A stretch of DNA of 39,997 bases from a virus: positions 1-39,997 of IMG/VR virus record IMGVR_UViG_3300017719_000044. One strand, written 5' to 3'. Shown here one piece after another: positions 1 to 39,997 of the stretch (positions are counted from its first letter, which is position 1; every line of letters starts with the position of its first letter). Both the position numbers and the translations under genes were made by a program. Under the pieces are notes generated by a model. The model was given only the letters and a program-made list of their open reading frames with translations. It ran no database searches and was not told the DNA's origin.

Positions 1-27
1 CAAGTTGGTTGTGTTAAAGTTTTTCAT
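1..27 (-). CDS. Possible start of a further leftward gene, cut by the window edge
   Basis: On the minus strand an ATG at 27-25 is preceded by AAGGAAAAT, a good ribosome binding site about five bases away. It opens a frame reading MKNFNTTNL before the window ends. It would be the next gene of the leftward operon after the winged-helix gene. Only nine codons are visible, so this is inferred from the start context alone and no function can be given. Confidence 0.3.
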
Positions 28-112
28 ATTTTCCTTAAACTCCTGGCTAAGACACTGATTCTGTGGTTTAAAAAAATGTTAGCGAGATTGAGTTAAGAAT
101 AAATATACAACG

Positions 113-134
113 ACTTGGCGGGTGCGAGCCAAGT
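113..134 (-). terminator. Weak hairpin after the winged-helix gene
   Basis: ACTTGGC (113-119) and GCCAAGT (128-134) form a perfect 7-bp stem with an 8-base loop, touching the stop codon of the gene ending at 134. On the minus strand it is followed by CGTTGTATATTTATTC, which is T-rich but not a clean T run. It may be a weak or leaky terminator, or only an mRNA 3' hairpin. Confidence 0.3.
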
Positions 135-556
135 TATTTGGCATACTTTCGTGCTGTGTTTATGCCAGCAAAGTCTAGTTTCAAAGCTAAGTTTGCGAGT
201 GCGTCGGAGTAATTTATAAACACATCGGTCATAAATTTCTTTGCACTCACAGACCTGTGACCACGTTCGTCACGAAAGATGTCAATGTAATCGTGGCCTT
301 CAAGTTCGGATATAAGTGTGTCGATTGTGTTGCGAGTAGCGCCAAGTTCCTTGGCGGCGTCGCTTGGCAGTAAGGGGCTGTCGTCCATGTCGGCTCTTAC
401 GCAGAGCAAGCAAAACATTCTTCGGAATTGAGTAGACATGCAGTAGTCTATAAGTTTCGATTCTTCTGGCGTCGACCCTTCATAGACGTCACCAAGCCCT
501 TGTCTAACTTCTAGGTCGATCAAGCGCCTTGCATATAGTCTATTCAGTCTTAGCAT
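134..556 (-). CDS. Winged helix-turn-helix protein (140 aa)
   Basis: The product is a small soluble protein with no signal peptide. Residues about 60-110 read as a winged helix: PSDAAKELGATRNTIDTLIS is a typical helix-turn-helix, followed by a wing (YIDIFRDERGHRSVS). The closest general class is MarR- or replication-initiator-like wHTH proteins. It starts with ATG at 556, 40 bases after the preceding leftward gene, and is the last complete gene on the left side. A dyad resembling the putative phage operator (TTGCCCATAAGCAA, 580-593) lies just upstream, so autoregulation or control by the HTH protein encoded at 6117-6347 is possible. A role in transcription control is inferred from the fold alone; the target is unknown. 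Confidence 0.6.
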   Translation of the reverse strand: MLRLNRLYARRLIDLEVRQGLGDVYEGSTPEESKLIDYCMSTQFRRMFCLLCVRADMDDSPLLPSDAAKELGATRNTIDTLISELEGHDYIDIFRDERGHRSVSAKKFMTDVFINYSDALANLALKLDFAGINTARKYAK

Positions 557-596
557 GATATAACATAGCTAACATGAATTTGCCCATAAGCAACAG

Positions 597-779
597 TTAA
601 GTTTGCTCGGCGGGTACGGGCAGACAAAGTACGCGGAGTGGAGAAGAATTCTTTATGGCACCGATGTTAAATTCAAGGGCTGCTTCGAGGCACTTGTCTT
701 TATTTATTTCAACAGGTGACTGTGCCATGGAGTAAGCGTTTGGGCCGTTTACTATAAAGAGAACCATGAGCACTTTCAT
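597..779 (-). CDS. Small hypothetical protein downstream of the spanins (60 aa)
   Basis: The ATG at 779 overlaps the stop of the o-spanin gene (ATGA arrangement), showing translational coupling. The protein starts MKVLMVLFIVNGPNAY, a short hydrophobic strand or weak signal-like segment. It then has a charged middle with two cysteines (DKCLEA and VLCLPV) that could form a disulphide. Small proteins of this kind beginning MKVLxxL are common beside lysis genes in marine phages. I do not recognise a named family. Its position at the end of the lysis block suggests an accessory role, but that is inference. Confidence 0.55.
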   Translation of the reverse strand: MKVLMVLFIVNGPNAYSMAQSPVEINKDKCLEAALEFNIGAIKNSSPLRVLCLPVPAEQT

Positions 780-991
780 GGGTCATTGCCGCAAACGCTT
801 GTGAATGTCTCATTGTGGATGAGGATGTCAGTTAAAAGCTTGCGGTCCTCGTGCCTGAGCATGTCAACAACGACCTCGTCCTCGAAGTACATGGGGCTTG
901 ATATGTCACAGTAACTATTTCCGCTTATCTTTGCGCACCCACTGAGTAGCACGCTCGACAAGATAAGGGTCGTCAAGTGAATTGATTTCAT
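776..991 (-). CDS. Outer-membrane spanin lipoprotein (Rz1-like, 71 aa)
   Basis: The N-terminus MKSIHLTTLILSSVLLSGC is a lipoprotein signal peptide with lipobox LSGC, so Cys19 would be lipidated and the protein sent to the outer membrane. The mature part holds a C-terminal segment (DILIHNETFTSVC) matching the hN..~..C ending common in phage o-spanins. Its start codon lies inside the i-spanin gene, with a strong AAGGAGG site just upstream; overlapping genes are typical of two-component spanins. With the i-spanin it would fuse inner and outer membranes in the last step of lysis of a Gram-negative host. The call rests on lipobox, size and genetic arrangement. Confidence 0.75.
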   Translation of the reverse strand: MKSIHLTTLILSSVLLSGCAKISGNSYCDISSPMYFEDEVVVDMLRHEDRKLLTDILIHNETFTSVCGNDP

Positions 992-1148
992 CGGTGACCT
1001 CCTTGTGTGTCTTGAGGTTGTTGAGGCGGTCTTCGTCTAGCTTCCGCTTTACTTTGTCTTGTCCTCGCATGATGCCTGCGGAGTAGATGCCGAGCAGTCC
1101 AAGTACAAAACCTGATGCGATTAGTGCGTAGAGTTGTAGTCGTGCCAT
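915..1148 (-). CDS. Inner-membrane spanin (Rz-like, 77 aa)
   Basis: The N-terminal transmembrane segment is LQLYALIASGFVLGLLGIYS (residues about 4-23). A charged periplasmic helix follows (RGQDKVKRKLDEDRLNNLKT), then a short tail. This is the plan of an Rz-type i-spanin, though at 77 residues it is short. The gene follows the amidase directly (stop at 1149-1151, ATG at 1148). Its last 77 bases overlap the start of the o-spanin gene in another frame. The gene pair is one of the clearest signs that the host has an outer membrane. Function is inferred from topology and overlap; sequence identity to a named family was not checked. Confidence 0.72.
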   Translation of the reverse strand: MARLQLYALIASGFVLGLLGIYSAGIMRGQDKVKRKLDEDRLNNLKTHKEVTDEINSLDDPYLVERATQWVRKDKRK

Positions 1149-1814
1149 TTAACGCCACCCATTTGCCCATGCAGTAAGTCTCTCCTTCATAATGTAAATC
1201 GCCAGCAGTACCGTAAGGCCCGCGAAAGCAAGTACGATGTACTGTGCCGTACTATCGAGACGGGAGAGAGATGTGACCGTTGTGCCTGCGGACGCCGCAA
1301 TGGTTGCGGCGGAAGCCTTGACGGTCTTTGATTGTGTTGGTTTGGATCGTTCAGGTTGCGTACGGTTGCGTGCAACCTCTTCGCCAGCGAGCCACTTTTG
1401 TACGCGAAATCCTGGGCAGGCTTTTGTTGATACGCGGTTGTGTCCGATGATCTTATCGTTCTTGATTGCGTACTTCTCTTGTAGCTGCTTGATTGTCTCG
1501 TAAAGTTTTGCAAGCTGGGGAGCAGTGAAGTGGTCAGAGGCGATGTCGTCTGCGTCCGAACCGAAGCCTCCCACGAGGGCGATACCGATGTTGGAGTTGT
1601 GTCCCTTGGCGTGCGCGCCTGTCGTGCCTAGTGCGCGGCCTTCTGCGATCTCGCCGTTACGCCCGATGACCAGATGATAGCCGATTGTGCGGAACGATCT
1701 CTCTTTGTGCCACTTGGTAATCTCTTCGACCTGCCTGCCGATGCTATCGTCTGCCATCCAGTCGGGACGTGTGGCAGTGCAGTGTACGATAATGCCTGTG
1801 TGTTTGACTGTCAT
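1149..1814 (-). CDS. N-acetylmuramoyl-L-alanine amidase, T7 lysozyme type, with C-terminal membrane anchor
   Basis: This is the endolysin, cutting the amide bond between muramic acid and the peptide stem of peptidoglycan. Residues 1-140 form an Amidase_2 domain. IIVHCTATRPD supplies zinc ligand His11, GYHLVI carries Tyr46, and GHNRVSTKACPGF supplies His125 and Cys133, matching the His-Tyr-His-Cys layout of T7 lysozyme. Unlike T7 lysozyme it has a Thr/Ser/Ala-rich linker (about 145-182) and a C-terminal transmembrane helix (AQYIVLAFAGLTVLLAIYIM, about 188-207). It is therefore probably membrane-attached rather than freely soluble. The ATG overlaps the stop of the upstream nuclease gene (ATGA). 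T7 lysozyme also inhibits T7 RNA polymerase, but no phage polymerase is visible here. Confidence 0.9.
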   Translation of the reverse strand: MTVKHTGIIVHCTATRPDWMADDSIGRQVEEITKWHKERSFRTIGYHLVIGRNGEIAEGRALGTTGAHAKGHNSNIGIALVGGFGSDADDIASDHFTAPQLAKLYETIKQLQEKYAIKNDKIIGHNRVSTKACPGFRVQKWLAGEEVARNRTQPERSKPTQSKTVKASAATIAASAGTTVTSLSRLDSTAQYIVLAFAGLTVLLAIYIMKERLTAWANGWR

Positions 1815-2203
1815 AGTTTAAACTCTCGCTGTATGCTCTCGGTCTCGTCTTCAGCAATGAAGCGAGTAGGTGTAATCTTAAATGTGACGGGGGGTTTGTC
1901 GTCCCACGTACGAGCGATACACTTCTGAATGTCGAGGGCCACGAAGATGTAGATGCCTTCGTACGGCTCTTTCCTGTCTATCTTGAAGTTGTAGATTAGG
2001 CTTCTGCCCTTGTGATCCTTCCGCTGGATCGCACGTCGAGCAGACTTAACTTGTACGCGCTTGATAGATTGGTCGGGGGCGCGAACCCAGAGGTCGTCGT
2101 GGGGTAGGTCTACGTGGCTTACACGTAGTCCCATGCGTTCTAATATATATGCTGCGTAAAATTCAGCAGCGCGTCCCGAATAGATAGAAAGTTGGCTGGG
2201 CAA
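1811..2203 (-). CDS. PD-(D/E)XK endonuclease-like protein (130 aa)
   Basis: An N-terminal helix with Glu (RAAEFYAAYILERMG) is followed by an aspartate-rich strand (VDLPHDDLWVRAPD) and RVQVKSARRA, a QVK motif in the place of the (D/E)XK strand. This order fits small PD-(D/E)XK nucleases of the group-I-intron-endonuclease/resolvase type. The start is probably TTG at 2203, directly after the TGA of the upstream holin-like gene; no better in-frame start lies near. The gene sits between lysis genes, an odd place for a nuclease, so it may be a passenger or host-DNA-degrading function. The catalytic assignment is by motif only. Confidence 0.6.
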   Translation of the reverse strand: MPSQLSIYSGRAAEFYAAYILERMGLRVSHVDLPHDDLWVRAPDQSIKRVQVKSARRAIQRKDHKGRSLIYNFKIDRKEPYEGIYIFVALDIQKCIARTWDDKPPVTFKITPTRFIAEDETESIQREFKL

Positions 2204-2479
2204 TCATCTGTTTCGCAGAAGTGTTTCCAAGTGAGTGATGGTGGCTTTTGCTGCTGAAAGGTCTGAGCGTAATTCCGCGATCTCCTTTAATAGTTCCTCG
2301 ATCTGGATTGTCTTGTCGTCCAGTTTGTCAGCCAACCTGTCTACTTGTGTCTTTAAAGTTGTTTGATACTCGGCATTGGCGTCGCGTCGTTGTTTCTCTC
2401 GCATTGATATGAAAGACCAGAAGCCCGCAGAGCCGACGAGGGCCACAGCGATGGTAATAATATGTTCGATCCCCACCAC
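2204..2479 (-). CDS. Holin-like membrane protein with coiled coil (91 aa)
   Basis: One N-terminal hydrophobic helix (HIITIAVALVGSAGFWSFIS, residues about 5-24) is followed by a long charged coiled coil to the end (QVDRLADKLDDKTIQIEELL). Small membrane proteins with this GSxGFW pattern are frequent beside endolysin genes in marine phages and are often called holins. The start is GTG at 2479, supported by AAGGAACTGAC just upstream; a second GTG follows at once. Its place before the amidase and spanins supports a lysis role such as holin or pinholin, but a single transmembrane segment with a coiled coil could also be a virion or regulatory membrane protein. Confidence 0.5.
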   Translation of the reverse strand: MVGIEHIITIAVALVGSAGFWSFISMREKQRRDANAEYQTTLKTQVDRLADKLDDKTIQIEELLKEIAELRSDLSAAKATITHLETLLRNR

Positions 2480-2580
2480 GTCAGTTCCTTATGTTGGCTG
2501 AGATCAAGATACTTATGTTCGACAAGTTCGTCATCCCTAATACCTAGAGCAGCGGCGAAGCCCCAGCGTAGCCGCAACCA

Positions 2581-3063
2581 TTACCATTTGCCCAAATATA
2601 ATCCGATAAAGTACGCAATCCCTACGGCCACCAATACTCCCAGCAACCCTGCGCCAGTCATGCCTAGAGTATTCATAAGTTCTTGACGTTCTTTCTCGCG
2701 TTTCTTTTTTGCAGCGGCACGCGCGACGCGTGCTTCGTTTTGATAGGCTTGCCACCTGTCCCACGTTCCTGGTTTTGCGTACAAGCGGCAAAAACTTTCG
2801 AGTTCTTTTCGCTGTTCGGTGATCTTCTCTAGCTGCTGGAAGCATTCCCAATCGCCTTCTTCCCCGCCAGTTATGGCGGTCATAGCAGAATTTTTTTTCT
2901 TCTTTACCTGCTCTTTAAGCTCTTCTTCGGCAGCAAGAAACTTACCGACTTGGCCTACCATGTCAGTGACTTCGCGTCCGTTTTCTAGGCACTTCCTAAT
3001 GACGGAGTAGGCCGCATTTGCAGCCGCAATGGTTTCCAAGATGGCGATTGTAGCTACCCTCAT
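2581..3063 (-). CDS. Membrane protein with central coiled coil (160 aa)
   Basis: The N-terminus (about 1-25) is a mildly hydrophobic Ala/Ile-rich segment. The middle is strongly charged and helical with two cysteines (DWECFQQLE, LESFCRLY) and the motif GTWDRWQAYQNEARVAR. The C-terminus is a clear transmembrane segment (GAGLLGVLVAVGIAYFIGLY). I know this plan from unnamed proteins of marine podoviruses, where they lie near lysis or tail genes, but I cannot assign a function. A 100-base gap separates it from the holin-like gene; the gap contains a GGGATGAC motif on the minus strand close to GGGACGAC found in other gaps. Confidence 0.6.
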   Translation of the reverse strand: MRVATIAILETIAAANAAYSVIRKCLENGREVTDMVGQVGKFLAAEEELKEQVKKKKNSAMTAITGGEEGDWECFQQLEKITEQRKELESFCRLYAKPGTWDRWQAYQNEARVARAAAKKKREKERQELMNTLGMTGAGLLGVLVAVGIAYFIGLYLGKW

Positions 3064-3110
3064 ATCTGCGTACGAAGATGAAGGTGATGTTGAGCGTCAG
3101 TGTTTTCTTA

Positions 3111-3521
3111 TTATATCTCACTTGATTGTTCAGTGTCGTCCCTTGCGGGGTGACCAAGCGCACGCAGGTACGCAATGTAAAACTCCGTCCAGTCCGACAA
3201 GCGCATGACCACAAGACTGTCTTCAATCTTCTCTTGGTTCTTGCGAGTAATAACGACTGGAAACTCTTCACTCCTTGTCGCTAAAATATTTCTTTCAGCT
3301 TGGCGTACTGCATCACGGAAGTTAAGGCGCTCCACCCTCTTAGCCTCTATGAAAACTTGTGGCGTACCGAGTATGTCTGCGCCGCCAGCATGTAGGCCGA
3401 CCTTGCCGCCACCACTCAAAGGTGCGCGTTGGCATTGATCTGCGCCGAAGATGTGTTTGTTAAAGTATTTGGCTAAGTCGTTCTCGTACTTGTCGCCTTT
3501 AGCCTTTTGAGGATTACCCAT
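3111..3521 (-). CDS. Holliday-junction-resolvase-like PD-(D/E)XK nuclease (136 aa)
   Basis: The core motifs stand in the archaeal Hjc/phage resolvase order: KGDKYENDLAKYF (helix with Glu), GGADILG (Asp), VFIEAKRVE (Glu-x-Lys) and FRDAVRQAERN (Gln-containing helix). It likely cuts branched replication or recombination intermediates before packaging, which suits the Sak4/SSB/exonuclease set encoded at 6848-8886. Two ATG codons are adjacent (3524 and 3521). I chose 3521 because GGGAAG lies about six bases ahead. A longer frame reaching 3614 would mostly overlap the upstream gene and lacks a good start. The first codons overlap the end of the HTH/zinc-ribbon gene. Confidence 0.72.
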   Translation of the reverse strand: MGNPQKAKGDKYENDLAKYFNKHIFGADQCQRAPLSGGGKVGLHAGGADILGTPQVFIEAKRVERLNFRDAVRQAERNILATRSEEFPVVITRKNQEKIEDSLVVMRLSDWTEFYIAYLRALGHPARDDTEQSSEI

Positions 3522-3825
3522 CATATTCTTCCCACATATAATCAGCAGCCGCCTCACGCTCGTGACACGGCGTACATCTGTATTGATTGATTGGACGTGA
3601 CTTTGTGCAGCCACATATCATACACGGTCGAGACCAGACCTTCGGCTTGGATCGGTAATGATACTTGGCACCAGGAAAGTACGCGAGTTCCATCTTCATC
3701 ATAATCCGTTTGAGTGTGTCTACGCAGCATCCGAGTTGGCGAGCTAAATGTGCGTTCGTGAATTTTGAATGGTTATCCTTCAGCCAATGCTCTTGCTCTG
3801 TAGACAGCGCAAATTTATTTGACAT
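3514..3825 (-). CDS. HTH and zinc-ribbon protein (103 aa)
   Basis: Residues 1-50 hold a homing-endonuclease-like or transposase-like HTH (HLARQLGCCVDTLKRIMMKM). Residues about 68-90 carry two Cys pairs (CMICGC and CTPCHE), a zinc ribbon. Such proteins are common in phages as regulators or as partners of HNH enzymes; no HNH catalytic core is visible. It starts with ATG at 3825 after GGAGACAGC. It is the first gene of the leftward block below the non-coding region and would be transcribed from the putative leftward promoters at 3843-3871 and 4093-4122. DNA binding is inferred from motifs. Confidence 0.6.
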   Translation of the reverse strand: MSNKFALSTEQEHWLKDNHSKFTNAHLARQLGCCVDTLKRIMMKMELAYFPGAKYHYRSKPKVWSRPCMICGCTKSRPINQYRCTPCHEREAAADYMWEEYDG

Positions 3826-3839
3826 GCTGTCTCCGATGT

Positions 3840-3871
3840 TTGTCTATGCGCAACACATATCATGGCAACAA
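3840..3871 (-). promoter_or_regulatory. Leftward promoter with putative operator A
   Basis: On the minus strand TTGTTG (3871-3866) stands 17 bases from CATAGA (3848-3843), aligned base for base with the leftward promoter at 6374-6402. The -10 lies inside TTGTCTATGCGCAA (3840-3853), an imperfect dyad repeated at 4090-4103 and, diverged, at 6371-6384. It would drive the gene starting at 3825 and the lysis block. The motif could be a repressor site, an unusual -10 context, or both. Confidence 0.5.
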
Positions 3872-3891
3872 CTTTTTTACAACTAAGGGTG

Positions 3892-3919
3892 TTGACTTTT
3901 CTGACAAAGACGATAAAAT
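3892..3919 (+). promoter_or_regulatory. Rightward sigma70-like promoter in the non-coding region
   Basis: TTGACT (3892-3897), a 16-base spacer and TAAAAT (3914-3919) make a near-consensus promoter. No protein gene follows it on the plus strand before the terminator at 4185-4212, so it would make a non-coding transcript of about 285 bases ending in the candidate small RNA, or an origin-activating transcript. The -10 overlaps the left arm of the 12-bp inverted repeat. Confidence 0.55.
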
Positions 3920-4022
3920 CGCAAGCGACTTGCAAGCGAAGGTAAGCGAGTTCGCCCCAACGGGACGTTGGGTCGAATGAGCGAGACAAGCGGTTAAGCA
4001 AAGGCGGGCAGCGATTTTATCG
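3911..4022. repeat. 12-bp inverted repeat enclosing phased AAGCGA repeats; possible replication origin
   Basis: CGATAAAATCGC (3911-3922) and GCGATTTTATCG (4011-4022) are perfect inverted copies enclosing 88 bases. Inside, AAGCGA occurs at 3923, 3934 and 3944 (11- and 10-base spacing), with GAGCGA at 3979 and AAGCGG at 3988 nearby. A hairpin (3951-3961 against 3967-3977, one mismatch) carries GGGAC in its loop. Helically phased short repeats next to a primase-helicase gene are what iteron origins look like. The origin call is an inference; no DnaA boxes were identified. Confidence 0.45.
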
Positions 4023-4028
4023 AAATCG

Positions 4029-4078
4029 GTACGCAAAAAAGTACGCAAAAAAAGTTTGTTCAAAGAGGTTCAAAGTGG
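4029..4078. repeat. AT-rich direct repeats beside the putative origin
   Basis: GTACGCAAAAAA is repeated in tandem (4029-4040, then 4041-4053 with one extra A). It is followed by the repeat GTTCAAAG, twice within AGTTTGTTCAAAGAGGTTCAAAG. The segment is A/T-rich and could be the melting region of an origin. GTACGCA is also the 7-mer that is over-represented through the whole window, and these are its only tandem copies. Confidence 0.5.
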
Positions 4079-4107
4079 TTGTGCAATAGTTGTCTATGCG
4101 CTACATT
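4079..4107 (+). promoter_or_regulatory. Rightward promoter for the candidate small RNA, overlapping operator B
   Basis: TTGTGC (4079-4084), a 17-base spacer and TACATT (4102-4107) predict a start near 4113-4115. The dyad TTGTCTATGCGCTA (4090-4103) fills the spacer, so a protein bound there would block it. On the minus strand the same stretch holds TTGTTC (4122-4117), 18 bases from CATAGA (4098-4093), a second leftward promoter. Both promoter calls are by eye. Confidence 0.45.
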
Positions 4108-4112
4108 TAAAG

Positions 4113-4212
4113 GGCAGAACAATCCTCCCTGTTCTGCCTCTCCCAAGAGAAGCTTGTTCTCCTCACAAAGACAGCTCCTTCACTAAGCCCCGCTGGTAGC
4201 GGGGCTTTTTTT
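4113..4212 (+). ncRNA. Candidate phage small RNA with anti-Shine-Dalgarno-like loops
   Basis: About 100 bases lie between the rightward promoter at 4079-4107 and a perfect rho-independent terminator, with no protein gene on this strand. GGCAGAACA (4113-4121) pairs perfectly with TGTTCTGCC (4130-4138), leaving the loop AUCCUCCC. A 5-bp stem (4147-4151/4157-4161) follows, then the terminator. Unpaired or loop stretches contain CCUCCC, CUCUCCC, UUCUCCUC and GCUCCUUC, all complementary to ribosome binding sites such as GGGAGG, AGGAGA and AAGGAGC. Alphaproteobacterial small RNAs with CCUCC loops (alpha-r14 and CcsR/'cuckoo' types) act through such motifs; likeness to them is inference. The alternative is a leader of the opposite strand, but the U tract fits only the plus strand. 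Confidence 0.55.
4185..4212 (+). terminator. Rho-independent terminator, rightward
   Basis: AAGCCCCGCT (4185-4194) and AGCGGGGCTT (4198-4207) form a perfect 10-bp stem with a 3-base loop, followed by seven T on the plus strand. On the minus strand it is followed by TTAGTG, so it works rightward only. It ends in the stop codon of the primase-helicase gene and would keep rightward transcripts from running antisense through that gene. Confidence 0.85.
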
Positions 4213-6157
4213 ATGAGTTGGCTTTTGCGTTTGAGACGTGGCTTTCTATATGCTCGCGCCTCAAGTGCTTAGTCCAGTCAGAAACCACACTGACAGGCTT
4301 GCCCACTTTGTTAGCTATCTCCGCATCAGACAGAGGTGGCATTTGTACCCCCTCGCTATTCGTCCATGGCTGCGCTGCTTTTATAGCACGTTGCTTTGCT
4401 GTGCTTTCGGACACGACACGTACATTCTCTGTGTTCTCGTCCTCCAAAAATGCGATGTACATAACTGGCTCATGTGCGTCGCTCCACTCACGAACTTTCC
4501 CATATCGAAGCTCCATGCAAACTTGTAAGCGTTCTGTTGGCGTGCGGACTGGTGCAGTGCCAAGCATTGTGTGCGGCGTTCTCGGTATGTCACCGTCATA
4601 GATGCCAGCCTTAACGTCTGCTGTCTCTTTGTCGGCGTACACTTGCGTCACCTTTATCTGCGTCTCCAGTACCGTCAACTGGTTTGAGCTTCCCGCCTCC
4701 CGACCAGACCGACCACCATCTGCGGGCTTGTTGGAATGGTGTACAAGTATGACAGTCATCCCCGCATTACGAAGTGTAAGGGCAAGCTTGTTGATGTTGC
4801 CCCACTCTTCTGCGCTGTTCTCTTGCAGCCCAGACCAAGCCGTACGGATCGTGTCGATTACAACAATCTCTGGCTTGTTAAAATTGATCCAGCTTTGCAG
4901 GTTGTTGATGCCAGCGTCTTCTTTAAGGTTCATCATTCTATCGTCGATGAACGGCGTCCATATCATAAAGCGCCCCTCTGCGTCACCGAACGAGCGACGC
5001 GATCTAGTAAGAAACTTTGATATGTTCTGCTTGCTGTTCTCAAAGTCCAAGTAAAGAACACGTGGCTTCTTGCGTATGTCGAACGGTCCGAACGATGGCG
5101 CACCTGCTGCCGCTGCATATAGTAGGTGACGGATGAACATCGACTTACCGTGTCCAGAGTAGCCATGGACCTGCATGATCGTACCCGTATCAGGGATGAT
5201 CGGGTCGACAAAGTATTTTATATTGCTCGCTTCCTCGGCAAGACGGTCAGCATCAAATGTTGTGATCGGCTTGAATCCGCTCGCCTCTGGCTTCTGTTCT
5301 TCGAGCTTCGGCTTATTCTCTTCCTTTGCGTACGCATGGTCGATCACGCTTTGAAACTCTTGCTTGTTGACTTTATGAGGATCGTGGAAGAACTCGGAAA
5401 CGTATTCGATCATAGCTGTCTCGCAGCTTTCCCTCGTATGTCCCTGCGCCGCGTACTCTCCCGCCAAGCTTACGAGCATCTGATGTCGGTTGTCTCCAAC
5501 GCCAGCCATAAGTTTTCGGCCCATCTTCTCGACAAGGTCTCTAGTCGTTTCAACAACACCACGCTTTATTTGGATGTGAGTGAGCGAAAGATTACCAAAC
5601 TTAAAGTCATCGAATGAAACTACGTTGCTCGGCTTCTGCGTGCCGTAGTTATTGACGGGATAATCTGGCACGTCATCCCAGTCAGACCCACTTAATCGCG
5701 TATAGTTTGGCGTAGGTGGAACAAGTGCGATGCCCTTGTGGGCCTTGCGATCCAATCCCTTTACAACATCTCTGGGCCACTCGACACCGTCAGCGTTGCT
5801 CCACGTCAGCGTCTTTATATGTCCCGCATTTTTGGGCCACTTGAAGTAGAAGTGTTTGCCTCGTTTGGTTTGGACAACCCAAGGCGTCTGTGTCAGCCCG
5901 ACTTCCATTGCGTAAGCTTCCGCTTCCTCGTTGTCACAATCGACAACAAGGACGCCAGAAAGTTCACCTGTTACAATCCCAACGTAACTGTTCGGGAATG
6001 CTTCCCACCATTGGATTACTTGTTCTTCGGTTGGGAATTTCCCTTCGTCATAAAGTTCTCCCCACTTTACGACTGGCCTCTTTTCGTTTGGATGGATTGG
6101 GACAACCCACCAACCTTCATCCAGCATCTCCAGTGCTGTGTTCAGATACTCGCTCAC
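4211..6157 (-). CDS. Bifunctional primase-polymerase / RecA-fold helicase (648 aa)
   Basis: The N-terminal half (about 1-190) is a Prim-Pol (archaeo-eukaryotic primase-like) domain: PIHPNEKRPVVKWGELYDEG, then GVLVVDCDNEEA with the metal-binding Asp pair near residues 70-75, and KHFYFKWP. A helical PriCT-like linker follows. A RecA/RepA-type ATPase has Walker A GYSGHGKS (about 334-341) and Walker B EIVVIDT (about 428-434). The C-terminus has an HTH-like segment (DAEIANKVGKPVSVVSDWTK). It would unwind DNA and make primers at the phage origin. I chose GTG at 6157 because CGGGAGAAAACA is an ideal ribosome binding site directly before it; the frame is open to 6244 but without support. It overlaps the HTH gene by 41 bases. 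Confidence 0.85.
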   Translation of the reverse strand: MSEYLNTALEMLDEGWWVVPIHPNEKRPVVKWGELYDEGKFPTEEQVIQWWEAFPNSYVGIVTGELSGVLVVDCDNEEAEAYAMEVGLTQTPWVVQTKRGKHFYFKWPKNAGHIKTLTWSNADGVEWPRDVVKGLDRKAHKGIALVPPTPNYTRLSGSDWDDVPDYPVNNYGTQKPSNVVSFDDFKFGNLSLTHIQIKRGVVETTRDLVEKMGRKLMAGVGDNRHQMLVSLAGEYAAQGHTRESCETAMIEYVSEFFHDPHKVNKQEFQSVIDHAYAKEENKPKLEEQKPEASGFKPITTFDADRLAEEASNIKYFVDPIIPDTGTIMQVHGYSGHGKSMFIRHLLYAAAAGAPSFGPFDIRKKPRVLYLDFENSKQNISKFLTRSRRSFGDAEGRFMIWTPFIDDRMMNLKEDAGINNLQSWINFNKPEIVVIDTIRTAWSGLQENSAEEWGNINKLALTLRNAGMTVILVHHSNKPADGGRSGREAGSSNQLTVLETQIKVTQVYADKETADVKAGIYDGDIPRTPHTMLGTAPVRTPTERLQVCMELRYGKVREWSDAHEPVMYIAFLEDENTENVRVVSESTAKQRAIKAAQPWTNSEGVQMPPLSDAEIANKVGKPVSVVSDWTKHLRREHIESHVSNAKANS

Positions 6158-6347
6158 TGTTTTCTCCCGTGAAATATTGATCGAAGCTAACCGCTGGGAA
6201 TGCTTCTTTGATTTGTGATAGATAAGCAGAAGAAACACTGCCACGTCTGGCCCAGCCGTACGGAACAGACCGTCCAGTATTCAGACGACGTGACACCTCC
6301 CTTGCGCCTCCCAAGTCATTTATCAAACTTTCGATGTCAAAGGTCAT
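6117..6347 (-). CDS. Small Cro-like helix-turn-helix regulator (76 aa)
   Basis: The N-terminal 60 residues form a compact helical DNA-binding domain: ESLINDLGGAREVSRRLN and SVPYGWARRGSVSSAYLSQI read as the HTH core of Cro/YdaS-type phage regulators. The tail (GENSERVSEHSTGDAG) is disordered. The gene faces the early rightward operon across an 81-base gap, the classic place for a Cro/repressor-type switch, and is followed in the same transcript by the primase-helicase. The dyad TTGCTTATACGCTA in the gap, with relatives at 3840 and 4090, is the likely binding site. No integrase is visible, so this may be an early/late timing switch rather than lysogeny control. Binding site and role are inferred. 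Confidence 0.7.
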   Translation of the reverse strand: MTFDIESLINDLGGAREVSRRLNTGRSVPYGWARRGSVSSAYLSQIKEAFPAVSFDQYFTGENSERVSEHSTGDAG

Positions 6348-6359
6348 GTGTTTTTCCTC

Positions 6360-6402
6360 TTGTAATGGTGTTGCTTATACGCTAAACACAACTAATCAAC
6401 AA
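6360..6402. promoter_or_regulatory. Divergent promoters with putative operator C
   Basis: Leftward: TTGTTG (6402-6397), a 17-base spacer and TATAAG (6379-6374) form a near-consensus promoter for the HTH and primase genes. Rightward: TTGTAA (6360-6365) with TAAACA (6383-6388) at 17 bases, or TTGCTT (6371-6376) with TAATCA (6393-6398) at 16 bases, would serve the recombination operon. The dyad TTGCTTATACGCTA (6371-6384) covers the leftward -10 and lies in the rightward promoter, so one bound regulator could control both directions. Confidence 0.65.
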
Positions 6403-6428
6403 CCCTTAAACGTCAAGGATCAACCATC

Positions 6429-6848
6429 ATGGAAGAAATTATATTTGGCGACAGCTATATAAAGCTATCCCCAGAGGTTCGGCTCAAAGAGGAAAGGTTG
6501 AAGGACTTAGGCTCGAAATATGTCGAGGCCGAGGCCAAGTTTCAACACTTTAAGGATACGCTCGCCTATATAAAAGAGAGTATCTTGGCTGAACTTCCCG
6601 AAGAACCTGCCGAACACACTCTTGGACTAGAGGACGGACGCACGATGATCGTTCGTATTCCAGAGAAGTGGTCTTGGGATAAGAAGCGTCTCAAAGATAT
6701 TTACGACAGCACAGCAACACCAGAGTGCGTCAACACAAGCTTCACCGTAGACCGCAAAAAATTCGAGGCCGCACCAGAAGAGGTGCGCAACGTTTTAGCT
6801 GAAGCGTTGACCATCGAATGCGGAGCAGCAACCATCAAGGTATCATAA
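6429..6848 (+). CDS. Early operon protein of unknown function (139 aa)
   Basis: This is the first gene of the rightward operon, ATG at 6429 after AAGGATCAACCATC. The N-terminal half is a charged helix or coiled coil (RLKEERLKDLGSKYVEAEAK). The C-terminal half contains EDGRTMIVRIPEKWSWDKKRLKDI and ends in a conserved-looking small-residue stretch (ECGAATIKV). Coiled-coil proteins of this size (Gp157/host-nuclease-inhibitor-like) often open recombinase operons in phages, so an accessory or nuclease-inhibiting role is possible, but I do not recognise the family. Its last base overlaps the ATG of the ATPase gene (TAATG), showing tight coupling. Confidence 0.7.
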   Translation: MEEIIFGDSYIKLSPEVRLKEERLKDLGSKYVEAEAKFQHFKDTLAYIKESILAELPEEPAEHTLGLEDGRTMIVRIPEKWSWDKKRLKDIYDSTATPECVNTSFTVDRKKFEAAPEEVRNVLAEALTIECGAATIKVS

Positions 6849-7633
6849 TGAAAATACAGCCGTTAAAAACAAACGACGTTTCTGTAAAGGGATCGTCAAA
6901 GGTTCTGGTGTATGCACACCATGGAGCAGGGAAGACAACACAAGCAGCCCACTACCACGACAAGTTCGGCAAGGGTCTTGTGATTAGTGGAGAGAGTGGT
7001 CTTTCGTCTATCGCAGACAAGGAGATTGATTATCTCCCTTTCACAACTTTTGATCGCCCTGCCAAGAACGGGTATTCGTTCAAAGACATTGTCGGATACG
7101 TCAGTTCGGAAGACTTTAAGTCCGAGGGTTACAAGTGGATTTGCATAGACAGTGCCACCGAACTTTCACAGCGTTGCTTTGCTGATGTCGAGGCAGAGTT
7201 AAGTGGGTCAAGTAATGGGTTTGAGAAGTGGGGCTTGTACGAACGCAAGATCACTGCCGCATTGAAGTGGGTGCGCGACCTACCGATGCACGTACTAATC
7301 ACATCGCTTGCGGCAGAAGAGACTGACGACAATGGCGTCGTCAACTTCTGGCCCATGCTTGTACAAAAGAAGGTACAGAAACTTGTACCTGCTTTGTATG
7401 ACCATGTGTTCTGCTTAGTGCGCAAGACAACAGACAACAACGGCAAGATGGACGTACGCCGTTACATAATCACCGAGCAAGTTCATGGATGGCATGGCAA
7501 GTCTCGTGATCCCCACCGTCGCCTTCAAGCTATTGAGAATACAGACGACGTAACCGCACTCTTGGAGCGTATCTACATGACCGAACAAGAGTATAACAAA
7601 TACCTATCGAAAGGACCAACAGACGATGTTTAA
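6848..7633 (+). CDS. Sak4-like RecA-fold recombination ATPase (AAA_24, 261 aa)
   Basis: Walker A AHHGAGKTT is at residues about 24-32 and Walker B KWICIDSATEL near 96-106. A sensor-like strand MHVLITSLAAEE (about 155) follows, then the R-rich segment GKSRDPHRRL near the C-terminus. This is the minimal RecA/Rad51-fold ATPase seen in phage AAA_24/Sak4 proteins, which promote single-strand annealing together with a phage SSB. The next gene is exactly such an SSB, followed by a Cas4/YqaJ-type exonuclease, so the three make a recombination module. The ATG at 6848 overlaps the preceding stop. A longer in-frame extension upstream lacks a ribosome binding site. Confidence 0.85.
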   Translation: MKIQPLKTNDVSVKGSSKVLVYAHHGAGKTTQAAHYHDKFGKGLVISGESGLSSIADKEIDYLPFTTFDRPAKNGYSFKDIVGYVSSEDFKSEGYKWICIDSATELSQRCFADVEAELSGSSNGFEKWGLYERKITAALKWVRDLPMHVLITSLAAEETDDNGVVNFWPMLVQKKVQKLVPALYDHVFCLVRKTTDNNGKMDVRRYIITEQVHGWHGKSRDPHRRLQAIENTDDVTALLERIYMTEQEYNKYLSKGPTDDV

Positions 7634-8054
7634 TGGTTTTGCAAACATTGACCTATCAACCCTCAAAGATGACCGCCAAGCTATGTTAGATGTCGGCAAG
7701 CATGAGGTCACTATAAACGACGCAAAGGTTGAGGCGAACGAAGCTAAAGGCACGCACCAGCTAGTTTTGAATTACGAAAATAGCGATGGTGCAATACGCC
7801 AGTGGATTTATCTTAACCACCCAGCAAGCGAAAAGGCTACTGAGATTGGCTTACTGCAAGTCAAGAAGTTGCTTATTGCAATCGGTCACGATGGTGAAAG
7901 CACACCCGACGATGTCTCGTACTTGCGAGGCAAGAAGGTTGGCATCAATGTAATTAACGACGAGTACAACGGTACGGTGCGCAAGAAGGTCAACTATCAC
8001 TTCCCTGTGAAGGTTGAGGCTAGCACGAAGATCGACGACGAGATACCATTTTAA
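7626..8054 (+). CDS. Single-strand DNA-binding protein, DUF669-like (142 aa)
   Basis: The body reads as an OB-fold-like beta protein (KHEVTINDAKVEANEAKGTH, QLVLNYENSDGAIRQWIYLN, GKKVGINVINDEYNGTVRKK). It ends in the acidic tail DDEIPF, nearly the DDDIPF tip by which bacterial SSBs bind partner proteins. DUF669-type proteins serve as SSB in many phages and sit beside Sak4-type ATPases, as here. The ATG overlaps the end of the ATPase gene by 8 bases. It would coat single strands during replication and annealing and could recruit host SSB partners through its tail. Confidence 0.82.
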   Translation: MFNGFANIDLSTLKDDRQAMLDVGKHEVTINDAKVEANEAKGTHQLVLNYENSDGAIRQWIYLNHPASEKATEIGLLQVKKLLIAIGHDGESTPDDVSYLRGKKVGINVINDEYNGTVRKKVNYHFPVKVEASTKIDDEIPF

Positions 8055-8055
8055 A

Positions 8056-8886
8056 ATGCACCCAGTTCATCCGAAGGTTGCCAGCGTCCTTGAGAAGATA
8101 GACGAGGGCTACGCACAAGAGGTTCGAGGGGGAGCTAGGCAGTATATCGGCGCAAGCATGGCTGGCACCGACTGCATAGCACAACTCGCATTGTCTTTGC
8201 GTGGCTTCCCAGACACATCTGTTGACCCGCAGTTGCAGAGAATTTTCTTTGCTGGTCACAAGATAGAAGACTGGGTTGTCTACGATCTTAGGAAGCGAGC
8301 CGACCTTCGGGTGTGGGAAAAGGACGACATGACTGGACGCCAACACAGGCGTGAATGGTTGAACGGTCACGTCGTTTGCAACGCCGATGGGATCGTCGAT
8401 TTCGAAGATGGTACGGGCCAAGCAATTCTTGAGGTCAAGTCGATGAACGACAACAACTTCAAGAACTTTAAGAGAAATGGTGTGAAGAGTTCGCATCGCA
8501 AGTATTATCGTCAGATGACGATGATGATGGCGATGTTCGGGATCGAGCAAGCTTTTTTCATATCGTACAACAAAAATACAAGTGAATATCACGCTCAACT
8601 TGTTCCTTTTGACCAAGAGGAATGGGACGAAATGTACGTTAAGATACAAGCAGCACTCGATGGACAGGCGGGGCGCGTAGCTTCTGACCCTAATGATTGG
8701 CGATGTAAGTCGTGTTTCAAAAGGGAAAGCTGTTGGAGCCACGAGGCAAACGTGGCCCCCGCCTGTCACTTCTGCAAACACTCTTTCGCAAACAAAAACG
8801 GTGGATGGACGTGCAAGCTGACCAATAAAGAAGTTAGCCGCACATGCGACAAGTACGAACAATTCCGACCAGAGCCAAAGGTTTAG
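8056..8886 (+). CDS. Cas4/YqaJ-like PD-(D/E)XK exonuclease with C-terminal cysteine cluster (276 aa)
   Basis: The nuclease core shows HIVCNADG-type strands: VVCNADGIVDFED (Asp near residue 112) and QAILEVKSMND (Glu-x-Lys near 126-130), then YYRQMTMMMAMFGI, the helix with the conserved Gln/Tyr of RecB-family nucleases. The last 60 residues hold many cysteines (CKSCFKRESC, CHFCKHSF, CKLTNKEVSRTC), suggesting an iron-sulphur cluster as in Cas4 or a zinc ribbon. It would resect DNA ends for annealing by the Sak4-like/SSB pair. I chose ATG at 8056, two bases after the SSB stop; the frame is open further upstream but that stretch overlaps the SSB gene. Confidence 0.85.
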   Translation: MHPVHPKVASVLEKIDEGYAQEVRGGARQYIGASMAGTDCIAQLALSLRGFPDTSVDPQLQRIFFAGHKIEDWVVYDLRKRADLRVWEKDDMTGRQHRREWLNGHVVCNADGIVDFEDGTGQAILEVKSMNDNNFKNFKRNGVKSSHRKYYRQMTMMMAMFGIEQAFFISYNKNTSEYHAQLVPFDQEEWDEMYVKIQAALDGQAGRVASDPNDWRCKSCFKRESCWSHEANVAPACHFCKHSFANKNGGWTCKLTNKEVSRTCDKYEQFRPEPKV

Positions 8887-8888
8887 AG

Positions 8889-9140
8889 ATGACGGTTTCT
8901 AAAAGCACACTAGACGCACTGAAAGAAGTGCGTACTAGCATTATAAAAAAAGAAGCAGAGATTGAAAGCGTTGCTGAAAGGCTGGAAGACTTGAACGATA
9001 AGACTGGCGACGACGCGCATAGAGCGCGTACAAAATTGCGCCACGAGCGTGAGCGTCTTGTCGACATGAAGTGCCGAGCAGCGGAACTTGAAGTGGACGC
9101 TATTGAGATGGGGTACGCGAGGTTCACCGTAAATGGATAA
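8889..9140 (+). CDS. Small coiled-coil protein (83 aa)
   Basis: It starts at ATG 8889, two bases after the exonuclease stop (GTTTAGAG upstream). Nearly the whole protein is a charged helical coiled coil (LDALKEVRTSIIKKEAEIES, RLEDLNDKTGDDAHRARTKL) ending in a short strand (YARFTVNG). No motif identifies a function. The next ATG lies 8 bases before its stop, so it is translated as part of the recombination operon. Confidence 0.65.
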   Translation: MTVSKSTLDALKEVRTSIIKKEAEIESVAERLEDLNDKTGDDAHRARTKLRHERERLVDMKCRAAELEVDAIEMGYARFTVNG

Positions 9141-9453
9141 GCTACGTGATGTGCCTCTAGTAGAAGCAATGCGCCTTATAAACGAAGACCGCAACCAAGA
9201 TTACGGCGAGCCGTACGAGAACTTTCGCGACATAGCTGAGATGCTTACGGTGATGCTTAGACCAATTCTAAAGGATGGGACGAAAGTTCAATGCCATCAC
9301 GTTAGTATGATGATGATAGCTGTAAAGTTATCGCGCATGACAACAAGCCCATTAAAGCTCGATAGCTGGGTAGACATAGCTGGTTATATCGGCGCGGGTT
9401 GGGAAGCGACAGAAATGGAGCAAGAACATGACGCCACAAAGGAACGAAGTTGA
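9133..9453 (+). CDS. DUF6378-like protein (106 aa)
   Basis: The pattern AMRLINEDRNQDYGEPYENF, HHVSMMMIAVKLSRM and DSWVDIAGYIGAG is that of phage DUF6378 proteins, all-helical proteins with conserved Glu/Asp and His that may relate to the MazG-type nucleotide pyrophosphohydrolase fold. A role in nucleotide pools is a guess from that likeness. It overlaps the preceding gene by 8 bases and the next small gene by 26 bases. Confidence 0.65.
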   Translation: MDKLRDVPLVEAMRLINEDRNQDYGEPYENFRDIAEMLTVMLRPILKDGTKVQCHHVSMMMIAVKLSRMTTSPLKLDSWVDIAGYIGAGWEATEMEQEHDATKERS

Positions 9454-9607
9454 CGTAAGTCTTGACCTTATTTTTAAGGCGATCAAGCAGTCAAACACCG
9501 CAGAGACAAGAGCGATCTTATCTCGTGCGGTTTTTTTCTTGAAGCAGCAACAGTCGAAGATGGACGAGGTTCCGATTGAACAAATCGACCCTCGCCCTTT
9601 TGATTAG
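9428..9607 (+). CDS. Last small gene of the rightward operon (59 aa)
   Basis: This short frame starts at ATG 9428 inside the DUF6378-like gene and ends TAG at 9605-9607. It reads MTPQRNEVDVSLDLIFKAIK and further helical sequence, ending in IEQIDPRPFD. The composition is normal for a soluble helical protein. The tight overlap upstream and the acidic C-terminal tip (DPRPFD, loosely like an SSB-type tip) support it being real. Its stop overlaps by four bases the stop of the giant leftward gene, so the two operons converge tail to tail with no terminator between. Confidence 0.6.
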   Translation: MTPQRNEVDVSLDLIFKAIKQSNTAETRAILSRAVFFLKQQQSKMDEVPIEQIDPRPFD

Positions 9608-12600
9608 TTACTAGCTTTTCCAGCGAGCGTATCAACAATCGTCTCGCGCACACTGCTTGTCTGACCGATAAGTGGTACACGGCTAACGATCTCGCGTACT
9701 GCTGCGCGTGGCTTGCCGTTTGACCCCTCACCCATGATAGCATTCCCACCAGCTTGCGCACCGCCAGCCAGTATTGTTTGTGCATCATGCAGTATGCCGA
9801 GCGATGGTCCGAGTAGCATTTCAGTAATGCGTTGCGCACCGTACGCACCATTGTCTAGCTGGGATGCGGTGTCGTACATAAGTGATCCGATTAAACCAAG
9901 GCCACCCATTTGCATGAGGCCATCACGATACCAACCAAGTGCCATTGCTACGCCTTCATCGTCGCTGATGCCGTAATCTTTCAAGAACTCAAGGCGTCTG
10001 TCGCGTACTGCGAACTCTCTGTTCTCTTCGCCGCCGCGACCTTGAACCACGTCCTTTGCACCAACAACGGCAGCACCAACAACTGGTGCGCCAGCAAAGT
10101 ACATTAGAGGCATGAAGTTCTTGTGATCCTTTGCCTCTTTGTAAACGGTGTAACCCATACGCGTCATCATCAATGGGAACGACTTCAACTGGAAGATCAT
10201 CTGTCCGATTGGTGACTGCGCCCACAGTGGAATGTCTAATGGGTTTGGCGTGAAGATGGTTTCGTTTGCGAACCTGTGCATTGCACCTGCAACTTGGTAG
10301 TACATCTGATCTACGTCAGCAGAAGAGCCGCTGCGCAAGATGCGCTCGATGTTCATTCCTGGTTGTTTGTACAAATCACCAAGGCCGTACTCGTCGAGAA
10401 CACGGCGAGATTGTCGACCAGCCTTCGTGTTCGGCTTGCGTACTGCTATCTCCTGTTGTGACTTGAACCACTCGTAAGATACCGCTGCCGATATATCACG
10501 CATTGTGTTTGTCCAGTCAGTCAACCCGATTGCTGTAAAGAAACCAGCAGAGAAGCGTGTTGTGTCCATACCGAACGCTCGTGACATACGCTCTTGCACA
10601 ATGTTCTGCGTAGATGCGCCGACGTTGCGGATCATTTCGCGATACGCTGGGCCTACATCTGGATCGACCATCCACTTACGGTACGCTTCTGTTGATGAAC
10701 GCAGACTGCCACTTCTAATAAGAGGCAAGACAACGTCACCCAGTGACGACAGTGTCACGAACGGTAGGAGCGTCACGCTGTTGAATGAGCGCAGCCAAGA
10801 CGATGGCTTCTCAAGATGCTTCTCAAAGCTTGCATTGTACACAGGCTTGCGAGCAACAGCCTTGAACAAGTTGTCAGCCTCTTCAACCATGTGTGACTGA
10901 GGCATGTAGCTTTGGTCTAGCCCTTTTGTATCTGTTAAAGCTTCTGCAATCGCACGTGCGCGGAACGAAAAGTTCTTACGCATTTGGTCAGCACCAGAAC
11001 TCAAGCTGTCTGGCTCAACCATGGACATGATGTCCTCGTAGATTTCATCTACTGATGCACCGTCATGTGCTTTCTGCGCCAACTCTTTTGCTTTTTTTTC
11101 TCCGATTATCTGACCCTCTGGTCCACCCTTCTGGATGGGTGCCATGAATACAGCTGACTGGAAGATAGCATGTGCGCCTTCGCCAGCGACCTCGTCTTGT
11201 GTATTGGATGGGTCGATGAACAGCTTGTAGTCCTTGCGCAAAACCTTGTTTGATCGCAGCAATCTTGAGACAGCATCAGTGCCGCCATTCATAACAGCAA
11301 GATAATCGTAGTAGCCGAAACCGCCTACCCCAAATCTGTCCGCTATGTCGATGCGTTGTTCAACGCTGTCTGCGTACTTGGCACCAATAACCATAAGGTC
11401 GTTTTCAAGGAACTTGCTTAGATCGTTCGATGGGTCGCGCATGTTTGTGAACTGCGCTGCCCAGCCTTCGTCTAGGCGGATTAGACGCTGGTAATCCACA
11501 TGGTCTACACCACGTTCTCCGCTTCGGTTGAATGAGTGGGCGTCTCCAACCCATACCCCGTCTTCGTGGATAAGGCGGTCAGCCACGCCCTCTGCTTTCA
11601 AGCGGGCTTGCTGCGGCTTGAGAACCGCACCGCGTTCTGCGTGTTCTGCTGTGAAGTACTTAGACAGGATGTCCACAAATCCTTCGCGGTCTGCTTCTAT
11701 AAGATCGCGACGCCACACTTGAGGAACGTAGTTCTTACGAATGTTCCCAACGTCGTAGCCAGAAGACACAAGTCTGTCGCGAGCCTCTTTGAAATATGTA
11801 CGCATGTACTCGTATATTTCGCGCTCTTGAGATGTAAGCTCTGGAACCCGTCCCTCATTGCGGAGCGCACCGAGAACTCTCAAGTGGCTACCGATAGGCA
11901 TCTTGCGTGTGGGTGGTGGTATGCGCAGCATGGAACCGATGTTTTCGCCAACATTGTATGCGTACAACATTTCTCCAAGACCGTTTTGCAGCCAACGCTT
12001 CATCCCGTTTCCGCTGTCAGGTAGCTTAATAAGCATACGCTGTAGCGGCCCAAGGAATTGACCAGTACGCAAAGCGTAACGTTCGAAGTGGCCTGCGCCC
12101 GCGTCACTTGGCTCAAAGAACTCCGCGATGGATCGCATACCAGAGCGTGCTAGGCGTTGTGCGTTATTGCGTACAAGTCCGAACTTAGCTACCCGACGAA
12201 TTTCACGTCCTTCGCTTGGTGTGATCTCCTTCTTGCGCTTCACTTTTGCTAGTATCTCCGTTGTCTTCTTCGGCATACCCGCGATTTCAAGTGCGGAGAG
12301 TGCATCTTCGAACGCCTGATCTCCGTTGTCGTTTGCAACCTCCATAGCATCAATCACATGTGGAACAACGTCGCTTGGCATGCTCTCATTGAAACCCATC
12401 TCTGGCTCGTCGAACAACGCTGCACGCATATCGCGTACATCTGTTTCGTTGAGCATTGTTTTCTGCCCATTGATGTTAATGCTTGTGAAACCCATGTCGC
12501 GCATTACAGACATTAACTTCTGCTCGCCGCCTGCTGCGTCTTGTAGAAGACTTAGCATTTCAGATGGCTTGTACGATCCGCGCATACCATCAAGGATTGC

Positions 12601-15600
12601 GGAGGATTGTGACATACCCACCGTAAGGTCGTCCGCTTCACGGATGGCGCGGGACAGAACTTTAATAATCCCATCAGATGGGATCATGTCTCTCTTAAAG
12701 TTCGCAGGCTTTGTATCCCTGATAAGAACTGGCGTAGACATGTACTTGTCAGGCACACCCATTTCAGCAAGCTCTAAACGAAGTGCTTGCTCTTCGTAAT
12801 AAAGTTGCTGGATGCTGTTGCGGGAACCCTGCCGCGCGCGAAGCGTGTTAATGCTAGAGCGCACGTCACGTAGTTCGTCGAGTACGTCACGCACTTCGTC
12901 ACTTACTTTGTTCATCGGTGTTCTGGATATTTTGTTAAGTGGTGTCGCGTCCACTCGTATACCAGAGCGCATTGCCCCTACATTACTTACATCCACAAAG
13001 TATGGAATAATGTCTCCATCTTTCACGAAGTCTTGCATCGCACGTATTGTATTTGGTGATGCTTGCTGGATGTAATCAGCAGCAAAGTCTTCAGCGAACT
13101 CGGCTGGCACGTCATCAATGAACTTGTTTTTTGGCGATGTTGGGTCAAAGCTAGATGTCTCTGACAACATGTTGCCGTATGTCATTAAGGGCGCAAAGTT
13201 TCTACGTGCGTTCGGCTTCGCAATAAGCCCGTTAAGAATATACGACACGCCCTCTCTCATTGAGGTACGGACGTCGTTAAGAACATCGAACATGTGTTCT
13301 TTTGCAAAGTCCTCGTCTACTGTATCGAGAACCGCAGCAGCTTTCTTGGGAACCTTTACCCCCGCATCTTCAGCTACTAAACGAGCCAATACTTCAGATG
13401 GGTCATAGCCAACTGCCCCTGCTGCACGTCTAAGTGTTTCTTTTTGCGAGGCTGGCAAGATGCTTGAATTGTAAACGTATCCGCCAACAGTTTCCAAAGA
13501 GTTCATAATGTCTTCAGACTTTGTAACTTCACCTGCAATTTTGCGTACGTCATTCCGAAGTTTTTTGAAACTTTCAGAGGTGACCTTGGGTGACACTTCT
13601 GCCCCGATGTACATAAGGCGGGAAGCGATCTTACGTGCAGTAGATTGTAGTTCGCTTGTGCGGTGGGTGATTGCACGCAAAGCATTTCTGGCAGTGTATG
13701 GAAGAGATGCGGGAATACTTGGGTCTTCGCCAATCTCTGCATCCATCATCTTCTCTGTTTCGATTGCCTTGAATACTAGGTTGTTAGTAACAGTGTTCTT
13801 CTCCCCGCGACGCTGCAACTCCCATTCGATTGCGCGTGCAAGGTCAGCAGAAAACGCAAGGATAGGTTCTTCGTTTGTAAGGTCTTTAGGCGCGTTGCGC
13901 GTCATTAGAATTGCTTTTGTGTAGTTCTGAATAAGCTCTGGCGTACGCATTGCCTTTACTTCGTTCGTGATCGTCTTGTCTGCGACAGGCGTTGCGTTTG
14001 GCATTGAGCGAACAAGCCCAATAATGTGGCTGCGAAGCTTCTTGGATTGTTTAGTCTCCGCGCCAGCGTTCAAGCTGCGCTCGTACGCTTCGATTGATGT
14101 GTTAATATCAAGCTCGTTTATGCGTACCTTTGGCGCGTCCTTCAGGTCTGGCGCTGCTGCTGTATCTTTGATCTTCTGGTTGTTCTTGATGTTGCGCCCA
14201 GTAGCGGCCCGCTTGCGCTTTGCTGCGTTTGCACGGCCCTTAACGCGCTTGAAGCGTTGTGCGCGTTTGATTGTTTCTACGCCATTAGGAAGAGCCTCGC
14301 GACGTGCAATCTCTGTTGATGTCGCTTTGAACTCTGGGATGTCTCCGCCTTCCACGTCTAGGTAGGCGTTGTTCATCGTCGCCTGCACCTCTTTGATGAA
14401 CTCGTTTAAACCTTGCTTGTCAAAGATTTCAGTTATGCCGTCGTACACCTCTGGGCCAAAGCCAATTCCGTCGAAGTCTTCCCCGTCCTTGGTCTTGACG
14501 TCCATCTTGAACTTGCGTGTGACGCTTTCGATGGCCTGTGCTGCTTTTTTCATTTGCTTGTGATGACGACTAACAACTGCAAATGCGCCAGAGTACGGGC
14601 GGAGTGTCTCGTCGTTCTTGCGTGCGATAATTGCAGCTTCTTTCTTTGTGGTAGACATGCCACGAAGCTCTTTGGCAAAGTCCGCCAAGCGTTCGGCTGC
14701 TCGGTCTAAGTCTTTGTCCTCGTATGCTGCACGTGCTTCGTAGAATGAATTGCTCATTTCTGTGAAGCGGATGCGTATTGCTTTGCCTTTGTTTGTTGTT
14801 GGCTCGACTGGGTTCATAACGCTTACGCGCTCTGCCTGCACATCGTCGATGATTAACTTCTCGAAAAGCGGGACAAAGTCTTGGTCGATAATTTCTTTGC
14901 CCTGTATCTTTTGGATGAAGTGCTTGACGAGAGCGGTTACTTTTTCCCACAGACCTTTATCTGGCACAGAAAGCATATCGTACTTTTGTGTTATGAACAA
15001 AGCAAACTGGTTCGCGAAGTATTCGTTAAAGCTTTCTTGAAAATTTCCTGCTCCGATCAGGACTTCACCAGTTTTCGGATTAACAACCGTTGGAGACTTT
15101 TCGATTATGTCTAGGGCTGCATCTGGATACAGCACTCCGTTTTCATTGTAAAACTTCTCAAACAAATTCAAGAAGTCTATCCTTGTCTTGTTGTCTAAAG
15201 CATTAATCCACATCCAATGGCCCATCTCGTGCGCCAAAACAAATTCGGGATTAAGGACTGCATCGCCGCCACCAAGCGTCCTTGCCGCAAGACTGGTGTC
15301 TAACAAAATGGCGTTTGACTGAGCTTTGCTGAAAAATTGCGATGATGCATAATGAGCGTTCATACCTTCGGTTGCTAAAAAAGTAGGCGCGTCACCATCG
15401 TCGGGGATCACTGCTCGCAACATCTTTTCAAAGTTTGCTTTTGCTTTAGCTGGCGCACCTTTCCAGACAACATCTTTTATAAGACGAATGCTGTCTTCAA
15501 GGGTTGTACTGTTATAACGAATGCCATCAGGAACAAAAAAATCTGTTATGGAGAGGGCGTTCTTCACAATAGCCATACGATTCGCAAATGAAAGGTCTTT

Positions 15601-18600
15601 GTTTCTTACTTTTGCGTTGCTTCCAAAGTTTTGACGCGCATCGAAAGGTAGCGAGAACAACTTGTTGTTCAGTGCGTGTAAGTCATAAACAGTCAGTGAG
15701 TTGCTTTCGAATGCATCTTTCATGCGTGGAGTTGCGTCTACCACGTCCAATGCCATTTTTAAGCCGCCGCGCTCCGTCGCGTTGAGAAAATTCAATTCGA
15801 TACGCATGTCACGAGCTTCTTGCTCTGATAGTGGGTACTTCAGAACCTCTACGTCTGTCTCAAGTGGGTTTTCGTATGGATCGTTTCCTTCACCAAAAGG
15901 CTCGAAGTCTGCAAGTAGCTTCTTGCGATCTTTGGCTGTCATGTTTGGAGAAACGTACCCAAGATAGTAGTCGTCTAGGTTTGCACGTGCGATGACTTGG
16001 CGTGGGTCTGTCTGCTTCGGTGATATTTTACGGAACCACGTGCCTTTTTTACCAACCTCGCGTGGGATCATTGCAAAGGTTTTGCCGTTGTCGCGTTCGC
16101 GTGGGATGTCAGGGATGTCGTCACGCTTGACCTCGCCACCCTGCCCTACGGTCTTCTCTGCTTTCTGTGCGGTTTGACCTGTCGCAGCGTCTACGGTCTC
16201 GATGTCTTTTTCTAAATCTTCTAGCGAGCCAGTCTTCTTAAACTTCTCGAACGCGCCATCACGAGCCTCGACTGCTTCCGTCGATGTCATAGGCTCTGGC
16301 TCTGCTTTGCTGACAGTTGTCTTTGCTGTCTTAGTATTTGCCTTGAGACCCATGGCTTTCATAGCCATTTGCTCTGTGGAGTACACTTTGTCTAGGCGTG
16401 GAGAATAATATACTGTCTCCCCTTTTGCGGCCTTACCCGCACGCTTGTTCACGCCCTTCTTGCCGATGACTGTTTCGCCTCCGACAGCACGATATGCGTA
16501 TACGTTGCGTGCCTTAACGCCTTCTTTCTTCGAAAGCTCTCGAAGTATGTCTAGCGTTAGTCTTTGTTTTGGGAACCTGTCGTTAGCATTGATAACAGAG
16601 TAGCCATCGCCAATGTCAAACCCTCTACGCAAGATTGATTGGGGTACAGACTTAACTACACGCTCACCTGTCTTCTTATCGAATGTTACGACTTCTGTTG
16701 TGCCAGCGGTCTTGACGCCCTTCTCAAGCGTGTCTTGGGCTTTCGCTGTACTTCCAGCAGAACGCTTGACAGTTGCGTCATCTGTTGACGCGTCTATCGT
16801 AACTTTCGCACCGCCATCTGTGCGGCCCTCAATGGTTTTAGATTTGCCTTTGATGTCTGGAAGCGTTTGTTCGCGATCCAAGAACTCCCGACGCATCTTG
16901 ACGACTTCTTCAGCGTTCGCAACGTTGATGCCTCTTTCCTCTGCATCCGAGTGCATTCCTAAAAGTTGGCGTAGGTAGCGGTAGACCTGTCCGTCTACTT
17001 GGCCCGTCTCTTCCAGCCCACGAATGATAGCATCCATGTTCTCCAAAAACTCGCTAGAGCCTTTGGACATATCCATGATCTTTTCGTACTTGCGTACGGC
17101 TTCATCGAACGATGCAGTATTTCCGTCAGTGCTTTCTGCTGCGTCAGCTACGTCTGCTTCTTGGTTAGCTGGCTCTTCTGGGAGCGCATCACTTACCTGC
17201 TGATCTTTGGCTTGAGGATCAGCGTCCGCTTCTGGCGTCTTCGCTTCTGGGGCAGCCTTTGTTAGTTCCCCATAGGTTTTCCTAAAAAGCTTGCCGCCTT
17301 TAGTCACTTGAACAGAGCCATCATTTACACGTCTCTGAATTTCAGCGTCTAGGTCGTCACCCTCTAGGCCAAGGTGTTCGCCAATCCTTGCTTTTTGCTC
17401 ATCATTAGCCCAGTCCCACTCAATGCTTTCTTCAGCCGCACGATCTGAGGCACTTCCGTTAGGCTCTAGTTCTGTTGGGGTGCTTTCGTCAGCACTATCT
17501 TGCGTACCCTCTTGCGTACCTTTAGGCTCTGCCTCCGGGCTTCCCTGGGTGTCTGTTTGAACAGTTGCCACTTCAGGTTCCGTACCTTGCGTACTCTCTG
17601 CTGGCCTTTGCATCTGCACTTCGCCGCTTGCGAACAGTTCGTCTGGCTCCATCTCCAGAACTCTTGCTCGCTTTTGCGCTAATGCGTCGAACTGCTGTTT
17701 GACTTGGGATGCGGCTGATGCATTGCCGTTTGCTGTTTCGTCTTGGAACCTCTTGGCTAGGTCGTCTAGCTCAAGGTCCATGTTGTTGACGTACTGCTGG
17801 ACGGCAGCAATATTTTGTTCATCTATCGTGAGGTCTGCAAGTGCTGCCTGACCTGTGTCGACTTCGTTCTGGTCCGTTGTCCCAGACAAAGACGCACTGA
17901 TGGCTTCGCGTTCGCGTGTTATGTAGCCTTGCTCTTGTACAAGCATAGAACCAAGGCGTGTGTTGTCCCAGTCACCCAAGCTACCGACACCCTTGGCGAC
18001 TTCGCCTATGCCTAGCATTGAGCCGCCTTTAACAAGGAGGCCAGCAGCCAAGCCAGAAACGCCAGCGTCTACGAGGCCAGCACCCGCCAAGCGCGCTACG
18101 TCAAAGTCTTCTGAGACGCCTTGGGCAATCTCCATGCCCTGCTGTGCTGCGTCAAAAGCAAGGCCAGTACCAGCGCCGATTGCTGCTTCGCCTGCTGCTG
18201 CCTTGCGTACGCCTGCTTTTGTAGCTTCTTTTGTTGCTTGCTCTAATGTTTTACCCGCAAGCCTCGCCCCTTGGCCCGCTTTTACAGCAGCCCCGCCTGC
18301 ACCAACACCAATAAGGTTGATGGGGTCAGCGACACCAGCAACGCCGTAGTCAATTACTTTATCAAGTACGCCGCCACGCGAAGGTGCCTGCGCCCATAGC
18401 TTCGAAAGTCTTGATAGCTTTTCTCTACCGCTGTCTCCAGCCGTCGCAAACTCGACTGCGTCGAGGCCCATAGATAAAGAGTTGACATCGCTCCAGCGTT
18501 TGTCTGTGTAGAACTTGTCCCACATCTCACTAGAGTTGTTGAAGTATACCCCGTTGGCTGCGTAATAGTCGCGAACCTCGGCTATCGCATCTTGGTCAGA

Positions 18601-18699
18601 TAGTAGCTCGTAGCCACTCTTTGATAGATAGTCGGGTGTGTTGTTGTCTTGTTGGTTGCGAAACGAACCACTAAGGATACTGCGTGCATTGTCGGACAT
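9604..18699 (-). CDS. Giant polyvalent, probably ejected virion protein with HExxH metallopeptidase domain (about 3031 aa)
   Basis: This single open frame fills almost a quarter of the window. The N-terminal 270 residues are Gly/Ala-rich and membrane-active looking (GVAGVADPINLIGVGAGGAA). A long acidic, Glu/Thr/Ala-rich linker follows. Near residue 1155 LAHEMGHWMW is a zincin HExxH, with FNEYFANQFA about 65 residues later supplying a likely third ligand. The C-terminal part (LPFVTLSSLGDVVLPLIRSG; PLWAQSPIGQMIFQLKSFPL) resembles LPD38-type domains of phage polyvalent proteins. Such proteins enter the host with the DNA. I prefer ATG 18699 (GGAG six bases before) over ATG 18711. It closes the virion operon, as T7 gp16-like ejection proteins do. 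Confidence 0.8.
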   Translation of the reverse strand: MSDNARSILSGSFRNQQDNNTPDYLSKSGYELLSDQDAIAEVRDYYAANGVYFNNSSEMWDKFYTDKRWSDVNSLSMGLDAVEFATAGDSGREKLSRLSKLWAQAPSRGGVLDKVIDYGVAGVADPINLIGVGAGGAAVKAGQGARLAGKTLEQATKEATKAGVRKAAAGEAAIGAGTGLAFDAAQQGMEIAQGVSEDFDVARLAGAGLVDAGVSGLAAGLLVKGGSMLGIGEVAKGVGSLGDWDNTRLGSMLVQEQGYITREREAISASLSGTTDQNEVDTGQAALADLTIDEQNIAAVQQYVNNMDLELDDLAKRFQDETANGNASAASQVKQQFDALAQKRARVLEMEPDELFASGEVQMQRPAESTQGTEPEVATVQTDTQGSPEAEPKGTQEGTQDSADESTPTELEPNGSASDRAAEESIEWDWANDEQKARIGEHLGLEGDDLDAEIQRRVNDGSVQVTKGGKLFRKTYGELTKAAPEAKTPEADADPQAKDQQVSDALPEEPANQEADVADAAESTDGNTASFDEAVRKYEKIMDMSKGSSEFLENMDAIIRGLEETGQVDGQVYRYLRQLLGMHSDAEERGINVANAEEVVKMRREFLDREQTLPDIKGKSKTIEGRTDGGAKVTIDASTDDATVKRSAGSTAKAQDTLEKGVKTAGTTEVVTFDKKTGERVVKSVPQSILRRGFDIGDGYSVINANDRFPKQRLTLDILRELSKKEGVKARNVYAYRAVGGETVIGKKGVNKRAGKAAKGETVYYSPRLDKVYSTEQMAMKAMGLKANTKTAKTTVSKAEPEPMTSTEAVEARDGAFEKFKKTGSLEDLEKDIETVDAATGQTAQKAEKTVGQGGEVKRDDIPDIPRERDNGKTFAMIPREVGKKGTWFRKISPKQTDPRQVIARANLDDYYLGYVSPNMTAKDRKKLLADFEPFGEGNDPYENPLETDVEVLKYPLSEQEARDMRIELNFLNATERGGLKMALDVVDATPRMKDAFESNSLTVYDLHALNNKLFSLPFDARQNFGSNAKVRNKDLSFANRMAIVKNALSITDFFVPDGIRYNSTTLEDSIRLIKDVVWKGAPAKAKANFEKMLRAVIPDDGDAPTFLATEGMNAHYASSQFFSKAQSNAILLDTSLAARTLGGGDAVLNPEFVLAHEMGHWMWINALDNKTRIDFLNLFEKFYNENGVLYPDAALDIIEKSPTVVNPKTGEVLIGAGNFQESFNEYFANQFALFITQKYDMLSVPDKGLWEKVTALVKHFIQKIQGKEIIDQDFVPLFEKLIIDDVQAERVSVMNPVEPTTNKGKAIRIRFTEMSNSFYEARAAYEDKDLDRAAERLADFAKELRGMSTTKKEAAIIARKNDETLRPYSGAFAVVSRHHKQMKKAAQAIESVTRKFKMDVKTKDGEDFDGIGFGPEVYDGITEIFDKQGLNEFIKEVQATMNNAYLDVEGGDIPEFKATSTEIARREALPNGVETIKRAQRFKRVKGRANAAKRKRAATGRNIKNNQKIKDTAAAPDLKDAPKVRINELDINTSIEAYERSLNAGAETKQSKKLRSHIIGLVRSMPNATPVADKTITNEVKAMRTPELIQNYTKAILMTRNAPKDLTNEEPILAFSADLARAIEWELQRRGEKNTVTNNLVFKAIETEKMMDAEIGEDPSIPASLPYTARNALRAITHRTSELQSTARKIASRLMYIGAEVSPKVTSESFKKLRNDVRKIAGEVTKSEDIMNSLETVGGYVYNSSILPASQKETLRRAAGAVGYDPSEVLARLVAEDAGVKVPKKAAAVLDTVDEDFAKEHMFDVLNDVRTSMREGVSYILNGLIAKPNARRNFAPLMTYGNMLSETSSFDPTSPKNKFIDDVPAEFAEDFAADYIQQASPNTIRAMQDFVKDGDIIPYFVDVSNVGAMRSGIRVDATPLNKISRTPMNKVSDEVRDVLDELRDVRSSINTLRARQGSRNSIQQLYYEEQALRLELAEMGVPDKYMSTPVLIRDTKPANFKRDMIPSDGIIKVLSRAIREADDLTVGMSQSSAILDGMRGSYKPSEMLSLLQDAAGGEQKLMSVMRDMGFTSININGQKTMLNETDVRDMRAALFDEPEMGFNESMPSDVVPHVIDAMEVANDNGDQAFEDALSALEIAGMPKKTTEILAKVKRKKEITPSEGREIRRVAKFGLVRNNAQRLARSGMRSIAEFFEPSDAGAGHFERYALRTGQFLGPLQRMLIKLPDSGNGMKRWLQNGLGEMLYAYNVGENIGSMLRIPPPTRKMPIGSHLRVLGALRNEGRVPELTSQEREIYEYMRTYFKEARDRLVSSGYDVGNIRKNYVPQVWRRDLIEADREGFVDILSKYFTAEHAERGAVLKPQQARLKAEGVADRLIHEDGVWVGDAHSFNRSGERGVDHVDYQRLIRLDEGWAAQFTNMRDPSNDLSKFLENDLMVIGAKYADSVEQRIDIADRFGVGGFGYYDYLAVMNGGTDAVSRLLRSNKVLRKDYKLFIDPSNTQDEVAGEGAHAIFQSAVFMAPIQKGGPEGQIIGEKKAKELAQKAHDGASVDEIYEDIMSMVEPDSLSSGADQMRKNFSFRARAIAEALTDTKGLDQSYMPQSHMVEEADNLFKAVARKPVYNASFEKHLEKPSSWLRSFNSVTLLPFVTLSSLGDVVLPLIRSGSLRSSTEAYRKWMVDPDVGPAYREMIRNVGASTQNIVQERMSRAFGMDTTRFSAGFFTAIGLTDWTNTMRDISAAVSYEWFKSQQEIAVRKPNTKAGRQSRRVLDEYGLGDLYKQPGMNIERILRSGSSADVDQMYYQVAGAMHRFANETIFTPNPLDIPLWAQSPIGQMIFQLKSFPLMMTRMGYTVYKEAKDHKNFMPLMYFAGAPVVGAAVVGAKDVVQGRGGEENREFAVRDRRLEFLKDYGISDDEGVAMALGWYRDGLMQMGGLGLIGSLMYDTASQLDNGAYGAQRITEMLLGPSLGILHDAQTILAGGAQAGGNAIMGEGSNGKPRAAVREIVSRVPLIGQTSSVRETIVDTLAGKASN

Positions 18700-18758
18700 C
18701 GGGTACTCCATTTAACCTGATGGTCACAGATTAAACGGAGAGCCGACTTTTATCGTCC

Positions 18759-20972
18759 CTATTGACTACCTATTGCGCCCCGTATTTGAGCCGCGATTTT
18801 TGCTACCTCGTCCTCACGGCGACGTGCTGCTATCAAGCCAGAACCAACTCCCATTCCAGTATATATTTCAGCCGTACGGTCTGTAGAACTTACGATCTCG
18901 TTAGCTATACGCATGATTTCAGCTTCGATAGCTTCTGGCGTGCTGTTGGCTTGACTTAGTCCGATTTTGACTGCGGCGTCCTGTATGAGCGTGTCGGACT
19001 GCGAACCGTCGCCATTGTTCTCTATGGCTTGCTTTTTAGATGCCATGATACGCTGCTGGATCGTGTTGTATTGTTGGGAAACAGTATTAAGCTGCCCCTC
19101 TAGGCTAGATCGCAACTCTCTCACTTTGCCTATCTGCTTTCTGATCTTGCCAACTTGGTCTATTGTGTCTGGGCTTGCAAAGCCGCCTTTGTCTACAGAC
19201 TGCAAGTAGCTTCTTTCCGTTGCTTCAAGGCGGGCAAGAGCTTGGTCGAGTTCGTATACCTCGTTGTAAATTGAGATACGAGCATTCCAATGGTCAAGAA
19301 CTGTTGGGTCACCAATAACGTTCTCAACAGGCATCTCCAAGATTTTCTGGTTTTGTGATGCAACAGAATTGTCACCATCAAATACCTTACCAAGCTCTTT
19401 CTCAATGCGAGAAACTTCGCTCTCGATTGTTGTGCTAAGTTGGTTAAGGTTAGCAATAGCTGGATCAACACTATCGAACATGTCTGTGTACAAGCCTTGA
19501 CGGTTGTTCTTAAACTTCTCGCGAAATTCTGTGCGTCTCCCTGCTGGAACTTCTTCCAGAGTATTAACGCCAAACTCGTCAAGCGTGTACTGGTACGCAA
19601 CGCTCTCAAGACCTTGAAGATTGTCACCAGCATTTGGTGAAGACATTACTTCGTGAACAGCGCGAGCGACGTCACGCGGGTCAACGGCATTTGAACCGCT
19701 GAAGCCTCTTGCGTTTTTAGCTCTGTCGATTGCGTCGATAAGGATAGCAGCAACGCTTGGATCGTTTACGTTGATGCCGTAAGTAGTAACAGCTTCGCCT
19801 ACGGCTTTTCTCAATGATGCTTCGTAAGCTGCCTTTGCCGCCTTGTTTTCTTTTTCATCTGCGCCCGCGTCTACTACTGTAGAAGATGCTGCATTAAAAG
19901 CGTTTTCGATTACCTTCTGGTCTTTTTCATCCATAGACAGGTTGCGATTGCGTTCGTTTTCTGTACGCATCTCTTGAATGTTTTCCTCTTCAGCAGCATC
20001 AAGCATCTGAACGCGGAACTTTTGGTTGTTCTCGACAATATTTGCAATGTCAGCTTCTTCGATTGGACGCTCTATTTTATTTTGTGTGTACAGGTTCTCT
20101 ATGAACTTGCGCACTTCATCTTCTGAAACGATCTTGTTTTCACGCATGGCTGCTTCAGCCTGCACCATGATTGCACTTATTTTAGAGTCTTCTTCTCTCG
20201 TCTTGTCAGCAAGCCTCTCGGTTAATAGTGCTTGATTGTTTGTAACTATAGACTGCTTGTCTTCTGGCGTTAGGAAAGGATTGTTCTGCTCTGACTTCTC
20301 GATGATACTGTCGTACAAGTCTTGGTCGCCAGCATTAGCAGCATTTTTAAGCGTGTTCTCGAACTGTGTTGCTGCATCCTTGCGCTTGCCAGTTACAATG
20401 CCGTTAGCCTTTAAGCGTGCAGTGCTTGTCATGCTTTCGTCAAAGCCAGAGAACAAACCTTCTACGTCATTAGGGTTTGCGCCAGCTAGTTGCCACGTTG
20501 TAATACGCTCGCCTAAGATGCGATCAATCTCTGTCTGCGCTTTGTTCTTTGCTACGTTCTGTATATACGGTGCCATCTTGTCGGTAATCATACCGCCAAA
20601 CTGCTCAGTCAGGAATGACATGCCTTCATCAGCGTTGCCAGACAAGTAGTACGGCGTAAGAAGGTCCGCGCCTTTTGACATTACTGTCATTTGGTCAAGC
20701 ATGGCACGCTGTTTCTTTTGGCGCTCTACTTCTGCAAGTTCAGTCTGTCTGCGATTTACGTTCGTCTCCATCGTATCGCGTGTCGGCAATATGGAGCGGA
20801 AGTATTCACTACTGCCCGCTAGGTCGGATGCGTACTTTTCTCTTTGGTCAACCGTGGCGTCTGGGTTGTTCCGAATGAAGTCGTTATACAACTGCGCGTT
20901 CTTCGCACGCTTATTCTCATGCCGCTCTTCTGCTTGGACATAGCCTTTGCGGAACGCACCAAAATCAAACAT
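18759..20972 (-). CDS. Coiled-coil internal virion (ejection) protein (737 aa)
   Basis: The protein opens MFDFGAFRKGYVQAEERHEN and is almost entirely charged helix: Glu/Lys/Arg/Gln-rich heptads (RRQTELAEVERQKKQRAMLD; IRKQIGKVRELRSSLEGQLN). It has no membrane segment except a small Gly-rich stretch near the C-terminus (TGMGVGSGLIAARR). Size, helical content and position between a 388-residue Ala/Asn-rich protein and the giant protein match the T7 gp15/gp16-type internal core set that crosses the host envelope during DNA entry. That role is inferred from context. ATG 20972 follows AGGAGACACAG. Confidence 0.65.
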   Translation of the reverse strand: MFDFGAFRKGYVQAEERHENKRAKNAQLYNDFIRNNPDATVDQREKYASDLAGSSEYFRSILPTRDTMETNVNRRQTELAEVERQKKQRAMLDQMTVMSKGADLLTPYYLSGNADEGMSFLTEQFGGMITDKMAPYIQNVAKNKAQTEIDRILGERITTWQLAGANPNDVEGLFSGFDESMTSTARLKANGIVTGKRKDAATQFENTLKNAANAGDQDLYDSIIEKSEQNNPFLTPEDKQSIVTNNQALLTERLADKTREEDSKISAIMVQAEAAMRENKIVSEDEVRKFIENLYTQNKIERPIEEADIANIVENNQKFRVQMLDAAEEENIQEMRTENERNRNLSMDEKDQKVIENAFNAASSTVVDAGADEKENKAAKAAYEASLRKAVGEAVTTYGINVNDPSVAAILIDAIDRAKNARGFSGSNAVDPRDVARAVHEVMSSPNAGDNLQGLESVAYQYTLDEFGVNTLEEVPAGRRTEFREKFKNNRQGLYTDMFDSVDPAIANLNQLSTTIESEVSRIEKELGKVFDGDNSVASQNQKILEMPVENVIGDPTVLDHWNARISIYNEVYELDQALARLEATERSYLQSVDKGGFASPDTIDQVGKIRKQIGKVRELRSSLEGQLNTVSQQYNTIQQRIMASKKQAIENNGDGSQSDTLIQDAAVKIGLSQANSTPEAIEAEIMRIANEIVSSTDRTAEIYTGMGVGSGLIAARRREDEVAKIAAQIRGAIGSQ

Positions 20973-20981
20973 CTGTGTCTC

Positions 20982-22148
20982 CTAGACTTTTAGGCTTGAT
21001 AGCCAGTCACCTGCGCCAGCCATGTTAGAGCCTGCTATTTTTGCATATTGGTTTGTCAGGCTCGTCAACGCTGAAAGCGTTGCTCCTGGGTTTGTAGTAT
21101 TAGTCATGCCACCCGCTGCGTAAGTGTACGGTGACGTAGAAATCTGGCCTACTTGTGTGAGGTAGTCGTTAGCTGTTGTGTTAGCTGCTGATGTAGCATT
21201 TAGACCAGTCAGATAATCGCTAATCGCTGTATTGTTACGCATACCCTGCAATGAACTTAGTTCGCCTATGGCAGTACCACGCTGTGCGTTTAGGTTGCTC
21301 GCATAGTCTTGACCATACGCGCTGCCTGTGAGGTCAATGTTTGCCTCAGTACCCGCATTATTAAGCACGTCAGCAAGTAGGTTGCGCTGCATGTTTCGCT
21401 CTGCATTGGTCATATTCTGTTGGTTAGATGCAGCATTTTGTAGGCCAGAAATGTAGTTTTGCGCGTCGCCTATTGCGCTCATAAGGTCTTCGCCCGCTCG
21501 CTCCGATGCGAGGTCAGCCATAGAACGGGCTGACTGAACTGCGAGCGTGCTGTTCTCTAAGCCTGCGGGCAAGGAGGCGTTCACCTTTGATTGCTGTACG
21601 GCTATAGCGCGGTCTGACATTTGCTTGCGAAGACCGTAGAACTTCATCGTTAGGTCGTCTTGTAGCTGCGCGTAATCTAACGTATCGGGGGCAGTTGATT
21701 TTCCGTAACTGTCTGCTCCGTATACATCTGCCTCAGAGCCACTGATGATGTCTTGCATATAGCCACGAAACGCATTTTCAAAGCCCATCAATCGCGTCTT
21801 GTCTTCCGACGTCATATCGTCGACGGTTGTCTCGTTGCCAGATTCCTCACTAGCCCTTTGTTCTGCGAAGTATTTTGTGAATGCGTCTACAACGTCAGGT
21901 GTTACCTGACCAAAGCTTCCGTACTCTTCAAGTAAGCTTTCGATATTGGTCCGAAGTACGTCTCCGCCCTCTGTGTAAAGAGCGGATATCTGGTTTGCTC
22001 TGGCAATCTGGTCGTCCGTAAGCCCCTCAAGGCTACCTGCTGCCGCGTTAGCATTTGTGACACTGTCGTATATTCCATATAGGGACATAAGACCTTGAAT
22101 GGTATCGTTCTCGGAACCCAAAAATTCGAAGATATCACCGAAATCCAT
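20982..22148 (-). CDS. Internal virion protein, Ala/Asn-rich (388 aa)
   Basis: The N-terminus (GDIFEFLGSENDTIQGLMSL) may be mildly membrane-active. The middle is helical with RKQMSDRAIAVQQSKVNASL and the NxQxNMTNAERNMQRN region, and the C-terminus is Ala/Asn/Thr-rich and glycine-bearing. This layout recalls T7 gp14-like or gp7-like ejection proteins. It ends 9 bases before the ATG of the 737-residue protein and follows the 1079-residue repeat protein by 11 bases. The AAGGAGTACTAGT site supports ATG 22148. The call rests on context more than on sequence likeness. Confidence 0.55.
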   Translation of the reverse strand: MDFGDIFEFLGSENDTIQGLMSLYGIYDSVTNANAAAGSLEGLTDDQIARANQISALYTEGGDVLRTNIESLLEEYGSFGQVTPDVVDAFTKYFAEQRASEESGNETTVDDMTSEDKTRLMGFENAFRGYMQDIISGSEADVYGADSYGKSTAPDTLDYAQLQDDLTMKFYGLRKQMSDRAIAVQQSKVNASLPAGLENSTLAVQSARSMADLASERAGEDLMSAIGDAQNYISGLQNAASNQQNMTNAERNMQRNLLADVLNNAGTEANIDLTGSAYGQDYASNLNAQRGTAIGELSSLQGMRNNTAISDYLTGLNATSAANTTANDYLTQVGQISTSPYTYAAGGMTNTTNPGATLSALTSLTNQYAKIAGSNMAGAGDWLSSLKV

Positions 22149-22159
22149 ACTAGTACTCC

Positions 22160-25100
22160 TTAGAAGTTAATCGACTGCCCGAAACCCTGACGTCGTTGCA
22201 TACGCTGGTCTTCGGTACTGGTACTGAACGCACCGCCGATTGGGACGTCGATATACCGCATCTCTCCAGTGTCGCGATCTTTCACCATACGCCGCATGTA
22301 CACTCCGCTATCGCTTTGCATAAATGAAGGGATGACTGCACCAGAGAAGTTTGGATCAAGAGCAAACCCGAATGCGTTCATAAATGCCGCTGGGTCATAA
22401 CTAGAGCTATTGTAGCTGCCCATGTACTCTTCGATTAAAGCAACGATTTCCGCTCTTGAAAGGCCCGCTGTGCTATTGCCAGTCACACTTTCAAGGTTGT
22501 TAGCAAGTGTATCAGTGTCACTCTGGTAACCGTCTTCGTAACCAATGATGTTGCCATCTGCATCGTAGATGATGCCTGCTGATACCGTGTAACCAGTGTC
22601 TACTTCGCCTGCTGAATCGCCCCCTCCAGCTTCGTCTAATGTGTCACTGGATGAATCTGCTGGAACAAATTGGCCTTGATCGTTGATTGTGCCGATGATG
22701 TTTCCATCTGTGTCTAGTACGTTGCTTCCGTCTATGTAGCCAGTAAGTGTGGAACCGTCGTTCATATTGATTGTCACGCTTTGCAGCGAACCATCAATGG
22801 AAGTGCCGTCGCTGCGCGTAAATGTTGTCCCATCCCACGTGCCGATCTGGTTACCGTCTGCGTCAAACACATTGCCGTCCGCGTCAACTGTGGCGTTTAC
22901 GATTGTTCCGTCTGGGTACTGTACGGTAAGCTCTTGGTTGCCTGCGTTTGCTTCGTCGCCTTCTTGAGTGACCTCGACACCATCAACGTACTCTTTGCCA
23001 TTAAACGCGCCAGTAAACAGCGTCCCGTTCGGGTTCGCTAGTAGACCATCCGCATTCATTGATGGATCAGTGCTTACGCTGTCGTTGCTGTTATCTTCTT
23101 GCTCAACGCCATTAATGTAATTTTTACCACCGAACATTCCGTTAAATAACGAACCATCCGTATTCACTAGCTGACCATCACTATTCACTGTCGGCCCAGT
23201 CGCCGCTTCCTCTTCAGTAACCTCAAGGCCGTCTTTGTAAGTCTTTCCGTTTAGCTCGCCGTCAAACAAGGTGCCGTCAGAGTTAAGCATGACGCCGTTC
23301 GCGTCCAGTGTTGGCCCTGTTGCCACTCCATCACCGCCTTCAATGTCTTCACCACCGCCTGTCACGACAGGAACACCGTCAACGTATTCAACCCCATTTG
23401 CGGTCCCTGTAAACAGGCTGCCGTTAGCGTCGACCATGAAGCCGTCTTGCATTGTTGGCCCTGTTGCTTCACCACCGCCTTCAATGTTTTCGCCACCGCC
23501 TTCAATGTTTTCGCCACCGCCGACACGCAAGTCTGTGAAGACACCGTCCGAGTCCAGTGTTGCCTGACCGCTTTCAATAAGCATTTTCTGCTCATTCGTC
23601 AGAGCAGCGTACGCTATATCATATGCTGTCTGTGCGTTTTCACCGCTATCTGTAACGACTACGCCATCGACATATGTTGCGCCTTCGTAATCTCCGCTGA
23701 ACGCAACGCCATCTTTGAACAAGTAGCCGTCGTAGTACATATACCCGTCGTTTTCGTTTACGTCTACGTTGTCATCAGTCGATGAAACCTCAACACCGTT
23801 CACATATTGGGTGCCGTCATATTCTCCTGTGAACAAGCTACCATCAGAGTTCTTCAACAATTCTTCACCGTCTGTCATGTCAAAGGACGGACCAGTAGCG
23901 CCTGTGTCGCCACCTGTGTCGCCACCTGTGTCGTCGCCTGTGTTGCCACCTGTGTTGCCGCCTGCGTTAAGGGATTGCTGCAATAGTACAGCGTCAGCCG
24001 AAGTTACCTTCCCGTCTCCGTTTAAGTCGTACTCGTTATAGATTGTTCCTATACCAGTTGACGCTTTTAGAATGTCTTCAGCCGTTACGCCGTCAAGGCC
24101 CGTCTCGCCAATGCTTAAACCAGTGGTGCTTGTGTCAACACCTCCTACTAAGTCTTTCCGTGTGCCATATTTCGACCTCATGCCACCCGTATACTGTTGA
24201 CCGTCATAGTCGCCGCTAAACAAACTTCCGCTCGCGTCTCTAAGTTTTCCGTCTGCGTCGAGGTACGGGGAGCCGCCACTTTCAAGCTCTACATTGGCTC
24301 CGCCATTGACCGTATTGGTTCCGCCATTGACCGTATACGTCCCGTCTTGGCTTAGAGTGGCTTGACCGCTCTCGACAAGCATCTTCTGATCGTCAGTTAA
24401 AAGTTTGTATGCGCTGTCGTACGCAGAAACAACAGAGGTTCCACCCGTAAGGTCGCTGTTGCTTCCAAAACCATTGCCCACGTTACCTGTCATGGTTTCG
24501 TTTTGGTTCACTTCGTTTGCGTAATCTGGGTTTTCTACCAGTCCAGTGCCGTCCCACATTAGTGTTGGGTCACGGTTAAGAACGAGCTTGCCGTTCTGCA
24601 TACTGTACGCGTCTGTGTTCGCAATTGATTGAACAGCACCAGACGTCATACCCGTCTCTTCGGCATAAGCTATTACGTCTGCTGAATACTTGTCGTCTCC
24701 AAATTCAGAACCAAGGTCTCCGCCGCCCTGATTGGAATTTATTGTTGCTATTCCAGCCACGGCTTCGTCGCTCGGTCCCCCTGTTACAAGAGAGCCAGAG
24801 CCGCCAGAAGCATTTGCGCTTTCGATGTTGACTGCGCCCATTTGACCTACGGCTGTTTCGTCAGAGCTATTGTTAGAGGCGTTGTTCGCAGTAGCGTCCG
24901 CGCTTATGTACCCAGACGAACCCGTGAACTCATCAACAGAATTGTTGTCATCGCCACCAAAGTTAAAGGTAGTGATTTCTTCGCCAGCACCGCCAAATGC
25001 GTCTAAGTTGTCATCGCCGCCAAAGTTAAAGGTAGTGATTTCTTCGCCAGCACCGCCAAATGCGTCTAAGTTGACTGACTCATTACCGTTGCCACTGTTC

Positions 25101-25399
25101 ATAGCAGCATTGGCAATAGCGTCTGCGCTTGTGTATCCAGATGAGCCTACTGTACTTTGGTTGGTGCCTGTGTAACCGTCAGCCGCCACAGCCGCCATCT
25201 CTTTACCGTTTACCATAACGGTTGCGCCAACTCCATTCTCGTCGATGGCATCATAGATGTTGTCATAGTTTTTAACTTCGGTTCCATCATCACCGTCGTT
25301 GTCATCGCCGCCTTTGTCTTGACCATCATTCTCCCAAACAACCATTGAGCGAATGTTCACAGATGGCATAAACGGGTTCCATAGGATCGAAACGCTCAT
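22160..25399 (-). CDS. Large repeat-rich virion protein with dockerin-like calcium motif (1079 aa)
   Basis: The protein is acidic and Gly/Asn/Asp-rich. Seven imperfect copies of a module of the form GxLFxGxxxGxxYxDGV lie between residues about 386 and 811 (for example GSLFTGEYDGTQYVNGVEV). Near 450-470 DLNGDGKVTSADAVLLQQSL is a dockerin-type EF-hand-like loop. The stretch AYDxAYxxLTxxQKMLxESG occurs twice. The C-terminus (MRRMVKDRDTGEMRYIDVPI) is ordered. Repeats suggest an elongated beta-solenoid-like or flexible virion part that binds calcium. It follows the HlyC-like gene with a 4-base overlap and may be its modification target. ATG 25399 follows AGAAAGGAAATAAC. Confidence 0.6.
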   Translation of the reverse strand: MSVSILWNPFMPSVNIRSMVVWENDGQDKGGDDNDGDDGTEVKNYDNIYDAIDENGVGATVMVNGKEMAAVAADGYTGTNQSTVGSSGYTSADAIANAAMNSGNGNESVNLDAFGGAGEEITTFNFGGDDNLDAFGGAGEEITTFNFGGDDNNSVDEFTGSSGYISADATANNASNNSSDETAVGQMGAVNIESANASGGSGSLVTGGPSDEAVAGIATINSNQGGGDLGSEFGDDKYSADVIAYAEETGMTSGAVQSIANTDAYSMQNGKLVLNRDPTLMWDGTGLVENPDYANEVNQNETMTGNVGNGFGSNSDLTGGTSVVSAYDSAYKLLTDDQKMLVESGQATLSQDGTYTVNGGTNTVNGGANVELESGGSPYLDADGKLRDASGSLFSGDYDGQQYTGGMRSKYGTRKDLVGGVDTSTTGLSIGETGLDGVTAEDILKASTGIGTIYNEYDLNGDGKVTSADAVLLQQSLNAGGNTGGNTGDDTGGDTGGDTGATGPSFDMTDGEELLKNSDGSLFTGEYDGTQYVNGVEVSSTDDNVDVNENDGYMYYDGYLFKDGVAFSGDYEGATYVDGVVVTDSGENAQTAYDIAYAALTNEQKMLIESGQATLDSDGVFTDLRVGGGENIEGGGENIEGGGEATGPTMQDGFMVDANGSLFTGTANGVEYVDGVPVVTGGGEDIEGGDGVATGPTLDANGVMLNSDGTLFDGELNGKTYKDGLEVTEEEAATGPTVNSDGQLVNTDGSLFNGMFGGKNYINGVEQEDNSNDSVSTDPSMNADGLLANPNGTLFTGAFNGKEYVDGVEVTQEGDEANAGNQELTVQYPDGTIVNATVDADGNVFDADGNQIGTWDGTTFTRSDGTSIDGSLQSVTINMNDGSTLTGYIDGSNVLDTDGNIIGTINDQGQFVPADSSSDTLDEAGGGDSAGEVDTGYTVSAGIIYDADGNIIGYEDGYQSDTDTLANNLESVTGNSTAGLSRAEIVALIEEYMGSYNSSSYDPAAFMNAFGFALDPNFSGAVIPSFMQSDSGVYMRRMVKDRDTGEMRYIDVPIGGAFSTSTEDQRMQRRQGFGQSINF
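24945..25070. repeat. Two 63-bp tandem copies inside the repeat protein gene
   Basis: Units 24945-25007 and 25008-25070 are almost identical (one visible difference, cca against ccg). They encode the 21-residue unit LDAFGGAGEEITTFNFGGDD plus Asn twice. The near identity points to a recent in-frame duplication. Confidence 0.85.
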
Positions 25400-25821
25400 G
25401 TTATTTCCTTTCTAAACCACTTTTCTGGGCGCGTTGACCCATCCAACTTTACTCTCAAACCAGAGGCGGGGGTCTTGTTTGGGTACTGCTTTGACAAGTC
25501 CCTTTGGATTTGTCGTACAAACCTAAACGTTTCCCTGCGACCAGCGCGGCAGATAAATTGGGTGAAGTGTATCTTTTCGCCTTCTTTTCGAGCGAATGCC
25601 TCGAACCCATTAAATCTGTTTTTTTCTATCTCTTCATCTGTGAGGAACGCATATGTGCAAAAGCCAACAAGTTTTTTGTCTTTGACCCAAACTTTGTACT
25701 TGTTGTGCATCAAGGCTGGCACAGCAACGTTTGATATAGAGGCGATCTTTCGTGTTCTGTAAAAATCATCTCTGCAAAACAGAAGCGTTACTTCGCCAAC
25801 CATTGTGCGTATGTCTTGCAC
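25396..25821 (-). CDS. HlyC-like toxin-activating lysine-acyltransferase relative (141 aa)
   Basis: The order VGEVTLLFCRDDFYR, ASISNVAVPALMHNKYKVWV, KLVGFCTYAFLTDEE and IHFTQFICRAGR follows the HlyC family of RTX-toxin acyltransferases (compare its LPAI.ANQYALL, VAYCSWANLS and WFIDWIAPFG segments). HlyC-type enzymes move a fatty acyl chain from acyl carrier protein to lysines of a calcium-binding toxin. The catalytic His seems replaced by Tyr (DDFYR) and the Asp by Gln (FTQFI), so activity is uncertain. Neighbours on both sides carry DxDGDGS or dockerin-like calcium motifs. The start is GTG 25821, directly after the previous stop; ATG 25803 is possible. Another GNAT-fold acetyltransferase is the main alternative. 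Confidence 0.55.
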   Translation of the reverse strand: MQDIRTMVGEVTLLFCRDDFYRTRKIASISNVAVPALMHNKYKVWVKDKKLVGFCTYAFLTDEEIEKNRFNGFEAFARKEGEKIHFTQFICRAGRRETFRFVRQIQRDLSKQYPNKTPASGLRVKLDGSTRPEKWFRKEIT

Positions 25822-25824
25822 GTA

Positions 25825-26073
25825 TTAGTACCCCATCTTCTTTTTCATAGCGTCGTCTAGGTTGTAGAACTCAAGCATCCCTGTCTCTGGGTTGAATGAG
25901 CCTGCGCCACCGATGTCTGACAGCAATTTGATTGTGAATGGAGAGGCGTGGATCACCATGCTGTCTCCGTTGCGTCCTTGGTCCGCAACCTTTTTACCTA
26001 AAGCAGAAGCTTCTTTTCTTTTCGCAATCGAAGTTCCTGTGTTCGGCCCGAAAACCTCTTGTGAAAAAGCCAT
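25825..26073 (-). CDS. Small protein with the GDxxxxHxxP...NPxTGxxEF domain (82 aa)
   Basis: The core QGRNGDSMVIHASPFTIKLL followed by GGAGSFNPETGMLEF is a compact domain that also forms the N-terminus of the neighbouring 547-residue protein (MGRLGDTQLVHVTPDEVEIL, then NGTRNPATGLLEF). I have seen this pattern in unnamed tail-associated proteins of marine phages. The stand-alone copy sits directly upstream of the HlyC-like gene, 3 bases apart. It may be a carrier, adaptor or capping subunit sharing a binding surface with the large protein. ATG 26073 follows AGGAGTAAGAC. Confidence 0.65.
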   Translation of the reverse strand: MAFSQEVFGPNTGTSIAKRKEASALGKKVADQGRNGDSMVIHASPFTIKLLSDIGGAGSFNPETGMLEFYNLDDAMKKKMGY

Positions 26074-26131
26074 GTCTTACTCCTGTCTCTTATCCGATAA
26101 TCTACAACGCTGGCTGTAGTTTAGTCGTCCC

Positions 26132-27775
26132 TTATGCGTTCACTAACTGGGCTGCGGCCTGACCTACGACAGTAGCAACTCCAGCTTCAGAAAATTCTGC
26201 GCTCGATGCTGATTGATCTTCTCTGCGCCGAGCTATCTCCCGCTCCACTTCTTCTTTGCGCTCCATAGCCATTCGATAAGATGAAGAACCTGCTTCGTAC
26301 CCCTGAAGCTCTTCCATTACATTGGACAAAAGGAGTTGAAGATCAGCGAGCTTGTACCCAGAAAAGCGTTCAGCAGAAGCTATGCGTCCCATTAAGCCCG
26401 CGTCTACTTTTGTGTCGCCAGTCGCTTCCATGTACGCAAGCATGTTCGCAATGTCATTCATGGCGTTCTTCGCCCCATCTTGCGAACCTGCGTACGTCGC
26501 CTCGACATATCCCGTTTCGTCCGTACCAACGATAACAGCCACGTTTCCCTCTTTGGTGAGATAGGTGTGGATAGAGCCTTCAAGGCTGTCAGCCACTTCG
26601 GCTGGCATCATGGACATCATTTGGTCAATAGAGTTTGCGGCTTGTTCAGAGAACGCAAATGCTTTGGCATCTTCCATGGAGTGTATAACTTGAAATGGCT
26701 TTACCTGCCCAGTGTAGCTACCAGCGACATCGGCAACGCCACCCTTATAGTCATAGTTTAGAAAGCGCATACCATCAGCGCGGGTGTTAAATCGGTTCTG
26801 GTTGTACTCAAAGTTACCGACTACATCTGAATACGTTGCGTCTGTTGCCGCTGTATCGTCCGCTCCTTCAGCAGATGTTCCTTCTTGGTTTTTTGTATCA
26901 TTGCTAGAGCTATCGTCGCGGTCCATAGCGATAGCAGGGCTGCCGCTGCTTGCGTTGCCGCCTCCGCTTAGTGGGTTATTGAAGACGCCGCCTTGTGTGA
27001 ACATGCTGCCATCTCCGTCTACGTCGAAGATGCTGTTGACTGCTTTTGCTCCCAAGTATGCTACTGGGTTGGTCACAAGAGCCGCGACGTTTGCTATCGT
27101 TGAGAATGTGCTATCTCCTTGCACGAGAGCGTTTGTGCCGTAACTGTTGTTGGTGGCTGTAAGTAAGCTCCCGTCACCGTCAGCATCGAGTGCGTTCCAG
27201 ATGTACCCACTGTCGTTTTGCGACGTAACGTTCATCTGCTGACCGAATATGTTTGTGGTCGCTCCGAACCTGTCTGTGGCTGTCCACATTGACCCATCGC
27301 CGTCACGATCAAATGGATTACGCTTTCTGTTCTCTTCGCGCTGGGCGTCGCTTATTACGCCGCGACCAGCAATGCCAGCCTCGCCGCCGTTTGCTGCTTC
27401 TGATACGCCAACAGTTTTGCCTGTCTCTGGGTCCACAGTAAGAAGGGAGCCGCTGCCGTTTCTCCAGTCATCATCTGTGTCAATGTTGCCACCAAGCGTG
27501 TAGCTAGTACCGTCTGTGTTCTTTGTTGTTATGGTTGACGTTGCGTTGCTTGCGTCAACCGCATGGTCTGGGTTTGCTGCGTTCCAATCAGACCAGTCGA
27601 AGTCGTTAAACTCAAGAAGGCCAGTGGCAGGGTTGCGCGTGCCGTTGCCTAGCTTCTTGAGTATTTCTACTTCATCTGGTGTTACGTGGACAAGCTGCGT
27701 GTCCCCCAACCGACCCATGTCAGAAAGGGACTGTGCCATTGCTCGCATTTGGGCTGGGGATAGGTCATTAGACAT
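26132..27775 (-). CDS. Virion protein with three DxDGDGS calcium motifs (547 aa)
   Basis: Residues 20-55 carry the GDTQLVHVTP...NPATGLLEF domain also found in the 82-residue protein next door. Three calcium-loop motifs follow: FDRDGDGSMWTATDRFG (about 155), LDADGDGSLLTATNNSYG (about 195) and FDVDGDGSMFTQGG (about 250), each spaced 40-55 residues. The rest is Asn/Ser/Thr/Asp-rich, ending in a helical segment (RMAMERKEEVEREIARRRED). It overlaps the fibre gene by 8 bases and is followed by a 58-base gap with GGGACGAC. It is probably a tail or ejection component stabilised by calcium, inferred from motifs and position. Confidence 0.6.
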   Translation of the reverse strand: MSNDLSPAQMRAMAQSLSDMGRLGDTQLVHVTPDEVEILKKLGNGTRNPATGLLEFNDFDWSDWNAANPDHAVDASNATSTITTKNTDGTSYTLGGNIDTDDDWRNGSGSLLTVDPETGKTVGVSEAANGGEAGIAGRGVISDAQREENRKRNPFDRDGDGSMWTATDRFGATTNIFGQQMNVTSQNDSGYIWNALDADGDGSLLTATNNSYGTNALVQGDSTFSTIANVAALVTNPVAYLGAKAVNSIFDVDGDGSMFTQGGVFNNPLSGGGNASSGSPAIAMDRDDSSSNDTKNQEGTSAEGADDTAATDATYSDVVGNFEYNQNRFNTRADGMRFLNYDYKGGVADVAGSYTGQVKPFQVIHSMEDAKAFAFSEQAANSIDQMMSMMPAEVADSLEGSIHTYLTKEGNVAVIVGTDETGYVEATYAGSQDGAKNAMNDIANMLAYMEATGDTKVDAGLMGRIASAERFSGYKLADLQLLLSNVMEELQGYEAGSSSYRMAMERKEEVEREIARRREDQSASSAEFSEAGVATVVGQAAAQLVNA

Positions 27776-29336
27776 TGGTTATTGCCGCCGCTAGAGTTAC
27801 TTCGATATCGTTGACACTGCTCGCAGACGAAACCTCAAAGCCAATCAGCTTTGAAGTTGTCGACGCGTTAATTGAAATTGAAGCAGTGAGGTTCGTCTCG
27901 TTTAAAGAAGAGCTTACCGATATCACGTCGCCAACAGAAACTCCGTCGACGGTTAGCTGCACGTTGCAAGAGCCAGACGTACATTTCGCCGCAATGGCAT
28001 CTATGCGTACGTTTTGCTTAAAGGCCCGCGTCACTGTGTAGTCGCCGTCGTTAATCGTGCCAGCCTGCGCGAAGAAGAAGCTACGAGTAGCGAACGTATC
28101 TGGAAGCTGTGAGATAGGAAGCTTACCAAAACTATCCAGACCTGCGACGCCATCAGCAGCGCCAATGTAAGTCTTTGGCACGACAGATGTAAGGTCTACG
28201 TTTGCGAACTCCAAGCCACCGCCAGTCGAGTTGACACGCAAGAACTGAAGCGCGTTCGTTGTCCCGAAGGCTGGGATGCCAGTGTCAGGTGAGGTTAAAA
28301 GCCAACCAGAGCCATTATAGAACTGCAAGACGTTTGGAGACGCAGAAGTGTTTACCCACAAGTCGCCAGCATTTGCAGAAGTTGGCTGCGAACCGCTGAC
28401 GTACACTCGACCCCTGTTTGCAAGAAGCGTCGATAGGCCGCTAACTTTGTTCTGCGGGACTTCGTCATCAGAAACAGCCAACTTTGCAAATGGTATGAAG
28501 CCATCAGCATTGGTGAACTTGTCCTCGGTCATTAAGCCAGACACACGAACCTGCGATGTATCCTCAATGATGATAAAGGTAACTAGGTCACCGTTTGTGA
28601 GAGCGGATGTGAACGTAATCGTGGAGTTGGCGGGCTGCTGCGTATAGTCATGCGTACCACCGTCCCTTTGAAGGATGCCGTTTCTATAAACGAGAACTTT
28701 TTGAGCTTCCGTATGAACAAACGGGAAAACCGCTTGAGACGTTCCCGCAATAACATCTTGCCGAACGTACCCACTGTCGTTAGCTGATTGTACCTTATAG
28801 ATGGTGACAAGGTCGTCTTGAGCCGTGGCTTGAGATAACGTGACAGAATTTGCGGTTGGGTCGTTCGTGTACGAAGATAGAGCTTGCAGGCCGCCGTTCA
28901 CATAAATCACAATCGCATCTGTTGGCTCGTGAATGTAATTGAATGCTGTGGTGCCAGTAGGGTAAGCAATGTTGCCGTTGCTGTCAGCTTCATTCACCAC
29001 AAATTCTTGGCGTGAAGAGAATAGTGGTGCGCCAATAGTGCCAACATCTAGGCCAGATGTACCACGAAGCTCTGCGACTGAGGCGAGGTCTTGCCACCCA
29101 CTTTCGCTTTCAGTGTAAGCACCAACGCGATACTGCAAGCCATTAATGTTGTCATTTCTAATCTCGACGGGTGATTGCAAAATGCCGTCTTCGTCGAAGA
29201 GAACCTTAATGAGTTCCGCTAACGTTTGGTCACCAGCTTCAGCCGAGTTCAAATAGCGCACAATGTTCTCAATATCGGCACCAATGTTTCCGCTAGAAGT
29301 GTGGTTCCCAGGATATAAAACCTTTAGGCGTGCCAT
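27768..29336 (-). CDS. Tail fibre or tail-surface protein (522 aa)
   Basis: The N-terminus (MARLKVLYPGNHTSSGNIGA) and the following helix resemble virion-attachment segments of podoviral fibres. The body repeats beta domains with NDSGYVRQDVIAGTSQAVFP and ITFTSALTNGDLVTFIIIED, then SGSQPTSANAGDLWVNTSAS and VLQFYNGSGWLLTS, the 'GDLWVNT...YNGSGW' module of phage fibres. The C-terminal 100 residues are beta-rich (NVQLTVDGVSVGDVISVSSS). It follows the hub gene by 2 bases, with AAGGAG ahead of ATG 29336, as expected for a fibre bound to the tail hub. Receptor specificity is unknown. Confidence 0.72.
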   Translation of the reverse strand: MARLKVLYPGNHTSSGNIGADIENIVRYLNSAEAGDQTLAELIKVLFDEDGILQSPVEIRNDNINGLQYRVGAYTESESGWQDLASVAELRGTSGLDVGTIGAPLFSSRQEFVVNEADSNGNIAYPTGTTAFNYIHEPTDAIVIYVNGGLQALSSYTNDPTANSVTLSQATAQDDLVTIYKVQSANDSGYVRQDVIAGTSQAVFPFVHTEAQKVLVYRNGILQRDGGTHDYTQQPANSTITFTSALTNGDLVTFIIIEDTSQVRVSGLMTEDKFTNADGFIPFAKLAVSDDEVPQNKVSGLSTLLANRGRVYVSGSQPTSANAGDLWVNTSASPNVLQFYNGSGWLLTSPDTGIPAFGTTNALQFLRVNSTGGGLEFANVDLTSVVPKTYIGAADGVAGLDSFGKLPISQLPDTFATRSFFFAQAGTINDGDYTVTRAFKQNVRIDAIAAKCTSGSCNVQLTVDGVSVGDVISVSSSLNETNLTASISINASTTSKLIGFEVSSASSVNDIEVTLAAAITNV

Positions 29337-29338
29337 TC

Positions 29339-30859
29339 TTATTTCTCCTTGTGCATCAAAAAGGCAAAGCTGATGATCGTGACTTCGCTTTCCGCGTCTT
29401 GATCCTCAGTTCTGAAACGGAGGCGGACCCCCCGAAATACGTGGTTGAAAGGAAACGAGTAGTCGTTACGCAAGGGGCTATCCCCCCAGTGCGTATCGCC
29501 CTCAAGTTTATCAAGGTTGACCTCAATCGAGGCCATCAACCTTTCTTGGTCATCTACTGCTTCAATAAAAAAGCGACCCTTGCCCGTAGCTTGAACAAGC
29601 ATCGTGTGCGTGCGCTTTGTGCTTATGAAATCTCCAAGCCATAACACTGGCGTTTCTGCTACCATCGGTGAGCGACGGAGGTCGGCTAGACCAGTGTCTT
29701 GGTCAAACGTGCGGTCTGTACTTTCATACACACCGTCAGCCGTACCGAACATAAGGCGTCCGCCTAAGAACGTTCCGCAGCGCGGCAGCAAGGTGTTCCC
29801 TAGCTGGAAGTTCACGTTCTCGTACCCAGCGCGGAAGTTCATGCTAAGTCTTTGGCTTTCTCTCCCTCCTGGTCTTGGGAAGAACACATGGTACGTTTGT
29901 GTGTCAGGGTCGTATACCGCAGAGATTTGTCTGGGGTCTGGCGTAGTCTTAACAAGTTCTTGATACAGAGGTTCGATCTCGTCAGAGAGAGAAGCCTCCG
30001 CAATCGTGATGCCGTTCTGTTCTGAACGCATAATTGAGTGAATGCCGCGACGCGAACAAAACAATAGGTCTGACCCAGCGTTCACGATTGTGTTGTGCGA
30101 GATGCAGCCGATACGCAGGTTAGCCCGACTGTCTAACTGCCACTGCTCGAAGTCTGGGTCGATGATGTAAACAAGGGTTTGGTCGCGTGTGAACACCGCA
30201 AGGCGGTTAGCCTCAAAGGAGCCAAGGCCGATGATCTCGTCAGCAGTACCGATTAGGTTCGAGATGTCGATAAAAGCTGCGCGTGTCACTTCTTCGGTAA
30301 TCGCCTCTTCTTCCAAGAAGATGTCTGGGGTGTCAACGCGAGAAAACTCTATGACCGTTGGCCTGTCTTTAAATCCAGAGACCGCAAGCCTACGCTGAAT
30401 AGGCACACCGAAAGCTGGCTTTATAGATGCTGTTGCAGTCGAAAACTGAAAGCCGTCATATCTATACATATCTGTGTTTTCGGAAAAGATATGAACCTTA
30501 CCTTGGAAGTTTGTCATGGAAACAATCGCGCCTTTAGCGAATGCTTCGTTTAGGCGGTGGCCTCTGTCGGAGGCTAAGTGCGTACTGGCTGCGTCTTCTT
30601 CCGCGTAACATACGCCTTCGCGATTGTAGAAGCGCAAAGCCGTAACAGGAAAGCGGTTGGAGCCACTGTGTAAGAAAAATTTTGGGTCTCGGATTAACTG
30701 GCCTCGATAGTCAACAAAGCAGTTGTCCAGCATCCAGAAGTTCTGTTGTTCTTGCGTTTCCATAGCTGCGATGTCACGCGAGCGGTCAATCCCACGGAAC
30801 CCGTAATAGGTTGTGGCTTGGCTGTTTACGGCTATGGGAGCGTAAGATAATCTTGCCAT
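29339..30859 (-). CDS. Tail hub, P22 gp10-like propeller protein (506 aa)
   Basis: The protein starts MARLSYAPIAVNSQATTYYG, followed by ENFRGQLIRDP-type opening sequence and repeated beta blades (RLAVFTRDQTLVYIIDPDFE; SRRGIHSIMRSEQNGITIAE; SAVYDPDTQTYHVFFPRPGG; RLMFGTADGVYESTDR). This is the layout of packaged-DNA stabilisation/tail hub proteins of P22 gp10 type and of podoviral tail tube B-like proteins. It sits directly after the gp4-like adaptor (shared base at 30859) and before the fibre. It would close the portal and attach fibres. The distinction between gp10-like and T7 gp12-like remains open. Confidence 0.72.
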   Translation of the reverse strand: MARLSYAPIAVNSQATTYYGFRGIDRSRDIAAMETQEQQNFWMLDNCFVDYRGQLIRDPKFFLHSGSNRFPVTALRFYNREGVCYAEEDAASTHLASDRGHRLNEAFAKGAIVSMTNFQGKVHIFSENTDMYRYDGFQFSTATASIKPAFGVPIQRRLAVSGFKDRPTVIEFSRVDTPDIFLEEEAITEEVTRAAFIDISNLIGTADEIIGLGSFEANRLAVFTRDQTLVYIIDPDFEQWQLDSRANLRIGCISHNTIVNAGSDLLFCSRRGIHSIMRSEQNGITIAEASLSDEIEPLYQELVKTTPDPRQISAVYDPDTQTYHVFFPRPGGRESQRLSMNFRAGYENVNFQLGNTLLPRCGTFLGGRLMFGTADGVYESTDRTFDQDTGLADLRRSPMVAETPVLWLGDFISTKRTHTMLVQATGKGRFFIEAVDDQERLMASIEVNLDKLEGDTHWGDSPLRNDYSFPFNHVFRGVRLRFRTEDQDAESEVTIISFAFLMHKEK

Positions 30860-31290
30860 TAGTAATACCGCTTATTGCTGCCGCCATCCTTGATGTTGAA
30901 CTCAAGCTTTTTGTTGCCGATGTCCCGCTCAAGGAGTGTGTCTGTAAGGTTGGCTTGGTAAAGCTGAAGAAAGACCATGGCTTTCTCGCTGCCTTGTTGG
31001 ATAAAGTAATGGGCTGTGAGGCCATCAATCATTACGAGGTCATTGATTGGACGCCATTCGGTAGGGTCGTTGTAATAATCTATGTCACCACCAGTCCAGT
31101 ATGGATGGCGGCGAACCTCTTCGACTACACGGTTCGCAAGCTCGATCATCATCATCATCACTTCGCCGTCGATACGGGAAGGAGAATAGTTGCCAGCCCT
31201 AGTGAGTGCAGAGCGCACCAAGTCTTCAAGCGGAGAGTAATTATTCTTACCCGCCGCATAGGGTTTTTGTACGCTCTTCTGATTTGCCAT
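30859..31290 (-). CDS. Head-tail adaptor, P22 gp4-like (143 aa)
   Basis: A helical protein: SPLEDLVRSALTRAGNYSPS, then MMMMIELANRVVEEVRRHPY with WTGGDIDYYNDPTEWRPIND and DGLTAHYFIQQGSEKAMVFL. The 'IELANRV..EV..HPYW' pattern and size match portal-binding adaptors of the P22 gp4/T7 gp11 kind. It overlaps its neighbours on both sides by single bases, in the order capsid, small protein, adaptor, hub that is usual for podoviruses. ATG 31290 follows GGAAGGCTA. Confidence 0.72.
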   Translation of the reverse strand: MANQKSVQKPYAAGKNNYSPLEDLVRSALTRAGNYSPSRIDGEVMMMMIELANRVVEEVRRHPYWTGGDIDYYNDPTEWRPINDLVMIDGLTAHYFIQQGSEKAMVFLQLYQANLTDTLLERDIGNKKLEFNIKDGGSNKRYY

Positions 31291-31625
31291 TAGCCTTCCT
31301 CGTCAAAAGGGACAATTCTTCCAGACCAAACGTGATGGTGTATCTTAACTACGTCGAGCAGGTCGTTAGGTACGCGCCAAGTTACGAACGCACGCTGTAT
31401 GTCCCAGCGACCCTTGATCTTAATGTCATCGCCCAGCCGAATATCGAAGGCACCGTTCTCTGGCTCTGCCGAAACAAACATTTGATATTTAGGAGCGGCA
31501 GGCTTTGAGGCTGCTTTGCTTTCTTTTTTCTTCGGGGCTTCTTCTGTCCACGCTTCGTTTTCTGGTGTGCTTGGGTCGTCAGATATGAAATGTCCGTCAG
31601 TTGTGCGGGCGCGTTTGCGTGCCAT
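31290..31625 (-). CDS. Small head or head-tail protein (111 aa)
   Basis: The N-terminal third is disordered and Lys/Ala-rich (EAPKKKESKAASKPAAPKYQ). The rest is a beta-rich domain (QMFVSAEPENGAFDIRLGDD; RWDIQRAFVTWRVPNDLLDV). Its position between the capsid gene and the adaptor suggests a decoration, stabilising or head-completion protein, but no family is recognised. It has its own ribosome binding site (TAGGAGCTTCAC) behind the capsid terminator, so it is expressed by read-through or from its own start. Confidence 0.55.
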   Translation of the reverse strand: MARKRARTTDGHFISDDPSTPENEAWTEEAPKKKESKAASKPAAPKYQMFVSAEPENGAFDIRLGDDIKIKGRWDIQRAFVTWRVPNDLLDVVKIHHHVWSGRIVPFDEEG

Positions 31626-31688
31626 GTGAAGCTCCTAGTTTGTGCTGCATTATTTATGGGGGTTCTGACGGAAACTGTCGTCCCATAA

Positions 31689-31715
31689 GAAAAGGGCGGC
31701 AGTGCCGCCCTTTTC
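31689..31715 (-). terminator. Rho-independent terminator after the major capsid gene
   Basis: GAAAAGGGCGGC and GCCGCCCTTTTC form a perfect 12-bp stem with a 3-base loop, 22 bases below the capsid stop codon, with a TTTT run in the 3' arm. The near symmetry lets it work both ways. Partial read-through would give high capsid expression and lower expression of the downstream tail genes. Confidence 0.85.
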
Positions 31716-31737
31716 GGTGTTTTAGATAAAACTGGGC

Positions 31738-32904
31738 TTACGCTAAGTTTGTCCAGTTTTTGATGTATGTGTGTACTTTGTCTTGCATTAACTCCAAGCC
31801 ACACTCTGACAAATACTCGTGCTTGACAGCATCAGCATCCGCAGCCTGACGATCACGCAGTAGTTGCGTATCGCGGCCTTCCATGTAGCGGTACTTCAAG
31901 TATGGGAAGTCGATGATTACAGCCGCGTTATCCATTCCTGGGATTTGGCGGAACTGTGGGTGCAAGTGTACCATCAAGTCACCAGCAAATGTGGTGTATT
32001 GAGTTAGGTTCACTCCGTACGCACCCTCGACAGCAGTTGGTTGCCAACGGTCCTTGCCCATCTTCTGCAAGTGACCTGCAACTTTAGCACCACAGAACAT
32101 GATCTTCTGCTTTGAGCCAAACGCAAAGACATCTTCAATCAATGCGCGGTCAAACTGGTCTTCAGTCATCGAGTTAGATGCAGTTGAGCGGTCAATCACG
32201 CTCGACATCGTATTGATGAGACCACCTGTGTAGCGCAATGGCTGTGAAGTGCTTCCGTTTGCTTCGTGCTTTTTACCGAAGAACATGGCGCGCTCAATAT
32301 CTTGCATGTGCAATTTAAGAGCTTTGGTTGCCAGTTCATCTTCCTTCTCGCCAGTACGCAAGTTAGTCGCCTTCAATGTCTCTGTGACAGTGAAAGAGGT
32401 ACGGAAGATTTGGGTAAAGTTTGAAGCCACTGACGCGTCGAAGCTGACACCAGTAGGTGAGTTCGCGCCTTCTTCGTAGGCTGTGCCTGCGATGAAGAGT
32501 TTGGCGTCGTCCGCAATGGTGTGTGACGTCCCGCCAATGTTACGCTCAACTGTAAGACCAGTTGCCGTACTGTCAGCAGTAGCACGCATTACTTCACCAG
32601 TTTCGCTGTTCACGATAATTGTGCCTTTAACGGCGAACAAGTTATCGTTACCTGCGTCGATAGTGACTGAGGTGGTTGACGCAGAAGATACTGCTCCGTT
32701 TACCTGCAATGCACGCTCTGGCAGTTCGTCGCGAAAGTTTTTAAACTCAGGGTCATCCGTGCCTTCAGAAGAAGTCATTGAGAGAAGAGCATTTAGCGGT
32801 GCATTGCCGTTTGGCTCAAGCAGCGTAAAAAGTTCACGATAATTCTTGGGGCGGAAGTCCGTATCGAACTGACCTGTTCCCCGCAATCCTTGTATAGCAG
32901 CCAT
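31738..32904 (-). CDS. Major capsid protein, DUF5309/SU10 type (388 aa)
   Basis: The N-terminal KNYRELFTLLEPNGNAPLNA and ALLSMTSSEGTDDPEFKNFRDELPERAL are the hallmark opening of SU10-like (DUF5309) capsid proteins. An inserted beta domain follows (SVTIDAGNDNLFAVKGTIIV). The HK97-fold core has FRTSFTVTETLKATNLRTGE, ALKLHMQDIERAMFFGKKHE and the C-terminal NAAVIIDFPYLKYRYMEGRD. It follows the scaffold gene and is bracketed downstream by a strong terminator. ATG 32904 has GAAAGGATACCAGCT. Hundreds of copies would form the shell. Confidence 0.88.
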   Translation of the reverse strand: MAAIQGLRGTGQFDTDFRPKNYRELFTLLEPNGNAPLNALLSMTSSEGTDDPEFKNFRDELPERALQVNGAVSSASTTSVTIDAGNDNLFAVKGTIIVNSETGEVMRATADSTATGLTVERNIGGTSHTIADDAKLFIAGTAYEEGANSPTGVSFDASVASNFTQIFRTSFTVTETLKATNLRTGEKEDELATKALKLHMQDIERAMFFGKKHEANGSTSQPLRYTGGLINTMSSVIDRSTASNSMTEDQFDRALIEDVFAFGSKQKIMFCGAKVAGHLQKMGKDRWQPTAVEGAYGVNLTQYTTFAGDLMVHLHPQFRQIPGMDNAAVIIDFPYLKYRYMEGRDTQLLRDRQAADADAVKHEYLSECGLELMQDKVHTYIKNWTNLA

Positions 32905-33074
32905 AGCTGGTATCCTTTCTAAAGGGGTTTCAATTTTGTGCGAGGTACGCCAGATAAAACGCGGAAATCACGTCGTCTTTCTTTTGTGCCTATAATGTTC
33001 GGTTTGATGGAGCCGTAGCGCCTGCCGTACGCGAGTAGTGTACGACAGGCTTGAAGGGTGTGTCGTCCCTATTT
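32905..33074 (-). other. Leader between scaffold and capsid genes with conserved motif and hairpin
   Basis: This is the longest gap in the virion operon. On the minus strand it begins with TAGGGACGACACACC just after the scaffold stop (GGGACGAC at 33069-33062), the same motif found in three other gaps of this operon. A hairpin follows (33020-33030 against 33040-33050, one mismatch, 9-base loop), with no T run. The hairpin may be a processing or stability element for capsid mRNA. ACATTATAGGCAC (about 32993-32980) has a -10-like look but no clear -35. Confidence 0.5.
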
Positions 33075-34148
33075 TTATCCTTTGCGTACGCGGCCTTGCT
33101 GCATCGCTCTGCTCATAGCCGATGCGCCCATACGCTGGATGTCACTTGGACCAGTTTGGTTGGTTTGGCTAACCGCTGGCCCACGGTTTGGAGCCTGCAT
33201 GAATGCTTGGCGTCGCTGCTGTACTTCCTGCAAACGTGCAAGCTCTGGCCCGTTCTTTGCGTTCTTAAAGTCTTGCATGACTTTATTGGTCAAAGCTTTA
33301 TCAGCAAAGTCTTCTGCCGTGTAGCCGCGTTCACCCGCAAATGTCATGAACAACTTGGCGTCGTCGTCTGGTAACCCGTTAGCTTGCTGTGCAGCATCTA
33401 GGTTATTTGAGATTGCTTGACGAACAGTACCAGCGCGGTCCATCCCAGCTTGTTTAGCAGCTTCTACGCTTTGGGAAGCATTGCCCTGACTGGCCTGCAA
33501 TACCTTTTGCATCGCAGCCATTTGAGCCTTCATCTGGGTTTCCATACGCTCCATGCGATCCATGCCCTCACGATATCCTGGGGGTAGAGTAATCGCATTT
33601 TCGTCTTCGTATTTTTTTAGCTCGTTTGACATCTGGTCTTTCCAAGCCGCATTGCCGTTTTGTGGCTGCGCGGGTTGTGCTGTACCTGCTGGCTGTGGGT
33701 TCTGTGAGCGACCCATCTTCGCGTTCTTCGTCATGGCTTGAGCTGCTGCGCCCATGAACTTAGCAACTTGGTCTGGTGTGGCGTTGCCTGCCTTCATCAT
33801 CTTTTCAGCAAGTTCCATGACAGGCTTCATCTGCGCCTGCTTGTAGTTTAGATCACGGTAACGCTCGAATGTTCCAGCGATTTGCTGCTGTGTTAGCTCT
33901 CGGTCTCCATCGCCCATCTTCACCTTATAAACCACTGGGTCTTGAGAAGACTTGTCACCCTCTGTTTTAGGTGAGCCAGCCGCAGAAGCTTTTTCTTGCG
34001 CAGTTGTCGGAGCTTCAGCGGGTTTAGGTTTAGGTGCAGGTGCTTGCGCTTGTGGCGCAGGTGCGGGTGCTTGTGGGGCGGGGGCTTGTGCGCCCATTTT
34101 CTTTGCCGCGATACGTGCGACTTGGTCCATATCTTGTGGGTTTGCCAT
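33075..34148 (-). CDS. Scaffold-like protein (357 aa)
   Basis: Residues 18-60 are a Pro/Ala/Gln-rich tract (APAPQAQAPAPKPKPAEAPT). The domain VVYKVKMGDGDRELTQQQIA with FERYRDLNYKQAQMKPVMEL follows, then Gln/Ala/Met-rich coiled coil (RMERMETQMKAQMAAMQKVL), ending in basic GRVRKG. Disordered, helical, charged proteins directly before the capsid gene are typically scaffolds, and a basic C-terminus often binds the capsid. The ATG overlaps the previous stop (TAATG) with AAAGGA upstream. Confidence 0.75.
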   Translation of the reverse strand: MANPQDMDQVARIAAKKMGAQAPAPQAPAPAPQAQAPAPKPKPAEAPTTAQEKASAAGSPKTEGDKSSQDPVVYKVKMGDGDRELTQQQIAGTFERYRDLNYKQAQMKPVMELAEKMMKAGNATPDQVAKFMGAAAQAMTKNAKMGRSQNPQPAGTAQPAQPQNGNAAWKDQMSNELKKYEDENAITLPPGYREGMDRMERMETQMKAQMAAMQKVLQASQGNASQSVEAAKQAGMDRAGTVRQAISNNLDAAQQANGLPDDDAKLFMTFAGERGYTAEDFADKALTNKVMQDFKNAKNGPELARLQEVQQRRQAFMQAPNRGPAVSQTNQTGPSDIQRMGASAMSRAMQQGRVRKG

Positions 34149-34429
34149 TAGTCAGTCCTTTCATTTCGGCCTTGGCGGAAATCTGTTGTTTCATCCAGTG
34201 ATAAATCGCCTTCCAATTTGTGGATAAGGCGAGTGGGTAAGTTTAACATTTGTTCAGCAGCCCATATTGCACCTCGGTTGAAGTCCATCTCTTGCTGGGA
34301 CATCTCCTTGGAGCGAGCCATCTGAAGGGCGAGTTGTAGTATCTCGTCCTTCATAATTTCGTTTACTTCTGCCCAGCCATTGCTTTCGGATAGGGCTATA
34401 AGGTTTTTGATTTTGGTTTTGACATTCAT
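34148..34429 (-). CDS. Small helical protein before the scaffold gene (93 aa)
   Basis: An all-helical protein (LIALSESNGWAEVNEIMKDE; MARSKEMSQQEMDFNRGAIW; AAEQMLNLPTRLIHKLEGDL). The NRGAIWAAEQMLNLP segment is similar to unnamed head-region proteins of other marine phages. It is coupled to the scaffold gene by a one-base overlap, so a head-assembly role is likely but unproven. Confidence 0.6.
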   Translation of the reverse strand: MNVKTKIKNLIALSESNGWAEVNEIMKDEILQLALQMARSKEMSQQEMDFNRGAIWAAEQMLNLPTRLIHKLEGDLSLDETTDFRQGRNERTD

Positions 34430-34443
34430 CTTGAGGGTTCGAT

Positions 34444-34515
34444 TTACTTCTTCTTAATTGGCTTGCCTGCCATTACGGGTGAGCAGCCTTTTTTCTTCAG
34501 AGTATTCTTTGCCAT
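34444..34515 (-). CDS. Tiny lysine-rich protein (23 aa)
   Basis: It reads MAKNTLKKKGCSPVMAGKPI followed by three lysines and a stop. Its ATG overlaps the stop of the preceding basic-protein gene (CATTA on the plus strand). Nine of 23 residues are Lys. It resembles the 'MAGKPIKKKG' opening of other small phage proteins. It is one of six small Lys-rich genes in a row, which supports it being real despite its length. Confidence 0.5.
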   Translation of the reverse strand: MAKNTLKKKGCSPVMAGKPIKKK

Positions 34516-34721
34516 TACTTCTTTCCTTTCCACGAAATACGCTTAGAGCTTTTCTTCTTCTTCGCCGCACTTGTGCATTGAGCCTTTGTGGGACGACATG
34601 CTGGGTATGATTTACGTTTCTCACCCTTTTGTCGTCCGCATGGTTTACCTGTCTTGCAGTCAATCCAACCCTTGCCGCCGTTCTTGGAAAACCATTCCCG
34701 TAAGCTATTTTCTTTTGCCAC
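34515..34721 (-). CDS. Basic protein with KGWxDCKTGKPCGRxxGEKR motif (68 aa)
   Basis: The sequence LREWFSKNGGKGWIDCKTGK, PCGRQKGEKRKSYPACRPTK is a pattern I know from unnamed structural-region proteins of marine myo- and podoviruses. Four cysteines could bind a metal or form disulphides, and the tail is Lys/Ser-rich. It overlaps the upstream gene by 17 bases. High charge suggests nucleic-acid or capsid-lining contact; this is inference. Confidence 0.7.
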   Translation of the reverse strand: MAKENSLREWFSKNGGKGWIDCKTGKPCGRQKGEKRKSYPACRPTKAQCTSAAKKKKSSKRISWKGKK

Positions 34722-34875
34722 TGGACTTCTTCTTCTTGCTAGAGTTACCCCAGTTAGCAGCCCCTACCTTTCGGCATTTTGCGACAGCACCACTTGCGTA
34801 CGCGCTTGGCCAAACCTTGTAACGAGCCTTTACCTTCTTAGCGCAAGCGTCGAGTTTCTTTTTCTTGGCGGGCAT
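34705..34875 (-). CDS. Basic protein of the KVKARYKVWPSAYASG type (56 aa)
   Basis: It starts MPAKKKKLDACAKKVKARYK, followed by VWPSAYASGAVAKCRKVG, a motif widespread in unnamed small proteins of marine phages and some giant viruses (DUF5872-like). The gene is too short for most gene finders. AAGGATAGACC precedes ATG 34875. It contains two Cys and ends in a Lys/Ser tail. It is probably packaged with or bound to DNA, by charge only. Confidence 0.7.
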   Translation of the reverse strand: MPAKKKKLDACAKKVKARYKVWPSAYASGAVAKCRKVGAANWGNSSKKKKSSGKRK

Positions 34876-34878
34876 GGT

Positions 34879-34971
34879 CTATCCTTGCGTACACGGGCAG
34901 TCCTTGTGCTGCATGTTCCCAGACTGCGTCTTCTTGCCGAGCTTTTTGACTTCCTTGGATGTTTTAGCCAT
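34879..34971 (-). CDS. Tiny basic protein (30 aa)
   Basis: It reads MAKTSKEVKKLGKKTQSGNM with QHKDCPCTQG at the end. The ATG shares its A with the stop of the previous gene (TGATG), and the next gene begins 3 bases after its stop. The CPC motif might bind metal. No family is recognised. It is supported by coupling and by likeness in composition to its neighbours. Confidence 0.5.
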   Translation of the reverse strand: MAKTSKEVKKLGKKTQSGNMQHKDCPCTQG

Positions 34972-35090
34972 CAATACTTCTTCTTGGCTGGCTTCTTGGC
35001 AACTTTCTTGCCTGTCTTCTTTGCGTACTCTGCTGCTTTCTTCTTGCCTGCTGTTGTGTACGGAAACTTTTTCTTACCTACTGTTGGCAT
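34971..35090 (-). CDS. Small lysine-rich protein MPTVGKKKFPYTTAGKK (39 aa)
   Basis: About 41 percent of residues are Lys (16 of 39). The opening MPTVGKKKFPYTTAGKKKAA is a pattern I know from small proteins near structural genes of marine phages. Its repeated AKKTGKK-like tail resembles histone-H1-type tails. ATG 35090 lies behind AGGAGAAGAACT; a longer frame to 35231 overlaps the upstream gene and is not supported. DNA compaction in the capsid is a possible role. Confidence 0.65.
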   Translation of the reverse strand: MPTVGKKKFPYTTAGKKKAAEYAKKTGKKVAKKPAKKKY

Positions 35091-35100
35091 AGTTCTTCTC

Positions 35101-35361
35101 CTAGCAATTCCACGCTCTGCGTGACCAATAGTTTGCTGACATCTTGCTGCTCTTGCCTTTGATGCCACCGCTGCGTGCGCAGTAAGATTTCTTGCGGGAA
35201 GGTTGATCTTTCTTGATGGACATCTTGGCATCCCCGAAGCGAATGACCTTCTCCTTGCCGCCCTCGCAGGCTTTCACAACGAACTTCTTCCCGCCGCTTT
35301 TCTGGCGGCGGGGTTTGTTGCATGGCATCTTAGCCTTATCTACACGCTTGGCCTTCGCCAT
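35101..35361 (-). CDS. Basic protein with VIRFGDAKMSIKKDQPSRKKSY motif (86 aa)
   Basis: The segment KEKVIRFGDAKMSIKKDQPS, RKKSYCARSGG and the end SANYWSRRAWNC match the common 'V.FGD..M.IKK..P.R+KSF.AR...C......A+YWSC+.W' pattern of small phage proteins. In the common form several Cys coordinate a metal; here CxARSGG lacks the usual HNC. Head or packaged-protein roles have been guessed for the family, but I know of no proven function. It is coupled by overlap to the chaperone-like gene upstream. Confidence 0.7.
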   Translation of the reverse strand: MAKAKRVDKAKMPCNKPRRQKSGGKKFVVKACEGGKEKVIRFGDAKMSIKKDQPSRKKSYCARSGGIKGKSSKMSANYWSRRAWNC

Positions 35362-35660
35362 TAGCTTGGCTCGTCAGGCCAAGTAATAGTCTCACCGTCA
35401 GGCCAGTTTTCGTCAGCCGTTGGAAGATTGCGAAGTGCGCTTCGGTAAGTTGCCCACGCCGCCTTTTGGTCAGAAGACAAAGGGCTGTCGGCTGCTTGCG
35501 TCCAGTCGCAACTGGCAAGTCGAGCATCGCGTAGCATTCGCGATGCTTTAGCTTGTTCTGCTGGCAAAGCATCAGATATTTGCTTTTGAATAGCAGAGTT
35601 TTCTGCTTCTTCCGCTGCTGTCATTTCGCGGTAAACACCGCCTTTATATATGCTGCCCAT
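35361..35660 (-). CDS. Tail-fibre assembly chaperone-like protein (99 aa)
   Basis: After a helical charged half (MTAAEEAENSAIQKQISDAL), the C-terminal part reads RDARLASCDWTQAADSPLSS, DQKAAWATYRSALRNLPTAD. This is the 'R+.RL..sDWTql.D.pl....+..w..YR.aLR.lp' signature of phage tail assembly chaperones (Phage_tail_APC type). It lies right after the adhesin genes, where fibre chaperones usually are. It would assist folding or trimerisation of the adhesins encoded at 35664-38822. Confidence 0.78.
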   Translation of the reverse strand: MGSIYKGGVYREMTAAEEAENSAIQKQISDALPAEQAKASRMLRDARLASCDWTQAADSPLSSDQKAAWATYRSALRNLPTADENWPDGETITWPDEPS

Positions 35661-35663
35661 AAC

Positions 35664-36560
35664 TTAACCCTCTTCCATTTGCACTTCGACAACGAGCCTG
35701 CCGTGGTTGAAATCACCTGATGAAGAATAAAAACGGAAGCCGCCTTCCATCGCCGCTGGGGATTGTGAAGAGCTGTAGTTGTGCCATCCCCCAAGCTCGA
35801 CATTGGGATAGGTATGAGTTGAGTGTTGGTACATTATTGAATAATGGCAGCCGCCACCTCTGTCCTCTTCATTAGAAGAGCCTTCGCGCCAAGGAACAAA
35901 CATAATTTGGCCCGTAATACCACATCCACGGGAACTACCTGGGCTAGCTATTGAGTTGTTATATATTGGGAATTTCATGTCGCCTGCGTTGCCATTATTA
36001 TCGTAGCCTTCCATGTTATTGCTGTCGTATCTGCCGCGATAACTGCCGCCATAGTAGCCGTTAGTAATAGAGGTGTTAGTGCTATTTAGCCCCCAGATTC
36101 TAACATACATGTCACCCGAAGCGGCGACTTCGTACATCGACAATTTGACACCAGCAATTTTTTCGTAGGTGATGTCCGAGTTTATGCTTGCCCAAGTAAT
36201 GTCGTGAGTATTTGTTGCTGAAAGAGTTTTGAAGTCGTACGTTTTTGAGTACGTTGAGCTATTTGGCGTGGGCGCTGAAACGTATTCAAGAGCGGTTGCT
36301 CCAGTGTTGACCGCAAGCTGCTGACCAGCCGAACCTATCGTGGCTGGTAGGGCATTAGGGTTGAACTGTAGCTGCCCAGAGCCGTCAGTGGTTATGGGCT
36401 TGTTCGCACTCCCATCTGCGGCTGGTAGCTTTAATGGAGAGTACGCAAGCGTACCACTTCCGTTTGTGACAAGAGGCGCGTTAACGTCTCCGTCAGTCGA
36501 GGGCAAGGTAAATGTCGTACCCCCGTTTTTTTGTATTTGATCTACTACGATCTTACTCAT
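35664..36560 (-). CDS. Tail adhesin with collagen-like repeat stalk (298 aa)
   Basis: The N-terminal 90 residues contain repeats of LPxxDGxxxxPLxTNGSGxL (PSTDGDVNAPLVTNGSGTLA; PAADGSANKPITTDGSGQLQ), typical of phage fibre attachment regions after SKIVVDQIQKNGGTTFTLP. The C-terminal 190 residues are a beta-rich, Gly/Tyr/Asn/Ser-rich domain that may bind the receptor (YYGGSYRGRYDSNNMEGYDN). The following gene is the assembly chaperone. It resembles in layout the next adhesin upstream, so the two may be alternative or paired receptor binders. Confidence 0.7.
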   Translation of the reverse strand: MSKIVVDQIQKNGGTTFTLPSTDGDVNAPLVTNGSGTLAYSPLKLPAADGSANKPITTDGSGQLQFNPNALPATIGSAGQQLAVNTGATALEYVSAPTPNSSTYSKTYDFKTLSATNTHDITWASINSDITYEKIAGVKLSMYEVAASGDMYVRIWGLNSTNTSITNGYYGGSYRGRYDSNNMEGYDNNGNAGDMKFPIYNNSIASPGSSRGCGITGQIMFVPWREGSSNEEDRGGGCHYSIMYQHSTHTYPNVELGGWHNYSSSQSPAAMEGGFRFYSSSGDFNHGRLVVEVQMEEG

Positions 36561-36589
36561 TTTCTCATCCTTTCAAACGAGTGGGGGGG

Positions 36590-37252
36590 TTAATTCGAGT
36601 TGCGGCGTTTTGTGCCGTATAGCGTGAAGATGGTGTCTGCATTGTTGTCGGAATGGAAATTCCCAGAAGGCAATTTAAGATAAACCCCATTGCAAACGTT
36701 GCCGCTATTGAACTTTGAATGAAAACGTCCTTCACCAGAACGCTGCTGGTAGCCGCCCTCTAAGCCAATATGCATGACATAGTCGCCTGACATGCTTCTG
36801 TTGAGGGGCGCGTCGCTCGACGGGTGAGGCACATGAAAATTAAACTCAATAACTTTGAACGAGCCATCATTATATGCATCATCAAATTGATTGTTCATGT
36901 TGTTTGTATACATTTCACCAGACGTGTTAGAGTTCTCGAAGCTTGTCCCGCTCCTACCCTGATTAGTCCAACTTTGTGCTGTTATTCGGCTCGCATCCTG
37001 CATCGCACCAAAATAGAGGAAGCTATTATTTGTCGAAATCTTTAGACGCTGGCAGCGGAGGTGGAAGCTCTCGTACTGCTCTGTATCGAGATTGGGAAAT
37101 TCTGCTAAGTTTGAGCCACCAGAGTCGAAAACAATCTCTTGCAGCTTTCTTCTGGTGAAAAAAGTATTCTCAATATCGTCAAGAGTTAGCCCTGCTGCTG
37201 CTGCTGCTGATGCGCCGCCACCCGACGAGTTTGTTCTTAGAGTTCTTCCCAT
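36590..37252 (-). CDS. Tail adhesin or fibre-tip protein (220 aa)
   Basis: ATG 37252 lies one base after the previous stop and begins MGRTLRTNSSGGGASAAAAA, a flexible linker, then LTLDDIENTFFTRRKLQEIV. The rest is a beta-rich domain (YESFHLRCQRLKISTNNSFL; GDYVMHIGLEGGYQQRSGEG; FNSGNVCNGVYLKLPSGNFH) with a lectin-like feel. The short repeat-free N-terminus suggests it binds another fibre protein. A frame extending to 37378 overlaps the upstream gene and is not used. Function is inferred from position in the adhesin cluster. Confidence 0.62.
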   Translation of the reverse strand: MGRTLRTNSSGGGASAAAAAGLTLDDIENTFFTRRKLQEIVFDSGGSNLAEFPNLDTEQYESFHLRCQRLKISTNNSFLYFGAMQDASRITAQSWTNQGRSGTSFENSNTSGEMYTNNMNNQFDDAYNDGSFKVIEFNFHVPHPSSDAPLNRSMSGDYVMHIGLEGGYQQRSGEGRFHSKFNSGNVCNGVYLKLPSGNFHSDNNADTIFTLYGTKRRNSN

Positions 37253-37253
37253 G

Positions 37254-38822
37254 CTAGACCTCCACGAACGTAACGGTTGAGTAGATGGATGTAGAGGCGT
37301 CTTGGTTTTCAAGGTACAAGCTGTCGCCGATGTCCAAGACCAACCCGTTGCGCTCGAATGTACCGACGCCAAGCCCATTTTCTAAGAGACCGGCTTGAGG
37401 GATTGAGGAAAAGCCAGTATTGATTTCAAAAACTTTGTTTGCATTCTGCGAACCCGCGATCATAAAGCGAGTTGCTTGCTTATCATTATCCGAACCAAGA
37501 GCTATTGGCTCATCAACCCCCATATATTCCGCTGCTGTTTTCCAGTTAATTAAGTCTGAAGAGTACAGGCCGTCGCCCAAGTTGTTGCCTGTGAAGCAAA
37601 CCCAAAGTGATGCACCAATTCTCATCGGCTGCGTCGTCTTCTGTGTAAGGTCGTGGGTTGCCGCCTCTTTTGTACAGACGCTATCGAACCTTATAATAGA
37701 GTCTCCAGAATAGAAAACGTCATCGTGGGCGAACGACCAGATACCCTTTTTCTCCGTCGCAGTACCTTGCATGTTTAGGTAATACCTGTCGGTGGTCGGG
37801 TTGTACTTAATCCAACTACAAAGGTAGCCACCCTCAACGTTAGTGCCCAGCCGAGCATGATAGACCTGTCCATAGTTGATAAGGTCATTAGCACTTTGGT
37901 TTGTGCTTGCGTCTTTGGCGTTCAAAATGTTGCTCGCTCCAGCGACATATGAAGCGTTGGCTCTCCAATGGCGAGCAGAGATAAGGCTTATTCGCCAATT
38001 GAAGTCGGCATTAGCGTTCGTGGCAACCCCAGTTGCAAAAACGCCGCCGTCACATTGCCAGCTTAAAGAAAGGCCATCGTCATAATAGCCTTGATTGGTG
38101 TCCCAGTCATCATTACTTGTGACGCTTCTAGCGTAAAAGAAGCTGTCAGAAGTACGGTTTTGAGTGCTTCTACCTAAATTGCTGAGGTTATAAAAATGAC
38201 CCGCAGACATGTAGCCATTACTTTGTACGCCCATATATACGTCAGTCCAAACGTCACAAAGTGTGGCACGGTTGCCGTAACTTAGAGCGACGCCGTCCAA
38301 ATAGGTCGTACCAGAAGTGGCGTAAGAATTTTGCAGCCAGTCTCCAAAAAATGACTTGTCTGCCGCCAAGTCTCCATGGAAGTAAATATCGTTACTTTGC
38401 GGATTAATAGCGCCGTAAGCAGTTTCTTTGTTGTAGGCAGCAGGGTTGTCGAAAAAGTAGGGATCATAGCAAGAATACCTCATTCCCGCACTATTGGTTA
38501 TGCGGCTGAAGCTTACCCCATTATAGGTCATTTGGTTCTTGTCACTGCCAACATACATGCCGAGTGAAGAAGATCCCACAGGGTCGCCCATAAGATCAAA
38601 GTCGCCTGTTGCCCACGTTATGTTTTGTGGCAACGTATGCGTAATTGAATTAAAGTTGAGCGGGCGGTTGGGGTCTTGGTCAATAACTATTGAGCATTTT
38701 GGGTTTGTTGTGTTGTCTGCGCTAATTGCATTGATAGCCACAACAACAGGAGAGCCTGTTGTGTTTGTGAAGATTTTCTGTGCTTTACCTGCATCAATAG
38801 TCGTACTTGATCTACCAGCCAT
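37254..38822 (-). CDS. Tail-associated receptor-binding-type protein (522 aa)
   Basis: The protein starts AGRSSTTIDAGKAQKIFTNT, followed by a small beta domain (SPVVVAINAISADNTTNPKC), and then a long aromatic-, Asn- and Ser-rich body (SCYDPYFFDNPAAYNKETAY; GYYDDGLSLSWQCDGGVFAT; GLYSSDLINWKTAAEYMGVD). The latter recalls beta-propeller or sialidase-like folds with SSDLxNW-type Asp-box-like turns. It may bind or cut surface glycans. ATG 38822 follows AGGAGAATATAA. The domain assignment is tentative. Confidence 0.6.
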   Translation of the reverse strand: MAGRSSTTIDAGKAQKIFTNTTGSPVVVAINAISADNTTNPKCSIVIDQDPNRPLNFNSITHTLPQNITWATGDFDLMGDPVGSSSLGMYVGSDKNQMTYNGVSFSRITNSAGMRYSCYDPYFFDNPAAYNKETAYGAINPQSNDIYFHGDLAADKSFFGDWLQNSYATSGTTYLDGVALSYGNRATLCDVWTDVYMGVQSNGYMSAGHFYNLSNLGRSTQNRTSDSFFYARSVTSNDDWDTNQGYYDDGLSLSWQCDGGVFATGVATNANADFNWRISLISARHWRANASYVAGASNILNAKDASTNQSANDLINYGQVYHARLGTNVEGGYLCSWIKYNPTTDRYYLNMQGTATEKKGIWSFAHDDVFYSGDSIIRFDSVCTKEAATHDLTQKTTQPMRIGASLWVCFTGNNLGDGLYSSDLINWKTAAEYMGVDEPIALGSDNDKQATRFMIAGSQNANKVFEINTGFSSIPQAGLLENGLGVGTFERNGLVLDIGDSLYLENQDASTSIYSTVTFVEV

Positions 38823-38832
38823 TTATATTCTC

Positions 38833-39997
38833 CTAGTTGTCGCCAAAGTAGACCACTCGGCCTGTTGACTGATACTTGTCTGCCGCCGCCGATCCAGAAT
38901 CTCCGAACGCGTGAAGAACCATTCCAGAAGGAACAGTGATCGTTGCCCCGTCGCCAACATAGCCGATGGCATATGTGACGTGGTTGCCGAGAACTGTGTC
39001 GGTTTCAAAGTAACTGTAGTGGGTGTCTATTGATGTCGCCTCGGAAACATAAAGCGTGGCGTCTGGCGAGATACCTTGATACGTGCCTACAATCGTTGTT
39101 TCGTTTGGGATGATCTCTGTGGTCTTCCACATGTAATCAGAAGCAGTCGCATCTGGGACTGCGTACGCGGCGGCTGTGCCGCCCGCACCTCCGCCACCAG
39201 AAGAACCAGTGTACGCAATGAAGCCCATCCCCGAATGAGCTTGGCAGTATGCGTACAGCATCGGAGCGTCTTGCTCCAACCGTACCTCGGTGTACGCACC
39301 CGCTTGGCCTGCCGTACCCACGACAGTAATTCCCGTCGTATAGCTTGTGCCTGCTGGCGTTGCGTGTGTGCCGTCAGCAGTTTCCGAGAAACGGATTTGG
39401 TGGCCTGCGTTTGATGGGTGGGATTGATCGAATTTATATTTGACTGACGGGACAATGTACGCCTTCTTAACTGTTCCGTCTAAAGCATACTTGTTGCCAG
39501 ATGTTGTGCTTTGAACGGTAACATCAATGGCGAAATCATCCAGCAAAATTGCGCCAGTCGCATCGAATACAGCATCGACCCAGCTCGTCCCGTTGTAAAG
39601 ACGAAGTGCGCCTGCAACTGTATTGAAGTAAAAGGCTCCTACTTGTACGCCTGACGTGCTGGGGTGGGAGCTATGTGCGCCCTTGAATATGGCGTCGATC
39701 TCGTTCTTACGCGTCGTGGTCGTGGTCGCGTGCCCGCTCGCTGTTGTGGCAGAGCTTGATGCGCTTGACGCGCTTGATGCCGAAGCCGAGGCTGAGTTGG
39801 CTGCATTGATGGCCGACGTCGATGCTGCACTGGCAGAACTGGCCGCAGCAGTCGCAGAGGTGGACGCGCTTGTGGAGGAAGACGCCGCGTTTGTCTCGCT
39901 TGTAGATGCGTTCGTTTCACTCGCAGCTGCGTTAGTGGCAGAGGTCGCCGCGTTCGTTTCTGATGTCGCGGCAGCGGAAGAGGAAGACTGGGCCGAC
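38833..39997 (-). CDS. Tail fibre protein, 5' end beyond the window (at least 388 aa)
   Basis: The frame is open from the right edge. The visible N-terminal part is Ala/Ser/Thr/Asn heptads (SETNA, STSAT, SASSASSASSA), a triple-helical stalk as in T7-like fibres. TRKNEIDAIFKGAHSSHPST and GVQVGAFYFNTVAGALRLYN-GTSW, the fibre module, follow. Then come beta domains (YKFDQSHPSNAGHQIRFSET; EVRLEQDAPMLYAYCQAHSG), a copper-/cupredoxin-like 'CQAHSGMG' motif seen in many marine phage fibres, and a C-terminal tip (ITVPSGMVLHAFGDSGSAAA). It heads the adhesin cluster. The true start cannot be seen; a TTG at 39546 is not the start. Confidence 0.75.
   Translation of the reverse strand, partial: SAQSSSSAAATSETNAATSATNAAASETNASTSETNAASSSTSASTSATAAASSASAASTSAINAANSASASASSASSASSSATTASGHATTTTTRKNEIDAIFKGAHSSHPSTSGVQVGAFYFNTVAGALRLYNGTSWVDAVFDATGAILLDDFAIDVTVQSTTSGNKYALDGTVKKAYIVPSVKYKFDQSHPSNAGHQIRFSETADGTHATPAGTSYTTGITVVGTAGQAGAYTEVRLEQDAPMLYAYCQAHSGMGFIAYTGSSGGGGAGGTAAAYAVPDATASDYMWKTTEIIPNETTIVGTYQGISPDATLYVSEATSIDTHYSYFETDTVLGNHVTYAIGYVGDGATITVPSGMVLHAFGDSGSAAADKYQSTGRVVYFGDN

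Follow-up and report, generated by a model that had tools for sequence, protein, structure and literature searches.

In the 39,997-nt stretch of DNA analysed here (the window, an IMG/VR viral record), a 112-nt hairpin at 3911–4022, beginning 188 bases beyond the stop codon (4211) of a gene for a PrimPol and AAA_25 replication protein, holds the -10 box of a rightward promoter within the 5' arm of its foot. In relatives the same combination of promoter and hairpin recurs at a constant position 3' of the PrimPol gene; its paired arms covary, and its + strand folds preferentially. By analogy with known systems, the region may well be a replication origin, in which a stem-loop of about 110 nt closely follows the 3' end of the PrimPol-helicase gene and includes in its foot the -10 of a host-type promoter.

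Anatomy of the element

About 385 non-coding bases separate an HTH-type ORF from the replication gene, and the following features were located in and around this interval (positions of the 39,997-nt stretch):

3514–3825, minus strand: 103-aa HTH and four-cysteine protein, beside the element in the loci examined
3840–3855, no strand assigned: operator-like repeat TTGTCTATGCGCAACA at the promoter region of the HTH gene (repeat computation)
3892–3897, plus strand: -35 box TTGACT (read from the sequence; every one of the 75 elements has TTGA[C/T/A] at 16–17 nt from its -10)
3911–3922, plus strand: 5' arm of the hairpin foot, CGATAAAATCGC (repeat computation, covariation)
3914–3919, plus strand: -10 box TAAAAT, within the 5' arm (read from the sequence, conserved in relatives)
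3923–4010, plus strand: imperfect rod between the arms, holding three AAGCGA copies (3923–3949) and an apical hairpin (DNA fold)
3950–3978, plus strand: apical hairpin of two helices with one mismatch and a 3-nt loop; pairing kept and sequence variable in relatives (folds, comparison)
4011–4022, plus strand: 3' arm of the hairpin foot, GCGATTTTATCG (repeat computation, covariation)
4029–4052, plus strand: two tandem A-tract direct repeats GTACGCAAAAAA adjoining the stem (repeat computation)
4030–4033, plus strand: TACG (in most relatives TACR), a motif that keeps a fixed spacing from the 3' side of the stem and is a candidate for single-strand recognition or priming
4090–4105, no strand assigned: another copy of the operator-like repeat, TTGTCTATGCGCTACA; a possible second promoter in the rightward direction overlaps it (repeat computation)
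4112–4212, plus strand: probable small RNA, a CCUCCC-loop hairpin followed by an intrinsic terminator at 4185–4212 (fold; sub-threshold ar14 match)
4211–6244, minus strand: replication protein with PrimPol (PF09250), PriCT_1-like and AAA_25 domains (domain search)

The initial annotation had read this region as an origin-like, transcription-linked stretch, and its account of the anatomy is borne out: the three AAGCGA repeats start at 3923, 3934 and 3944 (spacing 11 and 10), the two arms form a perfect 12-bp inverted repeat, the AT-rich direct repeats are the tandem GTACGCAAAAAA copies, the promoter beside them reads TTGACT-N16-TAAAAT (3892–3919), the whole stands downstream of the primase-helicase gene, and the left arm does cover the -10 box, an overlap that in relatives is conserved and structural. 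The AAGCGA copies belong to the 5' side of a single long imperfect hairpin, and positions 3908–4025 folded as DNA give -27.7 kcal/mol (z -5.5).

Taken alone, the inverted repeat, the sole perfect 12-bp one with a 40–160 base gap in the window, is weak evidence because comparable repeats were present in 8 of 30 first-order Markov sequences. The AAGCGA triplet at the observed spacing appeared in none of 300 simulated sequences and a triplet of any hexamer in 2 of 50, while AAGCGA is not enriched across the window (26 found versus 30 expected). It is conservation among relatives that raises the element far above chance.

The promoter is predicted from its boxes and their spacing, which are of the sigma-70 type (TTGACa and TAnnnT, 16–18 apart), and with both strands scanned it is the only exact match to TTGAC-N17-TAnnnT in the window. 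Since the left arm spans the -10, an RNA begun at this predicted promoter would lack that arm; that the arms pair perfectly is therefore a sign of structure in the DNA, on the + (non-template) strand.

The scan with Rfam 15 gave nothing at or above the gathering threshold, and the rod matches no family; a sub-threshold match to the alphaproteobacterial sRNA ar14 covers 4105–4211 only. The CCUCCC loop of the probable small RNA is anti-Shine-Dalgarno-like, and UCCUCCC-type loops recur in many relatives that have enough room for them. The operator-like repeats at 3840–3855 and 4090–4105 share the form TTGTCTATGCGC[A/T]ACA and are more palindromic in L035 and L036 (GTTGTCTTTACGCAAC). Two other relatives carry further motifs near the PrimPol gene: in L009 (about 3990–3750) a segment with its own promoter-like site and terminator is inserted between hairpin and PrimPol and includes a compact, structured-looking stretch, GACGAAAGTC, near a sub-threshold NsiR1 match, and one relative, L010, has a similar motif, TGCGTATACGCTACACACAAC, upstream of the PrimPol start, at the opposite end of the gene (about 5860–5820).

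The replication protein and the phage family

The replication protein carries a Prim-Pol domain (PF09250, E 1e-18), a borderline PriCT_1 and an AAA_25 domain, which we take to be akin to the RepA-type hexameric helicase family; its gene probably starts at the GTG at 6157. A profile search of the PDB returned ORF904 of pRN1 as its only relative (E 9e-7). Among cultured phages there is one good relative, Roseobacter phage CRP-810, with 38.5% identity in the replication protein. Because CRP-810 has the same local gene order as the window, we assign the window, on gene content and order, to the CRP-810-type temperate phages of PMC11288001, with whose family order its core replication genes agree (RusA-type resolvase, PrimPol-AAA_25, ATPase, nuclease, phosphofructokinase-like), and which have the same element; the main text of that paper speaks of neither a stem-loop nor a non-coding element.

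The HTH and four-cysteine protein is a candidate regulator or origin binder. In the CRP-810 record (L037) its gene is present at 8407–8691 and unannotated. The same record has, on the minus strand from about 8160 down, an unannotated 105-codon ORF directly after the hairpin and convergent with PrimPol, with homologues in L078, L079, L093, L094, L097, L098 and L101. Elsewhere in the window, a minus-strand ORF of 3035 aa (9604–18711) probably encodes a very large virion protein.

Conservation and covariation among relatives

Relatives were gathered by a promoter pattern scan plus a protein-profile scan, and in 75 of 77 testable loci, cultured CRP-810 included, the promoter and hairpin lie 3' of PrimPol. 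These 75 elements have the form TTGA[C/T/A]-N16/17-TAnnn[T/C/A], with the -10 within the left arm and the right arm about 65–90 bases onward; both this count and the comparison of strand folding in 25 representatives required the -10 pattern, which builds in the constancy of its first two bases. The repeat was also found by searches free of that requirement. In one of these, circularity was avoided by simply taking, for each locus, the longest inverted repeat within 1.3 kb 3' of PrimPol. A promoter lies across the left arm of this repeat in 71 of 72 loci and across the right arm in 5 of 72; the background rate for random positions is 3.1%.

The arms themselves are not conserved in sequence. 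The 75 elements hold 36 distinct arm pairs, and arm sequences are wholly different between groups, for example CGATAAAATCGC, TGGTACGCTCT, TGATACAACCGTC, TGGTATAACGTC and, in CRP-810, TGGTACAAACGC, with the partner arm changing too. In a formal count over 23 distinct arm pairs, 94.9% of foot cells are paired and 9 of the 12 foot pairs show double compensatory changes, giving a covariation score of 0.599 against 0.180 (sd 0.023) when shuffled and 0.01–0.13 when slid; the seven innermost foot pairs covary with no G-U pair among them. The foot is cut down to 8 pairs in four close loci, L006, L007, L040 and L041. Above the foot, the rod of the relatives is imperfect, with an apical hairpin near its centre and a sequence that changes while pairing is kept. 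RNAalifold on a plain MAFFT alignment missed this rod because its sequence does not align, and the arms were therefore anchored on the -10 instead.

Folding favours the + strand over the - strand in 21 of 25 representatives when RNA parameters are used and in 20 of 25 under DNA parameters. In most representatives a TACG/TACA-like motif about seven bases past the foot precedes an A-rich stretch, which is common among relatives, the exact GTACGCAAAAAA repeat being limited to the closest ones. Conservation had been put forward in the initial annotation as a check on its repeats: the inverted repeat is conserved and the AAGCGA repeats are not.

What follows the element differs by lineage. Loci of the CRP-810 branch have a conserved small ORF, with a motif like NRRKYPEIAxxVDxVRxYFP, that starts 4–77 bases past the right arm on the same strand, L070 and L073 have a different ORF, and the branch of the window has a short RNA with the CCUCCC loop and a terminator. 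The content of the transcript is thus exchangeable while promoter and hairpin persist, and since the element persists with small ORF, different ORF or small RNA, its job would be independent of what lies downstream.

No clear element was seen in L111 (a gammaproteobacterial MAG, 35% identity) or L068, nor was one found in the first 16 kb of CRP-901, a roseophage whose PrimPol lacks the AAA_25 fusion. A nucleotide search of phage records with 3400–4800 gave no matches, the genome scan returned only L111 plus one probably spurious match, and the pattern TTGTCTATGCGCWACA matched mostly unrelated loci, besides close relatives.

Alternative explanations

Several other functions could be imagined for such an element. 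The rod might act within the transcript, as a 5' UTR regulator, an antitermination-like element or an sRNA, with the DNA structure incidental. We regard this as rather unlikely, although the + strand preference under RNA parameters fits it, as do the fold of the predicted transcript 3923–4212 (z -3.5), which ends at the intrinsic terminator, and the position of the rod as 5' leader of the conserved small ORF in one branch. The most strongly covarying helix, however, is the foot, which includes the -10 and so lies outside the promoter's own RNA; its innermost pairs covary free of G-U, the element stays while the downstream content varies by lineage, and Rfam holds no match to the rod. Improbable, in our judgement, is a purely transcriptional switch in which a cruciform or DNA hairpin hides the -10 of the rightward promoter and replication is uninvolved: the -10 does lie within the foot in all elements, and the operator-like repeats and the HTH gene adjoin it, but such a switch leaves unexplained the conserved rod of about 100 nt, the fixed 3' TACR motif and the constant place by a PrimPol gene whose relative in pRN1 uses such a stem-loop as origin.

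The iteron origin that the initial annotation had considered, bound via the phased AAGCGA repeats, is very unlikely. Its three copies have the spacing of 10–11 bases that no simulated sequence reproduced; yet 16 of 25 representatives have no AAGCGA, and three copies are seen only in that of the window, where they lie in the hairpin stem, as part of the rod of one lineage. The iteron part of that earlier reading is thus unsupported, whereas its origin-like, transcription-linked part coincides with the interpretation we favour. Short perfect inverted repeats some 90 bp apart at a promoter also resemble phase switches, and the 12-bp repeats could in principle be recombinase sites bounding an invertible segment. 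This is barely credible here: the middle keeps its orientation in aligned relatives and itself folds into a hairpin whose pairing is maintained, and an inverted segment would again carry the same -10. Against the origin that we prefer stand the AAA_25 helicase, in place of the SF3 and winged-helix parts of pRN1 and BIP-1, and the finding that pRN1's protein does not bind its stem-loop specifically; the GC skew of the window, uninformative here, has no extremum at the element and lends the origin no support.

Discussion

We favour a replication origin because ORF904 of pRN1 is the only solved relative of the replication protein and genetic evidence makes the stem-loop of that plasmid a cis element required for replication. 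The comparison with known systems brings out likenesses and differences: (i) In the Sulfolobus plasmid pRN1, a stem-loop of about 100 nt 3' of the PrimPol gene is a required, movable cis element, a stem mutation is rescued by restored pairing, and the plasmid's own protein shows no specific binding to the stem-loop (Berkner 2014, PMC4234260). The window resembles it in the group of its PrimPol, in a stem-loop of this size just 3' of the gene and, as the covariation indicates, in a structure that is kept while the sequence varies. In contrast, the pRN1 protein has an SF3 helicase and a winged helix, no promoter has been described in the pRN1 stem, and pRN1 is experimentally supported whereas the window is known from sequence. 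Since AAA_25 replaces SF3 and winged helix, the element would work like the pRN1 replicon rather than being one. (ii) Phage BIP-1 has a like stem-loop in the same layout (PMC4234260), and in BPP-1 we located a 106-nt stem-loop at 26607–26712, beyond a small convergent ORF 3' of rep, with no TTGAC promoter found in its stem. These Bordetella phages share with the window a temperate lifestyle, a PrimPol-type Rep and a stem-loop 3' of rep, but their Rep is of the SF3 type and their sequence is unrelated. (iii) In RSF1010, RepB' recognises the hairpins of the ssi sites and starts priming immediately to their 3' side (PMC4434180; PMC4234260). The likeness lies in a primase of the AEP family, in its hairpin target followed within a few bases by a motif, and in a RepA-type hexameric helicase. 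An ssi site, however, is about 40 nt long and has a GTG motif, and RSF1010 carries two of them (ssiA and ssiB) in opposed orientation, together with iterons, whereas the window has one hairpin of about 110 nt and no conserved iterons, and instead of a GTG a few bases 3' of the hairpin it has TACR at a fixed distance. (iv) The PrimPol of phage NrS-1 (NrSPol), which starts at defined template sequences, uses the motifs TTTGGTTA and GTG (PMC8718748); TTTGGTTA is absent from the window, and that paper mentions no stem-loop.

The pairing of the arms on the + strand, the stem-loops of pRN1 and BIP-1 and ssi priming in RSF1010 are the reasons why we infer an origin whose + strand is exposed by transcription; its role, the order of its steps and the shut-off of the -10 are all likewise inferred. 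Host RNA polymerase would open the -10 and transcribe into the rod, from a promoter predicted by its sequence and conservation. The displaced non-template (+) strand, bearing both arms, could then fold into the hairpin, which would also close the -10 against further starts. By homology and analogy with ORF904 of pRN1 and with RepB'/RepA of RSF1010, the PrimPol-AAA_25 protein would recognise the hairpin and its 3' flank (N7-TACR, A-tract), load and prime DNA synthesis. That the origin is in this way transcription-fired and self-limiting, each start opening the strand that folds into the origin hairpin and the stem-held -10 blocking re-transcription, is a possibility that we put forward tentatively and consider doubtful. 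We found no earlier description, in the open-licence literature, of a -10 inside a compensatorily evolving stem, and what is provisionally new in the proposal is a promoter placed in the foot of the stem, by which transcription would be coupled to hairpin formation.

Few origins of PrimPol-type phages are known, and the element offers a candidate with precise bounds that is common to a whole family of abundant ocean phages, of which CRP-810 is in culture. If it is an origin, the stem-loop mode of pRN1 would extend to the AAA_25-type PrimPol phages of alphaproteobacteria, and the presence of the -10 in the stem makes a coupling of transcription to the start of replication directly testable. Were the origin also self-limiting, a single piece of DNA would alternate between starting transcription and serving as an active origin, and compensatory evolution would have preserved this pair of states throughout the phage family.

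Follow-up and report, generated by a model that had tools for sequence, protein, structure and literature searches.

A conserved candidate small RNA with an anti-Shine-Dalgarno loop in a phage resembles the cuckoo RNAs of alphaproteobacteria

The marine phage sequence of IMG/VR record IMGVR_UViG_3300017719_000044 (positions 1 to 39,997; this whole 39,997-nt stretch is called the window here) probably encodes a trans-acting small RNA of about 100 nt that would pair with Shine-Dalgarno (SD) sites of the GGGAGGA, GGAGG and GGGAG types and, in the manner of cuckoo RNAs, lower the translation of a set of messages. Comparison with related phages shows a conserved structured element with a conserved loop, transcription signals and an assigned strand, and the phage appears to own a version of the "cuckoo" stress RNAs of its likely host group.

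On its left the small RNA is flanked by a leftward operon (134-3825; genes for an amidase, a RusA-like resolvase and others), and on its right by a primase/helicase gene, likewise leftward, whose 3' end faces it. Positions 4113-4212 of the plus strand form a promoter-hairpin-terminator unit, with the following parts and neighbors.

4079..4107, plus strand: predicted promoter of the small RNA, TTGTGC (4079-4084), a 17-nt spacer, and TACATT (4102-4107)
4113..4138, plus strand: core hairpin, a perfect 9-bp stem (4113-4121/4130-4138) with the loop AUCCUCCC (4122-4129)
4139..4150, plus strand: weak 4-bp hairpin with UCUCCC; UCUCCCA in L002-L004, close group only
4157..4164, plus strand: UUCUCCUC motif, not kept even among the closest relatives
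4174..4181, plus strand: GCUCCUUC motif, kept in L002-L004 only (GCUCCUU)
4185..4212, plus strand: predicted intrinsic terminator and RNA 3' end, a 10-bp stem (4185-4207) and a U-run
4211..6244, minus strand: convergent primase/helicase gene with PHROG primase matches

The preliminary description of this DNA had proposed a promoter-terminator unit of about 100 bases with no coding role, and this was borne out: promoter, hairpin and terminator were all located, and no open reading frame of at least 60 aa was found within 4113-4210. The perfect 9-bp hairpin that it described is likewise present with its loop at 4113-4138 (GGCAGAACA-AUCCUCCC-UGUUCUGCC), its base separated from TACATT by 5 nt. The predicted fold of the 100-nt RNA has an energy of -39.5 kcal/mol (z = -5.4), and 0 shuffles folded as well. 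The proposal that the RNA carries several anti-SD motifs held only in part. The second and third motifs exist, but they are partial and weakly structured, and they are neither generally conserved nor the equals of the first, with UUCUCCUC degraded in the nearest relatives to UUCACCUC, UCCGCCUC and UUCGCCUC. Judging from these relatives, the two downstream CUCCU motifs (4157-4164 and 4174-4181) are lineage-specific.

The promoter sequence TTGTGC-N17-TACATT is weak by consensus, was missed by a generic promoter scan, and alone gave a p_shuf of 0.126. A TTGTRY-like-N17-TACATT arrangement is kept in L002-L006 and L032, and most relatives have sigma-70-like promoters in which the -10 element ends 5-6 nt before the hairpin. 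Combining the promoter scores of 19 loci, which include several close or near-identical relatives that are not independent, gave p ~1e-6 versus shuffles. Terminators of unrelated sequence are found at the equivalent place in the relatives. A 16-nt direct repeat, TTGTCTATGCGCWACA, is present both upstream of the leftward operon (3840-3855, plus strand) and inside the small RNA promoter (4090-4105, plus strand), and is possibly a shared operator or promoter element.

A separate structured element lies at 3892-4022 (plus strand), where a TTGAC-type promoter overlaps an exact inverted repeat of 8-14 bp, its -10 box being part of the 5' arm. The structured stretch closed by this repeat is about 93-114 bp long, with arms CGATAAAATCGC...GCGATTTTATCG in the window (z = -4.9). 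Of 35 representative loci, 29 have this inverted-repeat promoter element at the equivalent place, as does Roseobacter phage CRP-810 (L020, about 8180-8300, minus strand), and its arms change together (TAAAAT, TAAACT, TACAAC, TACGCT, TATAAC). Because the 5' arm would fall upstream of the transcript start, the repeat may function as DNA, for example as a replication origin; alternatively, it may belong to an RNA able to pair through its 3' arm with its own promoter. Beside it, at 4029-4077, are iteron-like short tandem repeats (two copies of GTACGCAAAAAA and two of GTTCAAAGWG), parts of which vary among relatives.

Searching IMG/VR with the primase recovered close relatives at 61-93% identity, and the primase alignment search comprised 80 loci, down to about 39% identity. 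The hosts of the window's phage group are most likely Rhodobacterales, because related primase genes are present in one Poseidonocella (Rhodobacteraceae) genome and in CRP-810, the nearest cultured phage (primase, 38.5% identity). A hairpin with a CCUCC(C) loop was found beside the primase gene in L002-L006, L008, L009, L032, L040, L048, L055, L063, L070 and L071, and one with a UCUCCC loop in L039, L046 and L056. No such hairpin was found beside the primase in three other members of the clan (L034, L043 and L049), and it thus seems to be dispensable. In L077 and L091 the loop geometry of the window is nearly reproduced, together with a terminator, elsewhere in the genome (CAACCACA-UUCCUCCC-UGUGGUUG and CAGCCACG-AUCCUCCC-UGUGGCUG, respectively). 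No CCUCC hairpin was seen beside the primase of CRP-810, and its whole record had no match to ar14, the Rfam family considered below. An exact 16-mer scan of viral contigs with loop plus stem returned only unrelated matches that had no hairpin. Elsewhere in the window, a 3035-aa open reading frame without a PHROG match (9604-18711, minus strand) is followed by further large open reading frames without matches.

Comparison of the hairpins indicates that the unit is under selection and that the loop is its most conserved part. Among 18 hairpins of related phages, the loop keeps UCCUCCC (in a few, UCUCCC), while the stems are completely changed yet paired. Covariation, suggested beforehand as a check on the RNA, was counted on these 18 sequences after they had been checked against their loci. 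The six pairs nearest the loop were standard pairs in 107 of 108 cells, compared with 46.5 ± 5.8 when the 3' arms were dealt randomly; the hairpins had been picked for pairing, for which motif permutations and sequence shuffles served as the controls. All four Watson-Crick types occur at each of stem positions 2 to 6, and the ratio of G-U to A-C on the plus strand was 12:1, a bias that is partly built in by the finder. A descriptor calling for the motif in the loop of a hairpin of at least 6 bp, with an intrinsic terminator within 130 nt, was run on both strands of 720 kb of related phage loci. CCTCCC gave 14 matches, which include close groups that are not independent and have stems of about ten unrelated sequences. 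There were no matches in the same 720 kb with any of the five other permutations of CCTCCC, or with GGGAGG or GGAGGG. Shuffling produced an equally good CCTCC-loop hairpin by chance at a rate of no more than 2.5% per locus, and mostly 0-1%. Loss of the loop with retention of the promoter had been named as the pattern that would speak against a functional RNA; instead, conservation was highest in the loop, and the promoter, the terminator and the pairing of the stem were retained as well.

In a permissive Rfam search the RNA matched RF02344 (ar14) over its full length (model positions 1-123) with 32.3 bits, a score lower than the gathering cut-off of 58.8 bits and therefore outside curated membership. 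The E value was 2.2e-4 for 441 nt and 4.7e-6 for the whole record, and 14 control genomes gave no RF02344 match. At the gathering level Rfam found nothing in the window, and RF02791 (CcsR) was absent among matches up to E = 5 in 3800-4240. In the order to which the Poseidonocella genome belongs, a likely host order, 94 of 101 genomes have ar14-like RNAs, with CUCCUCCUCCCU loops and variable stems. In the relative L032 (G108:C1:1160-1243, plus strand), an open reading frame for a CcaF1-like DUF1127 protein (35 bits; cut-off, 23.3) is located directly downstream of the CCUCC small RNA, just past its terminator. A DUF1127 search of 25 records found L032 only, with none in the window's record. The likeness to alphaproteobacterial CCUCC-loop RNAs drawn in the preliminary description is consistent with the RF02344 match, the host-order RNAs and the DUF1127 gene of L032.

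In the mechanism that we favor, transcription would start at the base of the hairpin during infection and end at the intrinsic terminator. The UCCUCCC loop would then base pair with SDs of the GGGAGGA, GGAGG or GGGAG type and compete with 16S rRNA for the ribosome-binding site, so that less of the message set is translated. The action would be that of the ar14 and CcsR cuckoo RNAs cut to one strong hairpin, accompanied in this lineage by weaker CU motifs. A chaperone such as Hfq may hold the RNA, with which the U-run and unpaired stretches are compatible. The targets would be mainly host messages, and the phage's own primase message is a possible second target. Counted in favor of this anti-SD reading were the constancy of the loop on stems that turn over but stay paired, the specificity for CCTCCC, the kept promoter and terminator, the excess of G-U over A-C, the ar14 match, the RNAs in 94 of 101 genomes, the DUF1127 gene of L032, and the divergent stems published for anti-SD loops of this family. 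Counted against it were the sub-cut-off ar14 score, the missing CcsR match, the weak promoter, the dispensability of the hairpin, the unspecific target predictions, and a GGAGG avoidance that is not significant once related genes are removed.

Target predictions are unspecific because CCUCC is complementary to almost any SD. The AGGAGA and AGGAGC sites to which attention had been drawn before the genes at 38822, 29336, 20972 and 31625 are present, but they are not the best loop partners and pair more weakly than the SD of the primase. Translation of the primase probably starts at GTG 6157, with the SD GGGAG at 6164-6168 (minus strand). Prediction against the phage starts, as proposed earlier, did single out this GGGAG as the best partner of the loop in the window (1 of 37); the primase SD was also the best partner in L077 (1 of 18) and the second-best in L002, L032, L039, L063 and L071. 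Specificity, on the other hand, was not upheld. The mean rank fraction of the primase was 0.20 for plain 16S pairing and 0.27 for the loop, and the primase was rejected as a specific target, its high rank being largely explained by its strong SD. These data bear on whether the RNA is mainly a self-regulator that pairs with the GGGAG/GGAGGA site of the adjacent primase/helicase and limits replication, like plasmid copy-number RNAs. The small RNA and the primase are neighbors in most relatives, as would be expected, and yet no co-variation between loop and primase SD was seen across relatives, and L040 and L048 pair poorly. Together with the explanation of the ranks by SD strength, this makes such a primary role unlikely, although it fares best among the alternatives considered. 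Avoidance of GGAGG SDs would be expected in phages bearing the RNA. Raw counts suggested avoidance (p=0.002 versus sister phages; p=0.001 versus the host), and with related genes removed the values were p=0.2-0.34 for sister phages and 0.03-0.07 for the host, the GC content of which differs.

Instead of pairing with messages, the RNA might titrate another partner: a protein that binds CU-rich RNA, a chaperone (for example Hfq) or a host small RNA bearing GGAGG. The several CU motifs and the U-rich 3' end of the window RNA would suit such a sponge, and the phage RNA sponges AsxR and AgvB are precedents (PMC12559287). Nevertheless, what is conserved is the exact anti-SD core, with its order kept and not its composition alone, as the permutations indicate, and the motif is identical to the loop by which host cuckoo RNAs function; we therefore regard a sponge as improbable. 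Least plausible of all is a DNA- or transcription-level feature without a regulatory RNA, whether it insulates or attenuates opposing transcription units or forms a structure used in replication. The hairpin does lie between the leftward operon and a convergent gene and adjoins a second conserved inverted repeat, but an insulator has no need of a conserved CCUCCC loop, the promoter 5-6 nt upstream is kept, and L077 and L091 have motif and terminator elsewhere in the genome.

Viral contigs were also scanned for tandem CTCCTCCCT motifs, followed by a hairpin filter, and host-type double hairpins were found in further contigs. Rfam scored L213, L137, L188, L154, L146 and L212 as ar14 at 37-47 bits. 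The tandem versions are located in replication or recombination modules and carry no annotation; genes for SSB, single-strand annealing protein, Cas4 exonuclease and primase are among their neighbors. The following three are ar14-like (30-47 bits), and in each the hairpins separate a DUF669 SSB gene from the gene that follows it in the recombination operon.

RHEph04, NC_041908.1, 45650-45741: tandem CCUCC-loop hairpins
RHph_Y55, MN988500.1, 52145-52235: tandem CCUCC-loop hairpins
L213:7278-7358: tandem CCUCC-loop hairpins

RHph_Y55 (33.2 bits) and RHEph04 (30.5 bits) are cultured Rhizobium phages, in which the element is unannotated and located between a DUF669 SSB gene and a DUF165 gene. In another viral contig, L165, a SorX RNA (RF02784; 54.8 bits, above the cut-off) lies at 1859-1935 (plus strand), directly 3' of a CcsR-like tandem hairpin and near a primase gene, which places another family of Rhodobacter stress RNAs in a phage or prophage. 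We tentatively propose, as something that may well be so but falls short of probable, that several unrelated alphaproteobacterial phage lineages, cultured Rhizobium phages included, have cuckoo-type anti-SD RNAs in or beside their replication or recombination modules. With these RNAs they would enter the host network of anti-SD stress RNAs and lower GGAGG-led host translation, largely sparing their own genes, which have other SDs.

RNAs of the cuckoo type occur widely in alphaproteobacteria, in which they adjust nutrient uptake and C1 metabolism during stress. By imitating the sequence with which the ribosome recognizes messages, a strongly selected phage version would give a virus a compact means of resetting translation, and phage-borne versions may help to explain how cuckoo-type RNAs move between genomes. 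The unannotated hairpins of RHEph04 and RHph_Y55 make the idea testable in infected cells.

The phage RNA can be compared with several known systems. The ar14/NfeR1 (RF02344) cuckoo RNAs have identical CCUCCUCCC anti-SD loops on divergent stems and are predicted to act at ribosome-binding sites (PMC10746234, PMC3927594). The phage RNA shares with them a constant CCUCC-type loop on diverging stems, followed by an intrinsic terminator with a U-run. It differs in lying in a phage, in its 7-nt UCCUCCC loop in place of CCUCCUCCC, and in having one strong hairpin rather than two to four; the window has a single strong AUCCUCCC hairpin, whereas ar14 is defined by at least two hairpins each bearing CCUCCUCCC. 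CcsR1-4 of Rhodobacter sphaeroides (RF02791) also have CCUCC loops. They are made with the DUF1127 protein CcaF1 at the CIN1 locus, a pairing frequent in alphaproteobacteria (PMC10253847). A DUF1127 gene adjoins the RNA in L032 but not in the window's record, and the CcsRs are cut from the ccaF1 3' UTR (PMC8625941), whereas the phage RNA has its own predicted promoter. SisA-D of Caulobacter crescentus, sibling RNAs that act via a 10-mer with an anti-SD signature (PMC12559287), are chromosomal, unlike the phage RNA, and are likened to it here by description. Small RNAs already described from phages, such as VpdS, PreS, 24B_1, OOP and c4, likewise act on messages of the host or the phage. The passages reached by keyword search in a phage small RNA review published in 2025 (PMC12197685; open-licence literature) describe none of them as an anti-SD RNA with a CCUCC loop and mention no phage of Rhodobacter, Rhizobium or alphaproteobacteria. 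The window RNA is most likely a slimmed-down, phage-borne RNA that works like the cuckoo anti-SD RNAs: the kind is known, and the phage-borne variant appears to be new.
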